DNA from: Branchiostoma floridae | Lineage: Eukaryota > Chordata > Leptocardii > Amphioxiformes > Branchiostomatidae | Assembly (NCBI RefSeq): GCF_000003815.2 | Contig: NC_049987.1 | Coordinates: forward strand, 9,584,944-9,648,943 | Direction: 5' to 3' | DNA length: 64,000 nt | Part shown: in pieces, positions 1-64,000 of the stretch | Layout: every line of letters begins with the position of its first letter | Numbering within the stretch: the first letter of the stretch is position 1 | Made by a program: the position numbers and the translations under genes | The notes under the pieces: generated by a model | Database searches by the model: none | Told to the model about the DNA's origin: nothing | Seen by the model: the letters and a program-made list of their open reading frames with translations, nothing else

Positions 1-1005
1 CATTCGGCCGATTCTGCAAGGATAAGAAAAGAGACAACGCCATGTGTTCTACAAATACCTGTGGACGATGTCTACACCGCAACAAATGTCCCAATGGCAC
101 AGACAAGCCCGACTCTCTCACGTCTACCTCTGTCGAAGTTAGACATTGCAACAGCTAGCACGGAATCTCTGGCCAAACCGTGCTCAACTGTCGATACAGA
201 AGACCGATCACGGGCAGTGTCACGGCAGTCAAGCCCGGTTTCAAAGTCAGCACGTCTAAGTACCAGTCAGTTAACGCTGGCAAGCCCACCTGCTTCACCT
301 AAAAGAATATCAGGACCAGGGACACCAATACAATCTCCCCCAAGAAGCCCACGACTGTCACAACCACAGACACCAATACAATCCCCTCCGAGAAGCCCAA
401 GAATGAAACGACCAGGAACACCTGTACAGTCCCCTCCAAGAAGCCCAAGACTTAGTCTTCCTCCAAGTCAATGCTCGTCGATAACGGATATCACAGCACA
501 AGCGATCCGGAGTCCTCTCAGAAGCCCACCATTTATTCCATCACAGAGTCCACCCCGTGTGTTTTTTGCAAAGACACCCTCTCCAGTCGACACAGAAACG
601 TCTCCCACATTCGCCTGGCCTGAAGAAATGCCAGATGATACATCTGACGACGACTTCCAAACCTGCCAGATCGACACCCCCTGCTCAACGTTACCTGGGG
701 GTAGAAAATCCAGGTGCATTTCCGAGCCAACACAGTTGCCAAGTATGGCGGAATCAGAGGACACTTGCACACCACCAGCAAGTCCAACCAACATGGCGGA
801 CTGGGACGACGCGTCGACGTCATCAGTAAACATGGCAGAACATTCGTACACCTCCGAGACCACCGTAACGTTGAAGAGCCCGCAGATGAGCAGAATCGAC
901 CAATCGCGACAAGGCAAGAGGAAATTCAAAAGGATGTTTTTCAAAGGGATGAGCAAGAGTACTTCCGAAGAAGATGACTTCATGACGTGTGACGAAGATA
1001 TGTGA
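1..1005 (+). CDS. C-terminal exon of an unrecognised Ser/Pro-rich protein (5' partial)
   Basis: The reading frame is open from base 1 and ends in TGA at 1003-1005, so this is the 3' end of a gene that starts outside the window; the GTG at 61 is not a real start. The visible 334 residues are low-complexity and rich in Ser, Pro, Thr and Arg. Three consecutive copies of a roughly 20-residue unit carry the core TPIQSPPRSPR (or TPVQSPPRSPR), at about bases 318-450, followed by looser SPLRSPP and SQSPPR motifs. These are dense minimal proline-directed kinase sites and possible SH3-binding sites. The end is basic then acidic (GKRKFKRMFFKGMSKS, then EEDDFMTCDEDM). There is no enzymatic domain, signal peptide or membrane segment. 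It looks like the disordered tail of a signalling or cytoskeletal protein, but I do not recognise the family and cannot name a function. Confidence 0.75.
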   Translation, partial: HSADSARIRKETTPCVLQIPVDDVYTATNVPMAQTSPTLSRLPLSKLDIATASTESLAKPCSTVDTEDRSRAVSRQSSPVSKSARLSTSQLTLASPPASPKRISGPGTPIQSPPRSPRLSQPQTPIQSPPRSPRMKRPGTPVQSPPRSPRLSLPPSQCSSITDITAQAIRSPLRSPPFIPSQSPPRVFFAKTPSPVDTETSPTFAWPEEMPDDTSDDDFQTCQIDTPCSTLPGGRKSRCISEPTQLPSMAESEDTCTPPASPTNMADWDDASTSSVNMAEHSYTSETTVTLKSPQMSRIDQSRQGKRKFKRMFFKGMSKSTSEEDDFMTCDEDM

Positions 1006-4000
1006 ATGTACATGAAGACTGAGTAAAGTGAGACAGAGAATGTGCAAAGTATGAGCATATAGAGAGAGGTTCTAGTATGACGATTGAGGTAAGTGCGCCG
1101 ACAAAGAGGTAGCGATTCGTTCTTGAAATTCCAGTTGATGCGCAAAAGTGTGAAAAAAAAGTTAAGAAACAAGAACTGTTTGAGCGACAATGAAAAAAAA
1201 AAAACTACAGAAAATGCACAGGAAGAACGGCACAATTATCAACGTAGAAGCTCACACTCGTGTTGTACAATTACTGACCCAAAAGAACAGTGAGTCATGG
1301 CTTCGCCTATGTAAATACGTTGAAAAGAAGCAATCGAGATTGTACAAAAAATGTAAATATGATTGACATATCTTCTATACTAGCTGTACAACAGCAAGTC
1401 ACTCAAAAAATTACAAGTGGGTGAGGACAAATCACATATTGCTTTCTGTGTCATTTTATCAATATCAAATCACGTATTTCATTACTAAAATTTGGAGTAA
1501 AACATGAAGGTATTTTTGAGAGTTAGGCCAGGAATATCGCACGTCGGGTGGATGTGTCGTACAGGCCATCCGTTGGAATTCTGCGTTATATTTTTAGGGA
1601 GGCCCATACCATTTGCAGTGACCTTAGGGTATGACAGCAGAAGCATATGGACATTGAAACGTGCCGTTTGATCACGACTCTAGGTCGTCTCAGTGGGTGG
1701 TTCAACTAGGCAGTGACAAGAGAGAATCATGTGGGACATTGCAAGTGACGATCTTCGCTGAGTTGTACGGTTTTCTGCAGTGCAGAAGCTCTAAATAATC
1801 AAAAGTTGCCGTCCATGCATTCGCCCTCTGTCAAGGACGTGTATAATTTGTTTTCGTCCATTTTGGCAGGACCGGCAGCCTTCCTACGTGGTCCGTCCCC
1901 CATGAACCAAAAGGGGAGCATTACATTGATATCGATGTTTACATTGATGGGTTTTTCAGACTCATTTCGGCAAAGTATACACTACATCCACTGTGTGTAT
2001 TCAAGATAAATTTTATTCCAGTCGAGAACGTTTGCTTGATTACTATGAATAAGGTTTAAGTTGCATTGCGTGTAAACTGACCTTAGGAAATCATTAAAAA
2101 CGCTCAAGCAAAATTACGTTATAGACTAACATTAACAAACACTACAACTGAATGAACAGATTATCACTATAATTCTAAAAGACGTAACTAGCATAAAATA
2201 TGTCGCATCTATTTTTACGATAGAAAGAAAATTATAGATAAAACTCAAGGAATAAAGGGTAAAGTCCAAAAGAATAACCTCTTGTAACCCCATGGACCCC
2301 CTCCCCCATCGGTATCACAACCCTCTAGTTTTCAGTCAGGCGAACGATCGGCGTGCAACGTATGCCAAACATGTCAGACATGCCACTGAAATTATCTGGA
2401 GACCATCGTCAGGCCGGAACCACGTCTCACTTCTACTTCACTTAGAGATGGACAAAATTCGTGATAGCACTATTCCCATTCTACCTTTAGATGAAGTGGT
2501 CTTAGAGAATTAGCTCTCCAAATGGTGAAGATTCCCTTTAGATTAACGAAGGTCAAGGACAGCAACGAACGATGTTGCAAACTTATCTCGACAAGGATCT
2601 GACGACGGGAATAGGCCATTTTACAAGTAAGAGCTGGTGAAATTAAGAAAGTAGCTTGCAAGAATGCTAAGAAACCAACAGAAATTTAAAGTAAGAGAGT
2701 TGTAGGCAATTTACAGTGAGGGACATGTCGACAAGGGTTCTTCCTGACGAGAACCATTCAAACGCCAGGCCTATGATTCAACAAGATCAATTGTCTCTTC
2801 CTGTGTGAAATACACTGTTAACGTTGACAGGAAAACAGGCGACTTCGTCATCAGCGTATGTTGATAAGTGGTCTTAACAGGGCATGACGCAGATTTGGGC
2901 TGTGTTATGCCTTCCCTTTAAGGAGCAAAGCCCCTGAAATGTTTACGTCTGCTGCGGTTTCAGTTGTTTATTTTCGTGTACTGTAGTGTCACGCGAACAG
3001 CATAAACAAAAGAATGTATACGCAAGTGTTCGTTTTCAATTTTAAAACAATTCCTGCAATTTCTTCCTAATTTTCGGAATCCAATCCAACATAACTGATG
3101 AGTATGTCACGTCCTTTTTCTTTACCCCGACTGTTGCAATCATCAAAGAAACTTAACGGTTTGTTTTCAAATGCCTCCTGTCCTTCAAAATGAATTTAAA
3201 AAAAACCTTGGACGACTTCCCAGAAAGTATAACCCAGCTTAACAAACATGATCATGTTACTGTAGAGGTGTTGTTATTTCTTTTTTATACGTCCAGACTT
3301 CCAAGAAGGCACATAAACATGTTTATCCCAACAGTAGAAGCTTTGATGTGAAATGCTCCTAACGTCTCGTAAAATTGGTGCAAAAATAGTAACAGCACTT
3401 GATCCTATCGAATTATGTACGCATGGATCAAATTAAAAAAGGGTGGTAATGAAATGCCATGTAATAGGGAGAGGTCTAAAATAGACCAATGCACTGAGGA
3501 TGTTAGTTGAAGGAATATTACATACTGTAATTCACTTTGTCTGCTCGGTACCAAACTTTCATGGTCTGAGAAAATTTAACTTTTTCTCGGAACTAAATGT
3601 TCACTGTCACTGCAAGGGCACATATAAAAGTCTGTGAATTATTTGTTATCAGTAATGATAAGTTCACGTTAAAGTCATCAACGTGAACATAACAGTACAT
3701 TGAAAAAAATCAGGAATTACAGTATATCAATGTCAGCCCAAAGGGGCAGGAACTTGCATTGATAAGCTCCTGTGGTCAATATCAGGCATATGTCTAGTAT
3801 TTACATAAATGAGGGACAAACCACTGTTGACTTGGGCTGTATACCTAAATAAATTTCAGGTACAGGAGTTTTAGGAACAGGTCTGAACTTGGACCTAAAT
3901 ACGTTCGGTCAATTATCTGTATGTTATTCATGTAGCCAACTGACTTTGTGGTAAATTGTGGTCGTTGTATGAGGATTTTCTAATCTAAAAAAAAGTATTA

Positions 4001-4903
4001 ACATGTTTTCTTAATTCTCAAGTGTAAGATCATCAAAATGGGAAATTCTGACATGGGGTTTACCGATCATTTGTCTACAAAAAAAGGTGTCCACTAGCGT
4101 TTTAAATTGTGCACGTACAGGGTATAGGTACACAGCCCAACAGCCGACTGTGTAGTGTGTTTTAAGGGGGGCAGTGCAATTTTCTTACTGCCCGTTCTAC
4201 AGAAATTTGTTTTGACATTACTTTTCCCATAATCTTTCTAAACTAACAGTCTATAAAATGGTTGCATTTCTTAAAGATGGACCAGTCATAAAAGTCTCCA
4301 ACAAGTTTCAATAAATGCAAGTAACTATCACATGGGTTGAGGGCAGAGCATGCAAATATATTCTGAATAACTATCAGTAAAATGTACAAATTGTACAGGT
4401 GTGAATATGCAACAATCTGAAATCTATGTACAGAATGCTGTGAAGTTACAAATCAGTTAAGGAAAAGTCTACAAAGACCAACAAGAACAAATGGAAATAT
4501 ACAACTGTACATGACAGGGGTTGTACTAAAATAAATGTGCAAAAATTGGTGGCGATACAAAGATCTTTACCAATTAGGTTATTACTTCAAATACACTGCA
4601 TTGAGTGTACAAGCCAATCTGCAAATCAAATTAGAAAATTAAATATCAGTAAAACTAATTAAAAAGATAAAAGAAGAGGGTCTAAAAATCATAATTTTAC
4701 GTATCCATGTACATGTCCATTGTGCATGTACATTTTGGGAGCAGATTTTCATTCCCAAATTTCCACATTATCAAAGTGCCATACATACATGGCATAGCAA
4801 CTACTGTTGTCCTGAATACACACAAAGCTACAGGTTGGCAAAGTAGCCTTATGACTTTTGGCACAATACATTTGTATTAGTTCCCTCCTGTGGTCTTCAC
4901 ACA
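1006..4903. other. 3' UTR of the first gene, then intergenic sequence
   Basis: The first part is presumably the 3' UTR of the Ser/Pro-rich gene. Candidate plus-strand poly(A) signals are ATTAAA near 2093 and AATAAA at 2251-2256. The remainder up to the stop of the minus-strand XRCC1-like gene would include that gene's own 3' UTR. I see no coding exon, RNA gene or clear repeat. The short ORFs here lack splice-site or domain support. Confidence 0.5.
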
Positions 4904-7900
4904 TCAGGACATACATATAACATCTCTATCTGCACAAGCGTTTGCATGGTCCTGGATAACAGATGGAGGAAACCTCACAGAACATATGGGGCAGGTCACC
5001 AGTCTTGTAGGAGCCATGTAGTAGTCATCGTGTCGAGATCCACAAGGTTTGGAAGGACTCGGTAAGTCGTCATCCGGTGAATCGCCAGTACATTCTGATG
5101 CATGCGCCTCAATGATGTAAGAAGGGTACTTTCCTGAAAGATAGAAATAAACATTCGTACCTTGAGAAAAACACATCTTACAATGTACAACTTTAAAATA
5201 ATGGACAGCCACTCCATCGGAATGTACAACATGAAGTCAATGAAGGTTAGACATCCAGGTAATAAGATATGCCAAATAGCAGTATGACTGACAAAAGATA
5301 ACAGATGTTATCTGAAACGTTTGACCATTTCCATAATCATATCCAGTTGCTTGAGTAATTGCTATTTGACATATACTATGAAGTGTTCATCCCATTCAAA
5401 TTATGAGTCCCTTATCTCATCTAGTTAAGCCAACTTGAAACTCAGGGCTGTCTCCAGGACCCATCCCTCCGTCCTGGGATAAAAATTTGCTTGTTGAGAC
5501 AGACAAAATTTTATCCTGTCTGTTCAAATTCTGAACTTCACAACACGCAATCACGGAATTAGTGCTTAAACTGGTAGATGTAACATCGAAAATTAATAAT
5601 ATACTAATAGGCCACGAAACAATGAGTGGGATGGAAAAAAGTTTAACACTGGAGACAGTCATGTTCAAACTACTCCCATATTTGTGAAAAGAATTTTCTG
5701 TAATCCTACACACATGTAAGTTAAAGTTAACCTACCTTCACATATTGGACACTCTGCCAAGACCGCTGAAGCCTCTGCACTGTGCGGCTGACTCCCAGAG
5801 GAACTCTGTGAACAGGACGGCTCCTCATCCATGACTTGTGTGTCACCAACAGGGTACATACTCCTGCAGGAAGTTAACAAAGGTCTGGATTAGAAATCAT
5901 CTCTGTGGACTACATACATTTCTAATGATGGGTTCAGAGTAACATGGTAATGGAAATACTAGTATCTAATGTAAGGTCATAACAGAATAAGAAAAATGGA
6001 ACAGGGCAGAAAATCTGAAATGCAGTATGCTTATACTGGGCATGAAAGACATCTATGGAGCACCCTACTGGCAGAAAAGGGAACTGCAGCCTCAAGAACA
6101 CTACTTCAGTCACCAGTATGAGTAGATCTATTGGGTGTGTATGAGAGTCAGAGTACCATTGGGCATATGTGCTTACATCAAAATATAGAAATGAATAGAT
6201 ATATATTGAGTGATATATATTGGAGTAGGGCTCCATGAATTGCTGTTGTGTTTCACAAAGGATTCAGATTTGATAATTTTTCGTCATAATCACCTGTTAC
6301 ATCTCTTGGCTCTCTTCTTTGCCGACCCAGCAGCAGATGTTGCCTTCCTTCCACGCCTCTTGGGAGTTGGTTTGCTACAGCTTGCCTCAGCTATGTCATC
6401 AATCTGCTCACATGGCTGATTCCCATCTCTCCTGTCCACAATGCTGGCTAGAAACGATGCCCTGAGCTGTCTGCTTGTTAATGCACTGTCTGCATTGTTC
6501 ACCTCTACAGCTGCAGTCGTTGGCAGGGGCTGGGGCAAACTGGGCTGTTTTCTTTTCCTTCCTCTTTTGGGCGTCACCTCCGTCGAGGGGAGTTTCATGG
6601 GAGTTACTGTGTTCTTCCGTTGTGTGTTGGTTTTATTCGATGTGTCTTTCAATACTGATACAGCTTCACTGGACGGTGCTTCTATTCCTGGATGTTTGGT
6701 GGAGCCACCATTTGCCTGTTGTTTGGTCCCAGCTGAGTCTTTGGTTTGAGAGAAGTACTGTTCCAGGTACTGTTGGGTTGTCTGCAGGAATACACGCTTC
6801 TCTTCTGTAGTCAGCTTACGCCCAAGGATCTGCTTGTACTGGGTCTTAAGGTCTGGAAGACAACGGATGATAAGAGGGTTAAATTCTAAGAAGGTACAGA
6901 AGCCATGATTAAATAAAATATCTATTACACGACCAACAAAATCTACTTCATAGCATTGCAGACTACTCTTACTTGTACCACAAAAAAATACATATGATTT
7001 TGCCAGCACTAAATAAAACAATAAAAAAGTACCCTACCTGAGTACATCACATTGTCCATGTCCATCTTTGTGAAATCCAGGCTTCCCAGAAACTTCAGGA
7101 CTTCAAACTGTTGAGAAGGGAGACAACAAAATGTTAATTTAACGACTTTGGTCCCTTTCATATAGGAAAGAGGGCTTTGAATAACAGTGCAGTACAGAGG
7201 CTATGTCACAGGCTGTAACAGAATTATAGAGACTGTTACAAGGAGCTTCTCTGATAATGGAAACGCCATCAGACAACCTAACATTTTTAACTCTGTCTGA
7301 GTCTAGGTCCTTTCTTTCTCAAGTTTCCAACCAGTTTAAGGGCTGGTAAGAGGAAATAGAAGCTTTTAAACTTTCTGTACTAGAAGATCACTGTGCTACT
7401 GTTCTTCAAGGACTTTGTGAAACGGTGAAACAACAGCCCATCCCACCTGGTTTACTACACCAGCAGGTGTATCTGCTGTTCTGTCCCCTTTGGTTTGTCT
7501 GTTCTTCTGTTTGCTGGCAGCTGCCACCACCATCCTCGCACTGCGCCCCAGGTGCTCGGAACCATCCTCTGACGTCCCTGCCATTTTCAGCAGTCTGCTT
7601 TTTGTACTCTCTATGCTCTCATTCCTAAAAGGCAGAGAAAAAATGGATAAAGGTGTGATAACATTCAGAACAAGGTAGGAAGTGTGAAATTTGTCTTTCT
7701 AGTTCTATATTACAACATTTCAATGTCATGTTATTTCAAACTGGATAGTGAGTGTCAGCAGTGCTCAAAATTCCCACTTGCACACTTGCAAACGGAACCA
7801 CATTTTGCTTGGCACAACTTAATTTCGAACCCAGGCATTTGGAACTTACTTGCATAAATTTTTGTACTTATGTCTTGATAGGATACAATATATGTAGTGA

Positions 7901-10900
7901 CATGTAACTGGAAGAAAAGACAATGGATACCAATAGCTGATCTGAACAAAGTAATACTAGTAACTTGGAGATGGGGCAACCTGAAATGTTAATGGAGCAA
8001 CCTGGCTTTTGACTGAGGTTAGCTGAAAAAGTATTTCTAACATGGCTGATACATGTTGGTAAACATATGTAAGTTGCAGAACTCACCACTCTGTGGAAAC
8101 ACTTGCTTCTGTGCCTGGGGTTTGGGGAGGTGCAGTACTTTCTCTTCTGGAGCTGCTGTTGTGCATTGCCTTTGTGACAGAAGATACCTGAAACATGGAG
8201 GGAACTACTGTGATGATTTGTCATTGGTAGGCTAGGAAAGAAACTACAACAGGGCTTTGGATCTTTTATTCAAGGACACAAAAAAGTGTTATATCATCTG
8301 ATTAACATTGAAAACCATACCGCAACTCTTGGACTTTGGGGACTGCTAGTAGGAACATCTGTGTTAGGAGTACGCAGTCTCAGAAACGACAGTCCGAACG
8401 GCATGTCCTTGCGGAAGGGTTGACGACAGATGATACGCACACGGTCCCACATCTCACTACGCCCCTCTTCTGACAACAGACCTGTGTGGAACAATCAAGT
8501 CTTAGTAAAAACAGCAACACATTTGTAAACATTCATCAAGTTTTATTATTAGTATTTTAGTACTTGTAGCAGTATCTTTTGTCTGTGCTCTGTTTTATTT
8601 ACAAACATGTAAAAAAAGCCACTGAAATAAACTGGGCAGAATGGAGGTGAATAGAAGTTAACACTCGCCTGACAGGAAACAACAGGCGATAAACCAGATA
8701 GTGAATGTGAGTGTGTGACAATGCTCAGCTATACTTCACTAGCAAGTCAAGCATACTAGGATACATGTACAACAATAATTTGTGAAGCATATGGCATTTT
8801 CTAAAATCTGTAAGAGAGAGCCTTACTTTCATTGAACATCCGTACAACCATCTTGTTCTTTCCTGCTTTGCTCTCCATGGGGTTCATGAACATCGTTGCG
8901 GGCAGAAGTGTCACATACTCCTGCGAGCGGTTCCAGGACGACCGTCCGACAAGCAGCTCCACATATGCTGAACCACAGTTACCTGTAAAAACAAACAAAT
9001 TTGAGTGAGCTCGACTTATTGTTCACCGTTGTTGTGTCATAATGGACTGAGTCACATTTAAGATTGCATTCTCCTTGCCACAATGCCACAAGGAATAGGA
9101 GATTTCTTACAACCTGAGCAAGCTGAAAATCTGCGAGGAATTTCTAACAACTACAGCTTGAGGAAATGCAATTCATTACAATATGCCAGGCTATTCCAAA
9201 AAGTATGACAGGTAGCACTAACACACATGCCTGAGGTAGGATGCAGCCGTGCATACAGCAAGAATAGGGCTATTTAATGAGTGTGCCAAAACAAACTCAG
9301 AGAATGCAAATAGAGTGTGACAAAAAGGATAGTCTGAAATGAGTTCATAAAGATGAGTTACCGATGTCCACATAGCCGATGTGGTAGGCCCTGTCCAGCT
9401 GTAACTCTGCCTCCATGACCCCTGACCTGTCGTCAGAGGCGCACAGCCAGCGTTTCCAGCTGCCTCCCTGGGCTGTCAGCAGGTTGTCCACCTTGTGGAC
9501 AGAGTCCTGAAATGGCATAACAACATATGATTAGGCAAATTAGCTTAAACTAAGCTTCTTGCTCAAGTATTGGACTGTTAAAAAAATCATGGTAGATCAT
9601 AGATAAGGGGGGAAGAAGTTGTATTACTTAGGCGGTAGGGTTCAACTGGGTCTGGATTGGAACCAGGGAAAGTTGGAGCAAATTTATTGGATTGGTCCTA
9701 AGGAGTGTTTGATCAATTTTGCACTAGGAACAGGAAGGGTTTTGACCAATTCTGGATCATAACCCGGGAGGGTTTGTGCAATTCTGGATTGGAAGTAGGG
9801 TAGGGACAAAACAGATTTTGAATCTCTTCCACAGACCAGTCCATTGTATCAGGGCACTGGGCAAACTTCAGTACTTAGTACTTTAACACCATGCATGGAG
9901 TTACTCAGTTAGGAACCTGTTACCAGATGTCGGAAAAGACATACCAGAGCTTGTGCGTTATACAGGATGATGGCCATATTCCACAATTCAGATTTTGACA
10001 AAGATTATAGATGGACACATTGGATTGTCTTTCGCAGTAACAGATCTTAACTTTGGACAATTGTTATACAGAAGTACAGTTTGAAAGTTGCACAGGGGAA
10101 GTTAGAGTGCTAAAACAACTGTCTAGCTCTGCAATCAAGGAACAATGACATTTCTATGCATAATTTGATACGTCTCTTACATGCAAATGTTTTTAAGTCC
10201 AAGAAAGTCAAAGCAGAACAATAGCACGATTCTTGTGCTAATTATTCTTTTGTTTTAGTTGGTAGTGTATATGCAAATTTATGGGGCCCTGTCTATGACA
10301 CTTGTCATTGCACCTTTCATAAATTCTATGTCTGGAAAGGTTATAAGCAAGGGTTATAAGTAACAAGGACAAAATTTGCTATCCTTGGAAGTAAGGACTG
10401 CTACGTAAATGGATATCTTGATACCACATACGGTCGAGGGAGACACAGCGCAGACTGTGCTGGACCAATGGGCCGTTCCAAAAAATAAATGTGGAGGGGG
10501 GGTGAAGAGGTTGGATTTCCAATTGCTCACCCNNNNNNNNNNNNNNNNNNNNNNNNNNNNNNNNNNNNNNNNNNNNNNNNNNNNNNNNNNNNNNNNNNNN
10601 NNNNNNNNNNNNNNNNNNNNNNNNNNNNNNNNTCATAATTTTCATCCTATGAACTTGCCCTTACATGTACTGTAACTGAGATAGGAGTAAAAGTATCCAA
10701 ATCCAGATTTCTTGACTTTTTGGTAGAAAAACCCATATCCAGACTTATCTTGACCCGCGCCGTTCAAACGAAATCCAAATCCAAGATTTCCTTGACCCCC
10801 CTCAGTAAAATCCGACCTCTTCAACCCACCCCCCACATTTATTTTTTGGAACGGCCCAATCTTGACACCTCAGATCGACTATGCCTTCCTTTGAAAATTC

Positions 10901-11331
10901 CTAGACCGTATGTGGCGTATGTGCCATCCTGGTATAGATCCAATCCTACATTACCATTGTCATCTTAACAGTTAACTACTAAAATTTCGAACACTACCAG
11001 GTCACAGCTATGATGTTGTCACCAAAACTGTCTGCTAGTTCGTGCTTTACGCCACACAACAAGCCCACTGCGATCTATATTTCGAGCTATAGCTACGCGA
11101 AACTTCAAACTCCAAAATTCAACTCCGACCGCCCCTCCCTCTCCATATATAGACAAGGATAACGAAAATTATCAGGCGAATCGGGCTATAAGATAAAGCC
11201 ACTGATCATCACAATTTCAACGCAGTTTAGAGACTCATCTAACAGTTTGATTGTACTCTATTTCATCGCTAAATCTTCATTCTTACCTGCGAGCTGTAAG
11301 ACACCACACACTTCACAACAACCGGCGCCAT
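4904..11331 (-). CDS. XRCC1 N-terminal-domain protein with tandem UBZ4 zinc fingers (10 exons, complete)
   Basis: Exons in transcript order: 11331-11287, 9506-9362, 8982-8827, 8481-8321, 8187-8087, 7624-7447, 7107-7038, 6852-6294, 5863-5736 and 5133-4904. All are bounded by AG/GT, all phases agree, and the product is 590 residues. Residues 1 to about 160 match the XRCC1 N-terminal domain without gaps at the start: VVSYSSQDS, then VDIGNCGSAYVELLVG and MWDRVRIICRQPF. XRCC1 is the single-strand-break repair scaffold and binds Pol beta through this domain. Residues 170-500 are Ser/Thr/Lys-rich, with a short structured-looking stretch at about 263-320 and basic PKRGRKRK-like NLS motifs. Two C-x2-C-x11-H-x3-C modules end the protein: C510/C513/H525/C529 (split across exons 9 and 10) and C562/C565/H577/C581. 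Both fit the RAD18-type UBZ4 ubiquitin-binding finger. There is no BRCT domain, so it is not XRCC1 itself. It resembles XNDC1-type proteins. A nuclear repair role linking break sites to ubiquitin is inference. Confidence 0.85.
7757..8038 (-). repeat. Interspersed element in an XRCC1-like intron (CTCGAAAT family)
   Basis: This stretch lies in the intron between exons 5 and 6 of the XRCC1-like gene. It is a diverged, inverted relative of the element at 33357-33696: both carry matching blocks around CACATTTTGCTTGGC and GGGGCAACCTGAAATGTTAATGG (on the other strand in the second copy). The ends (AGTGCTCAAAATTCC and AAAAAGTATTTC) are degraded forms of the family's terminal inverted repeat. Confidence 0.5.
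10424..10915. repeat. Foldback (inverted-repeat) element containing an assembly gap
   Basis: The outer ends CCACATACGGTC (10424-10435) and GACCGTATGTGG (10904-10915) are perfect inverted repeats. Inner arms at about 10470-10522 and 10810-10857 are also inverted copies, sharing GGGCCGTTCCAAAAAATAAA. The 100-base gap lies between the arms. The element sits in the long first intron of the XRCC1-like gene and encodes nothing visible. It is a non-autonomous MITE or foldback element. Confidence 0.65.
10533..10632. other. Assembly gap (100 N)
   Basis: A run of exactly 100 N, a conventional size for a gap of unknown length. It is placed inside the foldback element, where hairpins probably blocked assembly. 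Confidence 0.95.
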
Positions 11332-11815
11332 CTTAAAAATGCGCGGGAAAATAAGATAACAGGAAAATGTAAAATGACCGCAGGCTTTTGTATTCATAAC
11401 TGTACTCTAAAGACGAATTATACCACAGATAATTTCCTAAACATGTTTTTAATAAGCATAAAAAGTTATCTTAGGTATAAATTCATGGAAAAAATATATC
11501 ATTATAAACGAATGCCCTTCTTGTCATTTTAGTGTGATGCGGTCATATTGAACTTTACCCCCAGACCTAGTTTTGGAGATACCATTCTAACTTGTAGGGG
11601 TCAATGATATGTATACAAGAGTATCACTTGAACGGCAAACGTAGTTTGGAGGAGAGCAATGTAAATTTGTGTAATACTGATTGTTTGAAATCTTAAGGAA
11701 ATATTTTAGATAGTGTCACTTATATAAATGAATGAATTATATTAATGAAACCTCCCTATGATTTCTCCAATACGTGGTCTATCCCTTATCATCTTTGCTG
11801 TCGTGCTGAAATATT

Positions 11816-11830
11816 TCGCTAGATGGCAGT
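11816..11830 (+). promoter_or_regulatory. CTCF-like motif upstream of ABHD6-A
   Basis: The 15-mer TCGCTAGATGGCAGT closely matches the CTCF core consensus CCASYAGRKGGCRSY. It lies between the head-to-head XRCC1-like gene and ABHD6-A, about 57 bp before the candidate non-coding first exon's donor. Similar motifs sit at the same relative position in copies B and C. It could instead be another promoter motif or part of a copied promoter; no binding data are available. Confidence 0.45.
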
Positions 11831-11887
11831 GCTACACAGTGGGACAAGATGGTCAAAGATCATTCGGTGCTAGTCAACGGGGGTCAG
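11831..11887 (+). other. Candidate non-coding first exon (5' UTR) of ABHD6-A
   Basis: A good donor, GTCAG|GTGAGA, ends at 11887. The matching acceptor is at 12710-12711 (ACACAG|GTCAAATAAAG), 31 bases before the ABHD6-A start codon. Copy B has the same arrangement: donor GATCAG|GTGAGA at 23891 and acceptor at 24681. The start of the exon is unknown; the left limit given is only the end of the CTCF-like motif. Confidence 0.4.
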
Positions 11888-12742
11888 GTGAGACTAGGGA
11901 TTTCAAGTGTCATAAAAAGACAGGTACGTTTGCTGCTCTCTATCTTATTTGGGACCTAGTACGACCTACATATTAGAAGAGGCAACGTTAGGAGGGAGGG
12001 TATGAAGAGGGGCTCTACTCGACCTGGCCTCATCATCAGGTTCCGACTGAGCTCGGCAGGACATGGATGATGATGGAAAATACATGCTTGTAGACAATGT
12101 AGTTGTAAGTTTAGACGGACGGATGCAATGGAGACTGGCCAAACCAAGAACAATTTTGAATTTGTCCTTGGCTAAACAAATAATCATATTCTTTCTGAGT
12201 TGCTGTCCTACTTATCTATTTTCTTGACTTTAGCAATTTTTGCATTGGGCGATGGCGTCAGTCCGTTCATCATTTTACTGCATGTCATGAAGGGGGATGT
12301 CCAAAGGTCGTCCAGGTCAGAAGGCCGTCATAGTTAATATTTTCCCGACAAGCCGATCTGACTACACGAGTTTACAATACGTTTATTCTGTAAGGTGCGG
12401 CAAAACACATCAGTCACATGGACATGTATTTAAATAACTTATATTCTGGCCATGTCACTATATTATAAATCAGCTATGATTGATAAAAGTGGATAAGCAT
12501 AAACCCTTTTGATTGGTAGGAGTGACTGAGGCTAAGGAGAAGTGGTGAAATCCTTTCAAAGTAGGACATTAAGGACACTTCCAAATGGGAATACAGATAA
12601 TATTTTTGAAAAGGAGGATGGCTGAGGAAAATATTTGAAAATATGACCCCTTGAAAGTCATGAAGATAATGTTACAGGTGATGATGATTCCTTCCTTTTA
12701 CTTTGACACAGGTCAAATAAAGCCAGTGGTCAACAGGTCGAG

Positions 12743-15700
12743 ATGGAGGCCATCTCTGCAGTTGTCCAGTTGGCTGGAGGAGCCGTACTGACCACTCTGG
12801 CCTTGGCTGTCTTTGTCATGTACACCCAACCTGCCAACATTGTGCACTTCTTTCTGAGGTAAACATTGACAGCCATGACAGCCTCTTTTAAGAGGGAAGA
12901 CGTGTAAAGCTGGAAATACCCTTAGCTAAAAGGAATAATGTTAGCATGTTTGCATTCTTAACAGAATTTTTGTTAAGTCTGCTCAGAGCAAGAAGAATGT
13001 TTGCTGTTTTGAGACTTTGCAGAATATATGTTACTATTCATGTTAACGTTAAATAAAAAAAATTATTTCAAGAAAGAGTTGAAAAGTGTTCGAGGGGTGG
13101 TATAAAACTATCTTTATTCTTTGGCATCTCAATGCAAGAGATCACATCTGTTTTGCAAGGACAATTCTTCTAAGAGAGCATGTGTAGAGTTTTCTGAACA
13201 GCTCCTCTAAAGTTTTGACAAATGATGATTGACAGGTTGAACAAATGGAGGACGGGCTGTACCACTAAGTACGTGAAAGTGGGGGAGCAGCAGTTTGCTT
13301 ACATGGAGAGGGGCCGGCCCAGTAAGAACCAACCATCGCTGCTCTTCCTGCATGGCTTCTCCGACAGGAAGGAGACTTACTGTGAGATCATCATGGTCAG
13401 TGTTTTGTCTCATTATCTCATACATGATACTTGTTCTTCCTTGAGTTGTAGTCTACTGTAAATGCATTTAAGATCGCGGAGATTTAATTTTGCGGTAGCG
13501 GGACGAAGGACTGTTTGTTGTGGTTTTAAGTTATTGGACAGTAGTCCCTTACTGCCATGGAGAAATGTTCGCGGTGGTTTTAATTCGTGGTGAATTTGCA
13601 ACGCAAAAACCACAAACATAAAACCACCGCAAAAATTTCTGCATTTACAGTATGTAGTGGTCTTGTTGCTCATTTGGTGATGCTGTATCAAACAAAAAGT
13701 GACAAAGTCAACAGTCAAGAACTCTTTACCCGTGATTATATCACACATATTTAGTAGAGGTTGTGAAAGCAAAAACTATTCAAATATTTGCAGAAGGTAA
13801 ATAGACTTCTATTGTGCAATATATCAAAGTGTCCTTTCCCCTAAATTAGCACCAGTTAGATCACAAACAGCTGTACACATTTGTGTAACAAATTGTTTTC
13901 ACCTGCAGCATCTGCCCAAACACCTGCACCTGATTGCTGTAGACTTACCTGGACATGGAGACACCGGCATCAAGGCAAAGGCTGACCTGACTGTAGAGGC
14001 ATATGCTGCCAAGCTGCATCAGGTACAGTTTGTTAGGTAGAATCTTTCATCATCTATAGATTTTTTCCATGTTGTTAATTTGCATCGTATTTCAAGCATA
14101 CGAAACTGCATTTTCATCTATTCATGTCATGAAGTTCAGATTTTTGGGACAGATGGGGTGAATATTTTTCTCTGTCCCAGGAAGCAATTTTTTTTGTCCT
14201 CAGAGGAAGGGACAGTCCTGGAGACAGGCGTTTTCCACACGTTCCATGTATAAAGGGTGGTGCCCATCTCCATTTTTGCACCCTTGGGGCCACACAGGCC
14301 ACTACAGTATGGGGCTAGTCCATTGGTACATCTAGTGTAGAAATGAGGGATGTGCTGCATCTTTTTATGAAAAGTTAAAATTCTTTTCTTCACTATATGG
14401 TCATGCCATGTTTCTTTTCTGTTGAAAGTTCATCAGCGAAGTTGACCTTAACCATGGCCCCCTGCATATTGTCGGACACTCCATGGGTGGCGGCCTTGCT
14501 GGTTGCTACGCAGCTACGTATCCAGAGAAGATGTGGGCTCTGACAATGATATGTCCTGGTGGTGAGTGGTATTTGACACTGTTATAACCTGTTATGAGGA
14601 ATTAGACAAGTATACCTTCTTACCTACCCTAGTACAGAATACATCAAGTCATTTTTACTACCAATCAAGGTGCCATGGCTCCAGATCTGCATTTTCATTA
14701 GCTCCAGTGGTTAAGAAAAAAATCTTAGGAACATTTTCCAAACCTTTAATATCATCATCTTGATCTGTTCTAAAGTTCAGCTCTTATTCAACCACAAAAC
14801 ATCATGACAAAAAACACACATTATCAAAACAACTGTTTTTATTGCTCAAGTTATTCTTTTAGCAGGCAACTATTCAAACAGATACAAATGTCGAAGCCGT
14901 TGTATCCCTGGCAGAGTGTAGATATGAAAGGACAGACCTACCTTACCAATAGTAAGATGTTTTATTAATATGATGTAAACCATTTTAATTTTCGTTCTTG
15001 TCTTGACTTTTCCCCCACAGGTGTAAAGGTGCCAGAGAACAGTGTCATGTTTGAGAAGATTTTCCGGGGAAACAAACACGTGATGATCCCTGAGACTGTG
15101 GAGCAGGCAGAGGAAATGTTCAATATTTGTCTGTACAACAAATCACTCATACCTCCCAAACGGGTACGGAAAGGAAAATTGTCATTCTCATGTTCACATT
15201 GTTACATGCTTGAAAAAAGCATGTACTGTTTCTGGTAGGGATCTTTGTGATTCCGGACCAATATCTTTTAGAACCTCTGAATGGATTGCGATTTCCTTTG
15301 CTATGGGGATAGAGTGTGTGACCTATTGTGCTATTAAGTAGATTAGAAGTTTGCTGTTGTTTTGTGGTTCGTTTTAAAAAAAATATTTACACCCCTTTTC
15401 CTGATATGGAGTGATCTGGCCTCATTCCTTGGGGACAGCTAGCAGCTGTAACATGTGTTTTGAGTTTTCAGTAGCATGGGAGTGTGTGGAAGGGTGTTTC
15501 CAGTGCTATATCTCCAGAACAGAACGTGTGATTGTGATGATACATGTATTTACCTCCATGAAAAATGGAGGTATAGTTTTTGGTGTGTCTGTGTGTGTGT
15601 CTGTTTGTGTTTCCACATATTTGTGGTCAGCATAACTTAAGAACCTGTTGATGGATTGTAATGATATTTGGTATTTGGGTAGGTGTTTGGAAGACCAAGG

Positions 15701-18196
15701 AGCTTTGATAAAAGCTCCTTGGGAAGACGAAGCTCAAAGTCAATTTGGATTCCCTGGTGTGTGACCTTGGTACTGCAACAGAACTTGGATTTTTGTATCT
15801 TTTGACATGGATATGCTATGGTCTTGATTTTTTGGTGGCACATAGCTTGTGGTGTAAGGAAGAAGTGTTGTATGTTTGGGCCCTCTAGCAGCTTGCTCTA
15901 GAACTGCTTGGGCATTCTGGTCAAAATCTTCCAAGGAGCAAAAAAGAGCAACTGTGACCATCGCTGTCACCTCTGTATGGTGTGAATTACCCCCATTATA
16001 TACACATTGAGATACAATGTATGTGCCAGGTACAGGTGTAACAATAAGAAATAAAAATGAAATGGTGAGGACACCAGGAAGGTGTAGTTTTGGATCTGAC
16101 TGTTTACCATAGGTAGATATATAACTTAAGAACAATGATGGAATAATTTTGCCAAACGTCAAACCATATCAACCCCCACAACACACCATACGCACCATCA
16201 CAAAACAAAATATTTCAAGCAGGTTTGAGTTTTCAGACTCTTGTTTGATCTGAACCATGGCTGTCAGTGAAGTAGGGTTGTTGAAAAGATAACTGTTGAG
16301 AGATTGTTCCCTAAAATTATGAAAAGAAGATTGCTGACAAAAAATATTTTATACAAGAAGTGCCATCTTTTCTCTTGTCTTTTTCTCTGTGATTGCATGG
16401 CTGCGATGTTTTTATGTTGTTTTGTTTGTGCTTTTTTATCTAGTTTTCGTTCTGCTTTATCAGGTTCCCGGCAGCCTCTCAGCACAGCTAGTTAGGCATT
16501 TGTTTTGTAAAGTAAGGAATGCTTGCTTGCTTGCTTTAATATTTAAGCTCATCTCTGTTAGTGAGAGAATGCTTTGATTCCTAGCCGGCCTGCTGCTGAC
16601 AAAATCATTTCCAATACAAAATTTCTTACTAGTATCTCTCATGACGATAATGACAAATTTTATAGGGGTTCTGAAGCCTCAACTTCAGCCTGGCCAGTCC
16701 TAATCAACATTTTCCTACATATTATGTATTTGTGTTCTTGTCTTGTATATTTTTAATTTATTGTCCATCGATTATTTGGGGCCAAGTTTGTGAAAATTAA
16801 TAAAGATTGCGAACGATTGAAATAAAGCTGAAATTATAATTTAGTTCTCTCACTACAGGTATTACAAGGATATGTGGACTACTCCAAACCATACATAGAC
16901 TTCAACAAAGAACGTGAGTGTTACTGTGAAACCTTTAGATGGAAAAATTTGGGTATACACATTGCTTTCTTTAGCATTTGTACGTTTTAGGAAGCCATAG
17001 GTTCTCTGCTAACATCTTGAAAAGGTGATAATCATCTGTTATGTCAATCTTTCCACAAATTAAATTAATGTGGTAAATCTCAATGAATCACATCATGTTA
17101 CCCTTTCCACAGTTTGGTTTTGTATGATTGCTTTATTTTATCTTATGTTGCTGATATAACTTCTGTCCCAGTATTTGATGCTATGTTGGAACTTGGACAA
17201 GATGGACTGACCCCTTACCTTGGGAAGATCTCTACACCGACACAGGTGATGTGGGGAAGACATGACAAGGTGTGTGAAATGTCTCAGCTCAGACCAATAA
17301 ATTGTTATTGATAGCCTACATCAAAAATCACTTATTAATAAACAATTCCTCTGAGCTTTCAACTCTTGGAAATTTATACAATCAGTTGATATCGGAATTT
17401 TTTGGTGCAGCAAAAGACTTGCAGTGACTCACTTTCAATTACATGTATGTGATATCCTATCCAACACTAAATGACAATTCTTCTTACTTGAATAGTTAGC
17501 AATGTATACAACATGTTGGTGTCAGAATTGCACATTTTCTTGGAGTACGTGTGAATCAGGTAATTTTTTCTGCAGCAAAAGACTTGAAGTGACTCAATTA
17601 CATCAGGTACTGTTGGTGCCTGAGATCTGGATGAAGAAGTCCTGAGTTCCGATCCTGGCTATGTCACTCACCCGACATGCATGCTACTGAAAAGGGCGGT
17701 AGTCCCTAGGAGGGGACGTTAAGCCGTGGTCCACTGTTCGCTGTACTTGTTGGATACAATTAAGCTGTAAATACTGTACATTGCATCTGTCTTTTATGCC
17801 GCCGCCAGTCAAAGATTACATCATCTGTTCATTAAGTTCGTTTGAGCTAAACTGGTTCATGATATCTTTCACTTTTCTTCACAAATTGATAATAGATTCT
17901 AGCATCATATTAAATCATAAAATATATAAAGTAGCATTTATTTATTTCAAAGCAATGCCTGCTGCCATACTGTAGTTTTGAAGAGTCATTTCACCAAATA
18001 CTATCTGCTGAACTTTCCTGAATCTTCTCCCCACCAGGCCCTACACATAGCTGGCCTGGATGTGATAAAGAGAGAGATGTCAGCACCTCTGCAGGTGGAT
18101 GTTATAGAGGACTGTGGACACACTGTTGGCTTAGAAGCTCCCAAAAAGGCTGCTACGTTTCTGTTGAACTTCAGGGAAACCGTTCTCAACAAGTAG
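12743..18196 (+). CDS. ABHD6: ABHD6-like monoacylglycerol lipase, copy A (8 coding exons, complete)
   Basis: Exons 12743-12858, 13236-13395, 13909-14022, 14429-14561, 15021-15163, 16859-16913, 17172-17269 and 18038-18196 all have GT-AG borders and agreeing phases, and encode 325 residues. ABHD6 is a membrane-anchored serine hydrolase that cleaves 2-arachidonoylglycerol and related lysolipids on the cytosolic side of membranes. Residues 10-37 form the N-terminal membrane anchor. The oxyanion-side HGF motif is at 78-80. GHSMGG carries nucleophile S148, the same number as in human ABHD6. The acid is D272 in WGRHDK and the base is H301 in DCGHT. Length and residue order fit the family throughout. 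The closest paralogue is copy B downstream; exons 2 and 3 of the two are nearly identical while exon 6 is not. The start was chosen by homology with copy B and by the anchor that follows it. Confidence 0.9.
13454..13652. repeat. MITE with 13-bp perfect terminal inverted repeats
   Basis: The ends are TACTGTAAATGCA (13454-13466) and TGCATTTACAGTA (13640-13652). The interior is rich in GCGG/CCGC and GTGGTTTTAA/TTAAAACCAC blocks. It lies in intron 2 of ABHD6-A. A degraded relative may be present near 30035-30125. Confidence 0.7.
15551..15722 (+). repeat. Interspersed element end with hairpin, related to 19467-20550
   Basis: It begins with ACCTCCATGAAAAATGGAGG, a short palindrome like the one opening the 19467 element. 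A TGTGTCTGTGTGTG tract and an ...AAGAACCTGTTGATGGATTG block follow, as in that element. A 12-bp stem hairpin, CCAAGGAGCTTT-GATA-AAAGCTCCTTGG, is at 15695-15722. The 3' boundary is not clear and may lie several hundred bases further on. It is intronic in ABHD6-A. Confidence 0.45.
17606..17760 (+). repeat. Candidate SINE in an ABHD6-A intron
   Basis: A GC-richer block in AT-rich intron. It contains a B-box-like GAGTTCCGATCCTGGC at 17644-17659 and a core GGAGGGGACGTTAAGCCGTGG that resembles deuterostome SINE cores. No convincing A box was found. This is a recognition call, not a database match. Confidence 0.35.
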
Positions 18197-18619
18197 AATA
18201 TAACTTAGAGGCTTTGGGAACATATTGTTTATTGTCAGTAAAGGAAAACTTCTTCAAGTTGAAGTCAATTCACCCAGAAGTGATTAATTCTGGTAGTAAA
18301 TGAACATCCTCGTGTAAAATGTCTGTGAATTTATGGACTTAAACAACTTAAAAAGTGAAGTTTAACATTGTTAGTACACATACAATCCATGATTGATATA
18401 CAATGATTCCAATAGGCTGTATAGATAGGTAATATCTGTTGTATGATATACATATGAAATGTAATGTTATCATGTAATAATTCCAGAGTAATGCTTTATT
18501 ACTTGAAGTTGTATTTTAATCAGTCTCTTTACAATTTACGACAACTTAGAGCTACCAAAGGTTTTAATTGCTTAAATGAGCAGATTGCAGTGCAATATTT
18601 CCTTCTATGATAATCAAAA

Positions 18620-18845
18620 TCATGCTTTATAATGAAGCACCTTCATACAATGTATGCCCCTTGGTTCGAACCGTTCCAGCAATTATTACACATCTGCCAG
18701 TTTGGTAGATCACACCTCGGAGGGAAATTCCAGCACAGTGAGCCAGGATATTGTGAGAGGAACACTGATGATGATGATGATCATGACGCGCACCGCACAA
18801 GTTCAGCAAACTGGTTTTAGGGATAACCTTTGTTCAGGACAATAG
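18620..18845 (+). repeat. 3' flanking segment duplicated downstream of ABHD6-B
   Basis: It shares long collinear blocks with 28855-29072, for example AATCATGCTTT, TTCGAACC(G/A)TTCCAG, ATTATTACAC(A/G)TCTGCCAG, GATCACA and CAAGTTCAGCA(A/G)ACTGG. Both copies follow the stop codon of their ABHD6 gene at a similar distance (about 430-460 bp), which shows the duplication unit included the 3' flank. Confidence 0.7.
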
Positions 18846-19466
18846 ACCATAGGGGCTTGAAAGGAGGGAAGAACTCATACATCTCTGTTTAAATGCTATG
18901 TGCTACAATAGTTACATTTGATGTGTGCTATGTAACACCTCCATGTACATGCCCTTTAGGGCTTATATGTAGGGATGGTGTAACTTATTGCAAATTCTTG
19001 CCCAAGGACTAATTTCAGGTAACATGAAAGGAGACAAACAAATGTGTAGAATAGTACAGATTGTGTCTACTGCAGTCTAAAAGACTGTCATTCTCGTACA
19101 GGACAGTATAGCCACATTCGACGCTTTAGGCCTGATATCAATTAGGATTTTACCATGGTCAATATTGACCGAAAGAGGCCATATATAGTCTAAAATCTAA
19201 CTAGTAAACTGTAACTTCTTTTCCTGAGACAATGGAAGACGGAGGGTCCCAACCTATTCCATAATGTGTGGGTTCTGTGATGTTAGGAGGGAGGTAGATT
19301 TCTTTTTGTCTGTAAACATGGGAAAATTTGGGAGGAATTTAGTGACCTCAAATAGAGCCCTCTGGCCAGGGTATAGTATTTGTTTTGTCACTGTAAATGA
19401 ATTAAACCAAACATGATTCCAACAGGTACATGTATTTGTCATTGGGATTATTATTATCATCATTAT

Positions 19467-20550
19467 TACCTCCATGAAATGTCATGGAATGGAGGTTATA
19501 TTTTCTGTTATGTGTCTCTGTCTGTGTAGATGATTACTCAAGAACGGCTGAATGGATTGGTTTCATACTTGTTGTGTTGGTGGGGTGTGATGAAAGCTCG
19601 AATCGATGAGATTTTGGGAGCCGTATCTGTCGTTATAATCGATGTAATAATATCAGAAATCACCCCTATATTTGAGATATATTGGTACAGGCATCGTGCT
19701 TTATGTGTTTGTTAATGGGTTTAGCTCCAAGCAGATGGTGAGGTGACAGCTGTTTGGGGAACCCCGAGTTTTTTTGATATGATAATTAGTTTTATTTATG
19801 TCTGCTTAGGATATCATGGAGATGTGAAGCGTAAGTATAATTGTAAGAAGTTGAGGTACATTTAACGATAATACTTAACAGGTATGGATGTCTCACATAC
19901 TGTACTGCTGATTTGAGTGACATGGTGATTAAAATGCCATTAGGTCCTCTCATCTGGGTTGGGTGTCAGAAGTTTTATGGGCGATACAGATGTTCTGATT
20001 TTGTTACGATAAGGGACAGTTGTTAGTTGTCTCTTTCGTAGCCAATGGTACTTGTTTTTTAGCAGACGGGGTTGGCGCCAAGTATTCATCTTACAGTTGC
20101 TGTAGGGCTGTCAGAGGAAAGTGTGCATCTCGTTTTTGTACCGTGTGAACAGCTGATGTTATGACATATTGGTGGAAAATCAAATCACCATCTGACTAAA
20201 GTTGGCCACATCCCTTCTTCTTTCTGAGTTTCCCAACTTCCTCCCACCACACAGCTCTGAGGCACATAGTCGAACCTCAATAATGCTGACAACCTTAGAC
20301 ATTTTAAATGCCAAACATCAAGCTTAAGGAACACCACGCTACCATATGCCGTCGACCTCTTAAACACACATTACACAATTAAGTGTCACATTTTGATAAT
20401 TACTAATCAGATGGATATCCTCTGTGTCATTAAATAAACACACCACTACTTTCCCATAACATTTATATTATATAACCATTACTCTCAAATACAACCGACT
20501 AAAAACATACATACCATCCACAAAAAAGCAATAAATATTTCATGGAGGTA
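19467..20550. repeat. 1.08-kb inverted-repeat element (non-autonomous transposon)
   Basis: The terminal inverted repeats are TACCTCCATGAAAT (19467-19480) and ATTTCATGGAGGTA (20537-20550), perfect over 14 bp. The left end is itself a small palindrome. The first few hundred bases resemble the element at 15551. I see no transposase ORF, so it is probably non-autonomous. Target-site duplications are not obvious. Confidence 0.6.
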
Positions 20551-21082
20551 TGAGGTCCCCGAACTCTAGTTATAATCTATCAAGTTATCAATAATTAGGT
20601 AACAGCTTTGAGGAACATATGATTTTAAGTAAAATATATTATTGTTCCCATTGCCAGTAGACGCTTATTACCCCGCGGATTACAGAAACCATATAGCGCC
20701 CATTCCTCGTTAAAGGGGCAAATTGCTGTCGCACATAAGCAGCGGGCCACAGTTTTCTTAAAAGACACAATGACTACGTATTTTGCCCTTTTCCGTTACA
20801 AGTACATGATAGTAATATGCTAAGCAATGTTTTCCCACCATTGTTAGTTGCCTTTTGGTCGTCCCGGTTAAGGTTTTGCTTAGAAACACGCTAAAAACAC
20901 GTGTCGGAAATGCTATAAAGGTGAATATCGTGGCATTCTGATAATGAAAAGACGTTAGTTCTTTAAATTTTCAGTCATAATTTACATCAACCACTTAGGC
21001 CGGCTTGTCACGTGTTGATGAACTTGTCCAGCAGACGACCTTTTTACGTCAGATGCCGTTTTATTCTTGTCGCCAACTTTTA

Positions 21083-22648
21083 TATAATTTACGTTACCGA
21101 ACTTCTGTTGGGTGTAATTCGCTTACAAAAAGACATTTTCCGATAATTTTTTCCCTGTTTTATCTGCTAAACAGTGGTGTTGCGTAACAAACAAATGACA
21201 GAACACATAAAACACGAATGTTGGAAACATGACTATAACCGCCAATCTCAGGCCGTTTGTCACTTTTTTGATATAATTTACGTTACCATAATAAGTCCCT
21301 TAGAATTATAGAAAGATCATTACTTTTGTACTCATAGGAAAGAATGCTCCCAGATAAGTAATTGCCTGCAGAGTTAATCTTTCCAGAGCTGTTTGTTAAA
21401 ATTTTATTTCTCATTAAAAACATAAATATAATTTACGTTACCATATAATTTACGTTACCATTTTTTTTCTTCAACATGTCATCGGATGTTCAGCAAGAGC
21501 ACATCAACCAAAGACGTATTATCTGCTGTAATGTTACTGTAGGTGGGCTTGGCTTGCCATAGAGTCACAATAAACCTGATATGCACCAACTTGGAAATAT
21601 GCGGGTGTTTATATTGATATCTAAGCTCCATGATCAAAAGCATATGGGCTGCAGAAGTTAATAGCTAACTTAAGTTAAGACTTTACTATCATTAGATGTT
21701 CCGAAGTATTCACCTTTGCTTGTTTAGGTTGGAAATCTTGTTAATTAGAAGCAAACTACTCTTTCAACCAGTCGTGACTGCACAGAATTGATGCACAGAA
21801 TTGTTTTACATGGACAAACACATGGTTCAAGGCAGAAAGCTATTTGTGAAACCAATCCCACTCTATAAAGTCAAGATCTATATAACGTCAGGCTTGTCAT
21901 GTAATCATGTGGCATTAGTATAAAGGGACAGGCTGCCAGGATAACTGTAGAACAGACTGCCTTTACACATGCAGCTCTCTTTTGGAAAATTCACTGTTGT
22001 TTATAGCCTTGCTCATCAACAAAAGCCTTGTTATACACATATTACACAGTTCTTTCTGCCGGTATTATTAAACCACACGATATAAGCTGTATGGATGGAC
22101 ATTTTGTTAGGTAGCACATTCATTCTGTATTGAATGTGACATTGTGTTTGTTCCACGAACAAAGATTGTCCTGACATAAAAAATGTTTTATAAGAAGTGC
22201 GATAACTGGTGTTTAGTTTGTTGTCTTTCCAATATCGAAAGCTTGTGCTAGAAAGGCCCAGTCCATCTGGTGCATATTGCCATCGCATCATGTCCTGCTA
22301 TTCCCAAAGACTTGATTGAAGGACGCGAGGACGAAGCGGTTCTGACCTAGAACGTGTGATTGCTTGAATCCTTTGTTACTTAGCATGTATTTAAATAGAC
22401 CCCGCCAAGAAAGAGACCTTGCATATCTTGGGTGTCTTTCCGCAGAGACCGGGTGGGTACAGGACGAACAAGATTATACGGGTATTCCGGATAACAAAGA
22501 TACACTTCTTTGCTACTCTGAGTTAGCAACATGAAGATAAGAGGTCCAGCATTATAGACGAACATGACCCGATCAGTTCAAATAGAGCCAGTATGTACAC
22601 TATTCGGCTTTCCTCCAAATGTTAGAGATTCTGTAATTTACGTTACCA
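21083..22648 (+). repeat. Dispersed copies of a TATAATTTACGTTACC motif
   Basis: Five same-strand copies of TATAATTTACGTTACC(A/G) lie at about 21083, 21272, 21427, 21444 and 22632 (the last begins TGTAATTT). Two are adjacent at 21427-21460. The spacing is otherwise irregular and the flanks differ, so this is not a simple satellite. Confidence 0.6.
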
Positions 22649-23232
22649 CAGTTCATTGGCATTTACCTGTAGAATAGATATCGCCTGCTTCCAACCATTT
22701 TCATAAATATATTCTATCGCTCTTATCCCATCCTACAGGGTGAAAATTAAGGAGTATTAAACGGTTTGTCTTCATATAAAAAAAAAAACATATCATTTAT
22801 TTACTTTTATACAAATGTAGCAAACTTAATAGCTAGTAATTTTGATGATTATTCCGAAACAAATGACACGGCGGTTAAATATTTCTCATTGGCGTGTAAT
22901 TTGAAGGTTTTGGGTTGGAAAATTCGCTAATTTGGCTGTTGTTAATCCACTATTACTTGCTGGAACATTTCTCTGTGTAGTAATATGCTCTTTATTACGA
23001 AATTGTAGGAAAGATGACATGGCCTACTGAAGATCAAATATCTCCAAAATTAAGCGTGTTAGCACCAGACAAAAATAGCAAAAGATAGTCGATATAAGTG
23101 GTAACAAGTTCATACCAGCAGGTAAGCGTTTTGGACAACTTTATTTTTTACAATTTTCTACCTCCAATTTTCCCAGTTAATGAGGAATGGGCGATAGTCA
23201 CTTGTCTTAATCTTCTGTAATGATTATAAATT

Positions 23233-23826
23233 TCGCCAGATGGCGTTGCTACACCGTGACAATATTTAATACTGCACAGATTTAGAGCAGCACTGAATGT
23301 TCACTTCGTTATCACATGAAACCAAGAACATTTATTGTCCTTGGTAAAGCACAATATGGACAAAAACCGTGAACGTTTGGTACCAAACAAACTGACCAGG
23401 AGCAAAAAAAAAAGACACAGGTCTTGAAGAAAAATTGCAGAAATACATAGAATGTAACGTTAAACCTTTTGGACTTCTCTAAACCTTGGTCTGTCCGTGT
23501 ACCTGATCAACTGCGATGCCTATGTACTTCGCTAGATGGCAGTGCTAGACCGTGACTGTGCACAGACTAACAATGGAAGATGACTTTGTTTATGAAGAAA
23601 AAGAAAGATATGCAGCAAAGTCTTAAGCGATTAACGTAGTGGCAGAAACTTGACGAGGAACTGACAAAAAAGGCATAGAAATTACATAAGCTATTTACCA
23701 CGTAAGTAAATCGATATTTTCACATAAAACCGATCCAAGTTGCCCGATATGTGGCTTGTCCATGGTACTGACAAGCATTCTCGTCTTGAGCAGCTGCGAT
23801 ACTGATATATCTCGCTAGGTGGCGAT
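23233..23826 (+). promoter_or_regulatory. Three CTCF-like motifs upstream of ABHD6-B
   Basis: TCGCCAGATGGCGTT (23233-23247), TCGCTAGATGGCAGT (23529-23543) and TCGCTAGGTGGCGAT (23812-23826) are spaced about 290 bp apart. All lie on the plus strand and continue into GCTA(G/C)ACCGTG. The second and third are preceded by CTGCGAT(G/A)C-like sequence, so a small module has been copied. The third sits 65 bp before the candidate first-exon donor, matching copy A. CTCF identity rests on consensus similarity alone. Confidence 0.45.
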
Positions 23827-23891
23827 GCTAGACCGTGCAGCGAGTGACCTGATGAGAGGACAAGCTTCAGGTCAGTCGGACATCGGATCAG
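23827..23891 (+). other. Candidate non-coding first exon (5' UTR) of ABHD6-B
   Basis: The donor GATCAG|GTGAGA ends at 23891 and pairs with the acceptor TTTTTCAG|GTACAAGTAAAG at 24681, which is homologous to the copy A acceptor. The left end is arbitrary because the transcription start is not visible. Confidence 0.35.
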
Positions 23892-24574
23892 GTGAGAGGG
23901 AAACATGCAGTTCCTTATGTCATGTCGGGAGACAGGCACGACTGCCTTTTGTCCTGTTGTCACAGGGTCTTAATCAGCACATAACATTGATGTTACTACC
24001 ATTATTATTATTAAGAATGCTACTTTGCAACGTGGGAATTTCAAGGAAGTCAAATTAGGTCAGTAAGTAGTAAGGTCACAGCTTGCTGGATGGGGGTGGG
24101 GGGAGGGGTGAAAAGTGGAGATGGATATGGAGGATAATGAAATAATTGCGCAGATTTTAATTTGTGTAAAAACAACTGGGATTAGAAGAACAGAGTGATA
24201 TCATTATTTCATATCTGAATAGGTAAATAATATTTATAATAATTCCCATCTGATTTCTTGTTACATTTTCTTTATATTATAATAACAATTTTCTGCAGCA
24301 TGGGAATGTTTACATTTTGTATATTCAAATGGGTGAGGATAACTAACTGCATTATAATGATCATCTGCTGCATATGTCAAAGGTGTCTAGACCATAAAAT
24401 GCTTGATATGCATAACAATATCCAGACATGCTTTGTTTATACCTCAGGGGCCTTCAGCTTTTCTTTATCACCCATAATTCCTGTCGCTGCACATGCACAC
24501 TGGGAAAGGTAAACAAAATTATCTTCTATGTTCTTCTCTTAATTCATAATAATTGTAATAATCATATCCAAAAC

Positions 24575-24612
24575 CAAGGAGCTTTTATCAACAGGTTGAT
24601 AAAAGCTCCTTG
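24575..24612. repeat. Perfect hairpin, 18-bp stem, 2-base loop
   Basis: CAAGGAGCTTTTATCAAC, then AG, then its exact reverse complement. It shares the AAGGAGCTTT stem with the hairpin at 15695-15722. It lies 70 bp before the splice acceptor of the first ABHD6-B coding exon. Confidence 0.8.
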
Positions 24613-24721
24613 CCAAAACTTAGTTGTGAATCATAGCCATCAACATGATGTCCAACATCACTATTATGTCCTCTTTTTCAGGTACAAGTAAAGCCAGTCT
24701 AATGCGACTTGCTTCGTCATG

Positions 24722-27700
24722 ATGGATGTCATCTCTACAGTTGTCCAGTTGGCCGGAGGTGCCGTACTGACCACCCTGGTCCTGGCTGGTGTACTACACC
24801 AAACCTGCCTACATTGTGTATTTCTTTCTGAGGTGAAGTAGTCACACACGCTGCTGCCATGGGTGTTGCCTACACTCTACCTTCTTCACTTACCTTTTAT
24901 TCATACATTGTTTTTGGCATTATACCTTAGTGTGGAGCCTTCCATCAGAACTCAATGACTATAATAATTGCAATTCAGTGCTCGAAATTCATTTTTGGGA
25001 TTAGGTGCATTGGTGCACCCAGCTTAAAAAATTGGGTGCACCAAAAACATTTTCGGTGCACCACTTAAATTTACGTGATAACCTAATAATAAAACTTAGT
25101 TACAAGCTATCAAATTCTTAAACAGTACCATGACAGACATCTTTATTATCTTTCTAACACGTACAAAACGTAGATGTCAAGAATATGATGTATACTAGTA
25201 TACTTTGATATCTTTCCATACATAAACGTAAAAAAATATTTGGGTGCACCCAGTATTTCGAGCCCTGAAATTGTAGGCAAAAACAAAAGTAACGAAACTT
25301 ACATATCATGTATTTGAAATCAATTTGGGCAAAACTGTAAAAAAAGATTTTGAAAAAAATATGCCAACAGGCCTCAAGTTTGAATTGATGTCTGTAAAAT
25401 AATGTGACAGGTTTAATACATGGAGGGCAGGCTGTACCACCAAGTATGTGAAAGTGGGGGAGCAGCAGTTTGCTTACATGGAGAGGGGCCGGCCCAGTAA
25501 GGACCAACCTTCACTGCTCCTCATCCACGGGTTTGCAGACAGGAAGGAGAGTTACTGTGACATGATCATGGTCAGTTTTCTTTTGCAATTTTTTTTTATT
25601 CGTGACTCATTATTATTATCATGACTTTTTCAGGAGTGATTTTTCTTCAACTGGAGTTTGATTGAAATCTTGTTCACCTAAAGAAGCTTAGGGAGTGATG
25701 GAATTGAGTTTGTATTTTGTTTATTTATTCCCTGTACCAGCTGGAAGCTCTTTTCGCTGCCGGCTGATTGAGGAGACAGTCCTTTGAGTTCCTCCATTTA
25801 AAATTCTTGACAGGGGGTGCATGATTCTTTAAATTCAAAGTCTCCTTCCCTATTGAATGCCATATCTCAAAATGTCAGAAACATACTCAGACTTGCAGTT
25901 GTACTATCTCCCCAGCTCTTTCAGTTTGAAAGGTTTTCTATCTTCAGTTTGTCTTTAAAAAATTCATCTTGGAAAAAGATGTACATCATCAATTCACACA
26001 ACATGTGCATCTTAATTGCTAAAAGTACCAATTGCCTAATTAAAGCAATTTTAGTCCACTTCCAATTTTGTAATCATATCCAGTTGCTTGACTAACTGCT
26101 ATTTGGTGTGCCGGTAAGTTATGTGGTTGTTCACATGCCTGTGTGTTGTTCTCACCTACAGCACCTGCCCAAACACCTGCACCTGATTGCTGTAGACTTA
26201 CCTGGACATGGAGACACCGGCATCAAGGCGAAGGCTGACCTGACTGTAGAGGCCTACGCTGCCAAGCTGCACCAGGTATGGGAAAAATCTTCTCTGGTGA
26301 ACAGGCAGTGTCTAATGTTAATGTTGAGAAAGACCCAGATAAAATATCAGCTTGGGTGTGTAGCCACCAGATTAGTGAATAAGATGTATACTTCACATGA
26401 TGCCCTTTAGGCCTGGCTATATTTATTTTTTAATGTTCATTTTTCATTACACATTATTGTATGAGAAAGAGGCATGCATGCAATGCATCTACAACATGTG
26501 CTCAATCATGATGTTGATCATTTTACAATGCAATCAAGGTTTTACTTTTTTTTTCAATTTGTAGTTCGTCAGTGCGGTTGGCCTTGACAGTGACCCTCTG
26601 CATGTCGTCGGACACTCCATGGGTGGTGGCCTTGCTGGGTGCTATGCAGCTTTTTATCCTGAAGCTGTGTCCTTACTTACTATGTCAGGTCCTGGTGGTG
26701 AGTAGCATAACTACCGGTATGTAACATTGAATAATATACTATTGCTGGAATGTTGGATGCAGGCAATGTTAGGAATGCTACATCATAACATGTTGATGTT
26801 GTGTACATGTACATGTACTAAATGCAAACACGGACTCTGCGTCTGTGTCTCTCTGTGTGGTCACACACACACACACACACACGCACGCACACATACACAC
26901 ACACACACACATACACACACACATGCACACACACATGTTTTATTTTACTATTTGTGCTTGGCCATTTCTAGACACATCAGCCAAAATATAAAGATAAGAA
27001 ACTCATGCTAATTGTTTTCCCACAGGTGTTAAGTCCCCAGTGCAGAGTCTCATGTTTGAAAAGGTCGCCCAGGGATACAAACAAGTGATGGTTCCTGAGA
27101 CTGTGGAGCAGGCAGTGGAGATGTTTAATATCTGTCTGTACAACAAATCACTCATACCTCCTAAACAGGTATGGAAACTGAAACTGTTGTTTTGTTTTGT
27201 CTTGTGTAAATAGATAACACACCAGCTTGATGATGATGATGTACATACCTACCGTACAATACAATACATTATTAAGTGTACATACCCTACAATACCTTCT
27301 TCTTCTTCTTCTTCTACCTCCCATTGAATGTGTAATAACATCTCTAAACATGTCTTTGTTTACAGTTGGTGAAAGGATTTTTGGACTGCTACATGTTACC
27401 TCGTTTAAGCTTCCTAAAGGAATGTAAGTGTCTAACAAACCATTATCAGTGTGATATAGTAGTAACTTGCATGGTGTCATTGTGACCATAAACTAGTAAC
27501 TTGCATGGTGTCATTGGACTGGTATCTCCTTAGTAGTAATGAAGTCTTTTTCAAACTCAGAGTCTGCAAAGTATAGTGTACACTGGCTGATACTTGGGCT
27601 TTATACAATAAGCTAAACTGGAAATTTTCTGCATTTATTTATAAGTTAACATTACTGACTTGTTTTGGTGTTCCTGTTCTAGTGTTTGATGCCATACTGG

Positions 27701-28398
27701 AACAGCAAGATGGCTTAACCCCTTACCTGGGCAAGATTTCTGCACCAACACAGTTGATGTGGGGAAGACATGAACAGGTATAAGAACTTTCCTTAAATTT
27801 CATGTCAGTTTTCTGGTACCAAAACTCCTGGAAAAGTCTTCTTCTGACTTCCTTTTTGGTTGTTGGAGCATGTTGAGTGTAGGTAACAATTTGTTATGAC
27901 TAAGTATGAGACAGTGACCCATGTGTGTATGTACAAATCAATTATAGATTCCTTAGGGAATTATCATTTTTAGCCAGGAAAAAATCTAAGGCATTAACTG
28001 CATTCGAATTTCCTGTAATCACCAGTGAATTACACCAAACTAATACATAGACTGAATGCAGTTGATTTGGAAAAGTCAACGTTACCCTGTAATAATGGAC
28101 ACGCAATGGTCTCACCGTACCGATTTTACCGCTTGCTGTTATGTTCTGGTCATTGCGCTTTGTGTACGGAAGGGGGCGCTGTCGCACAGCTTGGAACTTT
28201 ACTAAATTGATGATGTTGTGTCCATAGGTACTGCACATCACCTGTGTGGATGTGATACAGAGAGAGATGACAGCGCCCCTGCAGGTGGATATCATTGAGG
28301 ACAGTGGACACACCATTCCGGCAGAGTCTCCTGAAAAGGCTGCAAAGTTGATGTTGGGCTTTAGAGATAAATTTGTCAATAAGCAGAACAAAAGTTAA
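24722..28398 (+). CDS. ABHD6: ABHD6-like hydrolase, copy B (8 coding exons; frameshift in exon 1)
   Basis: Exons 24722-24832, 25411-25570, 26162-26275, 26565-26697, 27026-27168, 27366-27423, 27683-27777 and 28228-28398 mirror copy A, with intact splice sites and phases. About 327 residues would result if exon 1 were in frame. It is not. Relative to copy A, exon 1 is 5 nt shorter, best explained by two lost codons plus one extra G near 24788-24789. From the ATG the frame therefore leaves the membrane anchor and does not join exon 2 correctly. Exons 2-8 are otherwise open. The HGF motif, GHSMGG nucleophile and SGHT histidine are present. The catalytic acid position reads Glu (WGRHEQ) instead of Asp. 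This is either a real but altered gene with a local sequence error or a young pseudogene. A 21-base upstream ORF at 24702-24722 overlaps the start by one base. Confidence 0.75.
24976..25267. repeat. Interspersed element with CTCGAAAT-type terminal inverted repeats
   Basis: The left end is CAGTGCTCGAAAT and the right end is TATTTCGAGCCCTG, inverted copies of each other with two mismatches. The interior has repeated GGTGCACC blocks. The termini match the element at 33357-33696, but the interiors differ. It lies in intron 1 of ABHD6-B. Confidence 0.6.
26866..26936. repeat. CA/GT microsatellite
   Basis: An interrupted (CA)n run in intron 4 of ABHD6-B, with occasional GC, AT and TG interruptions. 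Confidence 0.9.
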
Positions 28399-28854
28399 CA
28401 ATAACTGTCAAATCCCATACAAGGTTGGAAATTATACAATGATAAAGGTTGTGAGATATTTGCCCCTTGATATTTATGCCATCATGAAAGACATGTGATT
28501 ATTTCATTATTTATTTGTTTGTTTGAACCTTTGTTTATTCATGAAATCTGCCTGCAGGTTGCATTTCGTTGAGGTCCTAAGGGAAGAAGTAAGGGTCAGA
28601 CAAAGTATATACACTCAGTTTATATCATTTAAAGTACTAAATGAGTATATATTATGCAATTTGTCAGCATTAGGTATCGAATATTGAAATATCAGTGCAG
28701 CTCTCCAGCTGAGTTGCCTGCAATGGACCATAATCAGATTACTTAAGTTAGTACGTAATAATGCTCTTAGTTCATTTTATTGTAAAGTAAGTTTAAAAGC
28801 CATCAAAAGCTTGTCATGTCCAGTCTAATGCACAAACCACAGTGGGATTTGCCT

Positions 28855-29072
28855 CATCAAAATCATGCTTTGGAAGCACCTCCATCTAATATTACATTGG
28901 GGAAATTTGCTCCCTGGTTCGAACCATTCCAGTAATTATTACACGTCTGCCAGTTTGATAGATCACAGCTTGGAGGGAAATCCCAGCACAATGAGTGGGG
29001 ATATGTTATGACGCACGCCGAACAAGTTCAGCAGACTGGGGTGATGGATAACGTTTGTACAGGACAATAGAT
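28855..29072 (+). repeat. 3' flanking segment shared with ABHD6-A
   Basis: This is the copy of the 18620-18845 segment, about 460 bp after the ABHD6-B stop codon. Blocks are collinear, with small insertions and deletions. Confidence 0.7.
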
Positions 29073-32000
29073 TAAGCGAGCATAGCCTGGAGATGGACTC
29101 ATAGATCTTTGTAATCTGCGGTGCTCCATTTTGTACAACACCTACAGGACCGGTACCAGTAGTGTTGAGCTACTTCTGTCAGGAATGTCAATGGGTTGGG
29201 GTACAATATATACAAATATATAAGTAGCTACAAGAAGCCTCTGGCCAGTGTTTTATACCTTCCCTTTGCACAGTGTTTTAACAGTTTGGTGACAAGCTTA
29301 GGCATCAGGGAGAAGGTTTGACTATAAATTACAGTGTAATATTAATCTCCATACCAATATTAGGCTTATTATCATTATCAATGAATTGAGACAAACAAGT
29401 CAGCAGAGGGAGAGTTCATTTCTCAACTCTCTGTTTCTGAGAAAAGCTTTAAGATGAATGGAATTACCTTTATGTACTACATGTATATCAATTACATTTT
29501 TAGGGTATCATATTGACTATGTGACTGTATTTATTAAAGATGATGCATGAATTTGAAGCAAAATGGATCAAACTGTGGCATGTATTTGTCATTGAAATAT
29601 CAGTTAATATTGCACAAAAGTTTGAGAAATTACGTAATAGTGTTAGGGCACAGAAACAGATCAAACAACCCCAGTATTACTGATGAGATAACTGTAAATT
29701 TCCCAATTGTTAACATGACATAAGTCTTCATTTGTAGAGAGTTGGAATGAGTTTTGACATACGAGAGGATTGTTCTGTAAACTTAGGTATTGTCAAATTC
29801 ATGTGGCCCACTGGCATACAAAAGGAGCTTAACAGAGCAGAAAGGTTACTTATTAAAAGTGACTGTATTTGCAGTCATTGCCATCCTTACCATCACACTA
29901 ACACATACATGCTATAAAGTCGTCCTTCAGTTGGTGGGATATAATTTTGTGGAAGGGAGAAAATGGTGTGTTTGCGTTTTTTGTTTGTAGACAGGACAGT
30001 AGGCAGGCAGAAGACAGAGCAAGTATGCATGTATTTGTGGTGGTTCTAAGTTATCGGTGAATTAGGTTTCTGTAAAACCGTGAACATTAAACCTGACCGC
30101 ACAAATTTTATCATTAACAGTAGCAGCTTCTTTACAGCTTACATTACTTTTCGAAGTGTTTGAATGTTACCGGTAATCTGCTTTATTTCCATTACTGTAG
30201 ACGTTCCCCACACTAGGCTTACATCCTCCTCTAGTGGCAGAGTGGATCAACACTGACAGAGGACTGGTGTTCTCATCGGCTTGTGGTAGTCAGCTTAAGA
30301 TAAAAAACTGGAGCATGGTGTGATGCACTCAAGCAGGGATTGACACCTGACCATAGAAGTGGGTGGGATGATAATTTGTGATATCTTGTTTGGCATGTTT
30401 CTGGGCAAAGTACTTTAGTTATACATATAATGTTATAAGTTTTGATATAAAAGACATTGTCAAACATTTTCAGACTGAAGGATTAGTAGACAGAGTATGG
30501 AATGTCGAAAGTTTTTTTGTTTTGTCTTGATCTTCATGAAACAAAGAATCGGATTTGGTTGGCCTAGTCAATACTTTGTCAGGTAAGAAGCTATAAATTT
30601 GACTTAATGCTGTGTGAGTGGCAGCAACTCTGCCATAAAAGCCAGAGATACATCCCTGCAATTTCCTGCAGTAATGATTAAATCCTGCGTGTGAGTGCCC
30701 CTTCCAGGCCAGCCTAATTCTACATCCAGTTTCTTGGCCGTCTGCCTAATATATCCAAATGTGAAACTTTACAACTGACCAATGGTATACACATGTAAGT
30801 TATGAAGCTATATATAGGTGTTGGCCGCTATTCCAGGTTTGACTGGACCTTGTTTAGAGAGTTAACCTCCAGGTCACATTGATCTTAACTGTCAGCTCCA
30901 AAAGTACCCGGTAATTTTGGAGAAGCCTCGGGTTGGTTGGTCATTCATGGCTGTTTTTCTAACTTGGAGGAATGATCATTTAGGACATTTTGTGTTTTGA
31001 CGTACAATTTATTTTGACCTGATTTAAGTAACCAGTAGAGAATTGATGTTACAAGAATAAAGATTGAAATTGTCTAGTAAATTTTATACCAATACAATTC
31101 AGTGAAGTCCAATGCTGAGCATCCACTCTGTATTGTGACACTTTTGTTGCTGTTTATGTATGGCACCATTTGATGAAGTGATTGTAACTGTCACAGTTGA
31201 TGATCAAAGCTTTTGTTTCTATATCAACTGACCTAGATAATGGCAAACCAAAATTGCCTTGGTGTTGCCTAGCTAATTAAATTACACGGGCTTGCTATTA
31301 TTGCTGTCTTCTAATTAATTTGTCTAGAGAAGGTCAATCTAATTAAGTTGCAGCTTTGCTCTATTAACAGGTCATAAAATATACTAACAAATTGTTTTGC
31401 AAACCATTTTAGTGTCTTTTTATGTTAAAAAAAATGATCTCATAGGGAATTAGGTATTAAAAGTACTTTTGCATGAGTCTGCCCCTACAAGTCTGATTTG
31501 TCCCCCTTAGGTCCTGTTCATGTTTTATTCACAACACTGTAATATAAGAGTTAAGTGGTTAATGTTGTGAATGGACGTCTGCATGGTAGTGTTACATTTT
31601 AAAGGGCATGTACATGTATTTGCAATAATATCATTAAGCAGATAATTACAGTTTCCATTTATGCCTTTTTCTTTAAATAAAATTTACATGTGGTAATATG
31701 GGGAAATGATATAAATTAACATAAAATATTTATATTCTGTTTGTCAGAAATTGAAAGAAACAGGCAGGCTATTACTGGTAGCTATCTACAACTTTGGGTA
31801 TTGGGACTTAAGAATGATTTTCTCAACGTTCCTCTGCCACTGCACCGGTATGGCTTACCATAGGTGATCTCCACAATATGTATTGCACGCTCTGGATTAG
31901 GGCCCTGGTAGGGACACGTCCATCTAAACAGATGGCTTCATCTCGTTCTTTGACAAAGGTCATTAGGGTTTCGCGTTACGGTGCGCTGGAGAACAATCCG

Positions 32001-33356
32001 GCAAACGCGTATGAATGAGTTGTGACACGGTCTGAACAATCTCCAATAGTCGCTGATGAATTGCAGGTAGACAAGGGGCCGTGGATACAAATTGATCCAG
32101 GCAGTTGTGTTACAACGCAGGTACATGATAAATCAACCATCTCCAGCCTTCATCATTTCATTCTGGCACACCATTGCATTAGTAATATCCACCCAGATGT
32201 TCAGCTGGTCTTTGCATGTCTTTTTGTGTTAATGTTTTGTAGTCTTCAAGTGGGGTGTTTGAAAATGAACTTTAAAGCCCGGACACACAGAATACTGCAA
32301 CAAGCCATTTGAAAACGATCCAAAGTCGAACATTTGCTACAAGATTACCTTGATTACACCATTAGGGCATGTACAAATTGCTTGAGATTGAACAAGCAGC
32401 TCAGTTACTTAGACTTGGTATGTCTGGAGATCTTCACAGTAACAGTTATGGCTTGGGTGATGCAGTTACACCCACCTATTGTCTGTCTGACATTACACTT
32501 AGGTTACTTTAGAGGAATATTACCAGACCTGTTTTCCAATATACTGCCTCATTGAAGTCACCACAGGTTTTTATTGACCTTTGAAAGTTTTTGGATTGGG
32601 ATTCGATGACTGAGCAATCTTCTTTAGCGCTGTGCCACTTTTTAGTGCCCGTCGGGAGATCGTCGTAATATCAAAAGTGGCAGGCTCCAAAAATATCAAT
32701 AATCTTCAAAGCTGCCTTGGATTCCACTGGGGATTTCAGCATCAGATTGTGCAAATGGACAGTCTGAGGTAGGAGGGAAATATAATGCTCTAGAAGCATT
32801 AGAATTCAACCCACTTTCTGTCATGAGGTCATACAACTTTAGGTTGTATAGGCACACTGAGTCAAGGATTAAAATATATGGTAGTTCAGATGCAAGCCAT
32901 TTGAGGTCTACAAATGTAGAGGCCACAAAGCAGATTTGAAGCAAACTTCATTAGATGACTACTTGAACAGGAAATTTATGCACACACAAGTGTTATAATG
33001 CTGTAACCCTTGCTTTTCCTAAATATTCTGTAACAAACTTGCATAATATAAACTTTAAGCATTTACATATATCTGTGCATGCCCTGACCCTTGCAATGTC
33101 CAATCTATTTTCAAGACAGAGCTTTCTTTACATTTGCCAAGGATCTGCCCTCTGGGCATTGCCCCCTAGAATTATTCCATATATTGAGCCTACAGCATTT
33201 TTAAGGTTCAGTTTTGTTTTATTTCATACACCTCTTAGCTCTGACAGGTGTCACAACCAGCAAAGATAGGTCAGTTACCTGCCAGAAGTAGGGAAAACAG
33301 TCATGATTTTTTTGGTTATTATGCAGTCATGTGGTAGCATGTGATCTATCTGATGC

Positions 33357-33696
33357 AGTGCCCGAAATACTTTTTTCAACCAGGTTGTCCAAGTGGCAAC
33401 CTGAGTCAAAAGCCAGGTTGCGCCATCAACATTTCAGGTTGCCCCACTTTCAAGTTATTACTTTCTTCAAATTAGCTACTTATCCAATATCTTTTCTTCC
33501 AGTTATATGCAACTATGCAATATGTTTTATGTTATGAAAAAATAAATACAAAAGCTTATGCACGTAGGTGGGGAGAAAGTAGTGTTCCAACTGAAAAATT
33601 CAGGTTGCGCAGTGTGCAACCTGGGTTTAAAATTAAGTTGCGCCAAGCAAAATGTGGTTGCATTTTCAAGTGGGCAAGTGATTATTTCGAGCCCTG
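33357..33696. repeat. MITE with TIRs and 6-bp target-site duplication
   Basis: The left end is AGTGCCCGAAATA and the right end is TATTTCGAGCCCTG. Direct repeats TGATGC flank it at 33351-33356 and 33697-33702. The interior has repeated CAGGTTGC/GCAACCTG blocks. It is a better preserved relative of 7757-8038. Confidence 0.7.
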
Positions 33697-35044
33697 TGAT
33701 GCCCAGTTAACTCTGTGAAACACAACACAGTAACTTCACTCTTTTCTACCAACATTACACAGAAAATGTTGAAAAACACAGTTGATGCTTTATTCTTAGA
33801 CTAATCGATGACTAAGAAACACATCAAATATCAATTGTCCAAGCACAAATGTAGAGAATACAAAATATGGACAGAATGGAGATGATGACAAAAATATTAT
33901 GTGACAACACATCATTCTCCAGACTGGTACAAATCTACAACAATGAAATATTAAAATAATAAATAATTCATTCAATTTTCATCTGTAGTAGGCAAGAACT
34001 AGAGCCTTTTCGGTCGATACATACTTTGGTAAAACGTAATGTAGGATAATATATAGCACTGCTTTCTCATAACTTCAATACTCGCAGGAATATATGAGAC
34101 ATTAAATATGACTTCAAATCTTTTTGTCATAACTCTTTACTTGAAGGAAAACAGTGCGAAAAGGAAGCAATCAATAAAAGTTATCAAATCTGGCAGAGGG
34201 GTGATGCATTTACTCAAAGTACCACAGCACGTACTGTTACAATTTGCAAGTTGGACGACGAGAGTGCAATGCCCTTATTTCCCACTAACAAATTTGTTGT
34301 GACATTTTTCTGATACGGTACCGTTAACACAGACAAGCACAGCACACTGCACAGCATTAGCTTCACATGGTTACCCGTGGAAATGGGCTGTGGTAAAAGT
34401 AAAAAAAGCCATTGATACTGTACAATGACCCATCCCATAGGCCGTCATGCTCAGAATACCAAATAAGGTATCCACTAACAAAGCCGAGGTCAACGGTTAA
34501 TCGGTATAAATCTGCTCTACTAAGCATAAAATCGTTTCTGACCCAGGGCTATGAACAGTACTGTTACAAGAAATGTGATCTTTTCACTGAAGTCTTTTGT
34601 GAATTCCTTGTGTGTGCGTCAAACTGTAAATCCACGGTTGACTAGCTATCATGAGCACATTGCGAGTAATATTTGCTCTAAAATGATAAAAGGCCCAATC
34701 TGATCCTGCTGGAGCACTGGGGGAACTGTTATTGCTTTGGGTGATATCATAATTCTGGATGATTAAATTTGTGTCTGCTTGAAGGTGTCCCGGGGCTACC
34801 ATTGCCCGTGTAATGTGTAATACGTCACACAGGCCCAGGGCCTTCAAAATCCCTGAAGAGCATTCAAAGACTTGTGATGCTACAGAGTAAGTTTATCACA
34901 ACAAGCAGATGCTTCCAACATAATCACCGAGCAAAAGTTGGCAAGGAAGACTAATGCTCTTTGACAGCACTGTATTTTTTCCAAGAAAATCTGTCCTCCA
35001 GACTTTTGCTATGTTACTTTTGACATTTTGGTAAGTTAACTTAA

Positions 35045-35646
35045 AGGTATTTCACCTGGCTAAATTGGCATTTTGACCTTCCATTGTTTTCTCATTTATG
35101 AATGGTGGCAGAGTTAAAGCTGGACAGGGCCCACCACATTGGCTATGTGGACATCCATTACTCATCTTTTAAATCTATGAACTCATGTCAGACAATCGTT
35201 TTTGTTTGTTTGTTTTGGCACACTCCTTAAATGAGAAAATACAGCACTTTGGTACATACCACTTACGGTTGCGGTTATCTATTGATACAACAAATTGATA
35301 CAAATTGATCTGTAGTTATTAAAAAATGATTTTTGAAATTAGTTGAAAACAAATATTTTCTAATTACTACAGATCATTAGTAGATATCAATTTGCGCAAC
35401 CATGAGTTTTCATGTAGCTTTCATCATTATACACATGAAAAACATGTTTCGTCGCAGTGGTATGTACCAAAGTGCTGTATTTTGTCATAGAAAAAAAATA
35501 ATATTAGGGGTAATGAAACCTGATCACGTCATCCATATGGCCAAAAAAAAAAATTTAGAATTCTTTCATGCCCATCTATCAATATTCGTTACGGCTCCAT
35601 TCTTCCTTAATTCATAAATGAGAAAAGAATGGAAGGTGAAATACCT
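35045..35646. repeat. 602-bp foldback element with long inverted arms
   Basis: The outer arms AGGTATTTCACC (35045-35056) and GGTGAAATACCT (35635-35646) are perfect inverted repeats. Imperfect pairing continues inward (TTTCTCATTTATGAAT against ATTCATAAATGAGAAA). A second pair of 26-bp perfect arms is at 35237-35262 and 35457-35482. No coding content. Confidence 0.75.
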
Positions 35647-38274
35647 AAACCTGTTCTCAGCTGACACCGCTGGTCATTGTCCAATGTAATAATTGTTTAA
35701 ATTCCATTCATGTTCAAGTTCACATTCCAAATTGTACAGAGAACCTCTTTGTTTCATCTTAGCTCTTTGACATTTGTGATTGAAACCATTGGGAATTTTG
35801 AAAAAATGTTAAAATTCGATGAATGTACAAGATAGCACGCTGTTTTTACAAGTCGCTATTTCACATCAAAACCATTTGGTCTGACAAAAGCCAACTGATG
35901 GGTGTTTCCTTGTCCCAAGTCAACAACAGCCAAGGACATGTATGCCATATTTGTCCCTAGATGTTTGCATTGTCTGCTGGGCATATATTTGTCACTCTTG
36001 TTTTTCAATCATGAGGAATTAGAGCTTGGAGCACAACATCCTAATTAGAGTAAACAAATTATACCATACAGGAATGATGCTTCTGGGATGAGTGCTGACT
36101 TAAAACCATCTGTTCAAAGCTTTCATGTCAACTCTACAAGCTCAGTGCTATGATTCTTCCAAATTTGAATTGTCATCACACAAACCTTACAATTATACCT
36201 GGTATAACCCGTTATATAAAATCAATTTTTCACAGCAACATACCAACTAAAGTATTTGCTAAAACGGACAAGATTCTAAGTACAACAGCAGACCCAGACA
36301 ACAGTCAAAACTCATTTTCCCGGCACAGAGATTACCATAGCCCATGATGAAAGTTGCAAATCAGCACTCCCCAAAAAATAAATGCCACTGCTTTCAAAGT
36401 CTGCAAAGAAGGCTACTGTACAGTATGTAGATGATAAGTCTTTATTTTTGCTCATCACTCCTCCAAATCTCTCAGCCACCCATCAGATTCTGAGAAGTTT
36501 TACTTTTACAACACTAGTCGTCACCGGGGATGTGTTTATCTGTAGATCATGCAGAGATCACACGTCATACACAATATGAATGTACTCGCCTATGACGCTT
36601 GGACGGGTCACATTATTAACCCTGGAGCCAGGGTAGTGAGCAGATAGCAATGTCTGTATTGAACAAACATACTTTGAACTTGTATCTCTGTATAGCACTT
36701 CAGATAGACAGCCCTCAAAGGCAAAACCAATTGGAGATAAGCCTCAAATCATTTCTTCCCCACACCATTTGTCTATAATGACTTCCCCAATAGGAATTCT
36801 AAAAACTCAAATGTAATCCACAAGAATAATGAAAAATACAGTTGAGTCTTCAAAATGGCATTGACATTATAACACTAGCGCTTTTTTTTAAATCAAAATT
36901 TCAGGAGATTCATGTCTATCATTAACATCACTGTCACCTGGTTAGATTATAACCATTTGTCTGGAGTCATCTGTACACTAATGGCTACCAGAATACATGA
37001 CAACTACCACACATGACCCAGAACACTTTTAGCCAGCACAAAATTGTCACTTTTTCAAAGTGCGAGAGGCAGCTTAAGTGCATCTAAAACGCGTTTTCTA
37101 GGCACTATGTAGTACAGAGGGACATTCTGGCAAGTATTATTGGCTGAAAGTCATTTTATACATGATTTATGACCTGACTTAAGACAAAATGTTAAACTCT
37201 TGCATTTATCAATTCAGACGTGGAGGTTTCTTTGCAACAGCAAAAATGAGACAGAGAAGTCCACAAAGGGTTCGCCTGTTGGGTGAGAAATTGCATGACA
37301 TTGGGAATGAACAAATTTACACCGCCTATTTTGACACTAACATTTGGGGGAAAAAAGTTGTCAGAAAAAACAAATATACAGAACAAACCTAAAAACTAAC
37401 ACCCTGTCAAACCATCGGCATCAACCCATCCCCATCCCTACAATCCTCCCTGTCCACCCTCGAATGTGAAATTCACCACCAAGTTGCCAGCCAGACCATC
37501 ACATTTCAATTCCGACCATGTGCACAACTTCTAAAGGTGGCTATGGCTCTTCTTAGGCTTAATTTACAGGGACAGAATTCTGAAGACTTCTGACCCTTCC
37601 TGACATCATGATTCCATGTTACGTCACAGCAGATACCAGTAATCCTAGGTTGGAATTGGACAACTATACTACACGGTACTCAGATACTTCCTTTACTGTC
37701 ATGTAGACATTCAGTGGGGATTTTTCTGGACTTAGTCCTGACTCCAATTTCAATTATGCGGAGCATGCAGAGCTAAGTGCTACCATCACGGTTCATTTAT
37801 GTCCTTCAGTACCAATTTTGGCGCTAAGGCTATTGAGACATCACACTTGACGTTAAGTGCCCTCTGATGGGTATTTCTGTCAGACTGAGCTCCAGAACTA
37901 GCTCCTACAAGTCAGTAGCTCCTGGAGTTATGTTTCCCAAGAAAGCTCCTGCCAAGTGCAGAACTTATCTATTTTACAGTTACAATCACGCATACACACC
38001 CACACACCATTTCATACATGTAATACAAAGCCTAATCATAACTTATTACAAAGACTTATCTACAACTCTGGGCCTATGTTGCTGGAACCCTACAGACTGG
38101 CGGTAATTTGTACACATTAGAGATGTAGGCAGCTCAATAAATTACATATCTTACCCCTGGGCAAATATCAAAGATACTTGCCGTGGTCTATTGTTACACA
38201 ACAGCTATCTCATCTACCAGGCTGGTTATGCTATGCTACCTGAATGAGTGATGATGTTGGCATTTTCACTATCA

Positions 38275-39366
38275 TCATTGAAGTATGAGCGTTATAAGGA
38301 CTATCCATAAGCTTATACACGTACAACTTAACCGATGACCACTCCCAACATCAAGTTCAGCATATCCCGGAGTAGTCGGAGGTAGTGTCGCCACCTCGAA
38401 AAGCGTAATGCTCGCTTCTTTGACAGCAACACTGTTCGTAATGCGACATATGTACTCCCCAAAGTCTCCGTCCCTAACATCCCTGAGCTCCAAGATCAAT
38501 GTTCCTGTCGATCTGCCGGTAGACTCGTATCTCTGTCCCTGTGAGATCTTGCGGTTATCTTTGTACCAATCCAGCTGTGTCGCAGCCGGCAAGGCATCCA
38601 CGTCACATCTTAGCGATGTCCTTCCTCGCAATACCGCCATAACCTCAGACCGCTGAGGGGCCACCGTTGGCACGTAATGGACCTCGAAATCCATCACTCT
38701 GTTGTCTGTCGGCGAAACATTGTTCGAAGCCAGGCAGCTATACCGTCCGGACGCGGTGCGGCTGACGTTCGCCATCAGTACCGTGCTATTCCGGAAGAAC
38801 ACGCTGGCCTTACCATGTTCCCCGAGCTTCTTCCATATGACATTCGGTACAGGCTTGCCGGTGGCAGTGCAGTTAAAAAGTGTGTCTGTCCCCTCCTCCA
38901 CTACTACTTTCTGGCCATCCCTGACTTCCAGGCCATTCACTGTCATAGACTGCACGGTGGGTGGTACCAAGATTGTCAGGTCCCCAGAGGAAGAGTTGTA
39001 CCCCGATGAGAAGTATATCACGCACGTGTAGGTGCCTTCATCTGCTAGGACGGTAGGCTGGATATGGAGATCGTACTGCCTGCCTGTGTTGATGAGTGAC
39101 ATGCGATTTTTGTCGGCCAGTAGGATGTCGTCCCCCATGCTTACAGGGATGCTGTTCTTGACCCAGCTGACTCTGGCGTCGCCCCTGTTCTTGACCGTGC
39201 AGCGGAGGATGGCTGGCTGGCCGACGATTGTGTCCACGTTAGCGACGGGCGCAGCAAAGCCAGGATTCTGCTGACAGTGCCCCGTGGTGACCCACAAACA
39301 GAGGAGAAGTGTTGCCACCAGCCAAGACATCCGCACAGCGTTTAGTACTACCAGTAGCCCCATCAC
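38275..39366 (-). CDS. Intronless three-Ig-domain cell-surface protein, probably GPI-anchored (IgLON/lachesin-like)
   Basis: A single uninterrupted ORF of 363 codons. Residues about 14-31 form a signal peptide (MSWLVATLLLCLWVTTG), so translation may start at the first Met or at Met13. Three Ig domains follow, each with the cysteine pair and core Trp: C56-C115 with W68, C166-C211 with W178, and C254-C307 with W267. The DEGTYTC, SGRYSC and FGEYIC motifs are typical. Five N-glycosylation sequons are at N124, N165, N193, N200 and N216. The C-terminus is a hydrophobic stretch (about 349-363) after a small-residue GSG, with no cytoplasmic tail, which fits a GPI-attachment signal. Order and linkers (LVPPTV) resemble lachesin and IgLON adhesion proteins. 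Those genes normally have many introns, so this may be a retrocopy or lineage-specific member. Exact orthology is not assigned. Confidence 0.85.
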   Translation of the reverse strand: MMGLLVVLNAVRMSWLVATLLLCLWVTTGHCQQNPGFAAPVANVDTIVGQPAILRCTVKNRGDARVSWVKNSIPVSMGDDILLADKNRMSLINTGRQYDLHIQPTVLADEGTYTCVIYFSSGYNSSSGDLTILVPPTVQSMTVNGLEVRDGQKVVVEEGTDTLFNCTATGKPVPNVIWKKLGEHGKASVFFRNSTVLMANVSRTASGRYSCLASNNVSPTDNRVMDFEVHYVPTVAPQRSEVMAVLRGRTSLRCDVDALPAATQLDWYKDNRKISQGQRYESTGRSTGTLILELRDVRDGDFGEYICRITNSVAVKEASITLFEVATLPPTTPGYAELDVGSGHRLSCTCISLWIVLITLILQ

Positions 39367-42300
39367 AACATTAACGTGTAACCGTCGCGCGTCCTTGATC
39401 GCTACTAAACCGTGTCTTCACGCGTACGCTGTCGTGCGTGTGGGCAAACCTCCTCCGGGCACGGTGATTGGCTTCTGGCGGCAGGCCAAGGCACAGATTG
39501 ATTTCCCATGGGCGTGCAGCTCGCGTACTTGTACTTTTAATCCCCCGCAGCGCTGCCGTACTTACAATCCAAACAGTACCAATTGCGAGCTAAGCTCATC
39601 CGTCCATCTGGAGTCCACGACTGTTTGCAGCGAGCAAACGTGCGCGTGTCGAGCCAAGAAAAGTAGTTCTACACCTGATGCGCGAAAGAAATGCTAATTC
39701 CCCGTGAACGATAGGCTCTCCCACGGCCGTCTGTGCGGCGATAAAAATGTTGAAGCAGTAGCAGGCAAGGTCGTTAATTATGCAGAAAGTGGACGGGATG
39801 TACGGGATGGGTCGGATGAATAATTCATTAGTTAAAGTGAATCGGCCGTGAGGGGGAACACCAGTAGGTCACTCGGTGGGTCCCACGGGACACACCGTAT
39901 ATGGTCTCGCAACACAGTTACCCTATTTACCCGCCGCTTTAGGGCAATTTTCACTCAAACAAAAAGAAAACGAAGCAGATCAACTGAAAAGTGACCCCAT
40001 GTTGTTGTCGTGCCTAGCTATGGTGTTTGCCGTCCCTTTCTTTGTACTGGTCAACAAAATATCAACTTTCGGTAACATAATCAAGAGCTCAACTCGAGTT
40101 ACCGAACTATCAATGCCTGGACATATGTGAGACATGCTTTATCACGCTATTAAAATGCCGAAACTACAAATCTCTTAATCAATAGCGATGTCAATAAAGA
40201 CAGATGTTTATTTGCTTCGTTGATTAGTAGCGCTAATAACATTATGTCCGTTGGGTAACTTAATGAAAAGCTCAGATACAACGGATAAATCAACTCGGAC
40301 TACTCAGCGAGTCTCTTCGTTGTCTTTTCTACCTAAAGCACAAGTAATGCCCATTTATTTTTCACGCTCGCAAAGCAAGAACGTTACGCCATTGGCTATC
40401 TATATCAATGAACAGTGTTTGCAACTCACAACTTTGACAATCCAAGAGAGATGCAACATTGTCAACGTTCTATAAATCTAACCCACAATCTGAATCGAGA
40501 AATCCAAAATCGGCAATTTTGATCATGATTCCATTTAATGATTGGGCAAAGGTCCTCTTTCCTAGCCCGTGTAAGGGTTATGTCCCAATCGGCAAAAGAA
40601 CCCTGTTGTGCAGTTCATAATCTGTGCAACACAAACTCTGCTCTCCGGGGCTGTAACTGGCCTCTCCTTCTAGGAGGCCGGCGGATGTTGGGCGGACTGC
40701 TATAACTTAATTATAAGCGAGATTCAATCAGGCTAGGTAGTTGTTTTTTTTTTTTGGTGGGTGGGGTGTGACCCCTACGTGGCTCCGTGGGACACATTGC
40801 GGCTCCCGTTTTTTTTTTTGGGGGGGGGGGGCTTTCGGTCGGGTACCGGGTTGACTTCGAGTCGGACTTAAAATGAACCCGGGGCCCGGTAACAAATAGA
40901 CCCCGTGACCTACCCATGGAGAGGACGGAGGGGTACCCTCAGTATTCGGCAGTCCACCGGGACAAATTTGTGGCTTCGGAGCCCGGCCGGGGGCACCAGT
41001 GCAATTGGGCCCTTACAAAATCCTGCTGAAGCTTGTTAAGTACTTCTTTCTCCCCTCGGTCTGTAGGCAGGTGCGTACGCATGATGTTCTCAAAACGGGC
41101 TGTCCTTTCCTTGATTACACGCTTGTTTCCTAGCTAAAATTGGTTCATTACTTAAACCGTATCAACTATCTCCAGTTTGCAATTACTCTCTATTTGTGCT
41201 ATAGGCTCAAGTTCCCGTGTGCTGGCGTAACTATTACTACTCCAGGTGATTGGATCATTCCCCTTACAGGTCCGATGGAGATAAGAAATTGAGTCGTTGC
41301 GTTGAAGGTGTTTCCAGACGCCTTAGTCTTTACATCGCGCCATTGGCCGAACGATAGCTACCCTTATCCTAGAGATTCTATTAAATCCGTGATCATTGTT
41401 GCAAGCTGGGGGAAAAGCCAGGGTCAGCTCCTTTTCCCGACGCAGCAGAAATCCGCATAGCGTAGTCCAGATGTTTTCTGAGATAGGAAACATGCCAAGC
41501 AGGTCTCTTTACAAACACAGGAAAATCCTGTTTGTGTCTCTTTTCTCCTTTTCATTTTTATCAGCTTTCCAGTGCACGGAATATATATCCGGTCACTTAC
41601 CAAAGCCAATCCCAGATCATGTACTTTTCTTTTCACTTTTTCAGAATAAAACGCAAGAAAACGTGCAGCTCACAACAGATGAAAGAGGCCAGGAATGTTT
41701 TATCCTCATTGAACAGATCTACCCCGAAACCCAATGTACTCAGTGCAGCTTTTCAAACGATTCTCACTTCACGTACACTAATGGATCACCCTTTCGCTTT
41801 GTCGCGTAATATGTACGCCTTGAACTCAATCAATCAATAGGTCAGTGAGGTTTCGTGTATGTGTGAATTTAGTCTAGTCAACATAAAGCTGGCCAAATTT
41901 GACATTCAAACCGTCAGCCTCGTCAGCTTTCTTGTCTGCAAAAGTGCACGAATCGCTGTTTTCATATACAATGTCATGTATTTACGTGAAATTCAACCCG
42001 ATCGATGCATGTCTCTATGCACCTACTCATAAATGTATGGTTGCGAGTTGAAGGTCAAAGCAGGTATACAACGGTCGTAAAGTTGAGCGGATATAGCCAG
42101 TTATCAAACGTAACTCCGGATATCCCTCTCACTCAGTCTATGCGTTTTTCTTCGATCGATGGGATAAATGGCTAACAGGTGACACAACATGCCCCGTCGA
42201 AATACGAGCCCCAATAAAGCACTCAAGTTGAGATGTAATTGTTTCGAAGCATATATAGAGATCTGTCGATTCTATGCCGGGGAAAGTGGGACTAGCTTCC

Positions 42301-42877
42301 ATTTTTCCCACCTCTCTCCCCAGTTCCACTCCGGCCAGCTAAGAACATGAAACGCGAGAAGTACAGCGTATGTTATTAGATTACTGTACGTTACTGTAGT
42401 CATTTGCATGATAGCGATAAAAGCATTCTTTTCGGCTATGTGTTAAGTAAATTTCCCCACTTCAGGTACTTAGTAAAGAGAAATTCTTATTTCTTACAGC
42501 CTTCGATAGATCGATCCGAACTAATTGTACAGCTTACTACATTTATGCAATTACTAGTACCAAAAAGCAAGAAGAAGTCTAATGTACTGGAGTAGATTAG
42601 ACTTTTATTTGTACAAATATGTATATTATTGTTAACATGTGATCTGTGCTCATACAATGTAATAGCCCAGTGGGGTAGAAATGTCCTGTCCGCGGTCACA
42701 TTCAGGGCAACAAAAATTCCACCTCTTGAGGTATGATATTACAAAAAGCTATGATATTACAAAAAGTTTCATGTAGTTTCATCATGGTGACAGGTCGGGG
42801 AGTTTCTCAAAGAATATTGGTTGTGGTTTTGTTTGCCACGCAAGTCGTCATTCATGTGCATACAACTCTCAGCAAAA
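39367..42877. other. Upstream region of the Ig gene and intergenic sequence
   Basis: About 39367-39760 is CpG-richer and is probably the promoter side of the minus-strand Ig gene; I see no clear TATA box. Around 40737-40835 there are T and G homopolymer runs in a G-rich block that may be poorly determined sequence. No coding exon is supported, although several ORFs of 70-140 codons exist by chance. Confidence 0.45.
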
Positions 42878-42892
42878 CCGCTAGGTGGCAGG
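42878..42892 (+). promoter_or_regulatory. CTCF-like motif upstream of ABHD6-C
   Basis: CCGCTAGGTGGCAGG is a near-consensus CTCF core. It lies about 540 bp before the first visible ABHD6-C coding sequence. The flanks do not resemble copies A or B closely, so the motif is retained although its surroundings have diverged. Confidence 0.45.
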
Positions 42893-43191
42893 GCAGTGTT
42901 GATAGTCCAGGGCGAAAGGCAATCGTTCGAACGGTCGAATACACAGCTGTTCTGTGGCCGCACGGCGACAACATACTGCCGGTACTTGTACATTTCTTTA
43001 ATACCTCTATTGTCCCTCTATTGCCTTGGAATTTTGTGTGATGTTAAAGTTAAGCCTTTCCGCCTCTTTTTTTGTACTTTGGTGTGTGATCTGACTATAA
43101 TTGGCCATAGTTTGAACTGAATTGACCCCATATTTTTATGATTCCTGATTGCCAGCTACGGTCACGCATGCATCACTGATCTGATCGATCA

Positions 43192-43433
43192 NNNNNNNNN
43201 NNNNNNNNNNNNNNNNNNNNNNNNNNNNNNNNNNNNNNNNNNNNNNNNNNNNNNNNNNNNNNNNNNNNNNNNNNNNNNNNNNNNNNNNNNNNNNNNNNNN
43301 NNNNNNNNNNNNNNNNNNNNNNNNNNNNNNNNNNNNNNNNNNNNNNNNNNNNNNNNNNNNNNNNNNNNNNNNNNNNNNNNNNNNNNNNNNNNNNNNNNNN
43401 NNNNNNNNNNNNNNNNNNNNNNNNNNNNNNNNN
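43192..43433. other. Assembly gap (242 N)
   Basis: A run of N that removes the start codon and first residues of ABHD6-C exon 1. Confidence 0.95.
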
Positions 43434-46400
43434 TGCACCAGTCCTGCTGGCTGGAGGGGGTACACTGGTGTCTGTAGCTGCTGCGCTGTTCGTGTACTAT
43501 CTCCGTCCTGCTTACATACTCATCCTACTCAGATGGTTAGCCCTCAGACCATTTTTTTTTATAAAATACCTTATAGTTAGTATACATGTATGTAAAGAGT
43601 TTGAAAGGGCTATGGCTGAGGCAGTTCAGGATGTTCCTATCAAATAAGAACTTTTTTGGCACTATTGACAGGATGTTGAATTTCTCTTCTGATACTGTTG
43701 TGATTAAAACGATATTATAAGTCTAAGAATGCTACATACCCCGGTACTAGTATCATAATCTTCTAGTATGCAGTGGAATGTCAATAATTGATTTGCTATC
43801 CTTTAGGTAATAATAGTAATATGCATATGGGAATTGAGAGTAAGTGAGTGTGTGAGTGAGTGAGTGTGTGGGTAAAGGAGAGTGAGTACACTTAAGAGGG
43901 CATTCATGCATTTTCTGACGATTTCTTCATTCCAGGGCCATATGTAGATTATTCTGTGGCAAAACATAGCGACCTGTCATATTTACTCATCAAAACATAC
44001 TGTATTTCAGTAGATTATAAACTCCTTCGTGTGTTTTCCTGTGTTTTCCGGTAAAAAGGCTGACCGGGCATTCATGTACTTGTCCCTTATGATGCAGGTA
44101 CAATGTGTGGAAGACAGGTTTCAAGATCAAGTTCATTAAGGCAGCAGGAAGACAGATTGGATACATGGAACGAGGACAGCCGAAGGAAGGGGAGCCTTCC
44201 ATGTTGTTCNNNNNNNNNNNNNNNNNNNNNNNNNNNNNNNNNNNNNNNNNNNNNNNNNNNNNNNNNNNNNNNNNNNNNNNNNNNNNNNNNNNNNNNNNNN
44301 NNNNNNNNNNNNNNNNNNNNNNNNNNNNNNNNNNNNNNNNNNNNNNNNNNNNNNNNNNNNNNNNNNNNNNNNNNNNNNNNNNNNNNNNNNNNNNNNNNNN
44401 NNNNNNNNNNNNNNNNNNNNNNNNNNNNNNNNNNNNNNNNNNNNNNNNNNNNNNNNNNNNNNNNNNNNNNNNNNNNNNNNNNNNNNNNNNNNNNNNNNNN
44501 NNNNNNNNNNNNNNNNNNNNNNNNNNNNNNNNNNNNNNNNNNNNNNNNNNNNNNNNNNNNNNNNNNNNNNNNNNNNNNNNNNNNNNNNNNNNNNNNNNNN
44601 NNNNNNNNNNNNNNNNNNNNNNNNNNNNNNNNNNNNNNNNNNNNNNNNNNNNNNNNNNNNNNNNNNNNNNNNNNNNNNNNNNNNNNNNNNNNNNNNNNNN
44701 NNNNNNNNNNNNNNNNNNNNNNNNNNNNNNNNNNNNNNNNNNNNNNNNNNNNNNNNNNNNNNNNNNNNNNNNNNNNNNNNNNNNNNNNNNNNNNNNNNNN
44801 NNNNNNNNNNNNNNNNNNNNNNNNNNNNNNNNNNNNNNNNNNNNNNNNNNNNNNNNNNNNNNNNNNNNNNNNNNNNNNNNNNNNNNNNNNNNNNNNNNNN
44901 NNNNNTTGGTGCCATTGGACTGGAAAGTTTCCACATAGTGGGGTGCAGTATGGGCGGTGCAGCAGCTGGTTGCTATGCTGGTAGTCATCCGGAGCTGGTG
45001 TCTGCTGTGACCATGATGTGTCCTGCAGGTATGTTACCTAAATGTAGCCTGGTATCCAGCCGTAATATAGCTCCAGAGTCTCGAGAGCTATATTACATAA
45101 TTGTGAAGAGGAGAGAAGAGACTCGGTAGCTATATTATGGCTAGATACCAGGCTAACCTAAATGTACTCTCCAAGCACAGGCTTGGCTCCGGCTGTTTTT
45201 TTAATGTTTTTCTAGGCATTTTATAAGGCTTTCTTTTTTGTAACATTTTGTTGATGTCTTACGGCCGCAAAATAGTAAGCCTGATAAAAACGCCTAAAAA
45301 AACGTCAAAAAACAGCTGGAGCTTTGAGAGTAACCTAAATGGCCTTTGGTGATGAAGGGTTTTAGTATTGGAACTGTCACATTCAAATGTTATTTGTAAT
45401 GAATGTTCCACTTGCAATTTTACACAGAATAAAACAGAATAGCCTCTCACTGTTGGTTGACTCCTTTTGCTTGCAGGTGTGAGAACACCACCGCTGGAGC
45501 AAATAGGACCCCTACTGATTCCAGAGAGTACTGCAGATATAAAGGAGATGCTGGACAGAGTATTTTACAACTGGAAGACTGTAGAGCCACCTGAAATGGT
45601 GTGTAATTCTTCCCATTCTATTATGAAATCAAATAGATATGGGTGCTATGATTTGCCCCTGCGGATCATCTTGATTTTCAATGGTCATCCATAGATTTTG
45701 TGCCGACTCCACAGAATACATGCACGCATTCAGTTGTTACACTGTACTTGTCTGGCTCTGGGCTTATCTCCAAGCAGATCCTACATTAGCACAAGATAGT
45801 ATCAAAAGCAGTGTAGCTGGCCTAGGAGTGTTCTTAGCTACCTTACCGTAGGATCTGCTACCCAAGGTAATCAAGAACACTCCTTGGCCGGCTACATTCC
45901 TTTGCCAGCTTTTGATACTATCTAATGCTACCATAGAATCTGCTTGGAGATAAGTTATGGGCCGTATTTCTTTCATAGCTCTTTACATTGATGAAACTGG
46001 TGGTTTCAACAACTCAATGCATTATTGTTATTGTTTATTCACAGATTCTGGAAGGTCTGTTAGAGCTACGGAGACCTCGTCATGACTTTTTCAGGAAAAG
46101 TAAGTCTTCAGACTGTTTTACATACTTGTACATTATTCTAGAGGTTGAACACATGAGATGGCTTAAAGCTCTAAGTCCTTTACAACTTTCTACAGCCTGG
46201 CATTGGCATTGAGTTAGTGGTAATCTTTAGGATAGTTTGTTTCTCTGGTCACATAGAAATTTAACTTCCTATTTTGAAACTGTGATATCTCATAGTATGC
46301 TTTATGTGCAACTGCATTGTTGAGTATGACTTCTAACTACAAATGTAAAAATTTCCTTCCCCTGCAGTGTTAGAAGAGTCCAAGAAAACCCCAAACATAC

Positions 46401-46858
46401 TTGAAAAGGAGTATATGGACAAGATTACAGCCCCAACCCAGGTCATCTGGGGGAAACATGATCAGGTTGGTATATACTAATAGGATATTCAGTGAATTTA
46501 GGTACTTCAGAAAATTGCTTTTCTTCCTATTTTTTCCTGCAGATCTGGACAATCATTTTGACAATTATTTTGCCATAACACTGTATATTCTAGCATAAAC
46601 CTTACCTTCTACTTACTCTTTACCTTCTTCAACCATAACAATATATGTTTTACTATTGAACACCATAATTATGTTCTACCATAACACCTTATGTTCTGTT
46701 CACAGATCCTGCCCCCATCAGCTGCAGCAGTTCTGGAGAAAGGGATCCCAAACTGTCGTGTGGACATGTTAGAGAGGTGTGGACACGCCCCTGGTGTGGA
46801 GAGGCCTCGCAAGACTGCCAGTCTCCTCATGCATTTCAGGGAATCAATTTTCTCATGA
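43434..46858 (+). CDS. ABHD6: ABHD6-like hydrolase, copy C (start and exon 3 hidden by gaps)
   Basis: Visible exons: 43434-43535 (5' end in gap), 44098-44209 (cut by gap), 44906-45028 (5' end in gap), 45477-45598, 46045-46099, 46368-46465 and 46706-46858. Exon 3 must lie in the 44210-44905 gap. Intron phases match copies A and B. The first exon encodes the hydrophobic anchor (LVSVAAALFVYYLRP) followed by RW-YNVW, close to vertebrate ABHD6. The nucleophile motif is GCSMGG instead of GHSMGG. The acid is Asp in WGKHDQ and the base is His in RCGHAP. Exon 6 (ILEGLLELRRPRHDFFRK) is nearer to vertebrate ABHD6 than either A or B. C therefore looks like the more conserved member and A/B like derived duplicates. 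It has no frameshift in the visible exons. The stop is at 46856-46858, facing RPGR. Confidence 0.85.
44210..44905. other. Assembly gap (696 N)
   Basis: A run of N that removes the end of exon 2, all of exon 3 and the start of exon 4 of ABHD6-C. Confidence 0.95.
45045..45155. repeat. Hairpin MITE 1 with 9-bp target-site duplication
   Basis: The ends TAGCCTGGTATCCAGCC and GGCTAGATACCAGGCTA are inverted, and the arms continue as AATATAGCT/AGCTATATT. It is flanked by direct copies of ACCTAAATG at 45036-45044 and 45156-45164. Intronic in ABHD6-C. Confidence 0.8.
45165..45332. repeat. MITE 2, sharing the same 9-bp target site
   Basis: The ends TACTCTC and GAGAGTA are inverted, with imperfect pairing inward (GGCTCCGGCTGTTTTTTT against AAAAAACAGCTGGAGC). 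It is flanked by ACCTAAATG at 45156-45164 and 45333-45341. It is related to the element at 46949-47140. Confidence 0.75.
45764..45953. repeat. MITE 3 with TTATCTCCAAGCAGAT ends
   Basis: Perfect inverted ends TTATCTCCAAGCAGAT (45764-45779) and ATCTGCTTGGAGATAA (45938-45953), with further internal palindromes (AGGAGTGTTCTT against AAGAACACTCCT). Intronic in ABHD6-C. Confidence 0.8.
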
Positions 46859-46948
46859 GACTGTAAATGTCATAGCCATGTATCTGTATTCAGTGTGCAG
46901 AAGACCTTACACTTCTGTGCTGAGATAGAGCACAATGTCACCAGTCTC

Positions 46949-47140
46949 TACTCTCCAAGCAGAGGTTAGGCTCCAGCTGGGGGGTTTTATCGAGCTTTCT
47001 CTTTATACCGTTTTCTTAATGTCTCATGGCCTAAATAAAATGAAAACGGTTCAAAATAGAAAGCCTGATAAAAGTGTATTAAAATGTACCCCCCCCCCCC
47101 CAAAAAAAACAGCCAGAGCCTAACCTCTGCTTGGAGAGTA
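46949..47140. repeat. MITE 4 with 25-bp perfect terminal inverted repeats
   Basis: The left end TACTCTCCAAGCAGAGGTTA and its reverse complement at the right end extend to 25 matched bases. The same CTCCAAGC motif near the end occurs in MITEs 2 and 3, so they form one family. It lies 90 bp after the ABHD6-C stop codon, and AATAAA within it (47036-47041) could act as a poly(A) signal. Confidence 0.8.
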
Positions 47141-48806
47141 ATCAGACTCCACCCACTCTCCTATGCCGCCTTGTCTGCAGCCTATATATACTCATACTTT
47201 GTGAAGGCTCTGCTAAACTTGGATGAAGTTTACACCAGCTGTGAGCCAACCAGAATTGCCAAATTTTTTCCTTCTGGTTAAGCCATTTCTCTGATTTGCT
47301 GGTTAAAGGGAAAGGCTACAAAAAGTGGAAATCTCAGCCTGGTTTAGCAGAGCATCCCCAAGACATATTGTATAGACCATATTGTAGGAGAATGTTTTAA
47401 GACTTTGTGTAGGAGAATGTTTCTACCAGACAATTTTAATTGCTGAAAAATGTCCAAATAGATGCCAGTGAAATTAGCTAGCCAACAATTACATCCTGGG
47501 TTGCCTACATGTATTTAGCCAATTTTACTATTTTGTCATCAGGTACCCAAAAAGTACTGATATGGTAGAGACTACTGAAATATGGTATAGTAGTTTGACC
47601 TGGTAATCAAAATAAGGAGATGGGCTCAATTAGTTGTGAAAGAAACAATTTAATCATCACAGATCAATGCACATCACTACTCAACACAATCATTTCAATC
47701 ATCACCTTAAAGTTTACAAAATTAAGAACATTAAGCAATGACCACTATTTACAAAATATCATATTTACAGTTATGTATATCTTTTTGCAGCAGAATGTTG
47801 AAAACAGAAACCGTTCTAATGGAGGCAAAATGTAATGAGCAAGTGGCCCAACCAATTAGAAATATGCAGATACTCAATGCACAACCAGGAACAACCTAGC
47901 CCCCTTTCTACTGTAAACATTTACTAAAATACACTAGGGGGTTTCCATTTTTTTGTTCGATTTTCTGTATTTTGTTTTAAAAGGAGGTTTTTATGTCTAT
48001 CTGATTGTCTAGGGATTTTAATCACCCAATAACTTTTAAAAGAAAAGGGACCAGAAACATAGAATGAGGTAAGGTACATGTATATGGCTAAATTGATGAA
48101 TGCCTTCTGGATCAGCCAGTGGACTGGTTCAAAAAATATTATTGAGAGCAAATAATTGTAATAGCTTCAATCCTCTTTGACACTGCTTGTGCTGTTATGG
48201 TAGTGAGAGGCAAGATGTTACTGCATTTGATCTCATCAGTCTGATTTTAGACTCTCTTTAAATAAAACAAAAGAAGCATCTATTCCACTGTTGTTGTTTT
48301 TTATACTCAAGCCGGTACAAACATGTGCCTCCCCATCTTCATACGCACAGAAAGGAAACCTCAATGCTAAAAGACAATACATCTGCAGTGTTCTAATTCT
48401 AACTGTTATCTAGAAAAAAGACAATTCTAGGATCTGGTAGGAAAGTGCATGCCAATCATACAATATCGCTGATGCACTACCAGTAGGTTGAAGATGTGTA
48501 ACATGGCATGGTGCGACTGGTTTCCTGGTGCAAGATGCAAGTGTGTGATACATTAAATTCATTGTACCTCCAAAATTACCACAATGCACAGGCACTGACT
48601 GGAAGTACAGAGTCTTTTTGTCTAACTACACTGTGTATGGCATTGCCTGCATACAATTCTATCAACACGCTGTGTAGTGAATAAACACGTGGAATGTTTG
48701 TTTTTTTCTGTTCTAAAACCTATTGAAAAATATATCTGCTCTATTGCACAAGTTAGGTTCCAAAGTGTTTCAAATATAAAGGCATGGTGTCCTATTATAA
48801 GGAATT
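47141..48806. other. Intergenic sequence between convergent ABHD6-C and RPGR
   Basis: I see no supported exon, RNA gene or strong repeat. The region presumably contains the 3' end of the RPGR transcript. Confidence 0.5.
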
Positions 48807-48920
48807 TTATTTCATAGGAATTTTGAGAGTGGAATGATGCGATGTGGCATGATGGTGACTGCTGCAGTGAGAAGATTGTTGGATGACTTGAGAAGCTGCT
48901 GCATTCCCAAGTTGCCACTC
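48807..48920 (-). CDS. Weak candidate for the terminal RPGR exon
   Basis: The acceptor ATAACACAG|GAGTGG would continue the phase-0 donor at 49337 and add 37 residues (starting EWQLGNAAASQV) before TAA at 48807-48809. AATAAA overlaps the stop on the same strand (TGAAATAAAATTCC). The residues do not resemble the conserved basic end of vertebrate RPGR ORF15. An alternative acceptor upstream gives only a few residues. Confidence 0.25.
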   Translation of the reverse strand, partial: EWQLGNAAASQVIQQSSHCSSHHHATSHHSTLKIPMK

Positions 48921-49336
48921 CTGTGTTATAATATGGTGCAGGCCTGGAAAATATATTGAGATGGAGCTGTGAATAAGATAATTCTTCTGCAAATGCAAGT
49001 CCCATACAATGCTTCTTTGCAAAAGAATTTCAACCTACCCAATAGAAAAAAATGGTGACTTACTACATAGTAATTAAAACACATTTATTGTCTGGCCACC
49101 TGCTTAATGCTAGTACTATAGGATGCTAGAAGACAGAAGGGCCTGGAGACAACTCTCCATCTTCATGGCTACCTTGTCCCCTCAACGACCAGGAGGTCAA
49201 GGGACTTGGTAGGCAGGTAGGTATAGGATGCTATGATCATTACTGTAACAGTAATACTTGAAATGTGTGCAGAACTGCAGATTTCATGAAAAATAGTACT
49301 TTTCTGGTTACAAGATATGGACAAAATAACACTCAC

Positions 49337-49686
49337 CTTGGAAGACTTAGTTTGTGGCTTGGCCTCCTCTTTTGGCTTGTCTTTCCCTGCCTCACTTTCA
49401 TCCTTGTTTTTAGACTCTTCATTCTCTGACTTATCTTTGTCCCCAGAACCATTCTCAGACTTACTGTTGTCTTCTGAACTCTCTTCTTCTTCTTCATCTG
49501 ATTTTTTTGAGTCTTTGTCTTTACCTTTCTTATCATCTTTCTTTTTGTCTTTCTTATCATTCTTTTTGTCTTTCTTATCATCTTCTTTTTCTTCTGTGTC
49601 TTCTTTTTTGTCTTCCTCACTCGTTTCTTCCTTCTCTTGTTTCTTGGCTTCCTCTTTGGGCTTGTCTGGCTTTTTATTTTTCCTTC
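49337..49686 (-). repeat. Purine-rich low-complexity coding exon
   Basis: On the coding strand this exon is almost entirely A and G, with repeated GATAAGAAAGACAAAAAG units (encoding DKKDKK). The plus strand is correspondingly a polypyrimidine tract, clearest at about 49490-49640. It is part of the RPGR tail. Confidence 0.8.
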
Positions 49687-52600
49687 CTGTGATTAAAAAA
49701 ACAACAGATTTTGCTGGAACTGCTGATATTAAAACAAGATATTTTGTTATGAGGAAATTCTTTCTACAAAGTCACACCTTGTATCTATTTACATCAATTT
49801 GACAATAGTATAACTGGAGTGTGATGTGATGTTGAGCATGCAGCTTTGAAATCATGATTTTAAATCCTGAATAGAAAAACGTGACGTAAGAAAGTTCCCC
49901 AGTCATGCAAACAAAACCACAAGACACATGACAGATTAGTACAAAGGAAAACACTGAAAATTGATATGTTGTTGAGTACCAAAAAGTGATGCAAAGAAAC
50001 CAGGTTTTTCAGGAGGTGGTCCGTCTGTCTCATCTTTGTCTTTCTTAGAAGATTCTGTTGAAAATAAGAAGGCACTCATCAAAATCTGTGTCACTATCAG
50101 AAAACACTACTGGGCAAAAGGTTATGTTCTATCCCCAGATTTTCAAGACATGGAAGTATAGAAACATTTCAGTACGGAAATTTAACTATCAGGTTATTCC
50201 AGCTTGAATTTTCCTCAGCTGTCAGTCTCAACCATCGTTATGCCCAAGTCACCACATTTCAGTACCAAGGACATGACCCAAGTTGGAAAAATCCCATCAA
50301 ATGGTTCCAAGAACACAGAAAAAACTTACAGGGATGTTTTATTGATATTAAGAAAATTCAACATTACAACTTACCATTCACACATTTCACAAAAATGTTG
50401 ATTCATAAAATAACTAATAAATGAAAGAAAGAAGCACCTTTTTTATCATCCTTATCCTTGTCACTTTCAGAGGTGTCTTTGTCACTTTCCTCCTCTATAT
50501 CTTTCTTGGCCGACGACTCCTTATTTTTAGAATCATCCTCTGTTTCTTCAGAATCTTCTCCAGATCCACTTTCTGCATCATCTTCCTTCTCTGCCTTCTT
50601 TTCTTCAGATGAAGCTTTCTTGTCTCCCTTTTTCTAAATTGTGGTTTAGAAATATTGATACTTCTCAGAGATTTGAACTCTTCACATGCAGCTGATAGAC
50701 TCTCTCAGGTCTAAACCAAGTTGAAGGGCATATTAACATTAGCATAGCTTTTGCACAGTATTTTGCTATTCATGAATGTGAAGGGTATTTCTTCCATTTT
50801 TTTTTGCTGACAGAACAGCATACAAAGAAACAATCTAATCCAACCTTCCAAAACAAATACACAAATGATGCAAAAAAATAATATCATAATATGGCAAATA
50901 AAAACAGCTACTTCTACATAAGTGTACTAAGCAAAGGTAGCTTTAACAAAGTGACTATCACCTTTGGTGGGGCATGTCTCTGGTCATTATCATCTGAGTC
51001 ATCGTCAGATTCATCTGAATCTGTTTCTGAATCACTCTGTGAAGGAACAGCAGTGTGTAAAGCATGGGTGAAACGTGGCAAAAAGCTCCTGTGAACACTA
51101 GGTAGTCAGAACTTTTTCAAAGAAAGCACACTATTCTGCAGTAACTATATTCTTTAAAACAAAAGTCTTGATAGTGACTGGCAATAAATGCAACTATTTT
51201 GATAGTGAGAAGATGATGAGCAACTCGCATATATCTACGCCAAGGGATTTTATATAATGTACAGTGTCAGTAGAAAAATATAACATAAGTCTACAGAACA
51301 GACCACAAAGGACTGCAAACAGATATTATTCAAAGAATTTCTGTCTCGTCAACTAAAGAATCTTGTGAGTACAAGGTGCATTTACCTCCGAGCCATCCTT
51401 ACGTGCCTTGGGCAAGTCTGCTGGTCTGACTAAAGACAGCTGTTTTGTCTTATTGGCTGGGTTTTCCTTCAGCACATGTGTCTGTAACAACAGGTGCCAG
51501 GGTGAATTGGTGCACATCAAGCTACAATTATTTGAAACCAAGGAAGTGTAATCGTCACATGTTGAAAGTCAAAATCAGCTGAAGGAGTACAGGGTGAAAG
51601 GTGAGCCCCAAGCCCCATTGCAAGCATTTGATCATCAAACTGAGGAAGACAGGGTGTGAAAAATATGTGACTCCATTTTGTAGTTGCCATTCTCCTAGGC
51701 ACATTATTGCCTACAGTCTACACAAAATACTGCAGGGAGGCTCTGTTAAACTGTTGCCTCAAACCAGCTGTCAGTCAATCAGATAAATGCAAGCCAAACA
51801 TTTACTAGTACATGTAGTTAAAGCTGATTGGCTGACATTAACCTAGTTTGATTCCGCACTCCAAGGTATATTGTATAAGCCGTGGCAAGGCATTGCATAC
51901 ATATAGGAGAATGGAAGTTGCAAGATAAGGAAAAATTACCCTCCCTAACTTATTACCCTACAGTGTTTTCCCTGATCACCTACCTTGTTCAGGTCTGAAT
52001 TTTCCCCACTCTCCTCATCGCTCTCCTCTTCACTCTCTGACTCCTCCCCTGAGTCGGAATCCTTCTTCTTCTTGTCTGAAAATTTTGACTCTTCTGATAA
52101 GTATGTCAAGAAGCATCAAGACTTAACACAGAACAACTGTATACTGTAATAATACTCATATCTTTAAAAATTTGTGTGTAATATTTGGAGAAAATGTCTC
52201 AAGATAATGAGCCATGCATGAGTCAGTTCTAGTCTCCAACAAAATTGAGTAAAAGTCAAGAAAATACAATTACAAAGAGGCAAGAACATGATGTACTGGA
52301 AATTTTATAGGCACGATAAATGTTGCAAAATCATATTCAGTTGCTTGAGCAATTGCTTGTTGGCGTATCTTATTACCTGAATGTCTAATCTTCATCAACA
52401 TGGCATGACATATATCTATACAAGATATGGAATCATAAACTGTATGCAATGACTGGTTAAACTTTGCACAGTACATTTGTCCTATTAGACAGCATGTTAA
52501 GAGGGAAGTGAAAAAAAATCCCCTTACCTTTTTCTGAGAGCGGAGCAAGTAGCGGCTTATCGAGTGGAGCTAGAAGTGGTTTATCAAGAGGCTTAAGGGC

Positions 52601-55600
52601 CTTCCCATCCACTCCATCCATAGGGGGGAGGGTTTTACTGAGTGCCGGGAGCTTGCCTGCCTCCGACCCAATGGGGGGCAGTGTGCGGTTCAACGGGGGT
52701 AAAGGTCCACCCTGGGATACAAGTACGGCGTGTACAAACAACAACGTCAATAAGCACTCATGGAACACTGAACGGTTAGAAACATGCACTATGAAAAAGA
52801 GATCTTGAGAGCAATTAAAGTTCTGGATCGAACCAAAATTACACATAAGCCCCATGTGACTCGACATTATGTTTGAAAGACGGGTATAATTGTTGACCTC
52901 AATCTGTTCATACCACACTTTGATTGGCTTATTGCCATGGCAATATTGCTACAAAGGGATAAAAGAGCTATTATACCTTTTTTACAAGCTGCATGAAATA
53001 CATCTCAGCATCTAGTGCATGCTATGTAAACTCATGCACCAAATTTGATTGAAGATTATCAAAATATCATTGGGAAGGATTCCAGTACAACAACTCAAAA
53101 TGCATTTCATAATTCACGGTTAGCATTTCTTTATACTGGTAAGAAAAACTAATCAACATACGTCCATTTGTCTTCTTCTTGCCCTTGGCGTGAGTGAAGT
53201 GAGTAACGGTGACTGAGAATCCTCTCCTTCCTCTTTGTTCTCCGAGCTGATTTTACTGAGGTTGAGTGATTTCTGGCCAGATATACTTTCCATCAACGGG
53301 TCCTCGTCAGAGCTCTCACTGCTGATCTCTCCATTCTGTTGCCTAGGTGAGGCTATTACCATCATGTGGCAACCGCCACATGCAACCTACATACAACAAA
53401 TACAATACAAGTTATGCTGACATTCAGTACAATGTACTGCAACTTAGTATAGTGTAGATTTACTAGCAAGTGACAACATTCCACTTTACAGATCTAGGTT
53501 TATTAGTATCCCAAATTCCTGTCTCTAGCTTTACATCACCCCCCCCCCACACACACACACACACACTCACTGTTTTGGAGCCGATGCTGTCAATTCTCAT
53601 TATGAGAATTATGCTGTAGTCATCTGATACTAGTGATAATTGTGCTATAAGAAAAAATACAAGAGGTAAATAGAACACATTCTCACCCATTGTACTTGAA
53701 ATTTGTTGAATCTGGCAACTTTAAACGGTCTGAACTGGTTGGTAAAACTCTCGTCTCCGAGCCCTAACTTCCCGTGTCTGCCGTCACCAAATGTGTAGAG
53801 ATGGCCTTTTCCTGTAGGCAACAGAGTAATGGAACTACTGTAAATCCAGTTAACTTCCCATAGAGGGGAAAGAAGGTATTTGTGGTGTTTCTAGCTCACA
53901 ATTGTAACAACCGTAAAGCTGGTGTGTTACGCCGAAGGGCGGTTATACCGGCTATATAGATACAGATACAGAACTGTAGAGATGCAATGCAAAACAAAAT
54001 ATATGTTCATAGTATAGTGAATTCAACGGCAGAGTTTGCCTAGATTACTATGAACATAAAATCAATCTGTCACAAATTACACTGTATATATACCTATACT
54101 AGTATTTTCAACAGGACTAATAAGTCAGTCTTCAAATGTAGGTAAGAGCTTTACTCATGGCTCTTCCCTGATACAGGTCGGAAGGTAACCTTTCGTCACA
54201 GTTCACAAAGCAAACTTGACATTCAGCTCTCCAAATACAAAATGTACTTCTGTTGTTTTCAATGAGTCTGTGGCTCTGGCCTTAGGGTAATCATGGAAGA
54301 CAGTGCCAAAACTTGTCAACTACCATGCTAAAAACTCAAACAAGACATGGCCAGCTTCATACAAGCTTAACAGCTGTTGAGGTAAAGTAAAAAAAAACAC
54401 CAGTGCACAACAAATATCATAGTCCTACTGGCTTAAATTGTACCAAAGCAACAGCCTACTATTTTGGGTCACATGTGGTTAGAATCAAACAAGCAAATAC
54501 AGGAAAAAATATACTAAGATGGCATTCTACCTACATTGTGTACTCTACCAGTCTGTAGAATCTGATATAAACTCCTAGCTTGTCTCCTGCATGTTGCAAG
54601 TTACTGTTCCTCCAAGAAATCTGAGCAAAAACACCCCATGACTTCTTCTGCACAAGAAGCATAAAATGTCTTGATCCCACTTGAATATATAGAAAAGCAC
54701 TTAATACGCTAGACTTGAAACAGCCACTCCGTATAGTATTACTAATAAAGGTGATGGAAATGTAATCCTAAGTACAGTGTTGTATTTCTTTTTGATGCTG
54801 TGTTTAACAAGCTGTACACAAATGCTGCTATAGCAGCGAAGGAAACCCCAGGCAACATATTAGGCCTTTAATGTAAAGAAAAGGAACAGACTGTGTGATG
54901 TCTATCTATGGATTGTACCTTGAGGTGTTGATGTCTACACAATGGGCGAAGTCTTTCATATCCCAAATAGGGACAGAAGTGATCATTAGCTGTACATTGA
55001 ACCCACATGTGACAGCTGGAAGCTAATATTGATATTTCCATTTATGAAAATTCCATCCTTAATGAGACAGGGCTTAGCCACAGGAACTGACAAAAAAAAA
55101 AGCGTGGCTTGTTGTGTGAAAATGTAAGACCAATAGTACAAGGGAATATTTCAGATTATGTATGAGTTTAATTCTTGTAGTTTTTCTGCAATTTTTTTCT
55201 TTGCCATCTAATTCAACTAGACAGCACTCAGACAGCAAAAATACCCGTTATTAATTAAAGGACATGCCATATCTTACAACGAAGCCAATGATGAAGAATC
55301 CATAAAATTCAAAGAACTCATAAATCAAATCCTTCCCAACTATATTTCCTGGTTTCCATTTGCCATACACACAAGAGATGTTGACAACATTACATTCTGA
55401 ACTCTTGAGCAATTTATCCTCTTTACAAGAACAAGAAACAGGCATGCATGCCTTCAACTGCAAGAGTCATCTACCCAGTATTGAGCTGCTCCAAAGGCTA
55501 GACATTAAAATGTTAAGGTTGCTAAGATGTGTAATATAACCAGCTGCCCACGCTGTTTGCCTGCAAAGTTGATGTGTTACACAGTACACCTACGTTCAGT

Positions 55601-58600
55601 TATACTGGCTATACAGACACAGACACGGATTCAAACCAGCCAGGAGACATTCTCACCTGTGATTACTGCAGTGAAGTTCTCCCCACACGATGCGTGTTTA
55701 CAGTCAGCGTCTCGAAACCTCTCGACCCTGTGAGGTGTGGGCGACTCCAGGAGAGAGTTTCCGTGACCCAGCTGGCCACTGGCTCCGTTCCCAAATGTGT
55801 AGACTGCACCAGACTCTGTGGGAAGTACCAGACAGACCGGTCAATAGTGGCCCAGCAACTGTTACAATTCTGCATAATATCTTTAATGGTAAAGCCGTTG
55901 GGGACGAACATCTGGTGTGTCGACCTGGTACATGTATGATGCTTAAAATAGAAATCCTTTGTAGAAAAAAGGAAATTTGAGTCGGAGACATTTTTTTTAA
56001 ATGGAAAAAAATGTGCACCTTGCAAAATATAAATATAAACTAAAAAATACTGTGGTATCTAGCTAGTTCTTTAGTGTAATATAACCAGCAGTTACCAAGT
56101 CAGCTAAATAGATACAGATACAAACCAGACAGGAGACATTCTAACTGTATAATACGTGGAAAAATAATGGAAAAATATGGTGATATCAAAAAAAAATTCA
56201 CAAATATCGCAGACTACCTCAAGGTGCTATTGTCTACTCTGTTTCCCCAGACAGATATTTTGTGGGCGTCAATACTCAAAGACTTGTACATGCCATTGTG
56301 TGTATCCTGGTACTGCTGTAAATAGTTACTATTCTCTGAGGGAAGCCACACAGTTGTCTTATTATTGAGCTGTCAACTCTGAATGGTGGTGACTGAATAG
56401 TTCTCATTACAGACTACCTCATAAAGCACTTGTATGACAACAAAGTGCATGCTAAGCCTTATTGCTGACATTGTTATGGAAATGTTGAGGCAGGGAGTTT
56501 TCTGGAGCCCTTCAGAATTACATTTTCTGCCTTATAATAATTATGTAATTTCAAATCAGTTTGATCCGCTCCATGATTCGTGTTTGAATCAAACTTAAAT
56601 GATTTCATTTTGATTCACAGTGTCACAGTCACTACACCGTTTTTGTAACCCATTGATTGTTGCTGATGCATTTAAGTAGAGCAAACACTTAAAGGAAAGG
56701 TTTCTACTTTAATTTTGCCAATCTAATTTTAACCATTTGTATCATATGGTATTAAGTCACTGTCATATGATACAATGTCATGATACTGATAGAATAAAAG
56801 AAATTCAAATCAAAATTACAAAAAAAGAAGCCAAAAAAAATCTGTTAATAAAAATGTAGTACTTTGTGAAAAAATGCCACTATCAGTCAATAAAAATATC
56901 TCCCTTTGTCAGCTCTAAGTGTCACAATATTGAGGTTGCTGTCCTAGGTTACACTCATCACTTGCTCCTATGTTACTTATATGTCTACTGTGTGCTAAAG
57001 GCTTTAACAGGCAACTTAATCATCAGTAGCTGTTTAGTATAATCAAATATTAAACATAAATGATTTCATGAATAAGTCACAACTATACATTTAAGCCTGA
57101 TGGGTAAAAGAGAGCAGCATTTTCACTAGCATTGAGACATGGTGTATTGAATATCTTCTGTATTCTCCAACACAAAGCCAGCCTTGTAACCTAGTGTAAC
57201 CATCCATATGATCCAATTATTCTAAAGAAGACTTACCTGCTATGGCAGTGGTATGTCCCCCTCCACACACCACAAACTTGACCTTCTCCTTGATTCCCGT
57301 CACTTTCTGTGGTGTGTCGCTGCTGTCGAGGTCCGAATTGTTCAGCCCCAACTTTCCATACTCCGTCTCTCCAAATGTGTACAGGTTACCATCCTCTAGG
57401 AGACACCAGCCAAACAAGGTCAATCAGATTGTGTTTCTTACCAAATGATCATCTTACACCCTATAAGTAAGATAAGCTACTTTATGCAAAAGATCAACTG
57501 TAACAGTGATATACTGTGCCTAACAGGTGTTACAGTGAAAACACCAAATTTGATAATGTCTGAGTTACCCTAGATTCACTTTTCATTTTCAAAAAAAATT
57601 GAAATCAAGTATTTTATGTATGCACTACAGCAGCTTACTACAGGCATATATTTGTACATGTTTCATTAAGTATAAAGTCTATATAATTGAAATGCAGATT
57701 ATCAGCAATAATCAGCTGTTAGAAAGGCCAAAAAGTTATTTAGTTTTTCCATACATAGATGGAATATAAATTTTATGTAAAGTAGTTCATACATGTACAA
57801 ACATACTTGCAAGTTGCAACATTAACATAGCTTATTAAAATCCAAATAAATTCTGCAAAATACACCCCTATACACAAGCGGTTTAATTATTAATCCAGCC
57901 TGCTGATGGCTTATATCAAAGCCCATATAAGCTTCAAAATCAATTGCTATGGCCATATAATCTGTCAAGATACAGCACTGCTGCCTGGCTTCTAATCCAA
58001 CTACTAAACTGGTATACAGAAGCAATCTGCTTTTACTAAGAAGTATGGTAGAAATTTGATGCATATCAAGAATATATTATGAGCAATGCTATTTGTTTGA
58101 CGTCATGTCCCAATTACCTGTAACAACTGCTGTGTGGTAATAACCACAGGAAATGCTGATGGCTTTGGAGTCGAAGTCTAGAATCGTTGGTTCGGTGCAC
58201 TCGGTCGTGTCCTCCCCTAGTCCTAGCTGTCCTTCGCTCCCTCCTCCCCACACATACACCTTACCATCACCTACACAACCAGGAATGAAATCTCAGCATC
58301 AAGTATAAAGAGAAATTCATGTGACAAGGAGTTTTGTTTGGTATCCATAACAAGTTTTGCTGTGTGGACACTGTTGCTATCCCATTGTTGCATCTGTGAA
58401 TAAGGACATGATAAAATCAATATCACTTTTGACAGGTTGGACAAAGAGAGACATTTATCTGCTATCCTATCATTTTAATAACATTGTCCTCATTGGTATA
58501 TTGTGTGTTAGAATTAATCAGGTTCACTGTGGTAACAACAGCATTCCGGACAGCTTTGTGAAATTCTCAATCTTCCAAACAGTTTCCAAGCAGCTGCTAC

Positions 58601-61600
58601 AAATACCACTTCTAGCAAAGTCTAGTGACTTTTTGGAGACCATATTTTCCAGAATTATTGAACCAAAATATCATGTTTAATAGTACATAATGCACATAAT
58701 GTATCATTGGTCTCAAAAATTCTATGAAAGTTTATTGTTAGTTATTTGCAAAGTGCAGAAAAGCAAAGTTTAACTAAGATATGCATGATGTGCTTAAAAA
58801 TTAGATTACAAATATAATATGTCTATACCCATAACTAATGATGTCTACAAAAGGGATCGCTCAGACACGTTTTTGCTGCTGTTATTAAATCTTTATAACA
58901 TAACACCATGGAGTTCACATAATAACAACCCCTGACAGTATTCTTAATAATAACAGCTTTCTTTAATTGAGCATTCTTTGAGTGTACTAATAAATCGACT
59001 ATGGGTGTGGCAAAGTAGTTTGTTGTCATGGCTGGACAATAGCAGAAATATAATGGACTGCTGCCAAACATTCTAATTTTTGATACAATTAAAGTAAACC
59101 TGTGGAAAGAAAAACTAAGGATTTAACACTGTGCCCAAATTTTTGTCTTACTGTACCCAGCCTTTCTGAAATAAAAAAAAACTTACCTGTGAGAGCTGCA
59201 GAATGGTCTGTCCCTGCTGATAATGCAATGATGTTTTGTGCTGTCATGGACTCTACCAATACAGGAGAAGGGGAGGTCTGCATACCAGTTACTCCTAGCT
59301 GGGTTTCACCATTATTACCAAAGGCATACAGTTTACCATCCTCTGAAATAAGAGAATTCACTTAATGAGGATTACTTTGGAACATTCAAAATCAATTTTC
59401 AGTTTAACTGAACAACTGATTTTTTACACAGTATGCCGCTGTATACAATGTACATGACTGTATGCCATACAACACAATATTCAATCAAAGGTAATATAAT
59501 GTAAGCTTTATTATCATTTTTCACTAGAGTATGTTGCATGTTTCCATTGTTTGTTTTAGATACCAAACCGTCAACTCCCTAAACCCCCCATAGTTTGCTA
59601 TAGATACACAAGTGCAGTGCACAATAAGATATGTTCCCTCAAATACAGTTATCATTGACATTAAGTATGTTGCTTGTTTCTATTGCTAGTTTCAGATACC
59701 AAAATGTTTATTCCCTAAGCCCCCGTAGTTTGTAATATATACACAAGTGCAGTACACAATAAGCTAATGTATGTTCCCCCAAATACAGTTTTGATCATTG
59801 ACTTTAATTTCACAAACTTAGAATATGTTGCATGTTTCCATTGCTAGTTTTAGATACCAAACTGTTTATTCACCAAACCCCCGTAGTTTGCTATAGATAC
59901 ACAAGTGCAGTACACAATAGTAGTCTATGTTCTACCAAATACGGTTTGCTCACCTGTAACTATAAGTGTGTGCGATCTCCCACAGGCCACAAGCTTGGCT
60001 TTCTCATGCTTAAGGGCTGGAAACAAAACAAAAGTCCATCTAATTCTGTTTTCAACTTGTTCCCCTAAACAATACCGAGACAGCCTTTGAAGGGCCTGGC
60101 GGTTTTCCCAAACCTCTTGGCGCCATCCAATTTTATTGTGGCCTTCTTTGCAGGCTCTTGCGGGGATGGCTTTTAATGAGGGAAGGAAGGTTTCGGAATT
60201 TTCAATATCGACAAAGGTTTTCTCATGCTGGGAAAGGGAGTTTGCCGTGGAAGGGGGTGTTTGCCCAGAAAGTTTGCCGTGGAAGGTACTTTCGGCAATT
60301 TTCCCCGAGCTATACGTGGTAAACTACCTTCCATGGCAAACTCCCTTTCCTGGCATTAGAGAAGCTTACTAGTCAATGTTGCAAATCGCAAAAAAGAAAC
60401 ATGCCACTTTCCCTCCCCATAAAATAAAAGCCAGCCCCACTAGAATTTGAGAAGGAGGCTATTCCCAATCAAGGTCAGCACTGGGTTTGGGAGTAGCCAG
60501 GAATCTATCCTATTCTGGCTCCAGTTCACTCCTATGATCGCATCCAAACAATTTAATTTTTCAAGATATACAGTCAGATAGTGCAGACGGCTTTTAAACT
60601 CTAGTAGCTATAAGCAACCTCCCTGACCAACTCCCAACAACAAGAGAAGGCCGGGGGGCCATTGTCAGTTACATGTATGCGTGACAGGAGATTTAGACAC
60701 CATTCAGCTATAAGTAAATCCAACAGATGTTAACCGTATTACTTTGTTCACTATTGTGTTCCCATTATCACATTATGGTGATAATACTATTACAACAGGT
60801 GTTACCTGGCTTAATGTTGATAATGATTATCAAATCAATACTCACACTTCACACAACTGGGCTTGGAAGCAGTCTTGGTATGTCCTAGGCCGAGCTGGCC
60901 CCAGTCGTTACTACCGAATGTGTACAGACGGCCATTCTCTATACAATACAAGGGAAAAAATATGTGTACAGACAGCCATTCTCTCTACAATCAATACAGG
61001 GAAAAACATGGGTACAGACGGCCATTCTCTTCACAATACAAGGGAAAAAACATGTGTACTCTAGAGTACAGATTGCCATTCTCTGTACAATACAGGGGAA
61101 AAAAACATGTACAGATGGCCATTCTCTTTACAATACAGGGAAAAAACATGTGTACAGACGGCCATTCTCTGTACAATACAGGGGAAAACAATAATGAAAA
61201 GTAATCCAAGATGAACAGGCCAATTTTTCCCATGAGTGGACTTGTGAAGTGGACTCAGCTAGTATGAGTGATCTTATAGTTTTATTAATTAGATCCTGTT
61301 GATGATCATATTAGGGATCTGCGGTCAGAAGGAATCAATTACAACACCAATGTTTATAATAATTGTTTTACTAAATAAAAAAAAGGTTTGCAGAAACATG
61401 ATTATGTAAAATTTGTTTTCTGATCACTTCAGTCATGTTGCATTTGAACTCCAAACAACATTCTAGCAGTGTGATCAAACAATTAGCCACATGTACAAAA
61501 AATGTAAACAAATTAACTTCTATCTAATGTTATCAAAGATACTCCATACTTCTAACATATTATTCCACCTTTACACAGTCTATAGATCGAGCCATAAACC

Positions 61601-62004
61601 AAAATAGTATTTAATTTTAAGCATTAACATGTAATATCCATAGAAACCCATAAGAGGTTCAAACAAACAAATACACAGCTGTCTACACTGGAACTCCATA
61701 GGTTACTGATACAACTTTGCTTCATAGCAAATTCAGAAAAAAAAGGAAAAAAAAAAAGCTAAGCACTTTTAAAAATCTAAAGTTGGCCTTTAAGCAACCT
61801 GAAAACTGACTACTAGTACTAGTTAAATTTCTTAAGCCATTAGATTTTTGATTGGACATGGTAGTATTGACATCTTACCTGTGACTAATGCAGTGTGCTC
61901 GTCCCCGCAAGCCACTGCACAGATACGGTCATTCCTTATCCAGAACTTACTGGAAATGTTCTCTGCAAACTTACTCTTCCCAAATGTGAAGATGGCACCA
62001 GTTT
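49337..62004 (-). CDS. RPGR: RPGR orthologue: RCC1 beta-propeller plus acidic/Lys-rich tail (16 visible exons)
   Basis: Exons in transcript order: 62004-61879, 60938-60846, 60016-59954, 59342-59187, 58270-58118, 57395-57237, 55815-55657, 53811-53687, 53386-53162, 52711-52528, 52075-51984, 51481-51386, 51036-50962, 50633-50438, 50054-49980 and 49686-49337. Every join keeps phase, about 775 codons in all. The first matches vertebrate RPGR exon 2 ([24 protein letters not shown]). Seven RCC1-type blades follow, with repeated LYTFG...GQLGLG and CG..HT motifs, ending with [15 protein letters not shown] later exon keeps the NRTLPPIG motif seen in human RPGR. The last six exons encode Glu/Asp/Lys/Ser-rich tail with few hydrophobics. 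RPGR sits at the ciliary transition zone, binds RPGRIP1 and PDE6D, and regulates ciliary trafficking. The start exon (upstream of 62004, ending in phase 1) was not identified, and the C-terminus after 49337 is uncertain. Confidence 0.9.
53530..53567. repeat. C-run and CA microsatellite in an RPGR intron
   Basis: A run of C followed by (AC)n in the intron between exons ending at 53687 and starting at 53386. Confidence 0.8.
60921..61190 (-). repeat. Tandem array copying the splice acceptor and first bases of an RPGR exon
   Basis: Six copies of a roughly 45-55-bp unit, the leftmost being the real acceptor and start of the RPGR exon at 60938. On the minus strand each unit reads TTTTTCCC(C/T)TGTATTGTA(C/T)AG then AGAATGG(C)..TCTGTACAC. 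The AG and the following exon-like bases are kept in every copy. Only the leftmost continues into ACATTCGGTAGTAAC and the rest of the exon. One unit has an extra CTCTAGAGTACA insertion. Confidence 0.85.
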
Positions 62005-62282
62005 CTGAAGGAGTAAAAGGGGGGAAGATGTTATAATACCTGTGTATAAAACTCTTGGGAAAATGGCATCAAGGTAAATATTAGTAAAATATGAAAAATG
62101 AATATATTCTTTTTAAAAAATCCATACCAAAACCCATGTTTACTGTGAGAAAGGGGCATGTATCTAGAGACTGATTCTCCTTGGTAACTCCAATTGCTGA
62201 CTACTATTTGTGGTTTACTACTTCAAAAATTACTAACCATGTCTTTCACCTGCACATACCTAAGCAGCCGTGCAAAGTCACT

Positions 62283-63016
62283 AAGGCCCACTTCAAACAG
62301 ACAACACGTATATAGTCGTGCGACTGTTATTGACTATTCGTTGTGGGCAACGGTTGTCTTTAGACATGCGTTCAGAGTATTGCGGGACACCCGCGGCGCA
62401 GGATTCCACTGCAGTGCGTGCGTGCGTGCGTGCGTGACCCACAGTGATCTCTTGCTTGCAAATTAAAAATGGCGGGAGAATTCTTCATTTTCGTCATGCA
62501 GCAGATTACTATTCTTTTGCTTGCAAACAAATATTGTCCCCAAGAAAGAATGACACAGAGAAGGTAAAATCTGGAATTAAACCTGGCGTTCGTGGCCGCC
62601 GGTGGTATTACAGATTACTACTAGTATCATGAAGGATGTAGCCACTGATGGTGGGGCATTGCGCTGGAACAGGCAGTTTCTGATGACAAAAATACGTTTC
62701 CATTACTGACTGCATGTATATTTACGGAGAAAAATGCCCTTTCAAATAGAAAAAAAACATGCTGCAGGCTTATTAGCATATGATCCAGTCCCGTCGCCGG
62801 CGACGATTTTTCTTTAGACATGTGAGGAATAGTCGCGGACCCCCCGCTGAAGGGTCGCGCGACAGGGTCCGAGGTGGTCGCACGATGATTCCATAAAAAC
62901 CCTCGCACGACTATTTTGATCCTCTTTAGACAGCCTAAAATTATCGTCGCCGGCAACGTTGTTGACAACAACAGTCGCACGACTATGAAAGTGTTGTCTG
63001 TCTAAAGTCGGCCTAA
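62283..63016. repeat. 734-bp inverted-repeat element upstream of the first RPGR exon found
   Basis: The arms at about 62283-62360 and 62940-63016 are inverted copies sharing CAGACAACAC, ATAGTCGTGCGACTGTT and GCAACG. The interior is rich in CGCGAC and GTCGC. CACTA occurs just outside both ends and may be the target-site duplication. A (GTGC)n run lies at about 62415-62438. ORFs in it have no domain. It could separate or hide the RPGR promoter and first exon. Confidence 0.6.
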
Positions 63017-64000
63017 CACTACCTCTAGCATATATTGCTTAGTCACACACTTGAAAAGGACATTCGCGCTATTGTTTTGTTATTAGCCATATCATATTAT
63101 TTCCACCACCTGCAATGAAGAAGGCAACAAATTGACCATAACGTCCGTATCAGAGAGTGCCAAAGAAAGCTAGAGGAATATTGAATTAGTTCTCCGTGAT
63201 TTCTTCTGTAAGATCTTTCACTTCATCTGGAACCCTACACTACCGTAGCATGTTATCAACCAATGAATCTATTGAATGGCACTGGTAGCCCCACCCTACA
63301 TGTACCAACCCATCCAGTATGTTTGATATAGGGTGTCGCAAGCCATCCAAAACCCCTGGCTTAAGTTTTTCTTCTATTGACGTTACCAGAATGTAAGTTC
63401 TTTTCTTCTACATGTTTGCCACTTATCATATTACTCAGTCTACAGAAGATATAGTTTCTCCAACTGATTACCATATGAAAAGGATTTTGGCCAGGGAATA
63501 ATAGTTCTCAGTCGTATTTACATAGGATTAAATCTTGAAAGAAAGGATTAACATGATGGGTAAATTAAAGTGAAAAGATACACATTGTACTTGTTGTTCA
63601 ATGGATCAACATCAACAGCTTGCTTACACATGTATAGAGACCTGCCTTTGCAATGCCACATTTCAACCTACATTTCAAAATTATTACATGCAACTTAAGC
63701 TCCTCTGTTTGCAAAAGTTTTTAGAGTATAGCAGCAGTCATAGCAACCAATGACCTGTCGGAGTTACATTGTAGTGAACAATAAAGCTGGGAGAACTAGC
63801 TTTCGGGTTTATTTATAATACCAAACTACATTGAAAATAGGAATGAATGTTCACAATTTCACATAGCTTATTGCGAATATCATGATGATGAAGAACATGG
63901 ATAAATTATTTTGAAATGACTCATAATCCAGACAGTTCTCGGATGGGGGACCAACCAAGGACGTCCGGATTGCTGTAGCCTCACGAAGCTTTCAACGAAA
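63017..64000. other. Region with no supported feature
   Basis: No exon, RNA gene or repeat could be supported. The first RPGR exon and promoter may lie here, but no in-frame ATG followed by a phase-1 donor stood out. Confidence 0.4.

Follow-up and report, generated by a model that had tools for sequence, protein, structure and literature searches.

The window, meaning the whole stretch of 64,000 nucleotides analysed here, lies on contig C9 (25.4 Mb) of a Branchiostoma floridae assembly of 513 Mb in 431 contigs. Its minus strand holds, between positions 11331 and 4904, a ten-exon gene model that codes for a protein of 590 residues, with an XRCC1-type domain at the N-terminus and two finger modules at the C-terminus. 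The parts of this model are as follows:

11287-11331, minus strand: exon 1, start codon and residues 1-15 (from the model and a gene finder)
9362-9506, minus strand: exon 2, XRCC1_N (from the model and Pfam)
8827-8982, minus strand: exon 3, XRCC1_N, carrying Tyr70 and Thr88 at the places of XRCC1 F67 and V86
8321-8481, minus strand: exon 4, containing the end of the XRCC1_N match (residue 151, window position 8375)
8087-8187, minus strand: exon 5, linker, with a poor coding score under kinase-domain training
7447-7624, minus strand: exon 6, charged linker
7038-7107, minus strand: exon 7, within a segment predicted as helical with low confidence (residues 257-324)
6294-6852, minus strand: exon 8, remainder of that helical segment and two basic clusters
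5736-5863, minus strand: exon 9, which stops directly past both cysteines of finger 1
4904-5133, minus strand: exon 10, remainder of finger 1, all of finger 2 and the stop codon
5090-5751, minus strand: finger 1, residues 510-529, interrupted by intron 9 (5134-5735)
4934-4993, minus strand: finger 2, residues 562-581

Several other features share the window. At its start (1-1005, plus strand) lies the C-terminal end of a protein-kinase frame that closes at 1003-1005; a Pkinase match in the same frame is located just ahead of the window (C9:9583327-9584097), and the part inside the window matches no Pfam family. Tandem copies of an alpha/beta-hydrolase-like gene occupy 13249-18154 and 25424-28347 on the plus strand, with four exon peptides 68-100% identical between the two. 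Their Pfam support is weak, since of four pieces searched just one gave a hit, Abhydrolase_6 at 0.053; one exon of this gene also has a 45% match at 44111-44209. A single frame of 309 residues with three immunoglobulin I-set matches lies in a GC-rich patch on the minus strand (38365-39291). RCC1-repeat exons (55652-55840 and 57256-57396) belong to a minus-strand region at 49331-57396, presumably RPGR-like, which also contains long acidic, lysine-rich frames at about 49.3-52.1 kb. Within intron 1 of the ten-exon gene, an inverted repeat (10424-10915) flanks a run of 100 N; its 35-nt arms are 94% complementary and outer arms of 16 nt are present, so that it looks like a small terminal-inverted-repeat element.

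The sequence-only reading had proposed that all ten exons join in phase and that the fusion is therefore one gene, not two. The first part was borne out, since all nine introns are GT-AG and every join keeps the frame. All splice sites rank at or above 0.93 among the candidate GT/AG sites of a 10 kb stretch, and the donor of exon 9 and the acceptor of exon 10 reach 0.995 and 0.997. The second part is favoured by the in-phase model: on the strength of this modelling, the ten exons probably form one transcript of a single gene.

The N-terminal domain is clearly of the XRCC1 type, as had been proposed. Residues 1-151 match the Pfam profile XRCC1_N (PF01834) over its full length (1-148 of 148; E 3e-48, 164 bits against a cut-off of 21), and the protein matches XRCC1 structures at 6.8e-34. 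BRCT is absent among the six Pfam families listed for the protein at E values up to 10, and a genome-wide search with PF00533, in which the best candidates were scored, lists 11 matches, none of them on C9, in agreement with the earlier statement that this protein has no BRCT domain.

A second XRCC1_N locus is found on contig C1, where a BRCT match follows 2.3 kb downstream on the same strand; judged by these domains, it is taken as the ordinary XRCC1 of the genome, and its first five assembled exons were used for comparison. Over the 151 domain positions, this XRCC1 is identical to human XRCC1 at 91; the window protein is identical to the human protein at 67 and to the C1 protein at 65. None of the four intron positions coincides between the two amphioxus genes, the first being two codons off, with phase 0 in both. 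On these identities and the unshared introns a recent XRCC1 duplicate is rejected, and the gene looks like a separate, older lineage, three sequences being too few to date the split. According to PMC6614843 the Pol beta pocket of XRCC1 includes F67 and V86, and PMC12190888 reports that V86R abolishes the Pol beta interaction. The C1 XRCC1 retains Phe and Val at these places; the window protein carries Tyr70 and Thr88 instead, which makes its binding to Pol beta uncertain. The protein resembles XRCC1 in its N-terminal domain but departs from it in the lack of a listed BRCT, in the Tyr/Thr pair and in the intron positions.

XNDC1, or XNDC1N, is a vertebrate protein that contains XRCC1_N and is distinct from XRCC1. 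The human genome has XNDC1N ("N-terminal part") alongside a separate pseudogene for the C-terminal portion, which means that the complete gene also includes a C-terminal part. As a further XRCC1_N protein other than XRCC1, the window gene may correspond to vertebrate XNDC1 and share its old XRCC1_N branch. We give even odds to the view that it is a standard, broadly conserved orthologue of XNDC1 with a finger tail that has simply not been described; the presence of a gene separate from XRCC1 within one genome and the C-terminal part implied by the human arrangement both speak for it, and it is compatible with the other readings considered below. PMC10775140 calls human XNDC1N a "missing protein" whose staining in the ovary is at odds with RNA data, and PMC12876460 describes fused vertebral processes in the mouse Xndc1 knockout and zero PubMed results for the gene in a 2026 survey. 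In the titles and abstract beginnings of the open-licence literature, XNDC1 was found in no title or abstract and no description of a protein joining XRCC1_N to UBZ fingers was found, which agrees with the earlier impression of an undescribed architecture.

Between the two ends of the protein, the Pfam scan lists no family above cut-off for residues 168-500. A genome search with residues 254-331, which span the putative helical segment, listed only the gene itself, and a search with the C-terminal tail gave itself and a single weak hit at E 0.82, whose translation did not look relevant. The basic clusters of exon 8, at residues 380-388 and 449-469, resemble nuclear localisation signals. No relatives were found for the N-terminal 155 residues among viral contigs or for the full protein among prokaryote genomes, results that say little because these are not animal collections.

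The C-terminal modules were described beforehand as two perfect C-x2-C-x11-H-x3-C motifs, the first split by an intron, and this description holds exactly. Their starts lie 52 residues apart, and the motif of finger 1 exists only once exons 9 and 10 are spliced together. Across all six translated frames of the window, a stop-free motif of this kind occurs once, and it is finger 2. When the last 95 residues were shuffled 200,000 times, at least one motif appeared in 249 cases and two motifs in none.

The assignment of these fingers to the RAD18/UBZ4 type fared less evenly. The zinc spacing and a weak likeness in sequence and predicted fold stood; the Pfam cut-off was not reached by any finger family (the nearest, Zn-C2H2_12, scored 22.0 bits against 23.2), and the ubiquitin-binding aspartate is missing. 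A PDB search with the tail listed 14 sequences, eight of them ubiquitin-binding fingers, with best values of 0.0035 for TAX1BP1 (four sequences), 0.006 for RAD18 (two), 0.49 for WRNIP1 and 0.63 for FAAP20. RAP80, at 0.15, aligns over both fingers, and the remaining five are of other kinds, led by ZNF295 at 0.033. The best of five single-sequence models of the tail predicts two beta-beta-alpha-like units, although the strands of the second are very short; its mean pLDDT is 61.7, with 71-78 in the finger blocks, and the other four models reach 39-44. On this one-sequence prediction, 27 columns of the RAD18 UBZ can be superposed at 1.1 Å and 24 columns of that of WRNIP1 at 0.8 Å. Foldseek places the TAX1BP1 UBZ tandems at the top (0.019) and lists RAD18 at 0.68 and WRNIP1 at 1.9, with no E-value below 0.001, and a second structural aligner added little. 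The label UBZ4 is based on the spacing, on slight similarity to RAD18, TAX1BP1, WRNIP1, FAAP20 and RAP80, and on a fold predicted from a single sequence.

The residues that contact ubiquitin in known fingers allow a closer comparison. According to PMC8526622, the RAD18 UBZ4 aspartate that contacts ubiquitin Arg42 is critical, and its replacement by alanine in both fingers of Pol kappa disrupts ubiquitin association. In WRNIP1 the equivalent residue is Asp37, and the Pro21-Val22 pair of the beta-loop sits on ubiquitin Ile44 (PMC4370504). The window fingers are like the UBZ4 fingers of RAD18, WRNIP1 and Pol kappa in the RAD18 spacing, in a Pro-hydrophobic beta-loop, present as Pro-Ile in both, and, tentatively, in the predicted fold. 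They differ in that neither has the aspartate: two residues past the zinc histidine, finger 1 carries Ser527 and finger 2 carries Asn579. FAAP20 contacts ubiquitin through an Asp-Ala-Leu set on its helix, as given in PMC4267625, and this face of the FAAP20/Pol eta class is not matched either, the residues being Glu523-Ser527-Thr530 and Gln575-Asn579-Ala582. With both sets unmatched, the window fingers come nearest to a "third group" of UBZs named in PMC4370504, where its binding mode is called unsolved. The idea that a polymerase-binding surface is coupled to ubiquitin signals consequently keeps its domain and its zinc spacing, and is weakened by Ser527 and Asn579 at one end and by Tyr70 and Thr88 at the other.

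Two repair proteins, SLX4 and Pol kappa, are also described as having two UBZ4 fingers. Their remaining domains are unrelated to those of the window protein. Another parallel to the pair is the C-terminus of RAP80 (UIMC1), a protein that is not known to have an XRCC1_N; its finger starts are 58 residues apart and its first finger also lacks the aspartate. This parallel bears on a reading that we place somewhat short of an even chance, namely that the fingers do not read ubiquitin but serve a structural role or, as the RAP80 pair may, attach to DNA or to some other protein. Out of 20 residues, the first RAP80 finger has nine and ten in common with the two window fingers, against seven and nine for RAD18, and the ubiquitin-binding UIMs of RAP80 lie at the opposite end from its fingers. 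However, 20 residues give counts too low for a decision, and the second RAP80 finger has the aspartate and only five and six of 20 residues in common with the window fingers.

That the fingers are true ubiquitin readers, which would bring XRCC1_N to ubiquitylated PCNA, FANCD2 or histones by RAD18/WRNIP1-like or FAAP20-like binding, is a tentative possibility. It draws on the exact zinc spacing, on the share of ubiquitin-binding fingers in the PDB list, on the Pro-Ile pairs where the WRNIP1 beta-loop touches Ile44, and on Glu523 and Ser527 of finger 1 at the places of FAAP20 Asp164 and Ala168. It is opposed by the loss of the aspartate whose change to alanine is reported (PMC8526622) to disrupt ubiquitin association of Pol kappa, by Thr530 and Ala582 at the place of FAAP20 Leu171, and by Gln575 at the Asp164 place in finger 2.

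The integrity of the gene was further assessed with a simple, purpose-written exon-chain finder, run 27 times with four training sets. The exact ten exons were returned in four runs, all with one training set, and exon 10 was whole in five. The 5736|5133 join between exons 9 and 10, chained with the N-terminal exons, appeared in 19 of the 27, and a forced break of the chain cost 3.1-27.1 nats at introns 5 to 8 and 0.1-13.2 nats at intron 9. None of five lax settings gave the exact model: tiny extra exons and altered ends appeared, and finger 2 was absent. With the training unchanged, five stricter settings returned four exact models and a fifth with nine of ten exons, all with a small upstream frame. 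This training set was not independent, because it held window pieces chosen by codon scores trained on the same gene. Retraining on the XRCC1 exons of the genome alone (163 codons), or with the immunoglobulin and RCC1 frames added (582 codons), gave no exact model in ten runs, missed exon 4 in all ten and kept exon 10 whole in one. Training on kinase domains (4,174 codons from 16 of 30 matched loci, the other 14, mostly minus-strand matches, being excluded for stops in frame) gave none in seven, with exon 4 split or shortened every time, exon 10 never whole and, at the strictest setting, a chain that terminated short of exon 10.

These retrained runs lowered our confidence in the adaptor reading given below and raised that in its two-gene rival. 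The misses are nonetheless weak evidence from a blunt tool, since exon 4, certain by homology, was also missed or cut with small or kinase-only training, and exon 10 is supported by the motif itself, through the 9-10 splice that makes finger 1 and a stop-free finger 2. Two adjacent genes, or another 3' end, merged as an annotation artefact are very unlikely: the sense strand of the gene span does hold seven AATAAA/ATTAAA words, with none up to 1.6 kb past the stop, and exon 10 was incomplete in 22 of the 27 runs, mostly by a splice at 5000 ahead of finger 2, but the part so dropped contains an exact finger motif, finger 1 needs a join of two very strong splice sites, and the same finder mistreated exon 4.

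The domain combination is real as read from the gene model, and the interpretation that we prefer, with a probability of about 0.55, is a BRCT-less adaptor that combines an XRCC1_N domain with a docking tail of two UBZ-like fingers. In such a protein, the N-terminal beta-sandwich would dock a repair protein without using the exact Pol beta pocket of XRCC1, the basic clusters would direct it to the nucleus, and the paired fingers would dock a second partner, finger-based recruitment taking the place of the BRCT-based assembly of XRCC1. That partner could well be ubiquitin itself, or a repair or chromatin protein that carries ubiquitin, held in a manner unlike that of RAD18; ubiquitin is a leading candidate. 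A bolder and rather unlikely extension holds that the animal XNDC1 family as a whole descends from this combination of XRCC1_N and paired UBZ-like fingers, a second XRCC1-type scaffold recruited by a ubiquitin or ubiquitin-like mark through a new finger mode and not through BRCT.

If the adaptor reading is right, animals would have a second XRCC1-type scaffold, in which zinc-finger docking is used instead of BRCT, and the amphioxus protein would offer a natural example of UBZ-like fingers that lack the aspartate canonically used to bind ubiquitin. For XNDC1, which is essentially unstudied, the reading could also provide a first testable function.
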